Of a stretch of DNA of 64,000 nucleotides, positions 1-64,000 are shown piece by piece. The notes below the pieces were generated by a model that was not told the origin of the DNA, did not search any database, and saw only the letters and a program-made list of their open reading frames with translations. This DNA comes from Mycolicibacterium mucogenicum DSM 44124. Lineage in GTDB: Bacteria > Actinomycetota > Actinomycetes > Mycobacteriales > Mycobacteriaceae. Location: positions 3,596,001 through 3,660,000 of the forward strand of contig NZ_CP062008.1 of NCBI RefSeq assembly GCF_005670685.2. The letters are read 5' to 3'. The number at the start of each line of letters is the position of its first letter. Position 1 is the stretch's first letter. The position numbers and the translations under genes are program-made.

Positions 1-1
1 C

Positions 2-1012
2 TCAGGCCGCGTCCGGGTCCTGTGCGATGCCGTCCGCGGCCTTGCGCAGCAACGTCAACGCGGTGCGCGCCCACGTCTGCGTCGCGCCCGCGAGCCCGCA
101 CGAGGGCGTCAGGCCGACGCGCTCGCGCAGCACCGTCCGCGGGAACCCGAGCCGGTCGGTGACACTCGCGGCGGCCGCGGCCACCGTCTCGACCGGGACG
201 GGACGCTCCGGAGCGACGCCCGGCAGCACGCCGAGCATGATGGTCCGGCCCGCTTCGATCCACTCGCCGATGCCGTCGAGGTCGGCCGCGGTCAGCTTGG
301 TCACGTCGACGGAGATGGCGCTGAAGGCGGTGCGCGCCAGGGTCTTCCACGGCACGTCCGCGGCGCACACGTGAATGCTCGCCTGACCCCCGACGGTCGC
401 GATGCACTCGTCGAGCAGGCTGGCGGCGAGCGGCGCGTCGACCGGCGCCACCGGCGACATCCGGGTTACCCCGGCAAGCCGCCCGGCCAGCGCGGCGGGC
501 AGTGACGGCTCGTCGAACTGCACGACGACGTCGGCGTCGCAGCGCCGCGCGACCTCGGCGCGATGGTGCGCGACGCCTTCGGCGAGGGAGCCGGCCAGGT
601 CCCGCAGCGCGCCCGCATCGGTGATGGCCCGGTGACCGCCGGGCAGTTCGAGTTCGGCGGCCAGCGTCAGTGGACCGGGGACCTGCACCTTGATGGTCCG
701 TCTGGTCCCGCGCAGCCCGGCTTTCTCCCATGCCTCTTCGAGCGCGTCGACATCCTCGTCGAGCAGGCCGGTGGCGCGGCGCACGACGGCACTGCGGCCG
801 GATGCGATGCGGTAACCGCGGGGGACGGTGTCGAGGCCGATGTCGACGAGCAGTGCGCCCGCCCGCCCGATGATGTCGGCGCCGACGCCACGCGCCGGCA
901 GCTCCACGAGATGCGGCAGGGCGGGCAGCTCACCGACGACGACTGCCGCCGCTTCCCGGGCGACCGTCCCCGGCCACGAGCCGATACCGGTTGCCTGGGC
1001 GAAAACAGTCAC
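2..1012 (-). CDS. Methionine synthase (cobalamin-independent) C-terminal-domain-like protein, Rv3015c type
   Basis: A 336-aa protein starting at GTG 1012. It is a single TIM-barrel of the MetE C-terminal/UROD-like superfamily, about half the length of true MetE, which has two barrels. The N-terminal TGIGSWPG and the internal VQFDEPSLPA stretch are typical of this family in actinobacteria. HVCA near residue 215 resembles the zinc-ligand region of methyltransferase barrels, but a full zinc site cannot be confirmed by eye. No complete methionine synthase is implied; the role is probably methyl transfer or a homocysteine-related reaction. In M. tuberculosis the homologue is Rv3015c beside ligA. 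Here it follows the ArsR gene by only 10 nt, so it may be read from the same transcript. Confidence 0.75.
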   Translation of the reverse strand: MTVFAQATGIGSWPGTVAREAAAVVVGELPALPHLVELPARGVGADIIGRAGALLVDIGLDTVPRGYRIASGRSAVVRRATGLLDEDVDALEEAWEKAGLRGTRRTIKVQVPGPLTLAAELELPGGHRAITDAGALRDLAGSLAEGVAHHRAEVARRCDADVVVQFDEPSLPAALAGRLAGVTRMSPVAPVDAPLAASLLDECIATVGGQASIHVCAADVPWKTLARTAFSAISVDVTKLTAADLDGIGEWIEAGRTIMLGVLPGVAPERPVPVETVAAAAASVTDRLGFPRTVLRERVGLTPSCGLAGATQTWARTALTLLRKAADGIAQDPDAA

Positions 1013-1022
1013 CCGGCCAACA

Positions 1023-1367
1023 CTATTCGATGGGGTCCGCGGCCGGATCTTCCACGTAGCTGCGCAGCCGGTCCAGGGCCCGGTCCCAGCGCTTCGACAG
1101 CGCGGTCAGGTACTCACTGGCCTCGGCGAGCGGGTCCGGCTGGATGCGCCAGATGCGCTCGCGCCCGTGCCGGCTGCTGGTCACCAGCCCCACCGCCTCC
1201 AACAGCAGCAGATGTTTGGTGGCCGCCTGCCGGGTCACCGGAATCACCTGTGTCACTTGCAAAGTCGAGCACGGACCGGCCTCACAGAGCCGCACGACGA
1301 TACGCAGCCGATTGGGGTCGCCGAGCGCGTCGAACAGTGGCGCCCGGTCTTCGACCGCCGTACTCAC
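1023..1367 (-). CDS. ArsR-family winged-helix repressor
   Basis: A 114-aa protein with the ArsR/SmtB fold: LFDALGDPNRLRIVVRLCE at the N-terminus, then the recognition helix region VTRQAATKHLLLLEAVGLV. No metal-binding CxC motif is seen, so it resembles the SdpR-like ArsR proteins paired with SRPBCC/AHSA1 proteins rather than a metal sensor. The GTG start overlaps the stop of the upstream SRPBCC gene by 4 nt (GTGA), so the two are co-translated. It probably represses its own operon through the paired GCAACC-N4-GGTTGC palindromes at 1855-1870 and 1901-1916. Confidence 0.88.
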   Translation of the reverse strand: MSTAVEDRAPLFDALGDPNRLRIVVRLCEAGPCSTLQVTQVIPVTRQAATKHLLLLEAVGLVTSSRHGRERIWRIQPDPLAEASEYLTALSKRWDRALDRLRSYVEDPAADPIE

Positions 1368-1852
1368 ATCGACTCGCCCAGGTACTTGCGTACCAGTTTC
1401 GTCTGGGCTTCCCAGCCGCCGCTGTTGGCTTCGAACGCCGCGGCCCGGCGATGGGCCGGGATGTTGTCGAACCCGGATTCGACGATCTGCAGCAGCACGC
1501 CATCGCTGGTCTCGGTGAGCGTGAACTCGACGAGGGTGGTCGGCTCGTTGTCATAGTCGGCACCGGGTTCGACGGCGTACGGGTGCCAGCGGAACGCCAG
1601 ACGCCGCGGCGGTTCCACGGCCACGATCTGCCACACCGAGGCTGTCCCGGCGTGCGGTTTCTGTGCGGCGGCGACCTCGTCGTCGACCTCGGTCGGTGTG
1701 ATCACCCCGGTCACCGATTCACCCGCGACGAACGGGCCGTCGAATCGGACGCCGAACCAGCGCCCGAACTCGTCGGCGTTGGAAATGGCGCGCCACACGC
1801 GGTCGAGCGGCGCACGCAAGGTGACTTCTTTTTCGATGCGATCGGAATTCAT
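1364..1852 (-). CDS. SRPBCC/AHSA1-domain protein (START-like fold)
   Basis: A 162-aa protein of the AHSA1/SRPBCC family, a helix-grip fold with a hydrophobic pocket. It begins IEKEVTLRAPLDRVWRAISN and ends with the usual C-terminal helix (GWEAQTKLVRKYL). The ligand is unknown; relatives paired with ArsR regulators are mostly uncharacterised. ATG 1852 is chosen over the TTG six bases upstream because AGGAGG sits 6 nt before it. It is first in an operon with the ArsR gene, overlapping by 4 nt. The ribosome-binding site and start codon lie within or beside the proximal operator, so repressor binding there would cover the translation-start region of the DNA. Confidence 0.85.
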   Translation of the reverse strand: MNSDRIEKEVTLRAPLDRVWRAISNADEFGRWFGVRFDGPFVAGESVTGVITPTEVDDEVAAAQKPHAGTASVWQIVAVEPPRRLAFRWHPYAVEPGADYDNEPTTLVEFTLTETSDGVLLQIVESGFDNIPAHRRAAAFEANSGGWEAQTKLVRKYLGESM

Positions 1853-1854
1853 AA

Positions 1855-1870
1855 GCAACCTCCTGGTTGC
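1855..1870. promoter_or_regulatory. Proximal ArsR-type operator GCAACC-N4-GGTTGC
   Basis: Perfect 6-bp inverted repeat, GCAACC TCCT GGTTGC, spanning the ribosome-binding site of the SRPBCC gene. An identical half-site pair lies 46 bp upstream. The likely binder is the ArsR protein encoded by the operon's second gene. Confidence 0.75.
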
Positions 1871-1909
1871 CTATCACGTTACGACCGCACCTTCGGATAC
1901 GCAACCATA
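1871..1909 (-). promoter_or_regulatory. Probable promoter of the SRPBCC-arsR operon
   Basis: On the minus strand TTGCGT (-35-like, overlapping the end of the distal operator) is followed 17 nt later by TAACGT (-10-like). The two palindromes flank this promoter on both sides. The -10 match is modest, so the assignment is tentative. Confidence 0.45.
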
Positions 1910-1916
1910 TGGTTGC
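1901..1916. promoter_or_regulatory. Distal ArsR-type operator GCAACC-N4-GGTTGC
   Basis: Perfect palindrome GCAACCATATGGTTGC, with the same half-sites and spacing as 1855-1870. It lies just upstream of, and partly overlaps, the -35-like hexamer. Confidence 0.75.
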
Positions 1917-1928
1917 TTTTGGATGGGA

Positions 1929-2996
1929 TCAGCGCGCGATGGTGGCGCTGGCGATGACCTCGTCGCCGTCCGGGTCGCGGCGGTACAGCACCATGGTCTG
2001 ACCTGGGGCGACGCCGCGCAGCGGGGTGCGAAGCTGCACGTCGAGCACGCCGTCGGCGAACTCGGCGACCGCGTCGGCCAGTCCGCCGTGCGCCCGCACC
2101 TGGATCAGGCATTCCACCGGACCGTCAAACGGCACACCCGAGGTGAACACCGGACGCTCGCCCGTCAGTTCGTGGATCTCGAGGTCCTCCACGCCGCCGA
2201 CGTGCACGGTCCCGGTCTCGGCATCGATGCCCGTGACGTAGCGCGGCAGGCCGTCCGGCCCCGGACCCGCGATGCCCAGGCCCTTGCGCTGACCGATGGT
2301 GAACCCGTGCACGCCGTCATGCTCGGCGAGCTTCGTGCCCCCGGCGTCGACGACCGCGCCCGGCCGGATGCCGATGCGGGCACCGAGGAAGGCCCGGGTG
2401 TCACCGGACGGGATGAAGCAGATGTCGTGGCTGTCCGGCTTGTCCGCGACCGCCAGCCCGCGCTCGGCGGCCTCCTGCCGGATCTGCGGCTTGGGGGTGT
2501 CACCGATCGGGAACAGGGCATGACTGAGCTGTTCGGCCGTCAGCACGCCGAGCACGTAGGACTGGTCCTTGTCCGCGTCGACGGCACGGCGCAACCGGCC
2601 GTCCTCCAGCCGCGCGTAGTGCCCGGTCGCCACAGCGTCGAATCCCAGGGCCAGGGCACGGGCCGACAGCGCCGAGAACTTGATCTTCTCGTTGCAGCGC
2701 ACGCAGGGGTTCGGCGTCTCACCACGGGCGTACGACTCGACGAAGTCGTCGATGACGTCTTCCTTGAAGCGGTGCGCGAAATCCCAGACGTAGAACGGGA
2801 TTTCCAGGATGTCGGCGACGCGGCGGGCGTCTCCCGCGTCCTCCTTCGAGCAGCAGCCGCGCGACCCGGTGCGCAGAGTGCCGGGCGCGGTGGACAGCGC
2901 CAGGTGCACGCCCACCACGTCATGGCCGGCGTCGACCATGCGCGCCGCGGCCACCGAGGAGTCCACTCCCCCGCTCATCGCTACCAGAACCCGCAT
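1929..2996 (-). CDS. mnmA: tRNA-specific 2-thiouridylase MnmA
   Basis: A 355-aa enzyme that thiolates U34 of tRNA Lys, Glu and Gln, using ATP and sulfur relayed from a cysteine desulfurase. The N-terminal PP-loop SGGVDSS is at residues 8-14. The catalytic cysteine pair is C101 (in [12 protein letters not shown]) and C193 (in DICFIPSG). C-terminal beta-barrel domains follow, with [10 protein letters not shown] as a recognisable family motif. Length is normal for bacterial MnmA. The start lies 2 nt after the iscS stop, so the desulfurase and the thiolase are in one operon, consistent with their biochemical coupling. The homologue is Rv3024c. Confidence 0.96.
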
Positions 2997-2998
2997 GA

Positions 2999-4186
2999 CT
3001 ACCTTCCCAACCCGGCACTGGCCAGTGCGGCCTGACGCGCCCGCTCGACCGCGGCCGGCAACACGGCCAGCGCGGCATCGATGTCGGCGTCAGAACTGGT
3101 GTGCCCCAACGAAAATCGGAGTGATCCGCGGGCACTCGCCGGATCGGCGCCCATCGCGATCAAGACATGTGACGGCTGCGCGACACCGGCCGTGCAGGCC
3201 GAACCCGTCGAGCACTCGACGCCCTTGGCGTCCAGCAGCATCAGCAGGGCATCACCCTCGCAGCCACGAAAAGTGAAGTGCGCGTTGCCCGGAAGCCGGT
3301 CCTCGCCGGTGCCGCCGTTGAGCACGACGTCGTCGATGCCAGACAGCACGCCGTCGACCAGTCGGTCCCGCAGGGCGCCGATCCGGGTGCGGTAGGCGTC
3401 CAGACCCTCCACCGCAACGCGTGCGGCGGCAGCCATGGCGACCACGCCCGCGACATCCGGTGTGCCCGAACGCACGTCACGCTCTTGACCGCCGCCGTGC
3501 AGCAGCGGCACGCACGCGACGTCGCGGCGCAGCAGCAGCGCACCGACGCCGGTCGGACCACCGAACTTGTGTGCCGCCACGCTCATGGCGGACAGCCCGC
3601 TCGCGGCGAAATCGACCGGCACCGCACCGATCGCCTGGATGGCGTCGCTGTGGATCGGCACGCCGAATTCGGCGGCGACAGTGGCCAATTCGGCGATCGG
3701 CTGAATGGTGCCGACCTCGTTGTTGGCCCACATCACGCTGACCAGCGCGACATCGTCGTGGGTTTCGAGTATCTCGCGCAGGGCTTCGGCGGACGTGGCG
3801 CCGGTGGCGTCCACGGGCAGCCAGGTCACTTCCGCGCCCTCGTGTTCGACGAGCCACTCGACGGCGTCGAGCACCGCATGGTGCTCGATCGGCGACGTCA
3901 CGATCCGGCGGCGTCCCGGACAGCTGTCCCTGCGGGCCCAGAAGATGCCCTTGACCGCCAAGTTGTCACTCTCGGTGCCGCCGGCGGTGAAGATCACCTC
4001 GGACGGCCGGGCGCCCAGCTGCTGGGCCAGGGACTCACGGGCCTCCTCCATCCGGCGCCGCGCAGCCCGGCCCGACGTGTGCAGCGAGGACGCGTTACCG
4101 CCGGCCGCCAGGACCGCCGTCATCGCCTCGATGGCAGCGGGCTGCATCGGGGTCGTGGCGGCGTGGTCCAGATATGCGGGGCTCAT
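2999..4186 (-). CDS. iscS: Cysteine desulfurase IscS/NifS family
   Basis: A 395-aa PLP enzyme that takes sulfur from cysteine, giving alanine and an enzyme persulfide. The Schiff-base lysine is K207 in VAAHKFGGP. The persulfide cysteine is C331 in STGSACTAG. The N-terminus YLDHAATTP is the standard start of group I desulfurases. It sits immediately upstream of mnmA and probably feeds it, besides serving Fe-S assembly. The start ATG at 4186 is 33 nt downstream of the preceding acyltransferase stop, so read-through from that operon is possible. Confidence 0.96.
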
Positions 4187-4219
4187 GGCCTGTCCAGGAT
4201 ACCGGCCAGGCCAAACCGG

Positions 4220-5074
4220 TCAGGCTGCCAGCGCGCGCCCGTGAACAGGAGCGACGGGCAGCGGACCGACCTCGTGCACCGCGGCCTGGCAGCGGCCGGC
4301 CAGATCGCGCCGATCGGTACCGGGCAGTTGCAGCGACTGCACCTGCATGTGGCACACCGTCAGCTTGGCGGTGATGACGCGTTTGATCGACGTCAGCAGC
4401 GAATCGTCGCCGATGAACGCCGGGATGGTCGACTGCGCGCCGTTGCGGTGCCGGTAGGTCAGCTGCAGCGGCTGGACCGGGCGTCCGGTGTCGATTGCGG
4501 CCTGGAACATCGCCGGCGCGAAGGTGCCGTGCCCCAGGCCGCACCACGTGGTGCCCTCCGGGAACGCGACGACCGTCTGACCTGCGGAGAGCCGGTCCCC
4601 GACGGTGCGGACGACGTCGGGCAGGCCGCGCAGGCTGTGGCGGTCGATCGGGATGACCTTGAGCAGCCGAGCCACGAAGCCGAGCGCGGGCCACTCGATG
4701 AGGTCGGCACGCGCCACGAACGAGCCGGGCATGACGGCGCCGATCGCGAAGATGTCGACCCAGGACACGTGCCCGGCGACCACCAGCACGCCGCTCAGGT
4801 TGCGGATGGGGCCACCGGAGACGGTGATCCGCACGCCGAGGCACCGCAGCATCAGGCGGCAGTACAGCCGCTGGATGCGGGACTTGCCGGGCAGCGGCAC
4901 CGCCAGCAGCGGCAGTGCCGGCAGCAGCAGCATCGTCATGATGAGCCGGACGGTCGTACGCAGCACAACCACGAAGGGGCGGCTGATGTGCGCGGAATCC
5001 ACCCGGATGCAGCTGGCGTCGCACGACGCCTTGGGCAGCCAGGCGTGCTCCGCCGCCGTGACCGGCGTGGTCAC
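4220..5074 (-). CDS. 1-acyl-glycerol-3-phosphate acyltransferase-like (PlsC family)
   Basis: A 284-aa membrane-associated acyltransferase. The catalytic HX4D motif is H102-D107 (HVSWVD), and the second conserved block FPEGT is at 171-175. A hydrophobic segment at about 35-60 precedes the catalytic domain. It starts at GTG 5074, overlapping the upstream gene's stop by 4 nt. The neighbour belongs to the OlsB-like acyl-transfer family. That pairing resembles two-step ornithine-lipid synthesis (OlsB then OlsA), although the products in mycobacteria are not settled. The homologue is Rv3026c. Confidence 0.85.
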   Translation of the reverse strand: MTTPVTAAEHAWLPKASCDASCIRVDSAHISRPFVVVLRTTVRLIMTMLLLPALPLLAVPLPGKSRIQRLYCRLMLRCLGVRITVSGGPIRNLSGVLVVAGHVSWVDIFAIGAVMPGSFVARADLIEWPALGFVARLLKVIPIDRHSLRGLPDVVRTVGDRLSAGQTVVAFPEGTTWCGLGHGTFAPAMFQAAIDTGRPVQPLQLTYRHRNGAQSTIPAFIGDDSLLTSIKRVITAKLTVCHMQVQSLQLPGTDRRDLAGRCQAAVHEVGPLPVAPVHGRALAA

Positions 5075-5904
5075 TGCGCGGCCTTGTCGGTCGCGGCAGC
5101 CGCCGAGCGCAGCCGGGTCAGGTACCGGACGTCGGCTTCGCGCTTGTCCAGCAGGGCCGGGAAGTCACCGACACCGAAGTCGGGGTCGTAGGCCGGGTCG
5201 CCGCACACCTTCGCGCCGAGGCGCAGGTAGCCGCGCATCAGTGGCGGCACCGTCACGCGGGCCGGCGGCTCGATGTCGTCGAGCAGCTTGCCGTCGATGA
5301 TGACCGGGCGGTACGGGCGCACCTTGTATTCCGAGGCGTGCCGCTTGTTGACGAAGTCGCGGACACCGCGAATCTGGCTGGCCGGGGCCTCGTCCGGGCC
5401 GCCCTGGATGGGTACCGACACGCAGCCGGTGACGTAGTCGTAGCCGCTGTGGTCCAGGTAGGCCAGGATGCCGCCCCACATGAGCAGCACGACGGCGCCG
5501 TTGCGGTGGTCGGCGCGCACAACGGCGCGGCCCATCTCGACCAGTGACGGGCGCAGGGTATCGAGCGCGCTGACGTCGAATTCCGTTGCGGTGTAAAGCC
5601 CGCCCGCGGCGATGGCGCCGGGCGGCGGCAGCATGCGGTAGCAGCCGACGTATTCGCCGGTGTTGTCGTCGCGGACCAGCAGGTGGTCGCAGAACTCGTC
5701 GAATCGGTCAGCGTCCCGGCCACTTTCGAAACCGGGGCTGTCATCGGTGAGGGTGTAACCCGGCTCCGAGGTGAACACGTGGTGACGAAGCCGTTGCGCG
5801 GCCTCGATATGTTCCCGATCGGCCGACAGCAGCAGCGTGTAGCGCGGGGTGTCGGTCGATGAACTGGTGTCTTCAGGGGCGATGAGTACAGAACTAGTGC
5901 TCAT
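5071..5904 (-). CDS. GNAT-fold N-acyltransferase (OlsB/hemolysin-like), Rv3027c type
   Basis: A 277-aa protein of the Acetyltransf_5 (OlsB-like) group. Recognisable parts are RLRHHVFTSEPGY, the CDHLLVRD strand, and SLVEMGRAVVRADHRNG, the usual acyl-carrier-binding core. Its best-known relatives N-acylate ornithine from acyl-ACP. ATG 5904 (MSTSSVL) is preferred over GTG/ATG codons up to 5982: the extra N-terminal residues are not family-like, and this start leaves 108 bp for the divergent promoters shared with the alcohol dehydrogenase. The gene is translationally coupled to the PlsC-like gene. Confidence 0.75.
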   Translation of the reverse strand: MSTSSVLIAPEDTSSSTDTPRYTLLLSADREHIEAAQRLRHHVFTSEPGYTLTDDSPGFESGRDADRFDEFCDHLLVRDDNTGEYVGCYRMLPPPGAIAAGGLYTATEFDVSALDTLRPSLVEMGRAVVRADHRNGAVVLLMWGGILAYLDHSGYDYVTGCVSVPIQGGPDEAPASQIRGVRDFVNKRHASEYKVRPYRPVIIDGKLLDDIEPPARVTVPPLMRGYLRLGAKVCGDPAYDPDFGVGDFPALLDKREADVRYLTRLRSAAAATDKAAQ

Positions 5905-6012
5905 GTTCAGCACGGTGACGGAGCCGTTCGGCGCGGCGGCATCAATCACGTAACGCGTTGATGACCGGTTGCGAAACATCACGGTCCGTTACATTCGGCG
6001 CATGATGCCGCG

Positions 6013-7155
6013 ATGAGAAGCCGTGCCGCGATCATCCGTGAGGTCGGCGGGGACTGGTCGGTCGAGGAATTCGAGCTCGACCCGCCGCTCGCCGGTGAGG
6101 TGCTGTTGCAGATGGCAGCCGCCGGGCTGTGCCACTCCGACGATCACATCCGGTCGGGCCAGCTGGCCGCGCCGAAAGGTGCTGTGGTGCCGGGCATGCC
6201 GCCCACCATCGGGGGTCACGAGGGTTCGGCGGTAGTCCTGGAGGTCGGGCCGGGAGTGACGCGCTTCTCCCCCGGCGACCACGTGGTGACGTCGTTCCTG
6301 GCGGTGTGCGGGAAATGTCGTTGGTGCACAGCCGGTATGGAGTACCTGTGCGATGTCGGCGCCGGCACGCTCATCCCGGGCATGCCCACTGACGGCACCT
6401 TTCGCCATCACAGCCTCGCCGGTGAGGAACTGCGGCACACGTCAAAGATCGGCGCGTTCGCCGAACACACTGTGGTGGCGGCGGATTCGCTCGTGAAGAT
6501 CGACCCGTCGCTGCCTCTCGTGCCCAGCGCACTGCTGTCGTGCGCAGTGCCCACCGGCTACGGATCGGCGGTGCGCCGCGCCGGAGTACGTGCCGGCGAC
6601 ACCGTGGTGGTGATCGGGGTCGGCGGTATCGGTACCGCCGCCATCCAGGGTGCTGCGTTGGGTCGGGCGGCTCATGTTGTGGCCGTCGATCCGGTGGCGT
6701 TCAAGCGGGATTCGGCGGTCGGGTTCGGCGCGACCCACACCGCGGTGACCATCGCTGAAGCTGCTGCGCTGGTACGGGATCTGACGCGCGGCGTGATGGC
6801 CGATGCCGTGATCGTGTCACCGTCGCTGATCGGTGACGGCGACGTTGCCGATGCCTTGTCCCTGACCCGCAAGGGCGGCACCTGCGTGCTGACGGGGATG
6901 GCGGCGCCGTCGGCCGGGGCCGTGCAACTCGACCTGCAGGACCTGATCCTGATGAACAAGAACCTGTGCGGCACGCTGTTCGGCTCCTGCAATCCGACCA
7001 CCGAAGTGCCGGCCCTGGCGCAGCTCTACCAGGAGGGCCGGCTCAAGCTCGACGAGATGATCACGCGTCGCTACCGTCTCGACGACATCAACGAGGCCTT
7101 CGATGATCTGTTGGGCGGCCGGGTTGTTCGCGCGGTGATCGATTACGGCGTGTAG
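6013..7155 (+). CDS. Zinc-dependent alcohol dehydrogenase, possible NDMA-type nicotinoprotein
   Basis: A 380-aa medium-chain dehydrogenase. Catalytic zinc ligands are C40 and H69/E70; structural zinc cysteines are C99, C102, C105 and C113. The nucleotide fold VIGVGGIG is near residue 200. Long inserts between the zinc loop and the cofactor domain (TDGTFRHH...GAFAEHT) match the NDMA-dependent, Rxyl_3153-like group, whose members keep NAD bound and in mycobacteria tend to depend on mycofactocin. That subgroup call is by resemblance only. The gene stands alone on the plus strand, divergent from the Rv3027c-type gene and convergent with the aldehyde dehydrogenase. It opens the accessory island. 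Confidence 0.85.
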   Translation: MRSRAAIIREVGGDWSVEEFELDPPLAGEVLLQMAAAGLCHSDDHIRSGQLAAPKGAVVPGMPPTIGGHEGSAVVLEVGPGVTRFSPGDHVVTSFLAVCGKCRWCTAGMEYLCDVGAGTLIPGMPTDGTFRHHSLAGEELRHTSKIGAFAEHTVVAADSLVKIDPSLPLVPSALLSCAVPTGYGSAVRRAGVRAGDTVVVIGVGGIGTAAIQGAALGRAAHVVAVDPVAFKRDSAVGFGATHTAVTIAEAAALVRDLTRGVMADAVIVSPSLIGDGDVADALSLTRKGGTCVLTGMAAPSAGAVQLDLQDLILMNKNLCGTLFGSCNPTTEVPALAQLYQEGRLKLDEMITRRYRLDDINEAFDDLLGGRVVRAVIDYGV

Positions 7156-7156
7156 G

Positions 7157-7279
7157 CGCACTCGCACGAATGCGCCATAGGTACAGCCTCAACGCGCTCG
7201 CGCTCCCACCTCACGTTGACCCTGTAACCAGGGCGGTGGTTACTCGCACAAATGCTGCGTAGGTACAGGGTCAACGCGT
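7157..7279. repeat. Imperfect direct repeat plus 13-bp inverted repeat between convergent genes
   Basis: Two 37-bp copies (about 7158-7194 and 7243-7279) share ACTCGCAC, TAGGTACAG and TCAACGCG with six mismatches. A 13-bp inverted repeat, CGTTGACCCTGTA at 7214-7226 and TACAGGGTCAACG at 7264-7276, overlaps the second copy and the aldehyde dehydrogenase stop. It may act as a bidirectional terminator. Confidence 0.55.
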
Positions 7280-8731
7280 GCCGGAGATACCGCGGGCGAC
7301 CAGCTTCGTCTCCAGATACTCCTCGAAACCGGCCACGCCCATCTCCCGGCCGATCCCCGACTGCTTGTAGCCGCCGAAGGGTGCGTCGGGTGAGTACCAG
7401 ACGCCGCCGTTGACGTTGATGGTCCCGGTCCGCAGCCGGGACGCCACCCAGTCGACGCGAGCCTGATCGGTGCCGACGACCGCGCCGGACAATCCGTACG
7501 GCGAGTCGTTGGCGATGCGGACCGCGTCGGCGTCACCGTCGTGGGCGATCACGGTGAGCACAGGCCCGAAGATCTCCTCGCGCGCCACGCGGGCATCGTT
7601 GGTGAGTCCGGCGATGACGGTCGGCTCGATGAAGAAGCCTTGGGCCCGGTCCGCCGGCCGCCCGCCGCCGCAGGCAAACCGGCCACCCTCCTCCAGCGCC
7701 AGCCGAAGGTAGCCCTCGACGCGGTCGCGCTGGCGCGCGGAGATCAATGGGCCGCACAGGGTCTTCGGGTCGGTGGGGTCGCCGAAACCGATGCTGGACA
7801 TGGCCGTTGCGGCCGCGGCGACGGCCTCGTCGCACCGTGCGCGGGGCACCAGCAGCCGGGTGGTGAAGGCGCAGCCCTGCCCGGCGTGCATCGCGACACC
7901 GGCGGCCGCGGCGGTGCAGGCCGCGGGTAGGTCGGCGTCGTCGAGCACGATGTACGCGGATTTGCCGCCCAGTTCCAGGAACACCTTCTTGATGGTGTGC
8001 GAGGCTGCCACCATGACGGCCCGGCCGGTGGCCGTCGAGCCGGTGAACGACACCAGGTCCACCCGGGGGTCCTCGGTCAACTGCGCGCCGAGCGCATGAT
8101 CGGCCGAAGTGACGACGTTGACCACGCCCGCGGGAAAGTCGGTGCGCTCGTTGATGATCCGGCCGACCTCGGCAGCACACCACGGGGTGTCCGGCGCGGC
8201 CTTGAGCACGACGGTGTTGCCGGCCGCCAACGCCGGGCCCAGCTTGGCGAAGTTGATCTGATGCGGGAAGTTCCACGGCGTGACAGCGCCGACGACACCG
8301 CAAGGCTCGCGGACGACGGTGCGCCGAGTCGGTTTACCGAACGGCGCAGCCTCTCCGAGATCGGTTGTCCACGTGTAGTTTTCAGCGAGATCGGCGACGT
8401 AGCCCAGGCCATCGACCGGTGCCTGCAGGTGCCCGCCGTAGGTCAGTGAGACCGGCGCGCCCACCTCGGCCACGGTGATGGCGCGCAGGTGCTCGATCTC
8501 GTCGCCCAGCGCGTCGCGCAACTGCCGCAGGCAGTGCACCCGTAGCGCGGTGTCGCGCGACCAGTCGGTGTCGTCGAAGGCGGTGCGGGCCGCCGCGATG
8601 GCCCGATCCATGTCGTCGGCGTCAGCGTCGGCGGCGTACCCTAACGTCTCCTCGGTGGCCGGGTTGATTGTCGCGAACTCGCCGCCGCGCCCGGGCACCA
8701 GCTGCCCGTCGATCAGCAGGGCGGTGCTCAC
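7271..8731 (-). CDS. NAD(P)-dependent aldehyde dehydrogenase
   Basis: A 486-aa class 3-type soluble aldehyde dehydrogenase oxidising an aldehyde to its acid. The catalytic cysteine is C287 (GQGCAFTT) and the general base E253 (LELGGKS). N154 (PWNF) and the cofactor lysine K177 are present. Length is normal. The GTG start overlaps the monooxygenase stop by 4 nt, so the pair is co-translated. A monooxygenase ester product, once hydrolysed, would give an alcohol that the nearby alcohol dehydrogenase and this enzyme could oxidise; that pathway is inference. The substrate cannot be read from the sequence. Confidence 0.93.
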   Translation of the reverse strand: MSTALLIDGQLVPGRGGEFATINPATEETLGYAADADADDMDRAIAAARTAFDDTDWSRDTALRVHCLRQLRDALGDEIEHLRAITVAEVGAPVSLTYGGHLQAPVDGLGYVADLAENYTWTTDLGEAAPFGKPTRRTVVREPCGVVGAVTPWNFPHQINFAKLGPALAAGNTVVLKAAPDTPWCAAEVGRIINERTDFPAGVVNVVTSADHALGAQLTEDPRVDLVSFTGSTATGRAVMVAASHTIKKVFLELGGKSAYIVLDDADLPAACTAAAAGVAMHAGQGCAFTTRLLVPRARCDEAVAAAATAMSSIGFGDPTDPKTLCGPLISARQRDRVEGYLRLALEEGGRFACGGGRPADRAQGFFIEPTVIAGLTNDARVAREEIFGPVLTVIAHDGDADAVRIANDSPYGLSGAVVGTDQARVDWVASRLRTGTINVNGGVWYSPDAPFGGYKQSGIGREMGVAGFEEYLETKLVARGISGTR

Positions 8732-10506
8732 GTGATGACCAGCCCCTCAAGGGTTTCCGCATCCCGCCAGGCTGCGAGGATGTCGGCGTATTCGGTGGGG
8801 CTGCCGAAGAAGAAGCTGTCCTGGTTCAGCCGGTCGCTGGGCTGCCCTTCGCGGTTGTAGTAGCCGGGCGTGCAGGCTTCGCGCCGGCCGGAGATCACCA
8901 CGGAACGCGCCACCACATCGCGGACCCAGCCGTCCTCGGCGGCCGCGCTCGCCTCCAATTTGGTGATGTCATTCTTGAGCGCCCACGCGATCACCCACGC
9001 GGTGTGCCGCGACTGCGTGTCGATCAGGTACGGGAAGTTCACCGTGAATCCGGACTGCGCGATGCTCGCGATGAAGCAGTTCGGAAAACCGTTGACATGC
9101 AAACCATGTAGCGTGCGCACCCCATCGGACCACTTCTCGGTCAACGTCTTTCCGTCACGGCCGATCACCTCGAACCCGGTGCGCCGCGTGTAGTCGGTGC
9201 CAACCTCGAAGCCCGTCGCGAAGATCAGGCAGTCAAGCGGGTATTCGGTGCCGTCGACCACGACGCCGGCCGCGCTGATCTGCTCGACACCCCGGCCCCG
9301 GGTGTCGACCAGGGTGACGTTATCGCGGTTGAACGTCTGCAGATACTCGTCATGGAAACAGGGCCGCTTGCAGTAGTAGCCGTACCAGGGCTTGAGCCCT
9401 TCGGCGGTGGCCGGGTCGGTCACCAGCGCGTCGATGCGCGCCCGGATCTGCTCCATCTTGGCGAAGTCCGCCAACTCCGCCGTCGACGCCTGCGGATCGG
9501 TGCCCTCTTTGGCAATCGGCATGGCCTTGGCCAGGCTGGTCCAGGCGTCGGCCACCAAATCCTCGTCGGCCTGGCCGCCGGCGGTGAGGATCTGGAAATT
9601 CTCGATGCGGCGCTGCTGCCAACCGGGTTCCAGCGCCGCGGCCCAGTCCGGGTCGGTGGGCGCGTTGGCCCGCACGTCGACCGTCGACGGCGTCCGCTGG
9701 AATACGAACAGCTCCCCGACGGCCGGCGCCAGGCGCGGCACGCACTGGATCGACGTAGCGCCCGTGCCGATGATGCCGACGCGCTTGTCGGCCAGGTTTT
9801 CCAGGCCCGCGCCGGTATAGGCGTAGTCCCAGCGGCTGGTGTGGAACGCGTGGCCTGCGAACTCGGTGATGCCCTCGATCCCGGGCAGTTTGGGCTTCTG
9901 CAGGTAGCCGTTGGCCATCGAGACGAACTGGGCACGAATGGCGTCGCCGTGGTTGGTGGCGATCACCCACCGCGAATCGGCTGCGTCCCAACGGATTTCC
10001 CGCACCTCGGTCTGCAGGCACGCGTTGCGGTACAGGTCGTAGTGCTCGGCGATGGCCTGGCAGTGCGCGAAAATCTCGGCGCCCTTGGCGTACTTCTCGG
10101 TCGGCACATAACCCAGTTCTTCCAGCAGCGGCATGTACACGTACGACTCGACGTCACAGGCGATGCCGGGATAGCGGTTCCAGTACCAGGTGCCGCCCAC
10201 GTCGGCGGCCTTGTCGATCAGCCGGATGTCCGCCACGCCCAGTTCCCGCAGCCGGGCACCGGTGAGCAACCCGCCGAAACCGGCGCCGATGATCGCGACG
10301 TCGACCTCGTCGGTCAGCGGCGCACGGGTGAAACCCGGCTCGGCCCAAGGGTCTTCACCGAAGGTCGCGAACCGGCCGGCGATCTCCACGTACTGGCCGA
10401 TGCCGTCGGAACGCAGCCGACGGGCGCGCTCCTCGGCGTACCGCTGCCGCAGCGCGTCAGGGTCGAACGTCGTGCCGTCGCTGCCCGAGCTCCCGCCATG
10501 CGTCAT
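8728..10506 (-). CDS. Flavin-binding Baeyer-Villiger monooxygenase
   Basis: A 592-aa type I Baeyer-Villiger monooxygenase: FAD plus NADPH, ketone to ester or lactone. The first Rossmann motif GAGFGG is near residue 45. The fingerprint FxGxxxHxxxW(D/P) appears as FAGHAFHTSRWDY, and the second Rossmann motif is GTGATSIQ. Size matches the longer cyclic-ketone or steroid-type enzymes. ATG 10506 is preferred over GTG 10524, because the latter would put the operator-like TGGAACACGTTTCA partly inside the coding region. No strong Shine-Dalgarno sequence precedes either start. It heads a two-gene unit with the aldehyde dehydrogenase. Confidence 0.9.
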   Translation of the reverse strand: MTHGGSSGSDGTTFDPDALRQRYAEERARRLRSDGIGQYVEIAGRFATFGEDPWAEPGFTRAPLTDEVDVAIIGAGFGGLLTGARLRELGVADIRLIDKAADVGGTWYWNRYPGIACDVESYVYMPLLEELGYVPTEKYAKGAEIFAHCQAIAEHYDLYRNACLQTEVREIRWDAADSRWVIATNHGDAIRAQFVSMANGYLQKPKLPGIEGITEFAGHAFHTSRWDYAYTGAGLENLADKRVGIIGTGATSIQCVPRLAPAVGELFVFQRTPSTVDVRANAPTDPDWAAALEPGWQQRRIENFQILTAGGQADEDLVADAWTSLAKAMPIAKEGTDPQASTAELADFAKMEQIRARIDALVTDPATAEGLKPWYGYYCKRPCFHDEYLQTFNRDNVTLVDTRGRGVEQISAAGVVVDGTEYPLDCLIFATGFEVGTDYTRRTGFEVIGRDGKTLTEKWSDGVRTLHGLHVNGFPNCFIASIAQSGFTVNFPYLIDTQSRHTAWVIAWALKNDITKLEASAAAEDGWVRDVVARSVVISGRREACTPGYYNREGQPSDRLNQDSFFFGSPTEYADILAAWRDAETLEGLVIT

Positions 10507-10516
10507 CGATGCATAT

Positions 10517-10530
10517 TGGAACACGTTTCA
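10517..10530. promoter_or_regulatory. KstR-like operator TGGAACACGTTTCA
   Basis: This 14-mer fits the published KstR (cholesterol regulon) consensus TnnAACnnGTTnnA at every fixed position. It is a near-palindrome 11 bp upstream of the monooxygenase ATG. Other TetR-type repressors bind similar sites, so the regulator is not certain. Confidence 0.5.
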
Positions 10531-10572
10531 GTTTCTGGCAAGGGCCTTTCGCGCTGCGACAGCGGCCTGCGG

Positions 10573-11316
10573 TCAGTGCGCGGCCAGCCAGTCCTGCAGA
10601 CGGGTGGTGGCGATGGTGGCGTCGGCACCGGTGACCAGACCCGTGTCGCCGACCTTCGTGCCGAAGTAGACGGCCGCCGGGTCGGTCACGATCGGCAGCG
10701 TGCTGCCGCTGTGGGCCTGGGCCAGCTCGGCCAGCCGCGCGAAGGTCATCTTCTCCGGCCCGCCGATATTGGTGATCCCGTCGATCGGCGCGGCCTGCGC
10801 CGCGCGGGCAACTTCGGCTGCGACATCCTTGCCGGCCATCGGCTGGATGAGGCCTTCCGGCGCGCGCACGACGCCGTCGACGGTCAGTGAGGCCGTGATC
10901 GCCTCGGCGAATTCGTGGAACTGCGTGGCCCGAACGATGGTGTAGTGCAACCCCGATCCGGTGATGATGCGCTCCTGAGCGACCTTGGCCCGCATGTACC
11001 CACTGTCCGGCAGACCGTCGCAGCCCACGATGGACAACGCAACGTAGTGGCCGACGCCCGCGTCCTTGGCTGCGGTCGTCAGGTTCGTCGCCGATTTGGT
11101 GAAGAAGTCGAGCACCGGCCCGTCGGAGAAGTCGGGCGAGTTGACGACGTCGACGAGTACATCGGCGCCGGCCAGTGCGTCGGCAAGGCCCGCGCCGGTG
11201 AGGACATCAGCGCCGGACTCACGGGAGGCGGCAACGGTGTCGTGGCCCGCGGCACCCAGGAGCGCGACGACCTTGGAGCCGATCTGGCCGCTGGCCCCTA
11301 TCACAGTGATCTTCAT
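10573..11316 (-). CDS. NmrA-like NAD(P)-binding reductase, copy 1
   Basis: A 247-aa atypical SDR of the NmrA/SDR_a5 type, related to quinone oxidoreductases and NADPH sensors. The nucleotide motif GASGQIG is at residues 8-14; the classical YxxxK pair is replaced by SGYMRAKVAQE. It is about 85% identical by eye to copy 2 at 15113-15856, so one arose by recent duplication. It lies 73 bp downstream of the cupin gene on the same strand and has no regulatory element of its own, so it is probably transcribed from the cupin promoter. Catalytic activity against quinones is inferred only from family resemblance. Confidence 0.85.
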   Translation of the reverse strand: MKITVIGASGQIGSKVVALLGAAGHDTVAASRESGADVLTGAGLADALAGADVLVDVVNSPDFSDGPVLDFFTKSATNLTTAAKDAGVGHYVALSIVGCDGLPDSGYMRAKVAQERIITGSGLHYTIVRATQFHEFAEAITASLTVDGVVRAPEGLIQPMAGKDVAAEVARAAQAAPIDGITNIGGPEKMTFARLAELAQAHSGSTLPIVTDPAAVYFGTKVGDTGLVTGADATIATTRLQDWLAAH

Positions 11317-11389
11317 GAGTCATGCCTTTCATCGTTGATTTCTGTTGTGCTACAGCAGCTCTGGCCGCTGAGCGGCGGTTCGTCGGCCG

Positions 11390-11791
11390 TCAGCGGACCC
11401 GGCGATCCTTGCGGGCTTCGAGTTCGTCGTCGTCGACGACCACGAGCATCGGCACGTCCGGGTTGCAGACCATCGTGACGAGGTACCGCACCGGGATGTC
11501 CGAGCGGTTGTTGCCGTCGGAATAGTGGATGACGTCGCCCCCGGGCTCCCAGAACGCCTCCCCCGCCCTGACCACGCGCGGGGCCTCGCCTTCGAGCTCG
11601 AAGAGCATCTCCCCGTCCAGCACATAGCCGAACGCCGGTCCGCCCGGGTGACGGTGCGGTGGCGCTCCGGCCCCTCCGGGCGGCCACTCGATGATCACCG
11701 TCATCACGTGCGCACCGGCCGGAATGAACGGCGGCGTGACGGTCTGGATGGTCGTGATGGCGTTGGCTATGTCGTCCGATGTGGCGAACAT
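11390..11791 (-). CDS. Cupin-domain protein
   Basis: A 133-aa single-domain cupin. Motif 1 is PPHRHPGGPAFGYVLDGEM, with two His that can hold a metal; motif 2 is WEPGGDVIHYSDGNN. Such small cupins may be sensors, isomerases or dioxygenases, and no substrate is apparent. AGTTGAGGAG precedes the ATG. Element A of the shared regulatory motif lies upstream, with CTGA ending exactly 36 nt before the start. An internally deleted copy of this gene survives at 16609-16710 and shares the C-terminal DDDE-EAR-DRRVR signature. Confidence 0.85.
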   Translation of the reverse strand: MFATSDDIANAITTIQTVTPPFIPAGAHVMTVIIEWPPGGAGAPPHRHPGGPAFGYVLDGEMLFELEGEAPRVVRAGEAFWEPGGDVIHYSDGNNRSDIPVRYLVTMVCNPDVPMLVVVDDDELEARKDRRVR

Positions 11792-11827
11792 GCTTGCTCC
11801 TCAACTGAATTCGGCGGGATCGGTGGA

Positions 11828-11877
11828 TTCAGACTCTCAGCTGTGCAGGGCGATGGGACCCTTGGAAGCCCGTAGTC
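11828..11877 (-). promoter_or_regulatory. Regulon element A (upstream of cupin)
   Basis: Minus-strand GACTACG, GGC, TTCCAAGGGTCC, 21 bases, GTCTGAA; the start codon follows after 36 nt. It lies between the nitroreductase stop and the cupin start. One of six such elements (A-F), probably a promoter or activator site for the island's sigma factor or LuxR-type regulator. Confidence 0.75.
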
Positions 11878-11883
11878 GGTGGG

Positions 11884-12564
11884 TCAGGGCCGGGCGCCCT
11901 GGTCCCCGATGAATGTGACGGTTTCGCCGAGCGGGGCCCGGCCGGTCCGCACGTATTCGACGGCGGCGTCCTCGTAACCGATCGACATGCCGCAGAACAG
12001 CATCAGTTCGCTCGGCGGCGACAGGACCTCGGCGACGGTGTTGTGTACCTGCGACCAGGCCATCTGCGGGCAGCTGTGCAGCCCCTCGGCGCGCAACAGC
12101 AGCATGACGCTCTGCAGATACATCCCGAGGTCGGCCCACTGGGCCACGCCCAGATCCCGGTCGATGTAGCAGAACAGGGCGGCCGGTGCGCCGAAACAGT
12201 CCCAGTTGGCGATCGCGGCCCGCTGACGCGCCTCCCAGTCCTCCCGTGCGATGCCGAGTGCGCTGTAACGCTCGTTGCCGAACGCCTCGCGGCGGTCGCG
12301 GTACGGCGACTTCATCGCCGGCGGGTACATCACGTATTCCCGGTCGTCCCAAAGGACTCCGTCGGCTACCCGCCCCACCGCGCGCTTCTTCAGTTCGGCC
12401 AGTGGCGAGCCCGTCACGACGTAGATGTTCCACGGCTGGATGTTCGAGCCAGACGGTGCCCACGCAGCCGCAGTCAGCACGCGCTCGATCACGTCTCTGG
12501 GTACTTCTTTGTCGATGAAACCACGCACCGAGCGCCTGGTGGTCACTGCCTCGTAGACGTCCAC
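11884..12564 (-). CDS. Nitroreductase-family flavoprotein, copy 1
   Basis: A 226-aa FMN-dependent nitroreductase-fold protein. The N-terminal TTRRSVRGF phosphate-binding segment and APSGSNIQPWNIYVVTG are the classic FMN contacts; LGMYLQSVMLLLRAEGL is the dimer helix. Members reduce nitroaromatics, quinones or enones with NAD(P)H. The GTG start is supported because element B's CTGA ends exactly 36 nt upstream, as in three sister genes. A paralogue is at 15953-16612, but the two are only distantly similar, so this pair is older than the NmrA duplication. Confidence 0.87.
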   Translation of the reverse strand: MDVYEAVTTRRSVRGFIDKEVPRDVIERVLTAAAWAPSGSNIQPWNIYVVTGSPLAELKKRAVGRVADGVLWDDREYVMYPPAMKSPYRDRREAFGNERYSALGIAREDWEARQRAAIANWDCFGAPAALFCYIDRDLGVAQWADLGMYLQSVMLLLRAEGLHSCPQMAWSQVHNTVAEVLSPPSELMLFCGMSIGYEDAAVEYVRTGRAPLGETVTFIGDQGARP

Positions 12565-12600
12565 GGTGAACCTGCTTTCCGGTCCGCTTCAACGGTCCAC

Positions 12601-12650
12601 TTCAGCCTGCAGGCTGTGGCCCGCCCGCGGACCCTTGGAAATTCGTGGTC
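12601..12650 (-). promoter_or_regulatory. Regulon element B (upstream of nitroreductase 1)
   Basis: Minus-strand GACCACG, AAT, TTCCAAGGGTCC, 21 bases, GGCTGAA, then 36 nt to the GTG. Nearly the whole element lies inside the last codons of the sigma factor gene and encodes its TTNFQGS tail. Confidence 0.75.
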
Positions 12651-13219
12651 ACCGGCCGGCACGCCGAATCCTGTTGACGGTCCAGGTGCGACAGCGCGGT
12701 ACGCAGTTGCCGCCGCCCCCGCGAAACCCGCGACATCACCGTGCCCATCGGGACACCCATGAGCGCGGCCGTCTCGGCGTAGGTATAACCCTGAATCCCG
12801 ACGTAGAAGACCGCCGTCCGGGCGCCGTCGGTCAGCTCCGACAGCGCGGCCACGACGTCGTCGTCGGGCATCACGTCCAGCACCTCGACCTCGGCCGAAC
12901 GATGGACAGCCGACCGCTCATGGCCACTCGCGGTGAACATCTCGAGTGCCACCTCGGCGGGACGGCACTGCCGGTACCGGTGTCTGCTGACCCAGCGGTT
13001 GTGCAGAATCCGGAAGAGCCACGCGTTGAGGTTCGTGCCCGGCCGAAACGACCCGAAGCCCTCGAAGGCGTGTAACAGCGTGTCCTGCAAGAGATCTTCG
13101 GCGTCGGCGTCGGAGTCCGTCAGCCGTCGGGCGCCGCGTCCGAGCGCATCGAACAACGGGACGGCCTCGACGACGAACCGGGCGGCGAGTTCGGAATCCG
13201 GTGCCGGCGCTGCCGTCAC
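12602..13219 (-). CDS. ECF RNA polymerase sigma factor
   Basis: A 205-aa sigma-70 of the ECF class with region 2 (about 20-90; DAEDLLQDTLLHAFEGFGSF, NLNAWLFRILHNRW) and region 4 (about 120-180; AALSELTDGARTAVFYVGIQGYTYAETAALMGVPMGTVMSRVSRGRRQL). It resembles the RpoE/SigH-like ECF groups. No anti-sigma gene or extra C-terminal sensor domain is adjacent, which is unusual. Element C of the shared motif lies upstream, so it probably drives its own transcription; two-thirds of the island carries the same element. Its last 15 or so residues are encoded over element B and probably have no sigma function. Confidence 0.92.
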   Translation of the reverse strand: MTAAPAPDSELAARFVVEAVPLFDALGRGARRLTDSDADAEDLLQDTLLHAFEGFGSFRPGTNLNAWLFRILHNRWVSRHRYRQCRPAEVALEMFTASGHERSAVHRSAEVEVLDVMPDDDVVAALSELTDGARTAVFYVGIQGYTYAETAALMGVPMGTVMSRVSRGRRQLRTALSHLDRQQDSACRPVTTNFQGSAGGPQPAG

Positions 13220-13265
13220 GTTCGAGGCCTCCCTGTTTCAACCAGTGACGGTGAAATCCGCCGAA

Positions 13266-13315
13266 CTCAGACTCGTCGAGCGGCGGCCGCGGCGAACCTT
13301 TGAAAGTACGTAGTC
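13266..13315 (-). promoter_or_regulatory. Regulon element C (upstream of the ECF sigma gene)
   Basis: Minus-strand GACTACG, TAC, TTTCAAAGGTTC, 21 bases, GTCTGAG; 46 nt follow before the GTG start. The 12-mer departs from the majority form at three positions. It indicates autoregulation if the sigma factor reads these elements. Confidence 0.7.
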
Positions 13316-13426
13316 CGTTGCCCCAATCCGTGGTGCGTGCCGGCACGGATGACTTCGCGGGGTGGCTCGCGTTCAACCCCGCGCAGGGTGAATTCCCTGC
13401 CGAACGATGCAGCCAAAGGAGACAAC

Positions 13427-14341
13427 GTGAGCTTGGACAACATTTCCCACCTCGGGCAGACGGGGCTCGACGAGTTGGTTCCGTCGCGCTACGCCGTGCA
13501 GGTGGGCGACATCGAAGTACTGGTCATCAGCGACGGTGTACTGCCGATCACCGCATCGACATTGGCCACCACCACCCCGCCGGCCGACCTGGCGGAGTGG
13601 CTGAACGACAACTTCCTGCCGCCGGAGATCGTCGACTGGCCGCTGAACGTCGTCGTGGTGCGCAGCGGTGATCAGACGATCCTGGTCGACGCCGGGCTGG
13701 GGCTCGAGTTCCCGGACTTCCCGCGCGCCGGCCAGACGATCCAGCGCCTGGAGGCCGCGGGCGTCGATCTCGATTCGGTGACCGACGTCGTGCTGACCCA
13801 CATGCACATGGACCACGTCGGCGGGCTGATCACCGAAGGACTCAAAGACCGGCTGCGTGCCGATCTGCGCGTCCACGCCTCGACCGCCGAGGCCGAGTTC
13901 TGGGAGGCGCCCGATTTCTCCCGCACGGTCATGCCGCAGCCCATTCCGGACGTGCTGAAGCGGGTCGCCACCCAGTTCCTGAACGAATACCGCGGCCAAT
14001 TGCGGACTTTCGAGACGGACTACGAGGTGGCGCCGGGCGTGCTCATCTCCCGCACCGGCGGGCACACTCCCGGCCACAGCGTGGTGCGGCTGGAGTCCCG
14101 CGGCGAGAAGCTGATGTTCGCGGGCGATGCGGTGTTCGCTCCCGGTTTCGACAACCCCGAGTGGCAGAACGGTTTCGAGCACGATCCCGCGGAGGCGGCC
14201 CGCGTCCGCGTCGGCCTGCTGCGGGAGGTAGCGGCGACTGGATCGGCTCTGGTGGCGACGCACCTGCCGTTCCCCTCGGTGTGCCACGTGGCGGCCGCGG
14301 GCGACACCTTCCGGTGCGTTCCCGCAACCTGGGATTACTGA
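13427..14341 (+). CDS. Metallo-beta-lactamase-fold hydrolase, copy 1
   Basis: A 304-aa MBL-fold enzyme with the zinc motif THMHMDHVGG (HxHxDH), a later metal His in GGHTPGHS, and Asp in FAGDAVF. The fold and length suit a lactonase or quorum-quenching-type hydrolase, not an antibiotic-degrading lactamase. GTG 13427 is chosen over upstream starts because AAAGGAG lies 6 nt before it. It is about 60% identical by eye to the copy at 16755-17681 and ends in the same PFPSVCHV...FRCVPA tail. It is the only plus-strand gene in the motif cluster, and a clean copy of the shared element is not seen before it. Confidence 0.87.
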   Translation: MSLDNISHLGQTGLDELVPSRYAVQVGDIEVLVISDGVLPITASTLATTTPPADLAEWLNDNFLPPEIVDWPLNVVVVRSGDQTILVDAGLGLEFPDFPRAGQTIQRLEAAGVDLDSVTDVVLTHMHMDHVGGLITEGLKDRLRADLRVHASTAEAEFWEAPDFSRTVMPQPIPDVLKRVATQFLNEYRGQLRTFETDYEVAPGVLISRTGGHTPGHSVVRLESRGEKLMFAGDAVFAPGFDNPEWQNGFEHDPAEAARVRVGLLREVAATGSALVATHLPFPSVCHVAAAGDTFRCVPATWDY

Positions 14342-14351
14342 CCGCTGACCA

Positions 14352-14392
14352 CGAAAACGGCCCCCGGACATGTTGTCCGGGGGCCGTTTTCG
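14352..14392. terminator. Bidirectional hairpin terminator
   Basis: Perfect 19-bp stem (CGAAAACGGCCCCCGGACA at 14352-14370 and its complement at 14374-14392) with a TGT loop and A/T runs on both sides. It separates the convergent hydrolase (+) and SDR (-) genes. Confidence 0.9.
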
Positions 14393-14396
14393 GCGA

Positions 14397-15116
14397 TCAC
14401 GCCGCCGCGCCGCCGCCGTCGGCGTGCAGGGTCGAGCCGGTGATGAAACTCGACCGTGGCGACGCGAGGAACAGCACCGCCTGCGCGATCTCGGCCGGCT
14501 GCGCCGTCCGGCCCAGTGGCAGTGCGCGACCCAGCTCGTCGTTGGTGTCACCCCACTCGGCAACGACGCCCGGGGTCGCCGTCGGTCCCGGCGCGACGCT
14601 GTTGACGCGCACTCCTTGCGGCCCGAATTCCGTTGCCCACGTGCGGGTCAACGATTCCAATGCCGCCTTGGAGGCGCTGTAGCTGGACGCCCCGGGAACG
14701 CCTTTGAACGCAACCATGGACGTGACGTTGACGATGCTCCCGCGTCCGCGGCGGAGCATGCCCGGTACCAGTGCTGCCACCAGGAAGTAGGCGCCGCGCA
14801 CGTTGGTGTCGAACGTCGACTCGAACGACGCGACGTCCTGCTCCACGGTGAGCGCGCCCGGGAAGCTGGCGGCGTTGTTGACGACGATGTCGACATCACC
14901 ACATTGGCGGGCAAGGCTTTTCACCGATTCCAGATCCGCCAGGTCGGCGGCGATGAATCGCACCCCGAGTTCGGCGGCCGCCGCGGCGCCGCGATCTGCG
15001 GAGCGTCCGGTGATGTTCACCGCGGCGCCTTCGGCAGCCAAAAGACGCGCGGTCTCGTATCCGATTCCGGCTGTCCCGCCCGTCACCAGCGCGGTCAGGC
15101 CCGTCAGCTCCGTCAC
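14397..15116 (-). CDS. Classical short-chain dehydrogenase/reductase
   Basis: A 239-aa SDR with the cofactor motif TGGTAGIG at 13-20, NNAAS, the catalytic Ser and YSASK (Tyr-x-x-x-Lys), and the C-terminal ITGSTLHADGG. Normal length for 3-oxoacyl reductase-like SDRs; the substrate is unknown. The GTG start overlaps the stop of NmrA copy 2 by 4 nt (GTGA), so it is the second gene of a unit transcribed from element D. Confidence 0.92.
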   Translation of the reverse strand: MTELTGLTALVTGGTAGIGYETARLLAAEGAAVNITGRSADRGAAAAAELGVRFIAADLADLESVKSLARQCGDVDIVVNNAASFPGALTVEQDVASFESTFDTNVRGAYFLVAALVPGMLRRGRGSIVNVTSMVAFKGVPGASSYSASKAALESLTRTWATEFGPQGVRVNSVAPGPTATPGVVAEWGDTNDELGRALPLGRTAQPAEIAQAVLFLASPRSSFITGSTLHADGGGAAA

Positions 15117-15856
15117 TGGGTGGCCAGCCAGTCGGCCAGGTGCAGGTCCGAGATGATCGCGTCGCCACTGGTGACCAGGCCGGTGTCGCCGACCTTGGTG
15201 CCGAAGTAGACGGCTGCCGGGTCGACCACGATCGGCAGACTCTCATGGCGGTGCGCCAGCGCCAGTTTCGCCAGGCCGGCGAACGTCAACTTGTCCGGCC
15301 CGCCGATGTTCACGATGCCGTCGACCGGCGCGGCCTGCGCGACACGAGCCACTTCGGCCGCGACATCGGCGCCGGCGATCGGCTGGATGAGGCCCTCGGG
15401 CACCCGCACCTGACCGTCCACCGTCAGCGATGCGGTGATCGCTTCGGCGAACTCGTGAAACTGAGTGGCCCGCACGATGGTGTACGGCAGTCCCGACGCC
15501 GTGATGATGCGTTCCTGGGCAACCTTGGCGCGCATGTAGCCGCTGTCGGGCAGCCTGTCGCAGCCCACGATCGACAGTGCCACGTAGTGGCCTACTCCGG
15601 CGGCCCTCGCCGCGGCCACGAGGTTGGTTGCCGACCGGGTGAAGAAGTCCAGCACGGGCCCGTCGGCGAAGTCCGGCGAGTTGACGACGTCGACGAGCGC
15701 GTCGGAGCCCGCGAGCGCCTCGGTCAGGCCCGCGCCGGTGAGGACATCGGCGCCCGAGTCCCGCGACGCCGCCACGGTCTGGTGACCGGCCTCGTTCAGC
15801 AGCGCGACGACCTTCGAACCGATCTGGCCACTGGCACCCATGACAGTGATCTTCAT
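15113..15856 (-). CDS. NmrA-like NAD(P)-binding reductase, copy 2
   Basis: A 247-aa near-duplicate of the protein at 10573-11316, with the same GASGQIG motif, length and ends (GTKVGDTGLVT...DWLA). ATG 15856 is preferred over GTG 15865: GAAAGGGTGG lies before it, and element D's TTGA box then ends exactly 36 nt upstream, as in three sister genes. Unlike copy 1 it has its own regulatory element and leads an operon with the SDR. The role is probably reduction of quinone-like electrophiles, by inference. Confidence 0.85.
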   Translation of the reverse strand: MKITVMGASGQIGSKVVALLNEAGHQTVAASRDSGADVLTGAGLTEALAGSDALVDVVNSPDFADGPVLDFFTRSATNLVAAARAAGVGHYVALSIVGCDRLPDSGYMRAKVAQERIITASGLPYTIVRATQFHEFAEAITASLTVDGQVRVPEGLIQPIAGADVAAEVARVAQAAPVDGIVNIGGPDKLTFAGLAKLALAHRHESLPIVVDPAAVYFGTKVGDTGLVTSGDAIISDLHLADWLATQ

Positions 15857-15892
15857 CAGACCCACCCTTTCGAATTGTTTCGGTTGTGCAGC

Positions 15893-15943
15893 TTCAACAC
15901 TGGTCGTCGACGAACGCGGGTGAACCCCGGAAAGTCCGTGGTC
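15893..15943 (-). promoter_or_regulatory. Regulon element D (upstream of NmrA copy 2)
   Basis: Minus-strand GACCACG, GAC, TTTCCGGGGTTC, 22 bases, TTGAA, then 36 nt to the ATG. The most divergent of the six, and the only one with a spacer one base longer. Confidence 0.68.
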
Positions 15944-15952
15944 CGCCGACCG

Positions 15953-16612
15953 TCAGTCGAGGAACACCACGTTGTCGCTGATCGGATTGCGCGGCGTATC
16001 AAGGTGATTCGCCGGAAAATCCGGGTCCGGGTAGCCGATCGAGATTCCACACAGGATCGTGAGATCCTCGGGAATATCGAGCTGCGCACGCAACACCTCG
16101 GGGTAGAAACTGATCGACACCTGTACACAACTTCCGAGCCCCCGCTCGGTCAATGCCAGCATCAGCGTCTGCAGGAACATCCCGACACCCATCGCGTCGA
16201 CTGCGCCGAAATCGCGGTGCATGCACACCACCCCGGCGACGGGGGCACGGAAGAACTCCCAGTTGCGCCGCTGCGCCGCCCAACGCCCGGCCGCATCGCT
16301 GCGGTCGATGCCCATCGCTCCGTACACCAGGGCACCGCTCTCGCGGCGCAGATGCGCGAACCGGGGCGGCAGGCCGGCCGAGCCCACCTCGGGCGGAGTC
16401 GTATCGACAACCGCGAGCAGCGCGTCGACCAACCGCGCGCGCCGCTCCCCGGTGACGAAGTAGACGTGCCACGGCTGGGTATTTGAGTTCGACGGCGCCC
16501 GGATCGCCAGCTCCAGCGCCTCATCCAGCAGTTCCCGCGGAACCGGCTTGTCCGGCAAGAACATCCGTGACGAACGGCGCGACCGGACGATATCGCCGAA
16601 CCCGATCGTCAT
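15953..16612 (-). CDS. Nitroreductase-family flavoprotein, copy 2
   Basis: A 219-aa FMN nitroreductase-fold protein: RSRRSSRMFLPDKPVPRELL at the N-terminus, APSNSNTQPWHVYFVTG for FMN, and GVGMFLQTLMLALTERGLGSC for the dimer helix. It belongs to the same family as copy 1 but is clearly divergent. Its ATG overlaps the stop of the deleted cupin ORF (ATGA), so that remnant still couples its translation. It is probably read from element E through the MBL copy 2 gene. Confidence 0.87.
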   Translation of the reverse strand: MTIGFGDIVRSRRSSRMFLPDKPVPRELLDEALELAIRAPSNSNTQPWHVYFVTGERRARLVDALLAVVDTTPPEVGSAGLPPRFAHLRRESGALVYGAMGIDRSDAAGRWAAQRRNWEFFRAPVAGVVCMHRDFGAVDAMGVGMFLQTLMLALTERGLGSCVQVSISFYPEVLRAQLDIPEDLTILCGISIGYPDPDFPANHLDTPRNPISDNVVFLD

Positions 16613-16710
16613 CGGACTCGCCGGTCCTCACGGGCCTCGAATTCGTCGTCATCGGCGGCCATGAGCATCGGCAGACCAGGCGTACAGATCAGGTCGGCGC
16701 TGTCGAACAT
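16609..16710 (-). pseudogene. Internally deleted cupin copy, 33-aa remnant ORF
   Basis: An intact 33-codon ORF. It starts MFDSAD, like the cupin's MFATSDD, and then jumps to CTPGLPMLMAADDDEFEAREDRRVR, matching the cupin's last 26 residues (CNPDVPMLVVVDDDELEARKDRRVR). About 100 residues, including both cupin metal motifs, are missing without a frameshift. The upstream GAATTCA and GAGGAG before the ATG also resemble those before the intact cupin. The stop overlaps the nitroreductase 2 start, so it may survive as a leader peptide or simply as a scar. No cupin activity is possible. Confidence 0.8.
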
Positions 16711-16754
16711 GGTTACTCCTCTGTTGAATTCAGTGATCCACGAGGCCCACCGGT

Positions 16755-17681
16755 TCAAGATTCCCACACGGCCGGCACGCACCGGAATGCGTTGCCCGCA
16801 GGTGCCACATGGCAGACCGAAGGGAACGGCAGGTGCGTCGCGACGAGCGCCTCGCGGGTCGATGACAGCTCCTGCAGCAGCCCGACGCGCACGCGCGCCG
16901 CCTCCTCGGGGTCGTGTTCGAAGCCGTTGAACCAGTCCGGGTGGTCGAATCCCGCCTGCAGCACGGCGTCACCGGCGAACGTCAGGCGGTCGCCGCCGGA
17001 GGCCAGCCGGACCACACTGTGCCCCGGGGTGTGTCCGCCGGTGCGACGGACCAGCACCCCCGGCGCGACTTCGTACTCGTTCTCGAATGGCCGCAACACG
17101 TTGCGGTACTCGGTCAGAAACCTTGTGGCGGAAGACCGCATTGCATCCTGCATGGCGTCGTTCACCGTGGTGCGGGAAAAGTCCGGTGACTCCCAGAACT
17201 CTGCCTCGGCGGCAGCGGCGTGGATTCGCACGTCCGGGCGCAGCCGGTCCTTCACCCCTTCGACGAGCAGGCCGCCGACGTGATCGAAGTGCATGTGCGT
17301 GAGGACCACGTCGGTCACGGTCGCGAGGTCGATGCCGGCGGCCTCGAGGCGTTCGCCCCAATGTCCGGCCCGTGGCGTGAAGTCCTGGTAGTCGACGCCG
17401 ACTCCGGCGTCGATGAGGATGGTCTGTTCTCCGCGACGGACGACAACCTGATTCAGCGGCAACGCGAGACTGTCGGATGGCAGGAACATGTCGTCCAGCC
17501 AGGCCGCCCGGATTTCAGGGTCGGCGTTGGTCGCCAAGCTCGGAGCCGACATCGGCAGCACGCCGTCGCTGATCACCACGACGTCGATGTCCCCGACCGG
17601 AAGCGCGTAGTACGACGGCACCGGTTGGTCGGGTCCCCGGCCATCGGCTGGTGCGGTGGATTCCACTGTCTCAAGCGTCAT
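16755..17681 (-). CDS. Metallo-beta-lactamase-fold hydrolase, copy 2
   Basis: A 308-aa paralogue of the hydrolase at 13427-14341. The zinc motif is THMHFDHVGG, followed by GGHTPGHS and FAGDAVL. An N-terminal extension of about 20 residues is not shared with copy 1. ATG 17681 lies 53 nt after the CTGA of element E, longer than in most sister genes. It leads a probable operon with the deleted cupin and nitroreductase 2 (44 nt gap). A lactonase-type function is inferred only from the fold. Confidence 0.87.
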   Translation of the reverse strand: MTLETVESTAPADGRGPDQPVPSYYALPVGDIDVVVISDGVLPMSAPSLATNADPEIRAAWLDDMFLPSDSLALPLNQVVVRRGEQTILIDAGVGVDYQDFTPRAGHWGERLEAAGIDLATVTDVVLTHMHFDHVGGLLVEGVKDRLRPDVRIHAAAAEAEFWESPDFSRTTVNDAMQDAMRSSATRFLTEYRNVLRPFENEYEVAPGVLVRRTGGHTPGHSVVRLASGGDRLTFAGDAVLQAGFDHPDWFNGFEHDPEEAARVRVGLLQELSSTREALVATHLPFPSVCHVAPAGNAFRCVPAVWES

Positions 17682-17734
17682 TTCGTATCCCTATCGGCGG
17701 TCCAGCACTGGGGCGGATGCCCCCGGCTGCGGTA

Positions 17735-17784
17735 TTCAGCGTCGTCGCGATGCAGCCTGATCGGACCCTTGGAACCCCGTAGTC
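17735..17784 (-). promoter_or_regulatory. Regulon element E (upstream of MBL copy 2)
   Basis: Minus-strand GACTACG, GGG, TTCCAAGGGTCC, 21 bases, CGCTGAA; 53 nt to the ATG. It lies almost entirely within the 3' end of the ThuA-like gene, where it encodes STTGFQGSD. Confidence 0.75.
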
Positions 17785-18626
17785 GAGACCGGGTGGAGCC
17801 ACCCGGCGATATTGGCGACGTAGTCCTTGAAGACCGTCAGCCGCGCGGGGTCGTTCATGATCTGTGTGCCGGGGACATCGGACACGAACGACGGTGCTCC
17901 GGCGCCGAGATCCCAGTTGTAGTCGGCAAAATGGTGGAACGTGGACTCGGCGACCACGCGGCCCATCGGCCGGCCGTCGGGACATCGCTCACCGTCGACC
18001 ACGACGGCGAGATTGAAGTGCCGGCCGGTCGCGGTACTACGGCCCCTCGCGATTGCCTGGGCGAGCGGACCTTTCGCGGTCACCATGCCTTCATGCGGAT
18101 GCGCGGGGAACCATTCGATGTGCCCGCTCGCGGTGCGGTTGGTACGTAGCAGCTCGTGCGGCTCGCCGTCGACCAGCACCGGCTGGTAGTCGCCATTGGC
18201 GCCCGAGTGGTAGTTGGGCCACGAGATGTTCGGGTTGTCCTGATCGTCTCGCAGATCGGTGGCGTCGCGGGTGTCGTCGTGGAATTCGTTGACCACGCCG
18301 AGAATTCCGAGGCGGTTCAGGCAGCAGCCCAGGTCTTGGTGATCGCGCGCGGTGAGCACACCGCCGCTGCGCTCGCGGAACCGCCGGATGCCGTCGGCGT
18401 CGGCCGCCGTCAGTCCGTCGCCGACGTCGACCGCGAGTAGCCACAACTGGTCGAAATCGAACTCGTCCAGACGGCTCAGCACCGGGTCGTCGGTCAGGCA
18501 TGCCCGATTGCGTGCGGTCACGTGGTGACCGCACGCTCTCAACTCGTCTGCCACCATCGAAAACCGGCTGACGTCCCAATCGTCGGCGCATTCGGTGATC
18601 GTCGTCTGTAACAGGATGCGGGACAC
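17736..18626 (-). CDS. ThuA/class I glutamine amidotransferase-like protein
   Basis: A 296-aa protein with a flavodoxin-like GATase1/ThuA-type fold: an N-terminal beta strand (RILLQTTI), FDQLWLLAVDVGDGLTAADADGIRRF, then GGVLTARDHQDLGCCLNRLG. A cysteine pair lies at the nucleophile-elbow position, but no clear Cys-His-Glu triad was found. Relatives are mostly annotated as hypothetical or sugar-utilisation ThuA proteins, so no activity is assigned. GTG 18626 is supported by the 36-nt spacing to element F. Its C-terminal tail is encoded over element E. Confidence 0.6.
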   Translation of the reverse strand: MSRILLQTTITECADDWDVSRFSMVADELRACGHHVTARNRACLTDDPVLSRLDEFDFDQLWLLAVDVGDGLTAADADGIRRFRERSGGVLTARDHQDLGCCLNRLGILGVVNEFHDDTRDATDLRDDQDNPNISWPNYHSGANGDYQPVLVDGEPHELLRTNRTASGHIEWFPAHPHEGMVTAKGPLAQAIARGRSTATGRHFNLAVVVDGERCPDGRPMGRVVAESTFHHFADYNWDLGAGAPSFVSDVPGTQIMNDPARLTVFKDYVANIAGWLHPVSTTGFQGSDQAASRRR

Positions 18627-18662
18627 GGGACTCTTTCACTTCAAGGGTTTACGCGGAATGTG

Positions 18663-18712
18663 ATCAGCATGGCCGCTCCCCGACCGCGGCGGACCCTTGG
18701 AAGTACGTGGTT
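18663..18712 (-). promoter_or_regulatory. Regulon element F (upstream of the ThuA-like gene)
   Basis: Minus-strand AACCACG, TAC, TTCCAAGGGTCC, 21 bases, TGCTGAT, then 36 nt to the GTG. It lies in the 98-bp gap after the LuxR-type regulator gene. Confidence 0.73.
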
Positions 18713-18724
18713 CGGTGGCGCAGT

Positions 18725-21514
18725 TCAGCGCGCGGGGAACAGCGTGCGCAGCTGCCGCCGCGAGGTGATGCCGAGCTTGACGAAGACTTTTCGTAGGTGC
18801 CATTCGACGGTGTGGGTGCTGATGAACAGCTGGGCACCGATCTCCTGGTTGGTCAGACCGCCGGCGGCCAGTTCGGCGATCTGGGCCTCTTGCGTCGTCA
18901 GCTCGTCACCGGAACTGACCGGCTCCTTGCGGACCTTCTTGCCGGCGGCGATCAGCTCGCGGCGCGTGCGCTCTGCGAACGCCTCTGCCCCCATCCGGTT
19001 GAGCATCTCGAACGCCGCCGCGAGATGCTCCCGCGCCGCCACGCGGCGGTTCATGCGGCGCAGCCATTCCCCGTAACACAGCCGGGCCCGGGCCTGCAGG
19101 AAGATAACCCCGGTGCGCCCGAGCCGTTCGATGGCCTCGGTGTACAGGGCGTCGGCGTCCTCGTCGTCGGCCACCAGGGCGCGCGCGTGGGCGAGCGCTC
19201 CCAGTCCCCAATCGGTGCCGCTGGCGCCCGCGCGCGCGGCCAGCCGCTGCACTGCCCACTCCGCGGTTTGCTTGTCGCCGATGCGCGTTGCGGCTTCGGC
19301 GAGCTCGATCAGACCCCAGCTGTAGAAGCCGAGATCGTCATAGTCGCAACAGTTCCTGGCCGCCGCGAACGCTTCGGCATAACGCCCGAGTCCGTTGTAG
19401 ACGACCGCCGAAAGAAACCCAGTGACCCCGAGTACCCGGCCTTCGCCGCGGGCCGCCGCATCGGCCGCCGCGGACTCGATGAGGCCGACCGCATCGGTGG
19501 CAACCCCACGAAACGCCGCCAACGACAGCGAGTGGTACCGCAACGGGGCATAGTCGGTCGCCGCCGAGATGACGGCAGCCTCAGCGATAAGTGCTGCCGC
19601 CGTGTCGAATTCGCCTGCCAGGAGATGCACACCGGCCCCGAAGGCGAGTGCGGGCGGAAGCGCGGCCAAGGCACCGGCGTCACGCGCCTGACGAATCACG
19701 GCGGTGGCCAGCAGTCGGTGGATGCCGTCATCCCAAATCTCGCCGACGGCCGATTCCTGAACGATGGCCAGTCCCAACGGCATCCACCGCAGGAGCTGGC
19801 CGTCGGCGTCCTGCGCGTGCCGGCACATGAGCTCCAGCGCGGCGCGCATCTGTTCGGTACCGCCGCCGGTGACGATCCGGCTCGCCACCCCGCTCAGCAG
19901 CAAGTCCACCGGCCGTTGCAGCTCGGCCGCACTGCCGAGGGCAGCGCCCGCGGCCTCGGCCACCTGTAGCAGCATGTCCGGCCCACCCAGCCGGCCCGCA
20001 TACATCGCCGCGGCGAGCGCCTCGAGATATGTCTCGTGGGCAAGGTCGGCATCGAGCGTCTCGAGATCTCGTGCCGCGGCGAGCAACTTCTGCACGGCGT
20101 CGCTGAGCGGCGGCACGCCGGGCCCGCCGCCGCGGCTGCGGGCGAATTGCATCTCGGCCCGCAACCGATCCACTTGCGCCCGTTGCAGATTCGTCAGTGG
20201 CCCGAGTTCGGCGATCGCCAGGAGTTCATGCGCCGCAGCCGGTGCCGCCGCGTCGCGCTTGGCCTGTGCCGCCGCGAGCGCTCGTGCCGCGCGCAGGGCC
20301 GGGTCCGCGGTGAGAACCGTCGCGCGTTCCAGGAAGGCCGCTGCCGCGGCGACGCCGCCTTTGCTCTTGGCCCGGCCGGCGGAGCGCTCGAGATCCGCGG
20401 CGACAGCGTCGTCGGGCCCCGCCGCCGCGTGGGCGAAATGCCATGCGCGGCGGTCGGGATCCTGCCGGGGATCGGTGGCCTCGGCCAGAGCCCGATGGAC
20501 CGCTCGGCGCGCGTTCACGTCGGCCGCACGATAGACAGCCGAACGCATCAACGGATGGCCGAAACGCACCCGCGCGCCGAACTCGATGAGTCCGGCTGCC
20601 TCGGCCGGCGCCAGCGCACCGACGGACAGCCCCAAAGTCGTTGCGGCCCTCTGGAACAGCGCCGCGTCCCCAACCGAGTCGGCGGCGGCGAGGAACAACA
20701 GTTGCTGAGCAGCCGGTGGCAGCGCCTCGACGCGACGCCGGTAGCCGTCCTCGACCTGCCTCGTCACGCTGCGCCCGGTGCCCATGTTCCAGAAGCCACC
20801 GGCGAGCTCGGCGGCAGAAACACTGCGGGGGACCTCGAGGAGCGCCAGCGGGATCCCTCGCGTCTCGGCGACGACGCGGTCGCGCACCCGTTCGTCAACC
20901 CGCCCCAACAGCACCGAATCGAGCAGGTCGCGGGCGTCGGCATCGGACAGCCCCGTCACCGCCAGCTCCGGCAGCGTCCCCAGCGCCTCGGCTCCGGCGT
21001 CACGGGCCGCGAACAGCAGCACGACAGGCTCGGCGAGGAAGCGCCGAGCCACGAAAGCGAGGGTCTGCACCGACACCTGATCGAGCCACTGCGCGTCGTC
21101 GACCACACACAACAGCGGCTGATCCGCCGTTGCGGCGGCCAACAGGCTCAGCACCGCGAGCCCCACCAGGAAACGGTCCGGCGGCGCTCCGACGCCGCGG
21201 CCGAAGGCCACGTCCAATGCACCCCGCTGCGGCGTCGGCAACTCGTCGAGGTGATGCATCAGCGGTGCGCACAGCTGCTGCAGGCCCGCGTAGGCCAGCT
21301 CCATGTCGGACTCGACGCCCGTCACCTGGACACAGCGGAATCCGTCCGCGGCATTGACCGCATACCTCAGCAGCGCGGTCTTCCCGACCCCCGCCTCGCC
21401 CCGCAGGACCAGCACCTGACTGCTGCCCGACCGCGCGGCCGACAACAGGCCGCGCAGCGTCGTGATCTCGCTGTCGCGGCCACGCAAGACCGGCCCGCGA
21501 TCCTGGCTCGCCAT
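18725..21514 (-). CDS. Large ATP-binding LuxR-family (LAL) transcriptional regulator
   Basis: A 929-aa regulator. An N-terminal AAA/NACHT-like ATPase has Walker [12 protein letters not shown] (about residues 40-50) and a Walker B-like [12 protein letters not shown]; a long helical middle region follows. The C-terminal LuxR helix-turn-helix is [47 protein letters not shown] proteins bind a ligand and ATP and then activate nearby operons. It sits directly upstream of the motif-bearing genes on the same strand, making it a candidate reader of elements A-F besides the sigma factor. No copy of the element precedes its own gene. ATG 21514 is chosen; GTG 21523 is possible. Confidence 0.9.
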
Positions 21515-21559
21515 CGGCACCACCGTTCTGGTTGCTGTCAGCAGTCATGCCCAGACACA

Positions 21560-21593
21560 AAGGTGCCCCAAAACCGAAGTTTTGGGGCACCTT
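21560..21593 (-). terminator. Rho-independent-like terminator of etfBA
   Basis: A 15-bp perfect stem (AAGGTGCCCCAAAAC / GTTTTGGGGCACCTT) with a 4-nt CGAA loop, 24 nt downstream of the etfA stop and upstream of the LuxR-type gene. Confidence 0.88.
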
Positions 21594-21617
21594 CGCTTCT
21601 GCTCACGCAGAAAAAAA

Positions 21618-22574
21618 TCAGCCCTTACGAGCCTTGATGGCGTCGGTCAGCTGCGGTGCGACCTGGAACAGGTCACCCACGATGCCGAGGTCGGCGATCT
21701 CGAAGATCGGGGCCTCTTCGTCCTTGTTGACCGCAACGATGGTCTTGGACGTCTGCATGCCGGCGCGGTGCTGGATGGCGCCCGAGATGCCGAGGGCGAT
21801 GTACAGCTGCGGGGCAACGGTCTTACCGGTCTGGCCGACCTGGAACTGACCGCCGTAGTAGCCCGAGTCGACCGCGGCACGCGAAGCACCGACAGCACCG
21901 CCGAGCGAGTCGGCCAGGGCCTCGACGACCGCGAAGTTGTCGGCGCTGCCGACACCACGGCCACCGGCGACCACGACGCTGGCCTCGGTGAGCTCCGGAC
22001 GGTCACCGGCGACGGCCGGCTCGCGCGAGGTGATCTTGGTGGCGTTCTCGGCCTGGGCCGGAACCTCGACGTTGACGACCTCACCGGCGCCGTCGGCCGG
22101 GGCAGCCTCGACGGCACCCGGACGGACAGCGATCACCGGGAGCACGTCGTTGGCCTGCGCCTCGACGGTGTAAGCGCCACCGAAGATGCTGTGCACACCG
22201 ATGCCACCGGCCTTGACGTCGACGACGTCGACCAGCAGGCCGGCACCCAGGCGGGCCGCCAGACGACCGGCGACCTCTTTGCCCTCGGTGCTGGCGACCG
22301 TCAGAACGGCGGCCGGGGCCGCGGACTCGACGAGAGCCTCCAGCACGTCGACGGTCGGGGTGACCAGGAAGTTGGCCGCGTCGGCCGACTCCGCGACGTA
22401 GATCTTGGCCGCACCGGCGGCCTTGAGGGCGTCGGTCAGCGGCGCGGCGGTGCCGGGGGCACCCACCACAACTGCCGACGGCTCACCGAGCACACGGGCA
22501 GCGGTGATCAGTTCGGTGCTCACCTTCTTGAGGGCACCATCGGCGTGCTCGACGAGCACAAGTACTTCAGCCAT
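21618..22574 (-). CDS. etfA: Electron transfer flavoprotein alpha subunit (FixB)
   Basis: A 318-aa ETF alpha subunit. The N-terminal half is the ETF fold ([21 protein letters not shown]). The C-terminal FAD domain carries [44 protein letters not shown] and [22 protein letters not shown]. It passes electrons from acyl-CoA dehydrogenases to the quinone pool through ETF:quinone oxidoreductase. It follows etfB by 46 nt in the same operon and is ended by the hairpin at 21560-21593. The homologue is Rv3028c. Confidence 0.97.
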
Positions 22575-22620
22575 GCGTATTTGCCTCTGTGTCTTTCTGG
22601 AAGTTTCGGTGTGGTGGGGG

Positions 22621-23421
22621 CTAGATCAGCTTCTGACCAACGAGGTACTCGGCGATCTTGGTGCCGCCCTCGCCCTCGTCGGCGATCTTCTCGCCCGCGG
22701 CCTTGGCCGGCTTCGGCGTCGACGACAGCACCTTGCTGCTGGCGTTGGCGACACCGACCTCGTCGGCCTCGACACCGATCTCAGCCAGCGTCAGCACGGT
22801 GACCGGCTTCTTCTTGGCGGCCATGATGCCCTTGAACGACGGGAAGCGGGCTTCGCCGATGCGCTCGTTGACGCTCACGACGGCGGGCAGGGTGGCCTCC
22901 AGGCCGAAGACGCCCTCGTCGGTCTCACGCTCGCCGGTGACCTTGCCACCCTCGACGGAGATGCTGCGCAGCGAGGTCAGCTGCGGCAGGCCCAGCAGCT
23001 CGGCGATGACGGCCGGAACCGCGCCACCCACGCCGTCGGTGGACTCGTTGCCACCGATGACCAGCTCGGCGCCCTCGATGGTGCCCAGCGCGCGGGCCAG
23101 GGTCCAACCGGTCTGGACGATGTCCGAGCCCTTGAGCTGGTCGTCCTTCACGTGCACCGCGTTGTCGGCGCCCATGGACAGAGCCTTGCGGATGGCCTCG
23201 GTGGCCCGCTCCGGTCCGACGGTCAGCACGGTGACGGTGCCGGCGCCGCCGGCGGCCTCTTCCTTCTCCTTGATCTGCAGCGCAGCCTCGACGGCGCGCT
23301 CGTTGATCTCGTCGAGCACCGCGTCCGCGGACTCGCGGTCGAGGGTGAAGTCGCCGTCGTTGAGCTTGCGCTCCGACTCATAGTCAGGGACCTGTTTGAT
23401 CAGGACCACGATGTTCGTCAT
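22621..23421 (-). CDS. etfB: Electron transfer flavoprotein beta subunit (FixA)
   Basis: A 266-aa ETF beta subunit beginning TNIVVLIKQVPDYESERKL. It has the AMP-binding family segment VLTVGPERATEAIRKALSMGADNAVH and the signature-like region from VSVNERIGEARFPSFKGIMAAKKK. It pairs with EtfA in the electron chain for beta-oxidation and amino-acid catabolism. It is first in the operon. The 264-bp gap to the divergent methyltransferase gene holds a GTTAC-N6-GTAAC inverted repeat that may be its operator. The homologue is Rv3029c. Confidence 0.97.
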   Translation of the reverse strand: MTNIVVLIKQVPDYESERKLNDGDFTLDRESADAVLDEINERAVEAALQIKEKEEAAGGAGTVTVLTVGPERATEAIRKALSMGADNAVHVKDDQLKGSDIVQTGWTLARALGTIEGAELVIGGNESTDGVGGAVPAVIAELLGLPQLTSLRSISVEGGKVTGERETDEGVFGLEATLPAVVSVNERIGEARFPSFKGIMAAKKKPVTVLTLAEIGVEADEVGVANASSKVLSSTPKPAKAAGEKIADEGEGGTKIAEYLVGQKLI

Positions 23422-23492
23422 GGGTGTGGTTCGTCCTCCTCGATGAGGCCGGCGGTCGGCCTGGCATTCACGATTAACGCAACGACCAACAT

Positions 23493-23508
23493 GTTACTAC
23501 TCGGTAAC
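23493..23508. promoter_or_regulatory. Inverted repeat GTTAC-N6-GTAAC between etfB and the methyltransferase gene
   Basis: A 5-bp perfect inverted repeat about 70 bp upstream of etfB. TetR-type fatty-acid regulators of mycobacteria bind comparable sites, but the regulator is not identified. Nothing else was recognised in the rest of 23422-23685. Confidence 0.4.
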
Positions 23509-23685
23509 TTATGTGGCATGGCGCAGGAACACCATAGCTGGTCGAACGCGGCCCGAGGATGCCGCCTTTTGTTTTCTTGACCACACTTGAGGGTGTTGGG
23601 CAACATGACAGAACCAGCAGGTGGGACGGCCCAACCGATCGGGCATGGGATCAGCGGTACCACTCTGGGCTAGCCTGCCTATCTA

Positions 23686-24483
23686 ATGAGCACTTTTCCC
23701 GAAACCCAGCCGGACAGCCACGCGGCAACCTCAGTGCCAGTGATGCCACTGACCGGTGAGCGCACCGTCCCGGACCTGGCCGAGGAGAACTACTGGTTCC
23801 GGCGCCACGAGGTGGTCTACCGGCGCCTGGTCGAGCGCTGCCGCGACCGCGACGTCCTCGAGGCCGGTGCCGGCGAGGGCTACGGCGCCGACCTCATCGC
23901 CGACGTCGCGCGGCGGGTGATCGGGCTGGACTACGACGAGTCCTCCGTGGCGCACATCCGCGCCCGCTACCCGCGGGTCGAGATGCTGCACGGCAACCTG
24001 GCCGCATTGCCGCTCCCCGACGCCTCCGTCGACGTCGTCGTCAACTTCCAGGTGATCGAACACCTCTGGGACCAAGGGCAATTCGTCGCCGAATGCCTGC
24101 GGGTGCTGCGCCCGGGTGGCGTGCTACTGATGTCCACGCCCAACCGGATCACCTTCACCCCCGGCAGCGACACCCCGCTGAACCCGTTCCACACCCGGGA
24201 ACTGAACGCCGCCGAGATGACCGAACTGCTGACCGAACAGGGCTTCGTCATGGAGGCCATGCTGGGCGTGTATCACGGCGCCGGACTGCGTGAGCTCGAC
24301 GCCCGGCACGGCGGCTCCATCATCCAGGCCCAGATCGACCGCGCCGTGGCCGACGCACCCTGGCCCGCGGACCTGCTGGCCGACGTGGCCGCGGTGACGA
24401 TCGACGACTTCGATCTGCTGGACGCCGACGCCGCGAACATCGATGACAGCCTCGACCTGGTGGCAATCGCGGTGCGGCCGTGA
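23686..24483 (+). CDS. SAM-dependent methyltransferase of the methylglucose lipopolysaccharide cluster
   Basis: A 265-aa class I methyltransferase. The SAM-binding motif VLEAGAGEGYGADL is near residue 60; VVNFQVIEHLWDQ (motif post-I/IV) and LRPGGVLLMSTPN follow. The homologue Rv3030 belongs to the cluster for 6-O-methylglucose lipopolysaccharides, cytosolic polysaccharides that bind long-chain acyl-CoA; a role in O-methylating glucose is likely from context. Its stop overlaps the next start by 4 nt (GTGA), coupling it to the GH57 enzyme. Confidence 0.9.
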   Translation: MSTFPETQPDSHAATSVPVMPLTGERTVPDLAEENYWFRRHEVVYRRLVERCRDRDVLEAGAGEGYGADLIADVARRVIGLDYDESSVAHIRARYPRVEMLHGNLAALPLPDASVDVVVNFQVIEHLWDQGQFVAECLRVLRPGGVLLMSTPNRITFTPGSDTPLNPFHTRELNAAEMTELLTEQGFVMEAMLGVYHGAGLRELDARHGGSIIQAQIDRAVADAPWPADLLADVAAVTIDDFDLLDADAANIDDSLDLVAIAVRP

Positions 24484-26075
24484 GTGATTCGTCGAGCGCA
24501 CCAGTACCGGGGATGTTCACCCTGGTGCTGCATACGCACCTGCCGTGGCTGGCCCACCATGGCCGCTGGCCGGTCGGCGAGGAGTGGCTGTACCAGTCGT
24601 GGGCGACGGCCTATCTGCCCCTGACGCGCGTGCTGCGCGAGCTGGCGGAGGAAGGCCGCGGCCACCTGCTGACCCTCGGCATGACGCCCGTCGTCACCGC
24701 CCAGCTCGACGATCCGTACTGCCTGGCCGGTATGCAGCAGTGGCTGTCCAACTGGCAGCTGCGCGCGCTGGAGGCGACCACCGTGCGGGGCGGCCGGGGC
24801 GAGCGGAGCGACGGGACAGACTCCAGCGGCGCCCCTGAGACGTTCAACTCACCGGAAGCGTTGCGCGCCTTCGGTGTTCACGAGCACCAGCAGGCCGGTG
24901 CGGCGCTCGCCGAGTTCGCCGATCACTGGCAGCACGGCGGCAGCCCGGTGCTGCGGCAGCTCATCGGCGCGGGCACCATCGAACTGCTCGGCGGCCCGCT
25001 GTCACATCCGTTCCAGCCGCTGCTCAACCCCCGGCTGCGGGAGTTCGCGCTGCGCGAGGGCCTGGCCGACGCCGGCGCCCGCTTCGCGCACACCCCCGGC
25101 GGCATCTGGGCACCCGAATGCGCCTACGCCCCCGGCATGGAGACCGGCTACGCCGCCGCCGGCGTCACCCACTTCATGGTCGACGGCCCGTCACTGCACG
25201 GCGACACCGCGCTCGGCCGTCCCGTGGGCGAGTCGGACGTCGTCGCCTTCGGCCGCGACCTGCAGGTCAGCTACCGCGTGTGGTCGCCCAAGTCCGGCTA
25301 CCCGGGGCACCCGGCGTACCGCGACTTCCACACGTACGACCACCTCACCGGCCTCAAGCCGGCCCGGGTCACCGGCCGCACCGTCCCGTCGGAGTCCAAG
25401 GCCCCGTACGAGCCGGAGCGGGCCACCGCCGCGATCGACGCGCACGTCGCGGATTTCGTGAACACGGTTCGGCGCCGGCTGCTCTCGGAGTCCGAGCGCA
25501 CCGGGCGCCCGGCCCACGTCGTCGCCGCTTTCGACACCGAACTGTTCGGGCACTGGTGGCATGAGGGACCGGAGTGGCTGGGACGCGTATTGCGCGCGCT
25601 GCCGGCCGCCGGTGTCCAGGTGGGCACCCTGTCGGACGCGATCAACAACGGGTTCGTCGGCTCCCCCGTCGAACTGCCGCCCAGTTCCTGGGGCTCGGGC
25701 AAGGACTGGCAGGTCTGGTCCGGCGAGCAGGTCGCCGACTTCGTGACGCTCAACGCCGAGGTCGTCGATACCGCGCTGACCACGGTGGACAAGGTCCTGG
25801 CGCAGGATTCGGCGTACCCGGCCCGTGACCGCGTGGCCGACCAGATCCTGCGCGAAGCCCTGCTGACCGTCTCGAGCGACTGGCCCTTCATGGTGAGCAA
25901 AGACACCGCGGCGGAATATGCTCGCTATCGCGCGCACCTGCACGCGCACGCCACCCGGGAGATCGCCGGTGCCCTCGCGTCTGGACGACGCGACCAGGCC
26001 CAGAAGCTCGCGGAGGGTTGGAACCGCGCCGACGGACTGTTCGGCGCCCTGGACGCGCGGAGGTTGCCGCGATGA
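24480..26075 (+). CDS. GH57-family 1,4-alpha-glucan branching enzyme
   Basis: A 531-aa GH57 enzyme with a C-terminal DUF1957-type helical domain. The nucleophile is E213 (WAPECAYAPG) and the acid/base D352 (FDTELFGHWW). The N-terminal HTHLPWLAHHGRWP is diagnostic. It should form alpha-1,6 branches in methylglucose lipopolysaccharide and perhaps glycogen, as proposed for Rv3031. Residues about 103-120 (RGGRGERSDGTDSS) are a low-complexity insert encoded by GGCGAGCGGAGCGACGGGAC, which looks like a small repeat in the coding sequence. It is coupled to the upstream methyltransferase. Confidence 0.94.
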   Translation: MSDSSSAPVPGMFTLVLHTHLPWLAHHGRWPVGEEWLYQSWATAYLPLTRVLRELAEEGRGHLLTLGMTPVVTAQLDDPYCLAGMQQWLSNWQLRALEATTVRGGRGERSDGTDSSGAPETFNSPEALRAFGVHEHQQAGAALAEFADHWQHGGSPVLRQLIGAGTIELLGGPLSHPFQPLLNPRLREFALREGLADAGARFAHTPGGIWAPECAYAPGMETGYAAAGVTHFMVDGPSLHGDTALGRPVGESDVVAFGRDLQVSYRVWSPKSGYPGHPAYRDFHTYDHLTGLKPARVTGRTVPSESKAPYEPERATAAIDAHVADFVNTVRRRLLSESERTGRPAHVVAAFDTELFGHWWHEGPEWLGRVLRALPAAGVQVGTLSDAINNGFVGSPVELPPSSWGSGKDWQVWSGEQVADFVTLNAEVVDTALTTVDKVLAQDSAYPARDRVADQILREALLTVSSDWPFMVSKDTAAEYARYRAHLHAHATREIAGALASGRRDQAQKLAEGWNRADGLFGALDARRLPR

Positions 26076-26135
26076 GCCGCTTGCGCGAAGAGCCGAGGGC
26101 ACCGATGAGCGCTTGCGCGAAGAGCAGAAGGCAAC
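26071..26135 (+). repeat. Tandem 33/32-bp repeat between the branching enzyme and glycosyltransferase genes
   Basis: Two adjacent copies, 26071-26103 and 26104-26135, share GATGAG, GCTTGCGCGAAGAGC and GGCA. The first overlaps the branching enzyme stop and the second ends two bases before the glycosyltransferase ATG. Each copy carries an ATG and a purine-rich AAGAG stretch. Confidence 0.75.
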
Positions 26136-26136
26136 G

Positions 26137-27366
26137 ATGAAAATCCTCATGGTCTCGTGGGAGTACCCACCCGTGGTGATCGGTGGCCTCGGACGCCACG
26201 TCCACCATCTGGCCGTCGAGCTCGCCGCCCTCGGCCACGAGGTCGTGGTGCTGTGCCGTCGCCCCGCGGACACCGACCCCAGCACGCACCCCACCACCAA
26301 CGAGGTGCACGAGGGCGTGTGGGTGATCTCCGCGGCCCTCGACCCGAACGAGTTCAAATTCGGCACCGACATGATGGCCTGGACACTGGCCATGGGGCAC
26401 GCCATGATTCGCGCCGGATTGAGCCTGCGCGACTGGACGCCCGACGTCGTGCACGCGCACGACTGGCTGGTCGCCCACCCCGCCGTGACGCTGGCCGAGT
26501 TCTTCGACGTGCCGCTGGTTTCCACCATCCACGCCACCGAGGCCGGCCGGCATTCCGGCTGGCTCTCCGGCCCCGTGAGCCGCCAGGTGCACTCGCTGGA
26601 ATCGTGGCTCGTGCACGAGTCCGACTCATTGATCACCTGCTCGGTGTCCATGGGCGAGGAGATCACCGAGCTGTTCGGACCCGAGCTGCCCGACGTGAGC
26701 GTCATCTGCAACGGCATCGACACCGCTGGCTGGCCGTTCGCCATGCGGCGCAAGCACGACGGCCCGGCCGAGCTGCTGTTCGTCGGCCGGCTCGAGTACG
26801 AGAAGGGCGTGCACGACGTCATCGCCGCGATGCCGCGCATCCGGCGGACCCACCCGGGCACCACGCTGACCATCGCCGGTGACGGCACGCAGTACGACTG
26901 GCTGGTCGAGGAAGCCCGCAAGGCCAAGGTCACCAAGGCCGTGAATTTCGTTGGCCGCGTTGACCATTCCGGGCTGCTCGAGCTGCTGCACCGGGCCGAC
27001 GCCGCGGTCCTGCCGAGCCACTACGAGCCGTTCGGCATCGTCGCACTGGAAGCCGCCGCGGCCGGCACCCCGCTGGTGACGTCGAACGTCGGCGGGCTCG
27101 GCGAAGCGGTGATCAACGGCAAGACGGGCGTCTCCTGTCCGCCGCGCAACGTCGGCGCGCTGGCGTCCGCCGTCCGCAAGGTGCTCGACGACCCCGCGGG
27201 CGCGCAGCAGCGCGCCCTGGCCGCGCGCGACCGGTTGAACCACGATTTCTCGTGGCAGACGGTCGCGGCCGAGACCTCGGACGTCTACCTCGCCGCCAAG
27301 CGCGGCGAGCGCCTGCCGCACGCGCGTCGTCCCATCGTGGAGCGCCCGCTGCCCGACCGCGGCTGA
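26137..27366 (+). CDS. Glycogen/MGLP alpha-1,4-glucosyltransferase (GT4, Rv3032 type)
   Basis: A 409-aa GT-B fold glycosyltransferase. The N-terminus MKILMVSWEYPPVVIGGLGRH contains the donor glycine loop. VVHAHDWLVAHPA, LLFVGRLEYEKG and the E-x7-E block PSHYEPFGIVALEAAAAGTPLV are all present. It elongates alpha-1,4-glucan for methylglucose lipopolysaccharides and contributes to glycogen, as shown for Rv3032. ATG 26137 is taken because the conserved N-terminus begins there and the tandem repeat precedes it. It ends the three-gene plus-strand operon. Confidence 0.94.
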   Translation: MKILMVSWEYPPVVIGGLGRHVHHLAVELAALGHEVVVLCRRPADTDPSTHPTTNEVHEGVWVISAALDPNEFKFGTDMMAWTLAMGHAMIRAGLSLRDWTPDVVHAHDWLVAHPAVTLAEFFDVPLVSTIHATEAGRHSGWLSGPVSRQVHSLESWLVHESDSLITCSVSMGEEITELFGPELPDVSVICNGIDTAGWPFAMRRKHDGPAELLFVGRLEYEKGVHDVIAAMPRIRRTHPGTTLTIAGDGTQYDWLVEEARKAKVTKAVNFVGRVDHSGLLELLHRADAAVLPSHYEPFGIVALEAAAAGTPLVTSNVGGLGEAVINGKTGVSCPPRNVGALASAVRKVLDDPAGAQQRALAARDRLNHDFSWQTVAAETSDVYLAAKRGERLPHARRPIVERPLPDRG

Positions 27367-27390
27367 GTCCGGTCCACCGAAAATCCATAG

Positions 27391-27422
27391 AACTGTCCCT
27401 TTTCCCTGGAAGAGGGACAGTT
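27391..27422 (+). terminator. Hairpin terminator after the glycosyltransferase gene
   Basis: AACTGTCCCT (27391-27400) pairs with AGGGACAGTT (27413-27422), and the inner bases extend the stem with one G-U pair. A run of T follows. It lies 24 nt after the stop. Confidence 0.85.
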
Positions 27423-27449
27423 TTGTGTTGCCCCGCGAGCTGACCACGC

Positions 27450-27478
27450 TTGACGGATATACCCCCCGGGGGTACAAA
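27450..27478 (+). promoter_or_regulatory. mmcO promoter with RicR/CsoR-type copper operator
   Basis: TTGACG (27450-27455), a 17-nt spacer and TACAAA (27473-27478) form the promoter. TACCCCCCGGGGGTA (27460-27474) fits the RicR consensus TACCC-N5-GGGTA exactly and fills the spacer. Initiation 7-8 nt past the -10 would fall at the GTG itself, implying a leaderless mRNA. Confidence 0.82.
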
Positions 27479-27485
27479 CGGCAGG

Positions 27486-28976
27486 GTGTTGACTCGCCGT
27501 AGTTTCCTGATCGCCTCTGCCGTCACAGGCGCATCCGCGCTTGCCGGCGTCGCCGCGTGTAGCAAGACGCCGACCGCGGCAGGCGGCGTCGACCAGAAGG
27601 CCATCGCCGCCGCCGAGGCCGCCCGCCCGCACACCGGGCGCACCGTCGCGGTGGCGCTGCGCCCGCAGCCGGCCACCGTCGACCTGGGCGGCGTCACGGT
27701 GCAGACGCTCGCCTACGGCGACCAGGTGCCCGGACCGCTGATCCGCGCGTCGGTGGGCGACGAGTTGTCGGTCCGCGTGTCCAACGGCCTCGACCATGAC
27801 ACGTCGGTGCACTGGCACGGCATCGCGCTGCGCAACGACATGGACGGCGCGGCACCCGCGACACCGAACATCAAGCCCGGCAACGACTTCACGTACACGT
27901 TCTCGGCCCCGCACGCCGGTACCTACTGGGCGCATCCGCACACCGGTCTGGACGCGGACTACGGACTGTACCTGCCGGTGGTCATCGACGATCCCGCGGA
28001 TCGCGGCCGTTACGACGCGGAATGGATTGTGGTCCTTGACGATTGGACCTCGGGCGCCGGTAAGTCACCCCAGCAGATCTACAACGGCCTGCGCGCCATG
28101 GCCAACATGGGACACATGGGCGGCCATGATATGAGCGGCATGGGTGACATGCCCATGGCGACGAGCCCGCTGCTCGGCGGCGACGCCGGTGACGTCAAGT
28201 ACCCCTACTTCCTCGCCAACGGCCGGATTCCCGCCGCACCAACGGTTTTCAATGCCAAACCGGGTCAGCGCATCCGGCTGCGCATCATCAACGCCGGCGC
28301 CGACACCGCGTTCCGGGTGGCGCTGGCCGGCCACCGCATGACCGTCACCCACACCGACGGCTTCCCCGTCGACCCGGTGGACGTCGACGCACTGCTGCTG
28401 GGCATGGGCGAGCGCTACGACGTCATCGTCACGGCAGGCTCCGGCGTCTTCCCGTTGGTGGCAGTGGCCGAAGGCAAGGACAGCGCCGCGCGCGCCATCC
28501 TCTCGACCGGCGCCGGCGCCGCGCCGGACCCCGCTTTCCGCCCGGCGGAGCTGAACCGGAAGGTGGGCACCGTCGCCGACTTCACGGCCACCTCGGCCGT
28601 CGACCTCGGACCGATCACGCCGGACGTCACGCTGGCCGCGGAACTCACCGGCTCGATGATGAAGTACGACTGGGGCATCAACGGGCGGGGCTTCGACAAC
28701 CGCAAGGCCCTGACCATCCGGCAGGGACAGCGCGCCACCATGACCTTCACCAACTCGACGACCATGTGGCACCCCATGCACCTGCACGGGCACACGTTCC
28801 AGGTGCTGCAGCCCGACGGCCGGCGCGGGCCGCGCAAGGACACGCTGATCGTGCTGCCCAAGCAGAAGCTGACCGTCGCCCTCGTCGCCGACAACCCCGG
28901 TGAGTGGATGCTGCACTGCCACAACGCCTATCACCAGGAGGCGGGCATGATGACGACTCTCGACTACACGAGCTGA
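27486..28976 (+). CDS. mmcO: Multicopper oxidase MmcO-type, Tat-exported lipoprotein
   Basis: A 496-aa three-domain copper oxidase that probably oxidises Cu(I) and protects from copper toxicity, as M. tuberculosis Rv0846c does. A Tat signal (TRRSFL) ends in a lipobox-like GVAAC. Copper ligands are HWHG, HPHTG, HPMHLHGH and HCHNAYHQEAGM, the last giving the type 1 site. A methionine-rich stretch (MANMGHMGGHDMSGMGDMPM) is typical of cuprous oxidases. GTG 27486 is chosen from the signal peptide and the promoter position. It interrupts the methylglucose lipopolysaccharide cluster, so it is probably a local insertion. Confidence 0.93.
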   Translation: MLTRRSFLIASAVTGASALAGVAACSKTPTAAGGVDQKAIAAAEAARPHTGRTVAVALRPQPATVDLGGVTVQTLAYGDQVPGPLIRASVGDELSVRVSNGLDHDTSVHWHGIALRNDMDGAAPATPNIKPGNDFTYTFSAPHAGTYWAHPHTGLDADYGLYLPVVIDDPADRGRYDAEWIVVLDDWTSGAGKSPQQIYNGLRAMANMGHMGGHDMSGMGDMPMATSPLLGGDAGDVKYPYFLANGRIPAAPTVFNAKPGQRIRLRIINAGADTAFRVALAGHRMTVTHTDGFPVDPVDVDALLLGMGERYDVIVTAGSGVFPLVAVAEGKDSAARAILSTGAGAAPDPAFRPAELNRKVGTVADFTATSAVDLGPITPDVTLAAELTGSMMKYDWGINGRGFDNRKALTIRQGQRATMTFTNSTTMWHPMHLHGHTFQVLQPDGRRGPRKDTLIVLPKQKLTVALVADNPGEWMLHCHNAYHQEAGMMTTLDYTS

Positions 28977-28977
28977 G

Positions 28978-29715
28978 TTACCGGGAGCTCTTCTTACGCT
29001 CGATGTCGGCCAGGGCCCGGGCGAGTTCCTCGCGTTCGGCGGCCGAGGTCTCCCAGTCCAGCTTGCGGTTCTTGACCACCTTGGCGGGGGCACCGACCGC
29101 GATGGAGAAGTCCGGAATCTCGCCCTTGACCACCGCGTGGGCACCGAGCACGCAGCCGCGGCCGATGCTGGTGTTGCGCAGGATGGTCACCTTGGCGGCG
29201 ATCCAGGTGTCCGGCCCGATCCGCACCGGGCCCTTGATGATGCCCTGGTCCTTGATCGGCAGCTCCATGCTGTCCATCTTGTGGTCGAAGTCGCAGACGT
29301 AGCACCAGTCGGCCATGAGCGCCGACTCGCCGATCTCGATGTCCAGGTAGGTGTTGATGACGTTGTCGCGCCCCAGCACCACCTTGTCGCCGAACCGCAG
29401 CGAGCCCTCGTGGCAGCGGATGGTGTTCTTGTCGCCGATGTGGACCCAGCGACCGATCTCCATCTGCGCCAGCTCGGGCGTGCACTGGATCTCCACGCCC
29501 TTGCCGAGGAACACCATGCCGCGCGTGATGATGTGCGGGTTGGCCAGCTTGAACTTCAGCAGCCGGAAGTACCGCACCAGGTACCACGGGGTGTAGGCCT
29601 TGTTGTCGAGCACCCACTTCAGCGACTCGCGGGTGAGGAACCGCGCCTGCCGCGGATCGCGCAGCCGCGAACCCCGCCATCGCTTGTGAATCGGTGCGCC
29701 CCACATCGTCGTCAT
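28978..29715 (-). CDS. Hexapeptide-repeat acyl/acetyltransferase (Rv3034c type)
   Basis: A 245-aa left-handed beta-helix acyltransferase. Isoleucine-patch repeats run from about residue 65 to 190 (IIRGMVFLGKGVEIQC, IGRWVHIGDKNTI, VVLGRDNVINTYLDIEIGE, RIGPDTWIAAKVTILRNTSIGRGCVLGAHAVV). The homologue Rv3034c is assigned to acylation of methylglucose lipopolysaccharides. It is convergent with mmcO, with only one base between the stops, so no terminator fits between them. ATG 29715 is used. Confidence 0.87.
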   Translation of the reverse strand: MTTMWGAPIHKRWRGSRLRDPRQARFLTRESLKWVLDNKAYTPWYLVRYFRLLKFKLANPHIITRGMVFLGKGVEIQCTPELAQMEIGRWVHIGDKNTIRCHEGSLRFGDKVVLGRDNVINTYLDIEIGESALMADWCYVCDFDHKMDSMELPIKDQGIIKGPVRIGPDTWIAAKVTILRNTSIGRGCVLGAHAVVKGEIPDFSIAVGAPAKVVKNRKLDWETSAAEREELARALADIERKKSSR

Positions 29716-29779
29716 GGCCGGAAAGCCTACGCGAGGCGAAATCGGACATTCGCGTGTCTCGGGCTAGTCTCGGGACTCG

Positions 29780-31075
29780 ATGCCTGCACACCGAATCCGC
29801 CGCCTCGCCGCCGTTGCTGTTGCGGCGGTCACCCTGACCGTTGCCGGGTGCGGCAACACCGACTCCTGGGTCAAGGCGCACCCGTCGGACGGCTGGCCGG
29901 CACAGTACGGCGACGCCGCCAACAGCAGCTTCACCGCGTTGGCCGGGGCAGGCAGCCTGAAGCAGGACTGGGCCCGCTCGGCCAAGGGCAATCTCGGCGC
30001 ACAGGTGATCCTCGGCTCCGGCAGCTATTTGGCCATCAACGCGCAGTCGTCCAATGGTTGCTCCCTGATGGTGTGGGAAAGCGACCAGCACGGCCGCCAG
30101 CGCTGGTGTACCCGGCTGTGGCAGGGCGGCGGCATGTCCAGCCCTCTGTTCGACGGCTTCGACAACATGTACGTCGGCCAGCCCGGCGCGATCATGTCGT
30201 TCCCGCCGACGCAGTGGATCCGCTGGCGCCAGCCCGTGATCGGGATGCCGACGACACCGCGCATCCTGTCGCCCGGCCAGCTCCTCGTGGTGACACATCT
30301 GGGCCAGGTACTGGTGTTCGACGCCCACCGCGGCCAGACCATCGGCGCCCCGCTGGACCTCGTCAGCGGCGTCGACCCCGCCGACTCGGCGCGCGGCCTG
30401 GCCGACTGCCAGCCCGCCAAGGCGGCGTGCCCCATCTCGGCGGCGCCCGCCTACTCCCCTGACACCGACATGGTGGTGCTGGGCCTGTGGCAACCGGGCA
30501 CCGATGCCCCGGCCCTGGTCGGGCTGCGCTACCACGAGGGCCAGACGCCGCTGCTGACCCGCGAATGGAGCAGCACGGCGGTCGGCGGCGGCCCCATCGC
30601 CAGCCCGGTGCTGTCCGCCGACGGCAAGACCGTCTACGTCAACGGCCGCGATCAGCACCTCTGGGCGGTCAACTCCGCCGACGGCAAGGCCAAGTGGTCG
30701 GTCAACCTCGGGTTCCAGCCGCAGACGCCGCCATCGGTGACACCGGACGGTCTGGTGGTCGCCGGCGGCGGGCCGCAGACCAAGCTCACCGCGGTCAAGG
30801 ACAAGGGCGACAAGGGCGAGGTGGCGTGGACGCGTGCCGACGTCGAGCCGCTGACGACGGCCACGCGCGCCGGCACCGACGTCGGGTACGTCGTGGTCCG
30901 CGACGGTCAGGCCGGCCAGGCGTTGGTGGTCTTCTCCCCCGCCGACGGCCACACCGTGAACAGCTATCCGCTGCCGGGCGCCACGGGCTGGCCCGTCGGG
31001 GTGTCCGTCGGGCACGACAAGCGCGTCATCACCGCGACGAGCGACGGCCAGGTCTACGCGTTCGCCCCAGCCTGA
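29780..31075 (+). CDS. Lipoprotein with PQQ-like beta-propeller (Rv3035 type)
   Basis: A 431-aa exported protein. A signal peptide ends in the lipobox VAGC (about residue 28). Propeller blades follow, e.g. DGKTVYVNGRDQHLWAVNSADGKAKWSV, DGLVVAGGG and GQVYAFAP, the Trp-docking pattern of PQQ-like/BamB-like repeats. No PQQ-ligating residues are evident, so it is more likely a scaffold than a dehydrogenase. The start lies 64 bp from the divergent acyltransferase gene. Function is unknown. Confidence 0.85.
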   Translation: MPAHRIRRLAAVAVAAVTLTVAGCGNTDSWVKAHPSDGWPAQYGDAANSSFTALAGAGSLKQDWARSAKGNLGAQVILGSGSYLAINAQSSNGCSLMVWESDQHGRQRWCTRLWQGGGMSSPLFDGFDNMYVGQPGAIMSFPPTQWIRWRQPVIGMPTTPRILSPGQLLVVTHLGQVLVFDAHRGQTIGAPLDLVSGVDPADSARGLADCQPAKAACPISAAPAYSPDTDMVVLGLWQPGTDAPALVGLRYHEGQTPLLTREWSSTAVGGGPIASPVLSADGKTVYVNGRDQHLWAVNSADGKAKWSVNLGFQPQTPPSVTPDGLVVAGGGPQTKLTAVKDKGDKGEVAWTRADVEPLTTATRAGTDVGYVVVRDGQAGQALVVFSPADGHTVNSYPLPGATGWPVGVSVGHDKRVITATSDGQVYAFAPA

Positions 31076-31080
31076 TCAGG

Positions 31081-31129
31081 GATTTGTGCACGATTTTCCG
31101 CGGCAACCGCGGAAAATCGTGCACAAATC
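31081..31129. terminator. Bidirectional 23-bp hairpin
   Basis: Perfect 23-bp inverted repeat (31081-31103 and 31107-31129) with a 3-nt CAA loop, between the convergent Rv3035-type and Rv3036c-type stops. The stem begins GATTTGTGCACG and has A/T-rich arms suited to termination in both directions. Confidence 0.92.
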
Positions 31130-31130
31130 A

Positions 31131-31826
31131 CTAGGCGAGCATGGCCTCGATCGGGGCGCGCGGCACCGTCACCTGCACCGCGCCGGCGGATTCCGGTAGC
31201 ACCTGTCCCTGACTGAAGAAGAAGATCAGCGAGTCGTTGGTGATCGCGAAGTTCTGGTAGGTCTCGGGGTCCAGCCCGGCTGCCGGCGGCATCAGCACCG
31301 GCTGTGCGGACTGGCGGATCAGCTCGCCCTGAATCAGCGGCAGGATCACCGGAAAGGGTTGTGCGCCAGGCGCGAACAGGTTCTCGATGGTGATCGGCCT
31401 GCGCTGGACCAGGTCCCACGTGAACGTCTTGTAGAAGGTCTGCGGATGCGCACCGCCGACGTCCTGGAACGTCTTGAACACGACCGACTGGGTGTTACGG
31501 GGCGGGATCGCCGCGGTGTACTGCGTCGCGGTGGTGTCCAGCTCGTACGAGGTCTCGTGCGGTCCGGGCATCTTCGCGACGTTGACGTATCCGTCGCGCG
31601 TCTGCGTGATGTAGTCGACCACGGCCTGCTGATCCGGGTAGTCGATGGGATAGCTGATGTTGAGCGCGTAGCCGCGGGTGGTGTCCCGAATCTGACACAT
31701 CCGCGAGCCGTCGACGACACCGCCCAGCTCCGGGCATTTCGCCGGGGTCGCGGCCGCAAGAGGCGTGCCGAGCAAACCGACCGCCCCTGAAGCAGCGATC
31801 ACTGCGGCGAGTGCGGGAAGGCGCAT
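31131..31826 (-). CDS. Secreted esterase-like protein (Rv3036c/TB22.2 type)
   Basis: A 231-aa exported protein. The signal peptide RLPALAAVIAASGAVGLLGTPLAAATPA ends with cleavage near residue 29. Cysteines near residues 33 and 46 could form a disulfide. The DUF3298-like C-terminal domain includes PHETSYELDTTATQY and VFKTFQDVGGAHPQTFYKTFTWDL. The homologue Rv3036c has been reported as a cell-wall-associated esterase; no catalytic triad was identified here. ATG 31826 is chosen because the signal peptide begins there; the longer ORF upstream would bury it. Confidence 0.85.
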   Translation of the reverse strand: MRLPALAAVIAASGAVGLLGTPLAAATPAKCPELGGVVDGSRMCQIRDTTRGYALNISYPIDYPDQQAVVDYITQTRDGYVNVAKMPGPHETSYELDTTATQYTAAIPPRNTQSVVFKTFQDVGGAHPQTFYKTFTWDLVQRRPITIENLFAPGAQPFPVILPLIQGELIRQSAQPVLMPPAAGLDPETYQNFAITNDSLIFFFSQGQVLPESAGAVQVTVPRAPIEAMLA

Positions 31827-31928
31827 CTGGTGAATCCTCCGGGGATCAAGAAATGGCGGCACGTCGCCGCCGGTTCCAGCGTACCTGTCGGCCCTACCCG
31901 TCCCGGGCATGAACTGCGACCAGGTGAT

Positions 31929-33134
31929 TCAGCGCGACGGCCGGCAAATGAACGCCGTCGGCCGGGCGGCGGCCCCGGCACCGATACGCGTGATCACCAC
32001 GGAGAGCTGCCCACCCGAGCGCTGCAGCTTCAGCTTGGCGCGCAACGCATCCGGGTCGACGTCGACGCCGCGCACCAGGATTTCGACGGCCGACGCCCCG
32101 TGCGCGGACAGCGCCTGCCGGAGCCGCTTCTCGTTGTAGGCGATCTGCTCGATTACCTCGAAACCCCTCGTACCGCTGGGCAACTCGTCGCCGGACAGAT
32201 ACGCGATCGCCGGGTCGAGCTGCCACAGGCCGTGCCGCGCCGCATAGTGGCGCACCAGACCGGCCCGCACCACCGCGCCGTCGGGGTCGACGATCCACCG
32301 CCCCGCCGGCCCCGATGGACAGTCACCGGGGTCGGCATCGGTGAATTCCTCGGCCACCTGGCCAGTCTTGTCGAGCACCGTGGCCCGGCGCGTGACGCCG
32401 GACGGGGCCAGCCCCGGTGACCACAGACAGGCCTCCCGGACGCTGCCGGCCAGCGACGTGATCTGCACCTCGCCGCGAAATCCCAGCTCGGCCAGCTGGC
32501 CGAAATCGACGCCGGGTGCGCATTTCACCACCAGATCGCGGCCCCGGTAGACCTCGAGCAACTCGTCCAGCGGCGGGGCGTAGTCGCGGGGATCGAACTT
32601 GCGGCGGCCCGAACTGCGCCGCGCCGGGTCGACGACCACCACCGCGTCCCGCGTGATCGGGCGGAGCGCGTCCGCACGGCACAGCAGCGCCCGGTCGCCC
32701 ACGTTGTGCCGCGCCATCGCCAGCCGGACCGCGTCGAGATCGCTGCCGATGAGGTGAGGCGAGGAATCACCCGAATTGCTCAGGGCGGCAAGTTCTGTCC
32801 CGACGGAACACGTCGCATCGTGCACGACGCGACCGGACAACCGCCGCGCCCGATGAACGGCGACGGCCCCGGCCGTGGCCTGCTGCAGTGCCTCGTCGGT
32901 GAACAGCCAGCCGGCGACGTCGCCGAGCTCGGCCAGTTTGGCGACGGCCCGGCGACGCAGCAGCACGGTCTCGACCAGCACGGCCGCGCGGTCACCGAAA
33001 CGCGAACGCGCCCAGGCGATGTCGGATACCCGGTGGGCATCGGTCAGGGGCCGGGCAGCCACCTCGGCGAGCGCCTCCTGACCGGCTCCGGTCAGGTAGG
33101 CGACATCGTCGAGCGTGAAGGCATAGCCGCTCAC
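31929..33134 (-). CDS. Class I SAM methyltransferase with THUMP-like domain (Rv3037c type)
   Basis: A 401-aa protein. Residues about 95-240 form a Rossmann methyltransferase (VVHDATCSVGTELAAL, LIGSDLDAVRLAMARHNVG, VVVVDPARRSSGRRK). The C-terminal 90 residues resemble the THUMP-like domain of this actinobacterial family. DPARR occupies the catalytic position where N6/N4-methyltransferases have (D/N)PPY. RNA or small-molecule methylation is possible, and Rv3037c has been suggested to serve methylglucose lipopolysaccharides. The GTG start at 33134 has no competing upstream start. Confidence 0.8.
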   Translation of the reverse strand: MSGYAFTLDDVAYLTGAGQEALAEVAARPLTDAHRVSDIAWARSRFGDRAAVLVETVLLRRRAVAKLAELGDVAGWLFTDEALQQATAGAVAVHRARRLSGRVVHDATCSVGTELAALSNSGDSSPHLIGSDLDAVRLAMARHNVGDRALLCRADALRPITRDAVVVVDPARRSSGRRKFDPRDYAPPLDELLEVYRGRDLVVKCAPGVDFGQLAELGFRGEVQITSLAGSVREACLWSPGLAPSGVTRRATVLDKTGQVAEEFTDADPGDCPSGPAGRWIVDPDGAVVRAGLVRHYAARHGLWQLDPAIAYLSGDELPSGTRGFEVIEQIAYNEKRLRQALSAHGASAVEILVRGVDVDPDALRAKLKLQRSGGQLSVVITRIGAGAAARPTAFICRPSR

Positions 33135-33173
33135 GTCAGAGCGTCAGGAGCGTCGGGTCCGCCGAGGATACCG

Positions 33174-34199
33174 TCAGGACGGCTTGACCCCGGTGATCAT
33201 CACGTTGTAGAACCAGCCCTTCGGCACGACGCGGCGCCACACGTTGGCGTCGAACCAGCTCAGCGTGGTCCAGCCGCCGAAGGCGAACTTGGCCCACTTG
33301 AAGCCGAGCTTGCCCGGGGGCACCGTCGACTCGAAGGTCCGCACCGGCCAGCCCAGCATGGCGGCGGTGAATTCCTCACTGGCGGTGGCGACTTCGACCG
33401 CACCGGCGTTGGTGGCCATGCGCTCCAGGTCGGCGGGCTCGAACGTGTGCAGGTCGACGATCCACTCGAGCGCGGCGGCGCGCGAGTTCTCGTCGAGCTC
33501 CTCCTGCGGCCGGCGCCAGGATTCCAGGCCCGGCAGCTTCATGGCCGCGACGGTGGTCTTCCACGTCAGGTCGGCCAGGCGGCGGGCGTAGAAGTTACCG
33601 ACCGTGGTGGGCTCGCCGGCGAAGATGAAGCGGCCGCCCGGCTTGAGCACGCGGACGACCTCGCGCAGCGACAGCTCCACGTCGGGGATGTGGTGCAGCA
33701 CCGCGTGTCCGACGACGAGGTCGAAGGTGTTGTCCTCGTAGGGGATTCCCTCCGCGTCGGCGACGCGGCCGTCGATGTCCAGACCGAGGGCCTTGCCGTT
33801 GCGGGTGGCCACCTTGACCATGCCCGGGGACAGGTCGGTGACCGAGCCGCGGCGGGCGACGCCGGCCTGGATCAGGTTCAGCAGGAAGAAGCCGGTGCCA
33901 CAGCCGAGCTCGAGGGCACGGTCATATGGCAGCTGACGCTGGACCTCGTCGGGGACGATGGCGTCGAAGCGACCGCGCGCGTAGTCGATGCAGCGCTGGT
34001 CGTACGAGATCGACCACTTGTCGTCGTAGCTCTCGGCTTCCCAGTCGTGGTACAGGATCTGCGCCAGCTTGGTGTCGTGGCGGGCCGCCTCGACCTGCTC
34101 GGCCGTCGCGTGCGGGTTGGGGGCCTGGTCAACTACCTCGGATACCTGGGCGGCAGCGTCGGCTGCGGCGACCTCGGAAGTCTGGTCGGTACTCGTCAT
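33174..34199 (-). CDS. SAM-dependent methyltransferase (Rv3038c type)
   Basis: A 341-aa class I methyltransferase with ALELGCGTGFFLLNL (motif I, about residue 100), VVGHAVLHHIPD and LKPGGRFIFAGEP. A C-terminal helical extension of about 120 residues (LADLTWKTTVAAMKLPGLESW) may gate the substrate or bind membrane. The substrate is unknown. The N-terminal 40 residues are Ala-rich and poorly conserved. It is followed after 40 nt by the Rv3037c-type gene on the same strand. Confidence 0.88.
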   Translation of the reverse strand: MTSTDQTSEVAAADAAAQVSEVVDQAPNPHATAEQVEAARHDTKLAQILYHDWEAESYDDKWSISYDQRCIDYARGRFDAIVPDEVQRQLPYDRALELGCGTGFFLLNLIQAGVARRGSVTDLSPGMVKVATRNGKALGLDIDGRVADAEGIPYEDNTFDLVVGHAVLHHIPDVELSLREVVRVLKPGGRFIFAGEPTTVGNFYARRLADLTWKTTVAAMKLPGLESWRRPQEELDENSRAAALEWIVDLHTFEPADLERMATNAGAVEVATASEEFTAAMLGWPVRTFESTVPPGKLGFKWAKFAFGGWTTLSWFDANVWRRVVPKGWFYNVMITGVKPS

Positions 34200-34269
34200 G
34201 CAGGTCAGCCTAACTGCCCCGTCACCGGGAGTTCACATCCACGGTTCTGTTCACCCGCTGAGCACGGGT

Positions 34270-34920
34270 TCAGCGAACCGCGAACGCCGCCTTTGCTGTG
34301 GCCAGCGCCTCGGGCGACGCGTCCAGGAACCTGCGCGCCCACTTCTGCGCCTCGTCGTAGACGTGGTCCGGCGCCACGAGTTGGTCGACCAGACCCAGGG
34401 CCACCGCTTCCTCGGCACCGGCGAACCGGCCGCTGAACACCAGGTCCTTGGCCCGGCTGTCGCCGACGGCCGCGGCCAACCGCGCCGCGGCGCCCTCGGC
34501 CGGTGCCCGGCCCGACAGGATCTCCGTCGACCCCACCTTCACGTTGTCACCGCTGATCCGCCAGTCGGCCGCCAGGGCCAGCGTCAGGCCGCTGCCCAGC
34601 GCGTAGCCGGTGACGGCCGCGACGGTGGGTCGCGGAATGGCGGCGACGGCGTCGACCGCGGCGCGGCACACCGCGCCCGCGACGCGCGCTTCGGCAGCGT
34701 CGAGAGTGCTGGTCTCGTGATCGTCGTCACCGGTGCAGAAGACCTCGTGGCCGCCGTACACGATGACGGCGGTGACGTCGGACCGCTGGCCCAGCTCCTC
34801 GGCGGCCGCGGCGACTTCCCGGCACATCTGGCGGGTCAGCGCATTGCGCGGTGGCCTGGCCAGGAGAAGGGTCCCGATGCCGTCGGTGACGTGGAGTTGG
34901 ACGAACTCGCCGATGTCCAT
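34270..34920 (-). CDS. echA17: Enoyl-CoA hydratase/isomerase family protein, C-terminally short
   Basis: A 216-aa crotonase-fold protein. The oxyanion-hole segments are [12 protein letters not shown] and [16 protein letters not shown]. At the first catalytic Glu position of the rat enzyme (E144) there is Thr (GSGLTLA); the second Glu is kept (STEILSG). Typical members reach about 250 residues. Here the protein stops at [13 protein letters not shown], roughly 35 residues short, losing the last helices that usually complete the trimer. It overlaps the Nudix gene by 3 nt. It resembles EchA17 (Rv3039c) in order and sequence. Confidence 0.85.
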
Positions 34921-35720
34921 CACTGCGCCCTGCCGGCGCGGGCCGCCTTGTACCGCTCGGCATCGAAGAACTCGATGTCCCACGTGCCCTCGCCCATGGT
35001 GAGCACCGGTTCGATCGGCTCGATCTTCCGCTCGTCCTTGAGCAACTGACCGACCGTGCGGCCGTCCAGCGAGCTCAGTTGCGTCCACGTGGGCGGCAGC
35101 AGGAACGAATGCCCCTGCGCGAACTCCTCCAGTGCGGCCGCGGGCGTACGCCACGCGACGTGGTCGCTCTCGGTGTTGTTGCCGTCGGCGCGCTGGCCGG
35201 CCGGCAGGGCACCGACGAAGAAGAACGTGTCGTAGCGGCGGGTGCGTTCCTCTTTGGGGGTGATCCAGTTGGCCCACGGCCACAGCAGGTCCGCACGCAG
35301 CACCAGCTTCTCGCGGGCCAGGAACTCCCCGAACGACAGTTCACGGCTTTCCAGCGCGGCCCGGGATTCGTGGTAGACGGTCGCGTCGGAGACGATGCCG
35401 TCCGGATCGTCGGCCGGCCCGGCGAACAGCACGCCGGACTCCTCGAAGGTCTCTCGGGCGGCGGCGCACACCAGTGCGCCGGCCAACACGGGGTCGACGC
35501 CGAACTTCTCGGCCCACCAGGTGCGGTCGGGTCCGGTCCACGCGATGTCGGCATCGCGGTCGCGCTCGTCGACCCCACCGCCGGGGAAGACCGTCATGCC
35601 GCCGGCGAAGGCCATCGACATGGTGCGGCGCATGAGGAAGACCTCGATGCCGGGCGCGCCGTCGCGCACCAGCATCACGGTCGCGGCCGGCCTGGGATGC
35701 AGCGGGTCGAGTTCGGTCAT
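34920..35720 (-). CDS. Nudix hydrolase (Rv3040c type)
   Basis: A 266-aa Nudix protein. The split Nudix box begins [10 protein letters not shown] and ends [16 protein letters not shown] (REx2EExG), with a long loop between as in Nudt7/8/19-like CoA pyrophosphatases. The position beside a crotonase gene fits CoA-ester metabolism, but no CoA-specific motif is certain. Its ATG overlaps the ABC ATPase stop (ATGA). Confidence 0.88.
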
Positions 35721-36607
35721 AAACGCCTCCTGTGCGCCGCGCGACTGCGGGTACGACGGGCGAAGTACCGCCCGTCGATGTACTCCAGGGCGATCGACTG
35801 ACCGAAGGCCTGGGAGAGATTCTCGGACGTGAGCACCTCGGGCAGCAGCCCCGAGGCGATCGCCTGCCCCTCGGAGAGCAGCAGGCAGTGCGTGAAGCCC
35901 TCCGGGATTTCCTCGACGTGGTGCGTGACCAGGACGGAGGCGGGTGCGTCGGCGTCGGCGGCCAGATCAGCCAGCCGGGCCACCAGCTCTTCCCGCCCGC
36001 CGAGGTCCAGTCCGGCCGCCGGCTCGTCGAGCAGCAGCAGCTCCGGGTCGGTCATGAGCGACCGGGCGATCAGCACCCGCTTGCGCTCACCCTCGGACAG
36101 CGTGCCGTAACGGCGGTCGGCGAGGTGTTCGGCGCCGATGCTCTCCAAGGTGTCCAGCGCGCGGTTGTAGTCGACGTCGTCGTACTGTTCGCGCCACCGG
36201 CCCAGCACGGCATAACCGGCGGAGACCACCAGGTCGCGCACCACTTCGTCGTCGGGTATCCGCTGTGCCAGCGCCGAACTGCTGAGCCCGATCCGCGACC
36301 GCAGCTCGGACATGTCGGTGCGGCCAAGCCGCTCGCCGAGGACGAACGCCGTGCCCGACGACGGATGCTCGACGGCGGCCGCCATGCGCAGCAGCGACGT
36401 CTTGCCCGCGCCGTTGGGACCGAGGACGACCCAGCGCTCATCGAGTTCCACCGACCAATCGATCGGGCCGACCAGGGTGGCACCGCCGCGGCGCAGTGTG
36501 ACGGCCGAGAATTCGATCAGGAGGTCGCCATCGACGGAGTCGATAAATTGGTCCGAGTCGGGCGGGACTTCTGGCCTTACGAGGTTGTCGTTGAGGGCGC
36601 CGGGCAC
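35717..36607 (-). CDS. ABC transporter ATP-binding protein (Rv3041c type)
   Basis: A 296-aa single NBD. Walker A is GPNGAGKTSLL, the signature LSEGERKRVLIARS, Walker B LLLLDEPAAGLD, and the H-loop VTHHVEE. No permease gene is adjacent, so it may act with a distant partner or as a soluble ABC ATPase. GTG 36607 is the only plausible start, because no ATG, GTG or TTG follows in frame before the conserved domain. This makes it overlap the yczE-like gene by 31 nt. Confidence 0.87.
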   Translation of the reverse strand: MPGALNDNLVRPEVPPDSDQFIDSVDGDLLIEFSAVTLRRGGATLVGPIDWSVELDERWVVLGPNGAGKTSLLRMAAAVEHPSSGTAFVLGERLGRTDMSELRSRIGLSSSALAQRIPDDEVVRDLVVSAGYAVLGRWREQYDDVDYNRALDTLESIGAEHLADRRYGTLSEGERKRVLIARSLMTDPELLLLDEPAAGLDLGGREELVARLADLAADADAPASVLVTHHVEEIPEGFTHCLLLSEGQAIASGLLPEVLTSENLSQAFGQSIALEYIDGRYFARRTRSRAAHRRRL

Positions 36608-37284
36608 TCGCTCATCGTAGCCACGGCAGGTTCGGCCGCCCGGTCCCCCACCACGTGCGCCCATCCGCTGGCCGCGAGCCACCGGGTCGGGGTGCACCGC
36701 AGCACCAGTTGCACCAGCGGCCCAATCCCCAAGGCGTACACGACGGTTCCGACGCCGACGGTGCCGCCCAGCAGCCAGCCAGTGGCCAGCACCGTCACCT
36801 CGATGCCGGTGCGGACCAGTCGCACCGACCATCCGGTCCGGGCCACCAGCCCGGTCATCAGTCCGTCGCGCGGACCCGGCCCCATCCCGGCACCGATGTA
36901 CATCACCGTGCTCACGGCGTTGAGCACCACGGCGCCGACCATCATCGCAGTGCGCACCGGCAGCGTCGTCGGCTGCGGCAGCACCATCAGGGCGGCGTCG
37001 ACCACGACGGAAATGACGATGACGTTCGCGACGGTGCCGACGCCCGGCCGGTTCCGCAGCGGGATCCAGCCGAGCAGCACCACGACGCCGACGAGCGCCG
37101 TGGCACCACCGATGGTCAGCCCGGTGTGCTTGGCCAGGCCCTGGTGGAAGACGTCCCACGGGTCCAGGCCCAGGCCGGCCCGCACGAACAGTGCCATCGA
37201 CAGGCCGTAGCCGCTCAGGCCCGCCAGCAGCAGCACCGAGCGGATTGTCAGGCCGGTCGCACTGACGCGTTTACCCGCTGCCAT
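36577..37284 (-). CDS. YczE/YitT-like integral membrane protein
   Basis: A 235-aa protein with about five or six membrane segments (SVLLLAGLSGYGLSMALFV, LVGVVVLLGWIPL, VANVIVISVVVDAALMVL, MMVGAVVLNAVSTVMYIGAGM, VLATGWLLGGTVGVGTVVYALGIG). It contains GLDPWDVFHQGLA and GPRDGLM, hallmarks of the YczE family. These proteins are typically controlled by a divergent MocR regulator, as here; transport of a vitamin B6-related compound has been proposed but not proven. ATG 37284 overlaps the stop of the small ORF upstream. Confidence 0.87.
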   Translation of the reverse strand: MAAGKRVSATGLTIRSVLLLAGLSGYGLSMALFVRAGLGLDPWDVFHQGLAKHTGLTIGGATALVGVVVLLGWIPLRNRPGVGTVANVIVISVVVDAALMVLPQPTTLPVRTAMMVGAVVLNAVSTVMYIGAGMGPGPRDGLMTGLVARTGWSVRLVRTGIEVTVLATGWLLGGTVGVGTVVYALGIGPLVQLVLRCTPTRWLAASGWAHVVGDRAAEPAVATMSECPAPSTTTS

Positions 37285-37427
37285 CACCGGTGGTCCTGGA
37301 AGCGAGCGCGGATGGCGTCCAGTTCGTGACGCACCCGCGCGGCATCCAGATCACGGACATCGGCGCGGTTGTCGCGCCTCGACCGCGCGCGCTTCTCAGC
37401 CAGTTTTGATAGCCAGTTCGTTCGCAT
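37284..37427 (-). CDS. Small basic protein, 47 aa, coupled to the yczE-like gene
   Basis: An ORF MRTNWLSKLAEKRARSRRDN... ending FQDHR, rich in Arg and Asp and predicted to be helical. Its TGA overlaps the membrane protein's ATG (TGATG), a strong coupling signal. Two AACTGGCT operator half-sites fall within its first codons. It may be a regulatory or accessory peptide of the membrane protein, or only a translated leader. No family was recognised. Confidence 0.55.
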   Translation of the reverse strand: MRTNWLSKLAEKRARSRRDNRADVRDLDAARVRHELDAIRARFQDHR

Positions 37428-37487
37428 GACACCAGTTTTCCGGCCAACTGGCTTGCCATTCAATAGCCAGTTGCCCGATACTGGCTT
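37398..37487. promoter_or_regulatory. MocR operator array (AGCCAGTT repeats)
   Basis: Half-sites: AGCCAGTT at 37398-37405, 37411-37418 and 37465-37472, CACCAGTT at 37430-37437, and inverted AACTGGCT at 37446 and TACTGGCT at 37479. Sites 37465-37472 and 37479-37486 form AGCCAGT-N8-ACTGGCT, just before the regulator's ATG. Two direct repeats at 13-bp spacing plus an inverted site are typical of MocR operators. Confidence 0.75.
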
Positions 37488-37489
37488 CA

Positions 37490-38941
37490 ATGTCGATCGA
37501 GATGTCAGCCAGATCACTTGACGAAGTCCTTCTGGCACGCGAATTGGGCAACTGGCGCACGTCCAGCCTCAGTGGCCCCGCCTATCTGGGCCTGGCCGAC
37601 GCCATCCGCCTGCTCATCGTCGACGGCCGGCTCCCCGTCGGCGCCCGGTATCCGAGCGAACGCGCGCTGGCCGACGCCCTGCGCGTCTCCCGTACCACCG
37701 TCACCGCGGCCTATGCCCAGCTGCGCGAGGACGGCTACCTCAACGCCCGCCGCGGCGCCCGCAGCACCACGGCCCTGCCGCCCACCGCGCTCACGGCCAG
37801 TCCGGCACCCCTCGTCCGAACCGGCACGCTGAGCCTGGCCGACGCCGCGCCCTCCGCGCCGGCGGCCGCCACCCTCGAGGCGTTCGCGCGCGCCGCCCAG
37901 CGCGTGGCGCCGCATCTGCACGACCTCGGCATCGAACTCACCGGCGTCGCCGAGCTTCGCCGGGCCATCGCCGAAAGATATTGCGCCAGAGGTCTTCCCA
38001 CCGATCCGGACGAGATCATGGTGACCACCGGGGCGCTCCACGCGATCAATCTCGTGCTGGCCACCTACGCCCGCCCGGGCGACCGCGTGCTGATCGAGCA
38101 GCCGACGTACCACGGCGCCATCTCGCTCATCGCGGCCTCCGGCGCCCGGCCGGTGCCCGTCAGCATGGCCGAAGACGGCTGGGAACTGGATGCCGTGCAG
38201 GCCGCCATGCGGCAACTGGCCCCCACCCTGGCCTATCTGATCGTCGACAACCACAACCCGACCGGGCTGAGCCTGCCGGCCGCGGGGCGCGAGCGCCTCG
38301 CCCGCATCATCTCCGAGACCCGGACCCGCACCATCATCGACGAAACCATCTGCGACATCTGGCTGGACGAGCCGCTGCCGCCGCCGCTGGCCTCCTACCT
38401 GGAGAGCCGCCGCGACCTGGTGATCACCGTCGGCTCGATGTCGAAGTCGTTCTGGGGCGGCCTGCGGGTCGGCTGGATTCGCGCCGAACGGTCCACCCTG
38501 GCCGCCATCGCCGCGGTGCGGCCGACCATCGACCTCGGCACCGCGATCGTCGAACAACTGGCGTCGGCCGACCTGCTCCGGCAGGCCGACACCGTCCTGC
38601 CCGCCCGTCGCGACATGTTGCGCGCCCGGCGTGAGCTGGTGAGTTCGCTTCTGCAGGAACAACTCCCGGACTGGACGGCCAGCCCGTGCCACGGCGGCAT
38701 GTCGATGTGGATGCGGCTGCCCGCACCCATGAGTTCAGCACTGTCCGCCGCGGCGTCCCGGATGGGCCTCGTCATCCCCGCCGGGCCACGCTTCGGGGTC
38801 GACGGCACGCTGGAGCGCTTCATCCGCGTGCCCTTCACCCAGCCCGAGGAGCGCCTGCACCAGTCGGTCGCGGTGCTGGCTCAGGCGTGGCGCGGCGTCA
38901 CCGGCGTGGGTACGCCGGACGCGCACGCCCTCGTTGTCTGA
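37490..38941 (+). CDS. MocR-family regulator (GntR helix-turn-helix fused to aminotransferase domain)
   Basis: A 483-aa PLP-dependent regulator. The winged helix spans about 28-95 (LADAIRLLIVDGRLPVGARYPSERALADALRVSRTTVTAAYAQLREDGYL). A linker follows, then an aspartate-aminotransferase fold from about 130 with IVDNHNPTG, TIIDETICDIWLDE and the PLP lysine K319 (SMSKSFWGG). It probably activates or represses the divergent small-ORF/yczE operon through the AGCCAGTT array. TTGCCA at 37454 with a 17-18 nt spacer points to initiation near the ATG, so it may be leaderless. Confidence 0.93.
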   Translation: MSIEMSARSLDEVLLARELGNWRTSSLSGPAYLGLADAIRLLIVDGRLPVGARYPSERALADALRVSRTTVTAAYAQLREDGYLNARRGARSTTALPPTALTASPAPLVRTGTLSLADAAPSAPAAATLEAFARAAQRVAPHLHDLGIELTGVAELRRAIAERYCARGLPTDPDEIMVTTGALHAINLVLATYARPGDRVLIEQPTYHGAISLIAASGARPVPVSMAEDGWELDAVQAAMRQLAPTLAYLIVDNHNPTGLSLPAAGRERLARIISETRTRTIIDETICDIWLDEPLPPPLASYLESRRDLVITVGSMSKSFWGGLRVGWIRAERSTLAAIAAVRPTIDLGTAIVEQLASADLLRQADTVLPARRDMLRARRELVSSLLQEQLPDWTASPCHGGMSMWMRLPAPMSSALSAAASRMGLVIPAGPRFGVDGTLERFIRVPFTQPEERLHQSVAVLAQAWRGVTGVGTPDAHALVV

Positions 38942-38959
38942 GGTGGGCTGAAGCGAGAC

Positions 38960-39271
38960 TTACTGCTGGCTCTGGATCAGGCCGATGCAGGTGCCGATGT
39001 GCTCGGGCGTGCAGGGAATGCCGTTGACCGTCTGCAGGCCGCCGACCGACTGGGTGATCTGCGCGCCCGTCCCGCTGTTGGACGTCTGCGGCGGCACCGC
39101 CTGCGGGCCGCTGCCATTCGCCGTGCCCTTGACGCACACGCCTTCGAAGTGGCTCGGCACGGTCCCCCAGGGGCACGCGTAGGCGGGCGCGGCCGCCGTC
39201 ACCGATACGACCGACAAGGGGCCGGCGACCAACGCGACAGCACTCACACCAACCAGAACCGCACGCTTCAT
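38960..39271 (-). CDS. Small secreted protein with four cysteines
   Basis: A 103-aa exported protein. The signal peptide KRAVLVGVSAVALVAGPLSVVSVTAAAPAYA is followed by a mature domain of about 72 residues. Cysteines lie in ACPWG, GVCVKG, IPCTPEH and GTCIGL, enough for two disulfides. Gln/Ser/Thr-rich middle. Similar short secreted proteins of unknown role are frequent in mycobacteria. ATG 39271 is chosen to give a complete signal peptide. Confidence 0.75.
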   Translation of the reverse strand: MKRAVLVGVSAVALVAGPLSVVSVTAAAPAYACPWGTVPSHFEGVCVKGTANGSGPQAVPPQTSNSGTGAQITQSVGGLQTVNGIPCTPEHIGTCIGLIQSQQ

Positions 39272-39365
39272 GTCACCATCTCCCACACGCTTACGCAGCA
39301 AATCAATATCAATAGTCACCACTGTAACGCGACAGCGGTCCCGGCGTGCCCTCGCCAGGGAATCC

Positions 39366-40607
<1,242 letters not shown>

Positions 40608-40627
40608 TTAGGTCCCCTAACGCAGAA

Positions 40628-40652
40628 CCGCCCGCGCCTTAGGCGCGGGCGG
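40628..40652 (-). terminator. Hairpin terminator after ctaD
   Basis: CCGCCCGCGCC / GGCGCGGGCGG, an 11-bp perfect stem with a TTA loop, 12 nt past the ctaD stop. No T run follows on the minus strand. Confidence 0.75.
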
Positions 40653-40664
40653 GTCGGCTGATTT

Positions 40665-42431
<1,767 letters not shown>

Positions 42432-42573
42432 TTATCCCCCATCGCACAGCCTTGCGGCGAGGGTCCTACAAACTGTCGTAATTGGCTGGACCGGCCGCTG
42501 ACCCCGGCGTGGCGCCGGCGCCCGCGACCGCGCCTCATCTGGGCCTGACGGCGCGAGTGTTACCGTCGGCCAC

Positions 42574-43677
42574 GTGCAGTTTCCGACTCCCCGTACCCGG
42601 CTGTCCAGCGCAAGCGCGGCGGTTCTCACCGCCCTGTGCGCGACGGCCGCGACCGTCCTGACGGGCTGTTCGGGACACACCAGCGAACCTCAGGCAGCGA
42701 ACTCGGCGCCCATCACCAGCACCACCCGTATCGCCACCGCGGGCGTGCTGGGCAACCAGCGCCGGCCCGACGACTCGTGCGCGCCCACCCCGGCAGCGCT
42801 CGATGAGGGTCCCCCGACCCGTCAGGTGCACCACGCCGCCGGCGCCACCGACGTCAACGCGGACCCACAGCGCATCGTTGTGCTCTCGGGCACCGCGCTC
42901 GACGCGCTGTGCGCGCTGGGACTGCAGTCCCGTGTCGTCGCTGCGGCGACCGCGACGGATTCGTCGGGCCAGACGTCATACCTGGGCACCGTCATCCACA
43001 ACGTGCCGGCGGCCGGGACGCGTGGCGCACCCGACATGGCGGCGGTCAAGGCCGCCAACCCTGATCTGATCATCGGCTCGCAGGTGTCGGCGACGTCGGA
43101 CACCTACGGCGCGTTGTCGGCGATCGCGCCGACGGTGCTCACCGGGCCGTCCGGCGCGGCCTGGCAGGACGATCTGCGGATGGTCGGGGCGGCGACCGGC
43201 CGCGGTGCCGCCGCGGGCGCACTGGTCGACGGTTTCAACGCCGACGCCACCAGGGTCGGCGGGCAGAACGACGCCTCGCACTTCCAGGTGTCGGTGGTGC
43301 AGCTGACCGAGGGCACCCTGCGCATCTTCGGCGCCAACAACTTCCCGGGCAGCGTGCTGGCCCGCATCGGCGCGGATCGTCCTGCGCCACAACGATTCAC
43401 CGACAAGCCCTACCGCGAGATCGACATCTCGAAGCTGGGGCCCGGCACCGATTTCTCGGCGGCCGACGGTGACATCGTCTACATGACGTTCGAGTCACCG
43501 GCGGCCAAGGACAAGGCCGCCGTGTTGCTCGACAGCCCGGCCTGGAAGAAGCTCGCCGCCACGCGCGACAACCGGGTGTTCGTGGTGAACAACGAGGTGT
43601 GGCAGACCGGTCAGGGCATCGTGGCGGCCCGCGGCATGCTCGACGACCTGCACTGGCTCAACGCGCCCATCAACTAG
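42574..43677 (+). CDS. fecB: Periplasmic siderophore-binding lipoprotein FecB-type
   Basis: A 367-aa class III solute-binding lipoprotein. The signal ends in the lipobox LTGC at about residue 32. The binding-protein core begins IVVLSGTALDALCALGL and includes APDMAAVKAANPDLIIGSQ. FecB in mycobacteria (Rv3044) binds siderophore-like ligands and affects envelope integrity. GTG 42574 starts the signal peptide. The stop is immediately followed by the oppositely oriented oxygenase stop, with no spacer. Confidence 0.92.
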   Translation: MQFPTPRTRLSSASAAVLTALCATAATVLTGCSGHTSEPQAANSAPITSTTRIATAGVLGNQRRPDDSCAPTPAALDEGPPTRQVHHAAGATDVNADPQRIVVLSGTALDALCALGLQSRVVAAATATDSSGQTSYLGTVIHNVPAAGTRGAPDMAAVKAANPDLIIGSQVSATSDTYGALSAIAPTVLTGPSGAAWQDDLRMVGAATGRGAAAGALVDGFNADATRVGGQNDASHFQVSVVQLTEGTLRIFGANNFPGSVLARIGADRPAPQRFTDKPYREIDISKLGPGTDFSAADGDIVYMTFESPAAKDKAAVLLDSPAWKKLAATRDNRVFVVNNEVWQTGQGIVAARGMLDDLHWLNAPIN

Positions 43678-44715
43678 TCAGCCCGCGCCCTGCAACGCCT
43701 GCTGGCCGAACTGTCCCAGTTCCAGTGAGCCGTCGGGCAGTACCAGTTCGCCCGACTCGATGCGCTGTCGCAGGTAGGCGAACGTCTGCGCGGTCTGGGC
43801 GAACAGGTGCTCACCGGCACGCAGCGCCGGGCGCGGCTTGGCATCCGGCGAAGCGAACTGCGGCAGCGGTTTCACCTCGGTGTGGTAGTCGACGTTGAAG
43901 AACAGCGGGAACGAGTACCGCTCCTCGGCGACCTTGCGGACGCGGTGGCTGGTGGCCACGAACGCGCCGTTGGTCCACAGCTCCAGCAGGTCCCCGACAT
44001 TGACGACGAACGTCCCGTCGACCGGCGGTACGTCGATCCACTCGCCCGCGCCGTTGAGCACCTCGAGGCCGGGGGCCGTCGGCTTGAGCAGGGTGAAGCA
44101 TTCGTAGTCGGTGTGCGCGCCGATCCCGATGCTGTCGTGGGCGTCCGGGTTGTACGGATAGTGGATGAGCCGCAGCTGGCTCGGGGTCTTGGTGGCATGC
44201 CGGGAGAAGACCTCGGGATCCTCACCGAGGGCGACGGCGAACGCCCACAGCAGCCGCTGCCCCACGGCCAGCACCGCCTGGTAGTAGGCGGTCACCGCGT
44301 CGGCGAAGCCGGGTAGGTCCGGCCACGCGTTGGGGCCCAGCATGGGATTGCCGGCCAGGTAATCCGGGTCGTCGGCGGGCAGGTCCAGCGCGGTGTCGAA
44401 CGCTTCCTTCAGATCCGGGACGGTGCCCTCCAGGCCCTCCTCGCCGACCGGCACATACCCGCGGTGACAGCGGGACAGCCCGATGTAGTTGCGCATCTTT
44501 TCTTCCACCGGCAGCGCGAAGTACTCCTTCACCGCCGCCAGCATCGCGCTGAACAACGACTCATCGATGCCGGTGCCGCTGATGTAGAAGAAGCCGACGT
44601 CGGCCGCCGCCCGGCCCAGCTCGGCGGCCACGCGGTGCTGCTCGGCACGCTCGGGTGACGACAATCCGCTGATGTCGATGATCGGCACCGACGTGAATGA
44701 CGTTACGCCACTCAT
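43678..44715 (-). CDS. 2-oxoglutarate/Fe(II)-dependent oxygenase (isopenicillin N synthase-like)
   Basis: A 345-aa oxygenase. The N-terminal DIOX_N segment is SVPIIDISGL. The iron triad is H-x-D in GAHTDYECFTLL plus the distal H in VATSHRVRKV, and 2-oxoglutarate is held by the R-x-S in ERYSFPLFF. It is last in the ureide operon and overlaps the preceding stop (ATGA). Such enzymes hydroxylate or demethylate small molecules, e.g. xanthine or methylated ureides. The position suggests conversion of an unusual purine-derived substrate, by inference. Confidence 0.9.
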   Translation of the reverse strand: MSGVTSFTSVPIIDISGLSSPERAEQHRVAAELGRAAADVGFFYISGTGIDESLFSAMLAAVKEYFALPVEEKMRNYIGLSRCHRGYVPVGEEGLEGTVPDLKEAFDTALDLPADDPDYLAGNPMLGPNAWPDLPGFADAVTAYYQAVLAVGQRLLWAFAVALGEDPEVFSRHATKTPSQLRLIHYPYNPDAHDSIGIGAHTDYECFTLLKPTAPGLEVLNGAGEWIDVPPVDGTFVVNVGDLLELWTNGAFVATSHRVRKVAEERYSFPLFFNVDYHTEVKPLPQFASPDAKPRPALRAGEHLFAQTAQTFAYLRQRIESGELVLPDGSLELGQFGQQALQGAG

Positions 44716-45257
44716 GAATTCACATTCCCTTCCGAGTTGTCCACCGTCCAGTGCACGCCGTTGGCCTGGATTTCGTCGCCGACAGAAGCCATGTCGGCAA
44801 AGTCGATACCGAGGGCTCGCTGCTCGTCGCCGCCCACGGTGCCGAGCACCACCTGAGTGCCGTCGGCCCAGCCGAACATCGTGCCGACCCGGACCAGTAG
44901 CGCCGATGCTCCGGCGGGCCCGGACAAGTACAGCGCGCCCGTCGGCCCCGCGTCGCCGGAGTCGCGGACCCAATGCTCGATGTAGTGCTCATGCACGCCG
45001 GTCTCGACGAGAACGTCACCCTCCCAGTGCATTACGCCGGCGTCGGGATGCGGGCCCGGCGTCGTGATGTCGAAGTCTCGATGCCACTCGAAGACGTCGC
45101 CGTCCTGGTGCAGGGTGCCCGCGAAGCCGCGGGAGTCCACGTAGGCCGTCAGGCTCTGCAGCCACAGCACCCCCGGTTCGGCGTCGCGCGTGCCGTCGAC
45201 CTCGATCAACAGCGTGCGGCGCCAGAGGCCGGCGCAGTCGGTCAGCAGTGGTGTCAC
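44712..45257 (-). CDS. Conserved protein of unknown function in the ureide operon
   Basis: A 181-aa soluble protein, probably a beta-barrel: alternating strands such as GLWRRTLLIEVDG, FEWHRDFDI, GVMHWEGDVLVETGVHEHYIEHW and HWTVDN. Histidines in HEHYIEH could bind metal. It is not recognisably AllA, although that ureidoglycolate lyase has a similar length. It lies between allantoicase and the oxygenase with 4-nt overlaps on both sides. The pathway otherwise lacks a visible enzyme for ureidoglycolate, so this is one candidate. Confidence 0.6.
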   Translation of the reverse strand: MTPLLTDCAGLWRRTLLIEVDGTRDAEPGVLWLQSLTAYVDSRGFAGTLHQDGDVFEWHRDFDITTPGPHPDAGVMHWEGDVLVETGVHEHYIEHWVRDSGDAGPTGALYLSGPAGASALLVRVGTMFGWADGTQVVLGTVGGDEQRALGIDFADMASVGDEIQANGVHWTVDNSEGNVNS

Positions 45258-46267
45258 GACGATTCCTCCCAGTTGTGCTGCAGCATCCGCAGTCCGTCAA
45301 CGGTGGACACTCCTATTGCCCGCACCCGCGCGATCCCGCCGTCCGGGTAGGCCTGTACGCGCAGTGCCGCCACGTCGGGCACGTCGACCGCGAACACCTG
45401 GCGCGCATCGGCGAGCAGTCGCGTCCGCGGCAGCACCGGAACGTCGAAAGCGACCATCCCCCAACCATGTTCCCGATCGGGACGGCTACGACTGCCCAGC
45501 ACCGACACCTCCAGGCTGGCGTTGAACACGAAGTACGAGGTGTCGACCTCGATGCGGCGCAGGTCAGCGGGGGCGGCGAACGACACGATCACCGCGTCAT
45601 GGGTGTCCGGTCCGACGTCACGGCGTCGGCGTGCCTCCCACCCGTCACCCATGTTGTGCGGCCGGTTCGGCAGGATCAGCGACGTGGCACTGGAATAGAA
45701 GCTGTCACTGCACCATTCGACCCGGCCACCGTTTTCGAGGCCGGACACCTCGACGGTGACATCGCTCCAGGACGCGGGGTCCGGCACCACGTCGCCGTAG
45801 GCCCGCAGCCGGGCGACGCCGCCGTCGGACTGCAACCGCAGCCGTAGATGCGTCCACCGCCTGCGGTCCGCGACGGCCAGCAGATTGTGCGAATCAGCCT
45901 TGAGCACAGTGGGTTCCAGTATCGGCGTCCAGGCCACGGCGGGGTCTGTCGGATCGTCGGTGCGCGCCAGCACGCAGGCGTCCACCGCGCAGCCACTCGG
46001 GTGATTGCCCGAGAAGAACCGGGTGTCCACGTCGATGGTGCGCAGCCGGCCGGGTGTCCCCAGCCGGATGATCGCCCAGTCTCCGGCCCGGCCGGCGTGG
46101 CGGCGCGTCTCCCAGCCGTCCACCACTTCGCCGCGCAGGTCGAAAGTTCCGGGCACAAAGGCGGGTTCGGCCGGGTCGACGAGTCGCTCCTTGAATCCGA
46201 AGGATTCGTCACTGGCGGCCACCACGCTGCCGCCGACGAGGCGCGAGGCGAGATCGACGTCGGTCAT
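45254..46267 (-). CDS. alc: Allantoicase
   Basis: A 337-aa enzyme that hydrolyses allantoate to ureidoglycolate and urea. It has two jelly-roll allantoicase repeats, each with the family elements: DGWETRRHAGRAGDWAIIRLGTPGRLRTIDVDTRFFSGNHP in the first, and DGWEARRRRDVGPDTHDAVIVSFAAPADLRRIEVDTSYF in the second. Length is normal (about 335-350). ATG 46267 overlaps the racemase stop. With the allantoinase two genes upstream, it defines the operon as allantoin catabolism. Confidence 0.94.
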   Translation of the reverse strand: MTDVDLASRLVGGSVVAASDESFGFKERLVDPAEPAFVPGTFDLRGEVVDGWETRRHAGRAGDWAIIRLGTPGRLRTIDVDTRFFSGNHPSGCAVDACVLARTDDPTDPAVAWTPILEPTVLKADSHNLLAVADRRRWTHLRLRLQSDGGVARLRAYGDVVPDPASWSDVTVEVSGLENGGRVEWCSDSFYSSATSLILPNRPHNMGDGWEARRRRDVGPDTHDAVIVSFAAPADLRRIEVDTSYFVFNASLEVSVLGSRSRPDREHGWGMVAFDVPVLPRTRLLADARQVFAVDVPDVAALRVQAYPDGGIARVRAIGVSTVDGLRMLQHNWEESS

Positions 46268-47010
46268 AGTCCCAGAGCCTCCGACAGCGGCCAGTGGCTG
46301 CGCGGGTTGTCCGGTCCTGGCGCGAACACACCGGCCTTGCTGGTGGACAGACCCAGCCCGACGACGGCCTGCGCGAGGGCCACCGCGGCGGCGACCCCGT
46401 CGACCGCGGGCACCCCGAGCTTGGCGGAGATCGCCGCCGTCACTCCCGCCATGCCGGCGCACCCCAGGCAGATCACGTCGGCGCCGTCCTCGTTCATGGC
46501 GCGCGCCGCCTCGTCGACAATCGCCTGCACGGCGCCGGCGGGGTCGGCGTCCACGTCGGCCGTGCTGAGGCCGCAGGCCCTTACCGAGGCGCAGTGTGCG
46601 TTCAGGCCGGCCAGCAGCAGCCGGTCCTCGATGGGCGGGATCGACCGGGCGAGCGTGGTGATCACCGAGAACCGCCGGCCGATCAGATGCGCGACGTGTG
46701 CGGCGCATTCGGCGATGTCGAACACCGGCACCGTCAGCATCTCGGCGAGCGCGTCACGGCCGTGCTCGCCGAATCCGGCGAGGACGACGGCGTCGAAGTC
46801 GAAGTCACCCGACCGGGTGAGACGGGCCACCAGGTCCATCACCCCGACCGCGGAAAGGTAGCTCTCGGTGGACGAGTCGATCGCCGCCGAGCCGAAATAC
46901 GGTGACATGCAGACGATCTCGGTGTCAGAATGCGCCGCCGATCGCGCGGCGGCCGCGATCTCGGCGGTCATGGCCGCCGAGGTGTTCGGATTGAGCACCA
47001 GGATTCTCAT
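46264..47010 (-). CDS. Asp/Glu/hydantoin racemase superfamily protein with one catalytic Cys
   Basis: A 248-aa protein of the HyuE/AllR/HpxA family, which racemises allantoin or hydantoins with two cysteines. It starts RILVLNPNTS as usual. The second cysteine is present as C184 (CLGCAGMAG). At the first cysteine position there is G79 (VVLAGFGEHG), where racemases have ACFGDPG. A Gly plus a single Cys is the arrangement of arylmalonate decarboxylase (G74/C188). It may therefore decarboxylate or isomerise rather than racemise, or be inactive. Overlaps of 4 nt at both ends place it between allantoinase and allantoicase. Confidence 0.85.
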   Translation of the reverse strand: MRILVLNPNTSAAMTAEIAAAARSAAHSDTEIVCMSPYFGSAAIDSSTESYLSAVGVMDLVARLTRSGDFDFDAVVLAGFGEHGRDALAEMLTVPVFDIAECAAHVAHLIGRRFSVITTLARSIPPIEDRLLLAGLNAHCASVRACGLSTADVDADPAGAVQAIVDEAARAMNEDGADVICLGCAGMAGVTAAISAKLGVPAVDGVAAAVALAQAVVGLGLSTSKAGVFAPGPDNPRSHWPLSEALGL

Positions 47011-48299
47011 ACCGGCTCCCCTACCAACGCCGGCGTGCCGGCAACCCAGGTCTGCAGTACCGAACCCCGCAGCGTGACACCGTCATACGGGCTCACCGGG
47101 TGGCGGTGCCGCAGCGTCGCCGCCCGCACGGTGTCGAGGGCACCAGGGTCGAAGGCGCACAGGTCGGCCCGCAGGCCCACCGCGATTCGTCCCCGGTCGG
47201 CGTAACCGGCCAGCGCGGCGGGCCGTTCCGACATCCACCGGCTCAGGTCCGCGAGCCCGAAACCGCGTGCGGCGGCCTGTGTCCACACCGCGCGCGGGCT
47301 GAGCTGCAGTGAGCTGATCCCGCCGAACGCCCGCCCGAAATCCCCGTCGCCCTTGAGCCGCGGCGCGCAGGGCGAGTGGTCGGACACCACCAGGTCCAGC
47401 GTGCCGTCGTGCAGCGCCGACCACAGCAGTTCACGGTTGGCGCCATCCCGGATCGGTGGGCAGCAGGCGAATTCGGTGCCACCGTCCTGGACCACCTCGG
47501 CGGCGAATGTCAGGTAATGCGGACAGGTTTCGGCCGTCACCGGTATCCCGGCCCGCTTGGCCTCGACCAGGCGCGCCAGCACGGTGGCGCTCGAGACGTG
47601 CACGATGTGCGCGCGGGCCCCGATCGCCGCCGCCGCGTCGATCACCAGGGCCACGGCATCGTCTTCGGCGGCGTCGGGTCGCGACGCCAGGAACGACCGG
47701 TATTCCCGGCCCGAAGGGGCTGGGCCGGCGTCGATCACCCGGTTGCTCTCGGCGTGCACCAGCAGCACCGACCCCAGTTCGGCGATACGCCCCATGGCAT
47801 CCCGGAACTGGGCCGGGCTCAGGTGCGGAAAATGCGGGTTGCCCGAGTCGGCGAGGAAGCACTTGAAGCCGCGCACCCCGGCGCGCGCCAGGTCCGCCAG
47901 GTCGTCCAGGTTGCCGGGCACCACGCCACCCCAGTACCCGACGTCGACGTGGCAATTACCCGCTGCCGTGGCCTTTTTGAGGTTCAGCGCCGCGACGCTG
48001 GTGGTCACCGGGTCGCAGTCCAGGGGCATGTCCACCACGGTGGTGATCCCGGCCGCGGCAGCCGCCGCGGTGGCGGTCTCGAATCCCTCCCAGTCGGTAC
48101 CCGGATCGTTGATGTGCACGTGCGTGTCGACGAAACCGGGCAGCAGCACCACCGATTCGGGCAACCGGATGTCTTCTCCCGCCGGGCAATCGGCGTCGAC
48201 CTCGCCGAGGAACGCGATGCGCCCCCGATCGATTCCCACCGCGGCCGGAACCTGGTGGCCGTCGATGAGCACCCGCTCGGCGCGCAGCACGCACTCCAT
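47007..48299 (-). CDS. allB: Allantoinase (cyclic amidohydrolase)
   Basis: A 430-aa amidohydrolase opening allantoin to allantoate. Metal sites: DTHVHINDPG (HxH, about residue 50), the carbamylated lysine in RGFKCFLADSG, HAESN, HIVHVSS and SDHSPC. SDHSPCAPRLK is characteristic of allantoinase rather than dihydroorotase. ATG 48299 is chosen because it overlaps the preceding stop (ATGA) and the metal domain starts normally after it; an upstream in-frame start only adds shadow sequence. Confidence 0.93.
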   Translation of the reverse strand: MECVLRAERVLIDGHQVPAAVGIDRGRIAFLGEVDADCPAGEDIRLPESVVLLPGFVDTHVHINDPGTDWEGFETATAAAAAAGITTVVDMPLDCDPVTTSVAALNLKKATAAGNCHVDVGYWGGVVPGNLDDLADLARAGVRGFKCFLADSGNPHFPHLSPAQFRDAMGRIAELGSVLLVHAESNRVIDAGPAPSGREYRSFLASRPDAAEDDAVALVIDAAAAIGARAHIVHVSSATVLARLVEAKRAGIPVTAETCPHYLTFAAEVVQDGGTEFACCPPIRDGANRELLWSALHDGTLDLVVSDHSPCAPRLKGDGDFGRAFGGISSLQLSPRAVWTQAAARGFGLADLSRWMSERPAALAGYADRGRIAVGLRADLCAFDPGALDTVRAATLRHRHPVSPYDGVTLRGSVLQTWVAGTPALVGEPV

Positions 48300-49129
48300 C
48301 ACAGCCCGCCGAATCTGTGGTGGAAATGCTCGGTGAGCTCGGGCCACACGTGTGGATCATGACCGGGAATCAGCTGAAAACCCCTGTCGGCAGCCAACTT
48401 CTTGAGACGGCGAATCGGCTCGATCGTGTCCTGCGGGTCGACGTCGATGAACCCGCCGATGGCGAGCTCGTGCTCGATGTTCTCCGTCAGATCGGCGGCG
48501 TCGAAGGCGAAGACGAAGCCGTCACCGCCGACGGACTGGTCGAGTTCGATGACGAAGCTCTGATGCCCCGGTGTGTGCCCATAGGTGGGCACCGCGGTGA
48601 TGCCCGGGGCGATCTCGGCTTCCCCGTCGGCCAGGAGCCACTCGATGTTCGGGTCGTCGAAATCGATCCGATTGATCGCATTGCGTTCGGGTTCGGGGTG
48701 ATTCGACAGCCCGTACTCGAGTTCACGACGCTGCGCGTGCACCGGGACCTTGCCGGCGAACAGCTTGAGCCCGCCGGCGTGGTCGTGGTGCAGATGGCTG
48801 ACGGCGACGGTGTGGATCTCGTCGAAATCCACCCCGACCTCCGCCAGCCGCTGCTCGATCGGCTCACCCGGGCCGGGCAGCACCGGGCGGTACTCGACGG
48901 TCGGGAAGAACCGCCGGTACAGCGCCGGATCCCGCACGAGCGCGGTGTTGAATCCCGTGTCGAGCAGAACCCAACCACCGTCGGTCTGCAACAACACCCC
49001 GGGCACCGGCTCCCGCATGCGCTCCTCCGGCGGTGCCCCGTACACCGACACCGACTTCGGCAGCTCCTCCCAGCCCAGGGTCAGCAGAATGATCCGCCGA
49101 ACCCCGGGCTTGCCGACCAGAGTGGCCAT
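48299..49129 (-). CDS. Metallo-beta-lactamase-fold hydrolase, AHL-lactonase (AttM/AiiA)-like
   Basis: A 276-aa MBL enzyme with HLHHDHAGG (HxHxDH), GHTPGHQS and a C-terminal IPGHDPHVWP His. Long spacer residues NHPEPERNAINRIDFDD are typical of the lactonase group. In a ureide operon it may open a lactone or imide-type ring in the substrate rather than quench acyl-homoserine lactones; that is inference. Overlap with both neighbours by 3-4 nt. Unlike the two MBL copies of the island it lacks their PFPSVCHV tail. Confidence 0.87.
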   Translation of the reverse strand: MATLVGKPGVRRIILLTLGWEELPKSVSVYGAPPEERMREPVPGVLLQTDGGWVLLDTGFNTALVRDPALYRRFFPTVEYRPVLPGPGEPIEQRLAEVGVDFDEIHTVAVSHLHHDHAGGLKLFAGKVPVHAQRRELEYGLSNHPEPERNAINRIDFDDPNIEWLLADGEAEIAPGITAVPTYGHTPGHQSFVIELDQSVGGDGFVFAFDAADLTENIEHELAIGGFIDVDPQDTIEPIRRLKKLAADRGFQLIPGHDPHVWPELTEHFHHRFGGL

Positions 49130-50736
49130 CAGCCGACCGAAAGGGCGTTCAGACGCAGTGAATTCGGGTTGGTGACCACATGTGCCTGTTCGACGCCCTT
49201 GAGCCAGGGCTGGGCCACCATGAAGTCGTTCACGTCGGCGACATTCAGCCAGCACCCGGTCTTGACCGCTTCCACACCGGCCGTCGAGAAGTCCGGGGCC
49301 GAATCGGCGGGCAGGCCCTTGGCCAATGCGTCGGTCACCGCGGGCGACGAGCAGCCGAAGAAGTTCAGGCCGCCGCCGGCATCCCACGAGATGTGGCCCC
49401 AGGTGTACGGCGAAGGCGCATCAGGCCAGCCGACGTACGTCATGATCTCGGGTGCGGACTTTCCGTCAGTACCGACCCACCCGTAAATCTCCGACGTGGG
49501 ATACGCCTGCACCTTGACGGTCAGACCGGCTGCGGCCAGTTCGGTCTGAATCAGGTTGCTGATCAACTGGTTGTCCGGGTTGCTCGAGTCGTAGCCGATG
49601 GTGACGGCCTTTTGATCGGCCGGCAGCGTCGCGGCGATGGCGGACAGCGCCGAGGGGTCGTGCGGCACCGACTGCTTGCCGTATTCGGCGGCCATCATGT
49701 TCGGCGGGTAGATCTGCTCGGCCTTCTTACCTCGCCCGAAATACGTCTGCTTGACCAGCTCGTCGACGTCGATCGCCTGCATCACCGCGTTGCGGTTCTT
49801 GGCGTCGGTCATCATGCCCTTGCTCGGGTTGATGTACACGTAGTTCGACATCATGGTCGGCAGCGAGTAGTTGGTGAACGCCTTGTTGTTCAGGTATGAC
49901 TGGACCGCCGAGGACGGCAGATCGTGCAGGATGGCGGCCACCTGGCCGTTGTTGAACTGCAGCTGCTGCGCCGACACGTCGGTGATGACCGGAAGCTCGA
50001 CCTTCTCGAAATACGGCTTGGTGCCCCAGTATTCGGGGAAGGCGGCCATCGCGTAGTGCGACCCCACCTGGGCGTCGGTCAGCACGAACGGCCCCGTGCC
50101 GAGATCGTGGGTGGTCAGGTAACCCTGCGCGTTGTCCGTGCCGGCGTTCTTCTTCAGTCCTTCAGGACTGAGCATGCGGGGGCCGTACGGACACGCCAGG
50201 TAATCGAGGAACGCCGAGTTGGGCGCCTTCAGCGTGACGGTGACGTCGTAATCCCCTTGCGTGGTCACCGATTCCACGTCCTTGACCATGTAGGCCGGGC
50301 CCTGGTTGACGGCCACCCGGCGATCGAACGACGCCTTGACCGCCGCCGACGTGAACGGCGTGCCGTCGTGGAACTTGACGCCCTCGCGGAGCTTGAACGT
50401 GAACACCTTGTTGTCCGGCGACGCCGTCCAGCTCGTGGCCAGCAGCGGTTCCAGGACGGCCTTGTCGACACCGGCCTTGTACTGCAGCAGACCTTCGTAG
50501 GTGTTGGTGGTCAGCAACAGACCCTGGCCCGCGTAGTAGATGTCGGGGTCCGGCGGCTGGCCCGGGTCCTGCAGGAACGACAGGTGCAGAACCTTGTCGG
50601 TGGGCGCGGCGTTGGGCGTGCCGCTGCCGGAATTCGAACCACCGCAACCGCTCAGCGTCAGCATCACGGCGGCACCGGCAGCGGCGATCCGCCAGCCTCC
50701 GCGCGCGCGACCGGGGACCTTGTGGCTCTTCATCAT
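49129..50736 (-). CDS. ABC transporter solute-binding lipoprotein, peptide/nickel (SBP_5) family
   Basis: A 535-aa extracytoplasmic binding protein. The signal peptide ends in the lipobox LSGC at about residue 31. The SBP_5 body includes TYEGLLQYKAG, LREGVKFHDGTPFTSAAVKASFDR and YVYINPSKGMMTDAKNRNAVMQAID. It delivers the substrate to the two permeases. GAAGGAG lies 7 nt before ATG 50736. The oligopeptide-type binding protein inside an allantoin operon suggests the imported compound is a ureide or a small amide conjugate. Confidence 0.93.
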   Translation of the reverse strand: MMKSHKVPGRARGGWRIAAAGAAVMLTLSGCGGSNSGSGTPNAAPTDKVLHLSFLQDPGQPPDPDIYYAGQGLLLTTNTYEGLLQYKAGVDKAVLEPLLATSWTASPDNKVFTFKLREGVKFHDGTPFTSAAVKASFDRRVAVNQGPAYMVKDVESVTTQGDYDVTVTLKAPNSAFLDYLACPYGPRMLSPEGLKKNAGTDNAQGYLTTHDLGTGPFVLTDAQVGSHYAMAAFPEYWGTKPYFEKVELPVITDVSAQQLQFNNGQVAAILHDLPSSAVQSYLNNKAFTNYSLPTMMSNYVYINPSKGMMTDAKNRNAVMQAIDVDELVKQTYFGRGKKAEQIYPPNMMAAEYGKQSVPHDPSALSAIAATLPADQKAVTIGYDSSNPDNQLISNLIQTELAAAGLTVKVQAYPTSEIYGWVGTDGKSAPEIMTYVGWPDAPSPYTWGHISWDAGGGLNFFGCSSPAVTDALAKGLPADSAPDFSTAGVEAVKTGCWLNVADVNDFMVAQPWLKGVEQAHVVTNPNSLRLNALSVG

Positions 50737-51389
50737 CGGGCAACTCCTTCGAGGGCGGGGCTGGACAATTCGGGCGGACACATTTCGGAAAAGGCGGTGA
50801 GGATCTCGTCGGTGGTGCGCATGGCACCGGCCTGCAGGTACTCCATGGCATCGAGCGCTGCGTCGTGCCGATAGGTCGACGAGCCGCCGACGCAGTCGGT
50901 CACGACGCGGACGTAGAAGTCACGCTGGTGCGCATCGGCGAAGGTGTAGTGCACGCAGACGTCGGTGAGCCCGCCGATGAGAATCAGCGTCGAGGCGCGC
51001 AGGCCCGACAGCACGATCTCGAAATCCGTTCCGATGAAACCGGAATAGCGGCGTTTGACGATGTGGAACTCGTGGTTGAGCCCGTCGAGGTCGGGCAGCA
51101 GCGCGGGATGCAGCGGGGTGCCCGGCCGGCCGTCCACGCAGTGCTCTCCCTCGGCGCCGTCGAGCTCACGGCCGAAGTCGATCCCGTTGGGGCGGTGCAC
51201 CTCCTGGAAGAACACGATCGGGATCCGCGCGGCGCGGGCGGCGGCGATCAGGCGCTGGGCCCGGGCGATCCGGCCGTCGTAACCGGCCATGTGCTCGATG
51301 CCGACCAACTCGGCCGGCATGTCGCCGGACTCCTGCATGTCGACGACGACCAGGACGGGATTACCAACGATGAGCGGCTGTTTCGGCAC
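50733..51389 (-). CDS. Isochorismatase-family cysteine hydrolase
   Basis: A 218-aa hydrolase with the D-K-C triad: D17 in VVVDMQ, K in HIVKRRYSGF and C in GLTDVCV. Relatives hydrolyse N-carbamoylsarcosine, ureidoacrylate, nicotinamide or biuret, all ureido or amide groups. In this operon it is a likely amidohydrolase acting on a ureide side product. The stop overlaps the binding-protein ATG. Confidence 0.9.
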   Translation of the reverse strand: MPKQPLIVGNPVLVVVDMQESGDMPAELVGIEHMAGYDGRIARAQRLIAAARAARIPIVFFQEVHRPNGIDFGRELDGAEGEHCVDGRPGTPLHPALLPDLDGLNHEFHIVKRRYSGFIGTDFEIVLSGLRASTLILIGGLTDVCVHYTFADAHQRDFYVRVVTDCVGGSSTYRHDAALDAMEYLQAGAMRTTDEILTAFSEMCPPELSSPALEGVAR

Positions 51390-52394
51390 TTAACCTCCTG
51401 TGACTGCGATACGCGGATCAGCGGCGGCCTGCAGCAGGTCCACCACCGTGTTGATGACGACGTAGAGCGCACCGAGCATCAGCGTGACCCCGGCGATCGC
51501 CGGAAAATCCGCCACGGGAATGCTCTGCGCGACGTACTGTCCGATGCCGGGCCAGCCGAAGACCTGCTCGACCACCAAGACACCCGAAAACATCAGGCCC
51601 ACTTGAAGTCCCGTCATCGACAGGGCGGCGCCGACCGAGTTGCGCAGCACATGCCTGGCCAGGATCCGGGTTTCGGACAGTCCCTTGGCGCGGGCCGTCC
51701 GCGCGTAGTCGCTGTCGATGTCGGCCAGCAGGCTGCTGCGCAACACCCGGCCGATCGCGACGGCCGGGCCGATCGCGATGACGAACGCCGGCAGGATCAG
51801 GTGGTGCGCGGCGTCGGCCACGACATCGAGCCGCCCGTGGAGCAGACCGTCGACGGTGAGCATGCCGGTCGGCCCCGTCGGCGGGCTCGGCACGGCACTG
51901 CGGCCGTTGGCCGGTACCCAGCCCAGGTCTTGGTAGAAGACGATGAGACCGAGGATGCCGAGCAGGAACATCGGCGCCGAGGAGCCGGCGAACAACACGG
52001 CTCGAAGGACGTTGGCGCCGCGCCACTTCAACGTCGTGCTGAACGCCAGCAGTACCGCGAGGACGATGGCGATAAGCAGGCCGGCGAGCGCCAGCTCCAG
52101 GGTTGCGGGCACGAACGACCCGAGATCGGACATCACCGCATGCCGGGTCCGGTACGACGTGCCCAGGTCGCCGGTCGCAGCGCCGGCGAGGTAGTGCCAG
52201 AACTGCACCAGCACAGGGTCATTCAGTCCCAGCGCGGCGCGCCGTGCCGCCACCGCATCGGCCGAGGCCTGTGCGCCCAGTTGGGCCTTCACCGGATCCA
52301 GCGGCGAGATGTTCTGCAGGACGAACATCACTCCCGTCAGGGCCACCAGAATGGCCACCATCGACCCCAACCGCGAGGCCACGAAGGTCTTCAT
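51390..52394 (-). CDS. ABC transporter permease, DppB-type
   Basis: A 334-aa permease with six membrane segments and the N-terminal half typical of DppB/OppB (SRLGSMVAILVALTGVMFVLQNISPLDPV). The EAA-like loop is DYARTARAKGLSETRILARHVLRNSVGAAL. It pairs with the DppC-type permease. ATG 52394 is preferred to GTG 52406, since the helix begins right after it. The next gene starts 1 nt after its stop. Confidence 0.92.
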   Translation of the reverse strand: MKTFVASRLGSMVAILVALTGVMFVLQNISPLDPVKAQLGAQASADAVAARRAALGLNDPVLVQFWHYLAGAATGDLGTSYRTRHAVMSDLGSFVPATLELALAGLLIAIVLAVLLAFSTTLKWRGANVLRAVLFAGSSAPMFLLGILGLIVFYQDLGWVPANGRSAVPSPPTGPTGMLTVDGLLHGRLDVVADAAHHLILPAFVIAIGPAVAIGRVLRSSLLADIDSDYARTARAKGLSETRILARHVLRNSVGAALSMTGLQVGLMFSGVLVVEQVFGWPGIGQYVAQSIPVADFPAIAGVTLMLGALYVVINTVVDLLQAAADPRIAVTGG

Positions 52395-52449
52395 GTCGTC
52401 ACCCACCTCTCTTCACGCGCGCGCTCATCACCACCACCGGTTCGGCGGC

Positions 52450-53319
52450 CTAGGTCGTCTTCATCAGGTTGCGCAGGCAGTCGCCGGAGATGTTGGCGAC
52501 CAGCGCCAGCACCAGCACGCCCAGTCCGGGCATGACCGGAATCCACCACTGCTGCAGGAAGTAGCTCAGGTTGCGCGCCGAGTCGGCACCGAGCTCGGGT
52601 GCCGGCGCCGCCTGACCGAGCCCGAGGAAGGACAAGCCGGCCAGGGTGAGGATCAGCGTGCCGATATCCAGGCTCGCGGCGACCAAGGCGTTGGGCACCG
52701 CGCCCGGCAGCAGGTGCCGTCCCGCGAGCCGAAATCGGCTGACGCCGGCCAGCTTTGCGGCCTCGACGTGGGGGCGTGCCGCCAGCCGTGCCACCTCCCC
52801 GCGCACCAGCCGCGCGTAGAACGGCCACCACACGATGGATACGGCGATCAGCGTGTGGAGGAAGCTCGGTCCCAGCGCGGCGACCACGGCGATCGCCAGC
52901 ACCGGCGCGGGCAGCGACAGGAAGCCGTCGGTGATGCGCATCAGCGTCGAGTCGACCCAGCCACCGGCCGCCCCGGCGATCAGGCCCACGAGCCCGCCGA
53001 TCAGCAGGCCCAGCGCCACGACCGCCAGCGCGGCCAGCCAACTCGACCGCGCGCCGTAGAGCACGCGGGACAGGATGTCGCGTCCCACGCTGTCGGTGCC
53101 GAGCAGGAACCCGTGCTCGCCCGGCGCCTGCAACGGCATCCCGACCGGGATCAGCGGGTCGTGCGGAGCCAGGAGCGGTACCGCGATGACGGCCAACGTC
53201 AACAGGATCACGAGGGAGAATCCCGCGCGGTTGAGGATCGTCGACCGGGACTGTGGCAGCGCCAGTCGCAGCCGGCCGCGACCGCGGGTGAGACTCGGGG
53301 CGGGGATCGCGATGGCCAT
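52450..53319 (-). CDS. ABC transporter permease, DppC-type
   Basis: A 289-aa permease with the DppC hallmarks LLAPHDPLIPVG, FLLGTDSVGRDILSRVLYGARSS, and the EAA loop PHVEAAKLAGVSRFRLAGRHLLPGAVPNAL. Five or six membrane segments. ATG 53319 overlaps the ATPase stop; the long ORF upstream of it is a shadow. It is separated from the DppB-type gene by 55 nt, the largest gap in the operon. Confidence 0.92.
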   Translation of the reverse strand: MAIAIPAPSLTRGRGRLRLALPQSRSTILNRAGFSLVILLTLAVIAVPLLAPHDPLIPVGMPLQAPGEHGFLLGTDSVGRDILSRVLYGARSSWLAALAVVALGLLIGGLVGLIAGAAGGWVDSTLMRITDGFLSLPAPVLAIAVVAALGPSFLHTLIAVSIVWWPFYARLVRGEVARLAARPHVEAAKLAGVSRFRLAGRHLLPGAVPNALVAASLDIGTLILTLAGLSFLGLGQAAPAPELGADSARNLSYFLQQWWIPVMPGLGVLVLALVANISGDCLRNLMKTT

Positions 53320-55298
53320 CAGCGCACCTTCTCTTCGATACAGGCGACCTGGTGTGCGCCACCGGATTTGCCGACGAGTCGGACGTCGAGTTCGTCGCCG
53401 CTGCAGGCGTCGACGGCGATCGGGCATCTCGGATGGAACGCGCACCCGGTCGGCGGTGACAGCGGGCTCGCCGGTTCGCCTGGCAGGACCCGTGATTCGC
53501 GGCCGAGGTCGGGGATCGCGTCGACCAGCGCGCGCGTGTACGGGTGCGTCGGGTTGCCGATGACCTCTTCGGCCGGCCCGATCTCGACGATGCGGCCCAG
53601 GTACATCACGGCGATGCGATCGGCGACCACCCGCGCCACCGACAGGTCGTGCGTCACGAACACCACCGACATGTCCAGACCGCGGCGCAGGTCCCCGATC
53701 AGGTTGAGCACCGAGGCGGCAAGGGACACGTCCAGGGCGCTCGTAGGCTCGTCGCACAACAGCACCGCGGGTGGGACGACGGTGGCGCGGGCCAGCGAAA
53801 CCCGTTGGCGCTGACCGCCGGACAGCTGGCCGGCGCGTGACTTCGCCACCTCCGCGGGTAGCCCCACCCGGTCGAGAACCTCGATGACGGCATCACGGCG
53901 CGCGGCCCGCGACAGTTTCCGGCCGCGCAGTCGCTCGGCGATCAACTCGCCCACCGACAGCCACGGCGTGAGTGAGGCGCCGGCGTCCTGGAACACCATC
54001 TGCGGGCGCTGTTCGCCCGCCAGCTCGACGGTGCCCGTGGTCGCCTTCTCCAGACCGGCGATCACCCGCAACAGCGTGGACTTTCCCGAACCGCTCTCCC
54101 CCACCAGCGCCACCGACTCGCCGTGCCCCACGCGCAGAGTCACGCCGCGCAGCGCCTGGAGCTTGCCGTGCGGCGCCACGGTGAAGGTCTTGGTCACGTC
54201 GGTCACCGTGACGGCGGCGGGCTGGTCCGCAGCAGCAGAGCTGATCGACTGTGCGGCAACGGGTTCCGGCGCGGCGTCGGGCTCCACCGCCAGATCGTGC
54301 AGCTGCTCCGGGGTGAGAAGGCAGGCGCTGACCCGCCCGGGGCCGACGGGAACCGGTTCGGGAGAAGATTTCTCGCAGTTGTCGGTGGCTTGGTCGCAGC
54401 GCGGGCTGAACGCGCATCCGGGTAGCGGTGACAGCGGGCTCGGCACCGAACCCGGCATCGCCGCGAGCCGACTGCCCCGCGCGGTGTCCAGCGTCAGCCG
54501 GGACCGCAGCAGCCCGCGGGTATAGGGGTGGGCCGGTGCGCCCAGAACGTCGGCGGCCGGGCCGACCTCGGCGATCCGGCCGGCGTAGAGCACGGCGATC
54601 CGGTCGGAAATCTGCGCGGCCACCCCGAGGTCGTGGGTGATGAAGACGATGCTGCAACCGATTTCGTCGCGGAGTCGCTGCAGCAGCCGCAGGACCTGGG
54701 CCTGCACGGTGACGTCCAGCGCGGTGGTCGGCTCGTCGGCGATGATGAGTTCGGGCGAGCCGGCGATCGCGATGGCGATCATCACGCGCTGGCGCAAGCC
54801 GCCGGAGAGCTCGTGCGGGTAGGCGCGCATCCGCCGCGCCGGGTCGGGTATGCCGACCGCGGTCAGCAGGCGCAGCGCTTCCTCGTCGCTGCCCGCGGCC
54901 TCGGCGACCTGCTTGCCGATCCGCATTGTCGGGTTGAGTGAGGTCATCGGGTCCTGGAACACCGCGCCCAGATCGAGGCGGCGAACCGTGCGCAGCGTCT
55001 TCGCGTCACCGTGGACCATGTCCGAGCCGGCGACCGAGATGCTGCCGTCGATCCGGGCGGACGCCGGCAGGAGCCCGAGCATGCCGAACCCCAATACGCT
55101 TTTCCCCGAACCCGATTCGCCCACGAGCCCGAGGATTTCGCCGCGCTGAACGGTCAGCGAGACCCCGCGCAACGCGTGTACCTCGCGGCCGTTGCGCTGG
55201 AACGTGACGTGCAGACCCGCCACGGTCGCCACCGCCTCGGGGGTCGGCGACACGGTCGCGACCTGCGTGGCATCCACCACCGATACAGCAGTGCCCAT
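53319..55298 (-). CDS. ABC transporter ATPase with two fused nucleotide-binding domains (DppD-DppF)
   Basis: A 659-aa fusion. NBD1: Walker [12 protein letters not shown], signature [14 protein letters not shown], Walker [17 protein letters not shown]2: Walker [12 protein letters not shown], signature [14 protein letters not shown], Walker [14 protein letters not shown]. Both halves end in the Cys-rich oligopeptide-type tail ([30 protein letters not shown]). It powers the DppBC-like permeases. It is first in the 11-gene operon, about 55 bp from the nearer TetR operator. Confidence 0.95.
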
Positions 55299-55352
55299 GT
55301 GCGCTCTCCTGCGTTCTGATCGCCATGCCTTGGTGCGTCGCTGACCGCTGGC

Positions 55353-55366
55353 CTGTCAGTTGACAG
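55353..55366. promoter_or_regulatory. TetR operator 1, CTGTCAGTTGACAG
   Basis: Inverted repeat CTGTCA-GT-TGACAG, upstream of the transporter operon. It shares 11 of 14 positions with operator 2 at 55459-55472, placing one site near each divergent start. Confidence 0.75.
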
Positions 55367-55458
55367 TTTTCTCCCCGGACCATCCCGCATGGTGTCGCCG
55401 AAGTAAGCACGATGTAAGCAACCGGGGGCCGTAAGTAACCGGCGGATATCGCAGGTTT

Positions 55459-55472
55459 CTGTCGCGTGACAG
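55459..55472. promoter_or_regulatory. TetR operator 2, CTGTCGCGTGACAG
   Basis: Inverted repeat TCTGTC-GCGT-GACAGA, 49 bp upstream of the tetR start. Its centre is 106 bp from operator 1. Three GTAAG-type repeats lie between the two sites. Confidence 0.75.
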
Positions 55473-55521
55473 ATACTGACCGCCGGTATCGATGACACCT
55501 GCCGTGGACCACGATGAATGA

Positions 55522-56199
55522 ATGTCGACCACCCACACAGGAAGGCCTCGACTGCGGCCCCAGCGACGTCCGGGCATCACCGCACGAGACGAAATCCTCG
55601 ATGCGGCAAGCGAATTGTTCACGACCTTGGGTTACACCGGTACGTCGACGCGAACCATCGCCGATTCGGTCGGCATCCGGCAGGCGTCGCTGTACCACTA
55701 CTTCAAGACCAAGGACGACATCCTGTGCGCCGTACTGAGCCAGACCGTCGCCCCGACACTGGCGTTCATCCCGAGCCTGCTGAGCGCCACGCCGGCGTTG
55801 ACCGCAACCGAGCACCTGCACGCCCTGGCGACGTTCGACGGAGATCAACTACTCGGTGGCACGTGGAATCTGGGCGCGCTCTACCTGCTTCCCGAACTGC
55901 GCGCCGATCGCCTGGAGCCCTTCTGGTCCGACCGCGAATGCCTGCGACAGCACTACCTGACCCTGAGCCGGGCAGTGCTGGAACGCACCGGCGTCCATCC
56001 GGCGGCCGCCGACCTGCCGTTCCGGCTGGTCGAATCGCTCGTCAACATGTGGTCGGTGCCGCACGGCCCCGAACGATGCGATCTGCCCATGCAGGTCGCC
56101 GATGCCGGTGTCCGCGTGCTGGGCGTCCTCGACGCCGAAACACCCGCACTACGCGAGCGCACCAGGCAGGTCATCGAACAACACACCTGCCCCGGATAA
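55522..56199 (+). CDS. TetR-family regulator of the ureide operon
   Basis: A 225-aa TetR protein. The helix-turn-helix is ARDEILDAASELFTTLGYTGTSTRTIADSVGIRQASLYHYFKTKDDILCAVL (about 20-72). The C-terminal ligand domain, with VESLVNMWSVPHG, is of its own type. Divergent from the ABC/ureide operon and flanked by two CTGTC-type palindromes, so it probably represses both directions until a ureide ligand binds. Confidence 0.92.
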   Translation: MSTTHTGRPRLRPQRRPGITARDEILDAASELFTTLGYTGTSTRTIADSVGIRQASLYHYFKTKDDILCAVLSQTVAPTLAFIPSLLSATPALTATEHLHALATFDGDQLLGGTWNLGALYLLPELRADRLEPFWSDRECLRQHYLTLSRAVLERTGVHPAAADLPFRLVESLVNMWSVPHGPERCDLPMQVADAGVRVLGVLDAETPALRERTRQVIEQHTCPG

Positions 56200-56208
56200 C
56201 CTCTTAGC

Positions 56209-56484
56209 GTGTTTCACGTACTGAACATCACCTACACGCAACCCTTGGACGTCGTCGACCAGGCGCGGCCGGCGCATCTGGAATGGCTCGGCAAACTGGT
56301 CGAGGAGCGCCGCATCCTTCTTGCCGGCCGACTGGAGTCGCAGGCCGGCGCTGTGCTGATCGCCTCGGACATGACGGCCGAGGAAGCCGACGCGCTCACC
56401 GCCAGCGACCCGTACGTGCACGCCGGCGTCGCCACCTACGAGCGTGTGAGCTTCAACGCCGGCTTCCGCGCCACCGGGCTCTAA
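56209..56484 (+). CDS. YciI-like protein
   Basis: A 91-aa dimeric alpha/beta-barrel protein of the YCII family: RPAHLEWLGKLVEERRILLAGRLE, DMTAEEADALTASDPYVHAGVATYE. The usual catalytic His-Asp pair appears as H in RPAHLEW and D in ASDPYV. It starts at GTG 56209, 9 nt after the tetR stop, so it is co-transcribed with tetR. The substrate is unknown. Confidence 0.8.
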   Translation: MFHVLNITYTQPLDVVDQARPAHLEWLGKLVEERRILLAGRLESQAGAVLIASDMTAEEADALTASDPYVHAGVATYERVSFNAGFRATGL

Positions 56485-56640
56485 CCGGAAATTCACAGCC
56501 GAATCCGGGATTAGTTCGGCGACGGCCGCCGTTGAGTGTGGTCAGGGCCTGACGCAGTGCCCCACATTTCGTTACCTTCGCTAATCTTTGTAGCAGGTAA
56601 CCGCCGCTAGGCAAGCCGAGAATGAAGAGGACTGACACGC

Positions 56641-57690
56641 ATGACCACGACCGTTTCCGCCTACGCCGCGACTTCAGCGACCAGCCCGCTGACCAAGACC
56701 ACCATCGAGCGCCGTGACATCGGCCCGCACGACGTGGCATTCGACATCAAGTTCGCGGGCATCTGTCACTCGGACATCCACACCGTCAAGTCCGAATGGG
56801 GCCCGGCCAACTACCCCGTCGTACCCGGCCACGAGATCGCCGGCGTCGTCACCGCCGTCGGCTCCGAGGTGACCAAGTACAAGGTCGGTGACCACGTCGG
56901 CGTCGGCTGCTTCGTCGACTCGTGCCGCGAGTGCGAGAACTGCCTGGCCGGCCTGCAGCAGTACTGCACCGGCAAGGGCGGCAACATCGGCACGTACAAC
57001 GCCACCGGCCGTGACGGCACGCCCACCTACGGCGGCTACAGCACCGCCATCGTCGTCGACGAGAACTACGTGCTGCGCATCCCGGACAGCATCCCGCTGG
57101 ACAAGGCCGCGCCCCTGCTGTGCGCCGGCATCACGCTGTACTCGCCGCTGCGGCACTGGAACGCCGGGCCGGGCAAGAAGGTCGCCATCGTCGGTCTCGG
57201 CGGCCTGGGCCACGTCGGCGTGAAGCTCGCCGTCGCGATGGGCGCCGAGGTCACCGTGCTGAGCCAGTCGCTCAAGAAGATGGAAGACGGTCTGCGCCTG
57301 GGCGCACACCACTACCACGCCACCAATGACCCGGACACCTTCAAGAAGCTGGCCGGCAGCTTCGACCTCATCATCAACACGGTGTCGGCGAACCTCAACA
57401 TGGGGCTCTACCTGAACCTGCTGAAGTCCGACGGCACGCTCGTCGAGCTCGGTGCGCCCGAGAAGCCGCTCGAGGTGCCGGTGTTCCCGCTGATCGGCAT
57501 GCGTCGCACGCTCGCCGGTTCGTTGATCGGCGGCATCCCGGAGACCCAGGAGATGCTGGACTTCTGCGCCGAGCACGACGTCACCCCGGAGATCGAGATC
57601 ATCGAGGCGTCCTACGTCAACGAGGCCTACGAGCGCGTCATCGCCAGTGACGTGCGGTACCGCTTCGTGATCGACACCGCGACCATCTAG
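56641..57690 (+). CDS. adhC: NADP-dependent zinc alcohol dehydrogenase (cinnamyl/YahK type)
   Basis: A 349-aa medium-chain dehydrogenase. Catalytic zinc: C in [11 protein letters not shown] in GHEIAGVV. Structural zinc: [15 protein letters not shown]. The cofactor motif is GLGGLGHVG. It matches the broad aldehyde reductases of the AdhC (Rv3045) and YahK group. It is monocistronic; the preceding 150 bp include GTTACCTTCG and a promoter-like region before the ATG. The 18-bp hairpin at 57708-57750 follows. Confidence 0.93.
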
Positions 57691-57707
57691 CCGCGGGTTT
57701 CTCGTCA

Positions 57708-57750
57708 ACGCCGAGGATTGCAGTCGAATAGTGACTGCAATCCTCGGCGT
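57708..57750. terminator. Bidirectional 18-bp hairpin
   Basis: ACGCCGAGGATTGCAGTC (57708-57725) pairs perfectly with 57733-57750; the loop is 7 nt. It lies between the convergent adhC and DUF3349-type genes. Confidence 0.9.
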
Positions 57751-57756
57751 AACGCG

Positions 57757-58107
57757 TTATCGGCCGTCTGCGCCGGGGCCGGCGTCAGGCAACAGGTCCA
57801 GACCGGCCAACGGCCAGCCGGCCGCAGCCAGTTTGGCAGCCACCCGCGCGACGTTCTCCGGGCCGGCGTCATGGTGGGTGACGTCGGCGATGAACTCGGC
57901 GATGTCGTCGCGCTCGATGGGATTGTCGACGTCGGCGGGCGCTGAGGCCTCGGCGATATTGCGCACCACTTCGGCGACCTGCTCCTCGGTCAGCGGCGTG
58001 GCCCGCAGCAATGCCAGCAGCGGCACCCGGTCGGGGCCAGGGACCCCCTCCGGGTAACCGGCACGCAGCCAGTTCAGCACCGAAAGCAGCAGCGACTTCG
58101 TCGACAC
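57757..58107 (-). CDS. DUF3349 protein (Rv3046c type)
   Basis: A 116-aa small helical protein: LNWLRAGYPEGVPGPDRVPLLALLRATPLTEEQVAEVV and DVTHHDAGPENVARVAAKLAAAGWPL. The YPEGVP and TEEQV elements define the mycobacterial DUF3349 family, structurally known but without an assigned activity. GTG 58107 is the start. Confidence 0.85.
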   Translation of the reverse strand: MSTKSLLLSVLNWLRAGYPEGVPGPDRVPLLALLRATPLTEEQVAEVVRNIAEASAPADVDNPIERDDIAEFIADVTHHDAGPENVARVAAKLAAAGWPLAGLDLLPDAGPGADGR

Positions 58108-58268
58108 CCGGTAAGTCTCGCCGCTGCCCGGTCAACCCACCACTGGACGCGCCGACATCTGGGCGCTGAAGCAATCCCCGGAGTACAAACTGACCGAGGC
58201 GGGAACCACTTTTCACGGGATCGGGGGTTCGCGCGTCTGCTCGCGGAGTACCGGCCACAATCTCCCTT

Positions 58269-58463
58269 GTGCCCGACGATGCGGTGGACATCCTGCAACG
58301 CTGGGAGCTTGCAGGTGGCGTCTGGCGGGTCATCGGCCGCCGCGCGGACGAACTGACGATCGGACTGTTCCAGTGCGACGGCGGTGAGCGGGTCGACGTG
58401 ATCCGCTCCGGCGATGCCGCCCTGCTCGCCTTCGTCGGCGACCGGGAGTCCAACGCGGACTGA
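58269..58463 (+). CDS. Small conserved actinobacterial protein, 64 aa
   Basis: A short protein from GTG 58269: ILQRWELAGGVWRVIGRRADELTIGLFQCDGGERVDVIRSGDAALLAFVGDR. The WxxAGGxWRV and CDGGEEVDR-like motifs recur in many actinobacterial short proteins, which supports it as real. No function is known. The 160 bp upstream contain nothing else recognisable. Confidence 0.7.
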   Translation: MPDDAVDILQRWELAGGVWRVIGRRADELTIGLFQCDGGERVDVIRSGDAALLAFVGDRESNAD

Positions 58464-58509
58464 GCTGCCCTGTTGACGGAATTTACTGTCACGCATTAAT
58501 ACTTGGAGC

Positions 58510-58989
58510 ATGACGTCCGCTCGCCGCCGTGCTCCACTGCCCCAGTTGGCCCTTGCCGGCGTGGCCATCGCCCTGCTGCCGGCGGGCGTCGCGCAGGCCG
58601 ATCCCGAGCCGGTACCGGTACCGGCTCCCGTATCCGCCGGCGTCACCGGTGTCCTCAACGACTGGCAGAAATCCGTCTGTGCGCCAGGCAGTTTCAACCA
58701 GGACGATCCCGCCATCGCCGCCCGCGACTGGCCCGGCGCGGTCCGGGCGGGCACCTGCGCGAGCGCGGTGAATCCCGGCCTGACCAACGGCCTGTGGATC
58801 ACGCAGTGGACCGCCAACAGCGACATGACCTCGGCACTGCAGCGCAATTTCATGGCGCTGTTCGCGTCGGCCGTCAGCGATCAGACGGCGATCATCACCT
58901 TCGCGGTGGCCAGCCCCGAGGCACGCAAATCCCTTGAGCCACTGACGAAGTTCGGGTTCACCATCAACCCGGTGCCGCCGCTGGCCTGA
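58510..58989 (+). CDS. Secreted protein of unknown function
   Basis: A 159-aa exported protein. The signal peptide RRAPLPQLALAGVAIALLPAGVAQA is cut near residue 30, and a proline/valine repeat PEPVPVPAPV follows. Two cysteines (KSVCAPG, GTCASA) may form a disulfide. The C-terminal domain is rich in helices (LWITQWTANSDMTSALQRNFMALFASAV). It lies 46 nt after the 64-aa gene. No family was recognised. Confidence 0.78.
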   Translation: MTSARRRAPLPQLALAGVAIALLPAGVAQADPEPVPVPAPVSAGVTGVLNDWQKSVCAPGSFNQDDPAIAARDWPGAVRAGTCASAVNPGLTNGLWITQWTANSDMTSALQRNFMALFASAVSDQTAIITFAVASPEARKSLEPLTKFGFTINPVPPLA

Positions 58990-58999
58990 CGGCCTGGCG

Positions 59000-59236
59000 T
59001 CAGTGGCCGTGGCTACCGGGGCTGGTGTGGCCACCCGTCGTCGTCGTTCCACCCGGGTTTCCCGGATGGTCATTGTTCAGGTCCGACGGCATGTGGCACT
59101 GACCTTCGATGACGACCTGCCCGGGCTCGCACACGATCGTGTCGTCGGCGACCGCAGCCGGCGCTGCGATGGTCAGCGCCAGGGCGCCCAGAGCACCGGC
59201 AGTGAATAGACGTGAGTTCGAAGTCGATAGCGCCAT
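59000..59236 (-). CDS. Small secreted His/Gly-rich protein
   Basis: A 78-aa exported peptide. The signal sequence SRLFTAGALGALALTIAAPAAVA is followed by a mature region of about 48 residues with two cysteines (IVCEPG, GQCHMPS) and a tail GGTTTTGGHTSPGSHGH. ATG 59236 restores the signal peptide start. Possibly metal-binding from its histidines, which is only a guess. Confidence 0.68.
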   Translation of the reverse strand: MALSTSNSRLFTAGALGALALTIAAPAAVADDTIVCEPGQVVIEGQCHMPSDLNNDHPGNPGGTTTTGGHTSPGSHGH

Positions 59237-59293
59237 GATCGGCCCGCCTGTTCTCGACGTGTAAAGAACAATATTAACGCCGAGACAAATAAC

Positions 59294-59328
59294 TGCGGGG
59301 CGTATTCGGCCAGCCAATACGCCCCGCA
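59294..59328 (-). terminator. Hairpin terminator after nrdF2
   Basis: TGCGGGGCGTATT (59294-59306) pairs with 59316-59328, a 13-bp stem with a 9-nt loop, 21 nt past the nrdF2 stop. Confidence 0.85.
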
Positions 59329-59349
59329 ATCACAGCACTGAACTGCGCT

Positions 59350-60375
<1,026 letters not shown>

Positions 60376-60435
60376 CTACCCCTGGGACCGCTGCGCGAGT
60401 GCGCACACCACATGTCGTGTCGCAGCGTGTCGCGA

Positions 60436-61956
60436 TCAGCGGATGAACTCATACTCGGTCGACTTGAATTTCCGGGTCTCGAGCCAGTACTGCCAGGTCA
60501 TGCCGCTCCACAAGGTGCGGTTGACGCCGTGCTCGTCCATGTACCAGCTGTGGCAACCACCGGTGCTCCATACGGTGCCGGCCAGGTTCTGCTGCAGCTC
60601 GGCGTTGTACTCGTCCTGGGCGCGTCGGCTCGGCATCAGCGCGGCGGCGCCCGCCTTGTCGGCCGCGGCGATGGCCTGCGCGGCGTAGCGGATCTGCGAC
60701 TCGATCATGAACACCACCGAGTTGTGGCCGAGCGCGGTGTTCGGGCCGAGCAGGAAGAACAGGTTCGGCATGTTCGCCACCGTGATGCCGCGGTGCGCCG
60801 CCATGCCCTCGCGGTTCCACCGGTCGACGAGGTCCTCTCCCCCGAGGCCCTTGATGTCGACATAGGTGTACGAGTCGGTGACGTGGAAACCGGTGCACCA
60901 CACCACCACATCGACGGGATGCTCGACACCGTCGCGGGTGACGATGCCGGCCGCGGTCATCCGCTCGATGCCCTCGGTGAAGACCTGCGTTTTCGGGTTG
61001 GCAATCCCGCGATAGTAGGTGTCGGAATTCAGGATTCGCTTACAGCCCGCCACGTAGTTCGGGGTCAGCTTCCGCCGCAGCTCGGGGTCCTTGATGCTGC
61101 GGTTGATGTTCCATTTGCCCAGCAGCTCACCGATTTTGAGCAGTCGCGGCTGCTTGGTCATGGCGAAGCCGACGCCTTCGTGAATCCAGTAGATGGCGTC
61201 CCGCATGAGCGCCCGCGTACCCGGCACCCGGCGGAAGGTGTTCTTCATCCACTCCGGAAAAGCGTTGTTGGGCCGGGGCATGACCCACGCCGGGGTGCGC
61301 TGGTACAGGTGCAACTCGGACACCTGGTCGACGATCGCGGGCACGATCTGGATGGCGCTGGCGCCGGTCCCGATCACCGCGACGCGCTTGCCGGTGATGT
61401 CGACGCTGTGGTCCCACTGCGCGGAATGGAAAGCGGCACCGGCGAATTCGTCGCTGCCTTCGATCTCCGGAATGGACGGGATGTGCAGCCCACCGGCGCC
61501 GGAGATCAGGAACTGGGCGATGTACTCCTGGCCGTCGGTGTCGTAGATGTGCCAGCGCCGCTCGTCTTCGTCCCAGTGCGCGCGGTCGACGTGGGTGTTG
61601 AACCGGATGTTGCGCCGGAGGTTGTGCTTGTCGGTGACGCCCTTGAGGTAGTCGAAGATCTCGGGCTGGAACGACCACATGTGCGTCCAGTCGGCCTTCG
61701 GCTCGAAGGAGAACGAGTACATGTGTGACGGGATGTCGCACGCGCAGCCCGGGTAGGTGTTGTCGCGCCAGGTGCCGCCGACCTCGTCGGCCTTCTCCAG
61801 GATCAGGAAGTCGCGCTCGCCGAAGCCCTGCTTGCGCAACGCGATGCCCATGCCCAGCCCGGAGAAACCGGACCCGATGATCACCGCCCGCGTCACGATG
61901 GGCTCGGCGGCCTCGTTGCCGACGGACTGCGCTCCAGTTGACTGCTCGACCGTCAT
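60436..61956 (-). CDS. Flavin-containing monooxygenase, Baeyer-Villiger type (Rv3049c type)
   Basis: A 506-aa enzyme. GSGFSGLGMG is near residue 30, the BVMO fingerprint is FAGAAFHSAQWDH (FxGxxxHxxxWD), and GTGASAIQ follows. Shorter than the 592-aa island enzyme and only distantly similar, so the two are not a recent duplication. Divergent substrate classes are likely. It is next to a TetR gene on the same strand, as in M. tuberculosis. Confidence 0.9.
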   Translation of the reverse strand: MTVEQSTGAQSVGNEAAEPIVTRAVIIGSGFSGLGMGIALRKQGFGERDFLILEKADEVGGTWRDNTYPGCACDIPSHMYSFSFEPKADWTHMWSFQPEIFDYLKGVTDKHNLRRNIRFNTHVDRAHWDEDERRWHIYDTDGQEYIAQFLISGAGGLHIPSIPEIEGSDEFAGAAFHSAQWDHSVDITGKRVAVIGTGASAIQIVPAIVDQVSELHLYQRTPAWVMPRPNNAFPEWMKNTFRRVPGTRALMRDAIYWIHEGVGFAMTKQPRLLKIGELLGKWNINRSIKDPELRRKLTPNYVAGCKRILNSDTYYRGIANPKTQVFTEGIERMTAAGIVTRDGVEHPVDVVVWCTGFHVTDSYTYVDIKGLGGEDLVDRWNREGMAAHRGITVANMPNLFFLLGPNTALGHNSVVFMIESQIRYAAQAIAAADKAGAAALMPSRRAQDEYNAELQQNLAGTVWSTGGCHSWYMDEHGVNRTLWSGMTWQYWLETRKFKSTEYEFIR

Positions 61957-62051
61957 GAACCTGCTCTTTCCTGGGAACGGCGGTACCGGATACTGGACAG
62001 TCTCCGGTCAGACCCCCGAGGTGTCAACGCACCACGTCAGGAGCGGAATCG

Positions 62052-62873
62052 TCAGCCGACGGACTCTTCGCGGCGCACCGCATCGTGCACCGGCAGATCC
62101 AGGTCGAACCGGATGCCGAGCAGCCTGGCGGTGCCGTTGATGGCGCCGATCATGATGGTGGTCATGTGCGCGACGAACTGGTCGCGGGGCAGCCGGCGCG
62201 GAGTGTCGTCGCTGCCGCCGAGCCACCAGTCGGTCGCCGACGCGGCCGCGCCGAACAGCGTGAACGCCGCCAGCTCGAAGATGGCCGAATCCAGATCCAT
62301 GTCCTTGAGTTCGCCGCTGATCATGGCGGCGATCGCCAGGGTGATGTCGCGGCCGCGGTTGACGGTCGTCATCGCGGCGGCGGACTGGTCGGCGAACCTG
62401 CCCTGCAGCAGGAAGCGCACCACATTGGGGTGCTGGTCCACCAGGTCCACGTAGTGTTCGACGGCACGACCGATGATCTGCCCGGTCGAATCGTGCTCGA
62501 TGTCGATGGACGGAATGACGGCCGCCCACAACATGTCGCGCATCCGCTCGCCGATCTGCGAGAACATGTCGGATTTGTCGGCGAAGTGCCGGTAGATCTT
62601 GGGCTTCGCAGTGCCGGCCTCTTCGGCGATTTCCCGCACGCTGACGTTCGGGCCGAGCCGGTCGATCGCGCGGAACGCGGCGTCGACGATCTCCTCGCGG
62701 ACCTTGAGCCGGTGTTCGCGCCAGCGCTCGCTGCGGGCGTCCACTTTCTCGGGCGCACCCTTGGGCGGAGTGACCTTCACCTGCACGGTGACCGACGGAA
62801 CGTTCACGCCCGGCACACCAGGAACTTTCACCCCGGCCTGGATGCCGGTGCGTGGAAGAGATGGCCTGCGCAC
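62052..62873 (-). CDS. TetR-family regulator (Rv3050c type)
   Basis: A 273-aa TetR protein. Its N-terminal extension of about 45 residues is rich in Val/Pro (VKVPGVPGVNVPSVTVQVKVTPPKG). The helix-turn-helix is KVREEIVDAAFRAIDRLGPNVSVREIAEEAGTAKPKIYRHFADKSDMFSQIG. It probably controls the monooxygenase 95 bp downstream and perhaps itself. The start could be later, but no better one is supported. Confidence 0.87.
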   Translation of the reverse strand: MRRPSLPRTGIQAGVKVPGVPGVNVPSVTVQVKVTPPKGAPEKVDARSERWREHRLKVREEIVDAAFRAIDRLGPNVSVREIAEEAGTAKPKIYRHFADKSDMFSQIGERMRDMLWAAVIPSIDIEHDSTGQIIGRAVEHYVDLVDQHPNVVRFLLQGRFADQSAAAMTTVNRGRDITLAIAAMISGELKDMDLDSAIFELAAFTLFGAAASATDWWLGGSDDTPRRLPRDQFVAHMTTIMIGAINGTARLLGIRFDLDLPVHDAVRREESVG

Positions 62874-62994
62874 CCCGCCACTGTACCGGGCGGGCCAAAT
62901 CTGACCTGCTCAGACCGCCCGGCGCGGCGCATCTCACACCTGCCGATGCCTCGTCGCACCCAGCGGATGGACAGCCTGCGCGCGTAGCATCGGC

Positions 62995-63025
62995 GTCAGG
63001 CCTCGCCCGAAAGTACCGGCCTGAC
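62995..63025. promoter_or_regulatory. Inverted repeat GTCAGGCC / GGCCTGAC
   Basis: 8-bp arms at 62995-63002 and 63018-63025, 14 nt before the reductase ATG. It could be an operator or a 5'-leader hairpin. No binder is known. Confidence 0.35.
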
Positions 63026-63039
63026 AAGGAATTGATTGC

Positions 63040-64000
63040 ATGGTGCAGCGGTACGACGTCATCGTCGCCGGCGGAGGTCCCGCCGGATCGGCGGCTGCGT
63101 GGCGTGCCGCGCAGACGGGCGCGAGCGTGCTCGTCATCGACAAGGCCACCTTCCCGCGCGACAAGCCGTGCGGCGACGGCCTGACCGCCCGCGGGGTCAG
63201 CTACCTGCAGAAGATGGGCCTGGCAGATCAGGTCGCCGAGTTCCACCGGATCAATCGGGTCACGGTGTTCAGCCCGCACGAGTGGGAGCTGTCGTTCCCG
63301 CGCCGCCCCGGCATGCCCGACCACGGCTGCACCGTCAGCCGAACCCACCTGGATGCGCTGTTGCTCGGCCATGCCGCGGCCGCGGGCGCGGAGGTACGGC
63401 AGGGTAGCGAGGTGGCGGGCGTCGAGCACAGCGACGACGGCCGTGTCACCGGTGTGGTCCTCAAGGATGGCGAGACGGTGCACGCGGACGCCGTGATCGC
63501 GGCCGACGGCGCCTACTCCCCGATCAAACGGGCACTGCAGGTCGAGTCGGACTTCCATGGCTATTCGGCCATCGCGATTCGCGCCGAGATGCCGGCCGAC
63601 CGGCCGGACTCCGACGCTCTGGAGATCTATCTCAAGCTGCTGTTCGACGGTGACCAACTGCCCGGCTACGGCTGGGTGTTCCCCATGGGCAACGGCTCCT
63701 TCAACATCGGGCTGGGCTACGTCAACAGCTATCGGAACTGGCAGGCCATCAACGCAACCCGGTTCCTCGGCGACTTCCTGAACACACTGCCGCGCGACTG
63801 GGCGCTGCCGTCGATCGACGAGTTGAAGAAGTACCGGAGCGTCCGGGCCTGGCGCCTGCCCATGGGATTCACCGCATGGCCGCCGTGGCGGCCCGGCGTC
63901 CTGTTCGCCGGTGATGCGCTGGGCGCCGGCAAGCCGGCCTCCGGTGCGGGCATCTCGAAAGCACTCGAATCCGGTTTGGCCGCAGGCGAATGCGCCGTCG
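63040..64000 (+). CDS. Geranylgeranyl reductase-family FAD oxidoreductase (3' truncated by window end)
   Basis: An incomplete gene, 320 codons visible. The N-terminus RYDVIVAGGGPAGSAAAWRAA is the FAD Rossmann motif, followed by FPRDKPCGDGL. The second motif VIAADGAYSP is near residue 155, and LFAGDALGAGKPASGAGISKALESG binds FAD. This layout fits the GGR/menaquinone-reductase group (MenJ-like), which saturates isoprenoid chains. ATG 63040 is preceded by GACAAGGAATTG, with AAGGA as ribosome-binding site. It is divergent from the TetR gene. Confidence 0.9.
   Translation, partial: MVQRYDVIVAGGGPAGSAAAWRAAQTGASVLVIDKATFPRDKPCGDGLTARGVSYLQKMGLADQVAEFHRINRVTVFSPHEWELSFPRRPGMPDHGCTVSRTHLDALLLGHAAAAGAEVRQGSEVAGVEHSDDGRVTGVVLKDGETVHADAVIAADGAYSPIKRALQVESDFHGYSAIAIRAEMPADRPDSDALEIYLKLLFDGDQLPGYGWVFPMGNGSFNIGLGYVNSYRNWQAINATRFLGDFLNTLPRDWALPSIDELKKYRSVRAWRLPMGFTAWPPWRPGVLFAGDALGAGKPASGAGISKALESGLAAGECAV

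Follow-up and report, generated by a model that had tools for sequence, protein, structure and literature searches.

A 22-bp candidate operator repeated before six genes of a Mycolicibacterium mucogenicum cluster and its probable reader, the neighbouring LAL-type regulator

The window analysed here, a stretch of 64,000 nucleotides from Mycolicibacterium mucogenicum DSM 44124 (contig NZ_CP062008.1, positions 3,596,001 to 3,660,000), contains a cluster of minus-strand genes for several enzymes, an ECF sigma factor and a large regulator, the latter preceded by fixB. Families were assigned with Pfam where indicated.

11390..11791, minus strand: Cupin_2 protein (Pfam)
11884..12564, minus strand: nitroreductase 1 (Pfam)
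12602..13219, minus strand: SigH-like ECF sigma factor, 205 aa (Pfam regions 2 and 4); proposed target, not reader, of the element described below
14397..15116, minus strand: SDR oxidoreductase, 3' of NmrA copy 2 (Pfam)
15113..15865, minus strand: NmrA-like NAD(P)H-binding protein, copy 2 (Pfam)
16755..17681, minus strand: metallo-beta-lactamase-fold (MBL) hydrolase, copy 2 (Pfam)
17736..18626, minus strand: conserved protein, called 'ThuA-like' in a first-pass annotation
18725..21523, minus strand: LAL regulator, 932 aa, AAA ATPase with a C-terminal LuxR/GerE HTH; proposed reader of the element
21618-22574: fixB, which precedes the LAL gene

The name 'ThuA-like' could not be upheld, the protein belonging to no Pfam family at E ≤ 1e-3 and having OST48_N (E 0.29) as its best weak match. 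Among the other products of the cluster, the BVMO resembles PtlE (800 bits, below the cut-off of 1100), and the ALDH is of the Rv0768 type, above the model cut-off. Two gene families are duplicated in the window, with NmrA1 and NmrA2 being 82% and MBL1 and MBL2 66% identical.

The LAL regulator combines the features of its family, i.e., an N-terminal AAA-type ATPase (AAA_16, E 3.4e-19) with a Walker A motif GEAGVGKT at residue 42, a GerE HTH at residues 874-925 (E 2.1e-14) and a length close to 900 residues. It is not MalT, as it scored 20 bits against the curated MalT model PRK04841, whose cut-off is 537. The sigma factor is, like mycobacterial SigH, an ECF protein of the SigH type, with a PDB SigH match at E 7.7e-48. 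In contrast to mycobacterial SigH with its anti-sigma factor, it falls below the cut-off of the SigH model TIGR02947 (166 bits, cut-off 251.55), its gene carries the LAL-type element described below, and an anti-sigma signature HxxxCxxC was found within 600 nt 3' of the sigma gene neither in 20 wide related loci (L071-L090) nor in a plasmid homologue with 45% identity (L032); in the window, the sigma stop codon is followed 37 bp later by the start of nitroreductase 1. A search with the sigma protein gave matches at E ≤ 1e-30 in 193 of 198 genomes of the genus, mostly with identities of about 50%, and most of these matches are presumably to SigH; the search yielded 30 loci. A sigma scan of genome contigs yielded 21 low-identity loci from unrelated phyla, which were set aside.

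Upstream of six genes of the cluster lies a copy of one long element. The copies are given below with the putative operator, the -10 hexamer and the predicted transcription start.

11824..11877, minus strand: element 1, operator 11856-11877, -10 11831-11836 (GAGTCT), predicted start 11824; 5' of the cupin gene
12597..12650, minus strand: element 2, operator 12629-12650, -10 12604-12609 (CAGGCT), predicted start 12597; 5' of nitroreductase 1
13262..13315, minus strand: element 3, operator 13294-13315, -10 13269-13274 (GAGTCT), predicted start 13262; 5' of the ECF sigma gene
15890..15943, minus strand: element 4, operator 15922-15943, -10 15897-15902 (CAGTGT), predicted start 15890; 5' of NmrA copy 2 and SDR
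17731..17784, minus strand: element 5, operator 17763-17784, -10 17738-17743 (GACGCT), predicted start 17731; 5' of MBL copy 2
18659..18712, minus strand: element 6, operator 18691-18712, -10 18666-18671 (CATGCT), predicted start 18659; 5' of the 'ThuA-like' gene

As the first-pass annotation had reported, six such elements exist on the minus strand 5' of the six named genes (first bases 11877, 12650, 13315, 15943, 17784 and 18712), four of their 12-mers are identical, and a C 16 bases and an A 21 bases after the 12-mer recur in all six. The GACYACG start that it described holds for five copies, copy 6 starting with AACCACG, and its spacer of 21 or 22 bases has to be corrected to 23 bases between the 12-mer and CTGA or TTGA (24 in copy 4). 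When the first base of the element is taken as offset 0, an A at offset 42 and a T at offset 46 are invariant in the six elements, and because these two stay in place the spacing change of copy 4 is only apparent. CTGA/TTGA, which shifts in copy 4 while A42 and T46 do not, was dropped as a candidate -10 motif.

The operators of elements 2 and 5 overlap the 3' ends of the sigma and 'ThuA-like' ORFs, respectively, and that of element 6, the AACCACG variant, lies directly past the LAL stop codon. The elements stand 86, 86, 96, 78 or 87, 103 and 86 bases (elements 1 to 6) from the start codons of their genes, and element 1 possibly serves also NmrA1-BVMO-ALDH by read-through, as suggested by the common strand and the short gaps. 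A search with the 22-mer GACYACG-N3-TTYCMRRGGTYC at up to one mismatch gave six matches in the window, all with A42 and T46, and none in any of 60 first-order Markov windows. Across the 6.1 Mb genome the six elements were the sole matches with 0 or 1 mismatch, seven further sites had two, and a limit of three mismatches gave 71 sites versus 39 for the reversed control. Gene duplication accounts for part of this repetition, yet the six elements precede six different gene families. An Rfam search of positions 8000-22000 of the window gave no match at E ≤ 1, and a phage search with element 1 gave none either.

The architecture of the element was analyzed in 85 distinct sites extracted at up to two mismatches, five of which are the window's own and 39 of which lie in loci that were retrieved with the sigma factor. 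An A followed four bases later by a T was found at offset 42 in 74 sites and at offset 43 in 9, i.e., in 83 of 85, while every other offset accounted for at most 7; the two sites lacking this pair (L101 and L108) resemble chance matches. By its sequence the pair is the mycobacterial ANNNT -10 element, and 83 of the 85 sites have ANNNT at -11 to -7, as is usual for mycobacterial sigma-A promoters. The T at -7 places the predicted transcription start at offset 53, so that the 22-mer would span -53 to -32 with its centre at -42.5. In the 85 sites the bases that separate the operator from the -10 have a low information content, and no separate -35 box was seen among them. Start codons that open at least 120 codons were counted over 83 of the sites, each of which can yield several; 19 fell at -1, 0 or +1 relative to the predicted start, 8 at +2 to +20 and 9 at -8 to -2, with a second rise at +27 to +39, a clustering that supports the predicted start. 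A T at -12, preferred but not universal in sigma-A promoters, was present in none of the 74 sites aligned at offset 42, which may in part reflect a promoter that stays weak unless its activator is bound. A study of M. smegmatis describes ANNNT at 79% of 6,090 promoters and no -35 consensus; 63% of the ANNNT promoters are TANNNT, with higher transcript levels than VANNNT, and 24% of the transcripts are leaderless (PMC6448022).

The element is not confined to the window. At up to one mismatch the pattern occurred 222 times in 114 of the 198 genomes of the genus, versus 28 sites in 24 genomes for the reversed pattern. A position matrix built from the six window sites found a match of at least 18 bits in all 30 sigma loci, one of them the window's own (lowest score 18.4, in L065), mostly directly 5' of the sigma gene and in two loci (L048 and L053) before another gene. 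The genes 3' of the 85 sites encode the sigma factor (38), NmrA (19), nitroreductase (13), MBL (4), cupin (2), the 'ThuA-like' protein (2) and SDR (2), five genes being unassigned, so that one promoter type stands before unrelated genes. A lack of enrichment upstream of orthologues in other genomes was one of the outcomes that the first-pass annotation named as refuting its proposal; enrichment was observed, and its view of one DNA-binding system reading six copies of a shared promoter is supported; its 'local regulon' is right as to six copies in one cluster of this genome and too narrow for a genus-wide system. Beyond the genus, 29 of 151 genomes of the family had a match at up to one mismatch, a figure that includes genomes of the same genus; nine loci out of 26 listed extra-genus sites held no homologues of the window's genes except for a 61-residue ALDH stretch in one (L226), and the extra-genus sites look like chance. 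Three of the extra-genus loci (L219-L221) resemble one another. The plasmid homologues of the sigma factor (L032-L034) showed no good element.

Which protein reads the element was analyzed by comparing gene content with the presence of the pattern. The element occurred in 101 of 105 genomes with the LAL (best E < 1e-260) and in 13 of 93 without it (p 8e-36, relatedness ignored), and at a looser cut-off of E ≤ 1e-180 in 106 of 119 versus 8 of 79. The corresponding figures for the sigma factor were 65 of 69 genomes with it and 49 of 129 without. Thirty-eight LAL-positive genomes lay below the cut-off for the sigma factor, which was about 2e-51; every one of them carried the element, and 23 had a single SigH-like match. 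This cut-off is imperfect, as at least two of the 38 (G018 and G197) hold a diverged sigma of the 51-60% class, of 51% identity, beside the LAL.

We then considered 20 loci of about 18 kb each, centred on sites from 19 genomes with poor sigma matches. None of the 20 contained a sigma homologue, and 16 held an intact LAL, the element and NmrA together. The same three are present in L129, whose site was missed by the regular expression and found in the genome pattern scan; the remaining loci had a broken LAL (L128), no LAL (L133, from G013) or a second site before an MBL gene (L137), the LAL of that genome lying in L136. In a comparison of 17 of these loci, with frames of four of the loci as queries, LAL and NmrA recurred throughout and SDR in at least 16, the LAL being the sole DNA-binding protein family found to recur. 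The gene order in the slow-grower-like genomes is fixB-LAL-element-NmrA-SDR, which is the chromosomal place of the cluster in the window, and the unit LAL-element-NmrA-SDR is present in genomes without this sigma factor. Of 20 sigma loci, 17 have a LAL at a distance of up to about 9 kb (L082, L083 and L085 lack one), and where operator and LAL are linked, the LAL match begins 21-114 bp away from the operator centre. A tree was built from 58 LALs; 45 operator-linked proteins (38 with the operator within 600 bp and 7 with it elsewhere in the locus) fall in one clade of 46 with support 0.98, and 1 of the 12 outside it is linked, its cluster encoding another LAL as well. The genome counts carry more weight than this tree, because the loci in the tree were mostly picked for the sigma factor or a site, as were many of the loci fetched in this work. 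Taken together, these data indicate that the reader of the element is most likely the LuxR-type LAL activator encoded next door and not the sigma factor, in agreement with the suggestion of the first-pass annotation that the LAL protein may also bind.

The departures from the pairing of LAL and element include the 13 genomes that have the pattern without a strong LAL. Six of these are chance matches without a -10 element (G026, G082, G123, G144, G147 and G182), four have a damaged or cut LAL (at a contig end in G086, over two contigs in G070, in broken frames in G009 and G076), and one (G142) has a paralogous LAL with palindromes. In G013 a good site precedes a cupin gene and no LAL is present at E ≤ 1e-60, and G067 has fixB-site-NmrA without a LAL in between, its best LALs elsewhere being 38% identical and its second match a chance one. 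Conversely, four genomes with both LAL and sigma factor were missed by the pattern (G112, G153, G166 and G183), their sites lying just past the limit (L044 and L169-L171).

Class II operators of LuxR/NarL/GerE-type regulators, e.g., the lux box, are centred at -42.5. The element would resemble them in having an imperfect dyad of about 20 bp centred near -42.5 from the predicted start, and differs in that the right half is degenerate and non-symmetric in the clade of the window and that an ATPase sensor replaces the receiver or acyl-homoserine-lactone domain. The dyad is imperfect in the window copies and clear in the sites of paralogous LALs (50-52% identity). These LALs adjoin palindromes GACYACGG-N5-CCGTRGTC, where A-N3-T is likewise at offset 42 or 43 (L161, L162 and L166). 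The comparison points to a site for a dimer; the window copies would retain its left half and only part of its right half. A MalT-like direct repeat, CTACGG/CAAGGG with 11-bp spacing, was dropped once the paralogous sites proved palindromic. Across the class, the palindromic version was found in 25 of 296 genomes, at one to three places each. Sites on Rhodococcus plasmids are duplicated leader segments and were given little weight for that reason, not being independent support.

TpdR of Rhodococcus jostii TMP1 is described as a LAL-type regulator that uses 15-nt direct repeats TnnAAnnGCGGAnTC (PMC6099782). The system predicted here from the sequence shares with MalT and TpdR a large ATP-binding LuxR-type protein with a C-terminal HTH and activator sites overlapping or just 5' of the -35 region (PMC6099782), and departs from their direct repeats in its imperfect dyad, its sequence and its fixed distance to ANNNT. 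In PimR, a SARP-LAL of Streptomyces natalensis, the SARP domain binds heptameric direct repeats within 22-nt boxes (PMC5930380); both there and in our proposal a LAL-type protein with 22-nt sites activates the gene of a second regulator, which is the PAS-LuxR protein PimM in the former and would be an ECF sigma factor here (PMC5930380). Among the matches listed in a search of the open-access literature, no description of the element or its regulon and no operator for LALs related to that of the window were found.

We consider it highly probable that each element is an activator-dependent promoter, in which a LAL dimer on the 22-bp operator switches on weak promoters of the sigma-A type in a redox/detoxification regulon that includes the ECF sigma gene. 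The operator would consist of the left half GACYACGG, five bases and the degenerate right half CMAGGGTYC, and would be bound at -53 to -32 by the C-terminal LuxR-type domain of the neighbouring ATPase; 3' of it would lie a weak -10 of the sigma-A type (VANNNT), with no accompanying -35 box. Once it senses its ligand, the LAL would activate NmrA, SDR, nitroreductase, cupin, MBL, the conserved protein and the ECF sigma gene, and perhaps BVMO and ALDH by read-through. Judging by the families of the putative targets, the regulon may serve to detoxify or catabolize an electrophilic, lactone- or ketone-like compound.

The alternative that the ECF sigma factor itself reads the element and autoregulates, with its -35 in AAGGGTYC, its -10 in CGACGA/CGAGTC and GACYACG as an accessory site, draws on the 38 of 85 sites that precede the sigma gene, though 39 of the 85 come from sigma-fetched loci, on the co-occurrence of sigma factor and element given above, and on the distance from AAGGGTYC to the CGACGA stretch, which at 15 bp would suit an ECF promoter. 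We regard it as improbable, as the element is present in every LAL-positive genome below the sigma cut-off, most of which have one SigH-like match, and in site-centred loci devoid of sigma homologues, a SigH match is found in 193 of 198 genomes including element-free ones, and a conserved operator of 22 bp is generally beyond the reach of sigma region 4. The autoregulation claimed in the first-pass annotation is hence not supported by these loci and genomes, and the sigma gene, which has the same promoter as the enzyme genes, is most readily understood as one of the LAL's targets.

A different, unlinked regulator could read the element, the LAL being a passenger of the cluster, and G013 and G067, with a site and no linked LAL, as well as the three sigma loci without a LAL within about 9 kb, would agree with this. 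Such a regulator seems to us equally improbable in view of the element's occurrence in 101 of 105 LAL genomes, the recurrence of LAL, NmrA and SDR in 17 sigma-poor loci and the fact that the form of the operator tracks the LAL clade. That the similarity is a remnant of duplicated genes and their upstream regions, with little regulatory meaning, is very improbable indeed: the NmrA and MBL pairs are duplicates and the Rhodococcus plasmid sites are duplicated leaders, but the window elements stand before six gene families, likewise in other genomes, and operator and -10 are fixed, with no conservation in the spacers.

We tentatively propose, as a reading nearly as likely as not, a mycobacterial control layer in which this sigma factor would be governed by an ATP-binding sensor of the LuxR type instead of an anti-sigma factor: the LAL would turn on the enzymes and, by way of the same promoter type, an ECF sigma gene that has no anti-sigma partner, and the sigma factor would relay the signal to a second gene set. 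A Rhodococcus plasmid may hold a parallel wiring, in a LAL locus (L035) where the gene 3' of a related promoter encodes another ECF protein, one whose tail is weakly SnoaL-like. Both LAL activators and operators of the LuxR type are already known; this operator and regulon were not found in the literature searched, and the wiring from LAL to ECF sigma factor is possibly new. LALs related to that of the window are encoded in 119 of the 198 genomes of the genus (E ≤ 1e-180), and the outcome for this widespread group is a specific 22-bp candidate site, a predicted transcription start and a list of targets, which also suggests how an ECF sigma factor without an anti-sigma factor could be controlled.

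Operators 2 and 5, which belong to the proposed activator-dependent promoters upstream of the nitroreductase 1 and metallo-beta-lactamase-fold (MBL) copy 2 genes, are located inside coding sequences, and a gene remnant was also observed in this window.

12629-12650, minus strand: operator 2, within the last codons of the ECF sigma gene
17763-17784, minus strand: operator 5, within the last codons of the 'ThuA-like' gene
16608-16710, minus strand: remnant (33 codons) of a second gene for a cupin, flanked by MBL copy 2 and nitroreductase 2

Because these operators sit in the last codons of their upstream genes, the sigma factor and the 'ThuA-like' protein share the operator-encoded C-terminal ending TTxFQGS. 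The cupin remnant has lost its middle but retains both its start and its end, and its stop overlaps the start of nitroreductase 2. The gene of the LuxR-type regulator LAL, the proposed operator reader, follows an etfA/fixB-type gene on the same strand after a 94-bp gap (21523-21618), a neighbourhood found again in slow-grower-like loci, and the electron-transfer flavoprotein genes may be transcribed jointly with LAL.

Three paralogous LAL clusters in other genomes, which contain cupin, NmrA and SDR genes and, in two of them, a nitroreductase gene as well, carry perfect palindromic operators, some of them paired back to back with a spacing of about 70 bp. Rhodococcus plasmids (L035 and L036) also harbor LAL genes (56-57%), and a leader segment that contains a related promoter is present on them in several scattered copies; one copy precedes a nitrilase-like gene and another an ECF sigma gene.

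L161, 4600-4692 and 12296: palindromic operators
L162, 6217 and 14313-14404: palindromic operators
L166, 6110 and 14207-14298: palindromic operators
L035, 2848, 18469 and 31594: leader-segment copies
L036, 5261, 18473 and 21969: leader-segment copies

A similar 22-mer with conserved flanks is common to three genomes from a different genus within the family (L219, L220 and L221); there the -10 spacing is absent, and no LAL was found within 1.5 kb of the 22-mer. Within the genus, the site is retained in G067 (L235), where LAL is absent from its usual place, and in G076 (L128), where LAL is broken. These two loci are natural cases of loss that could bear on how fast the operators decay.
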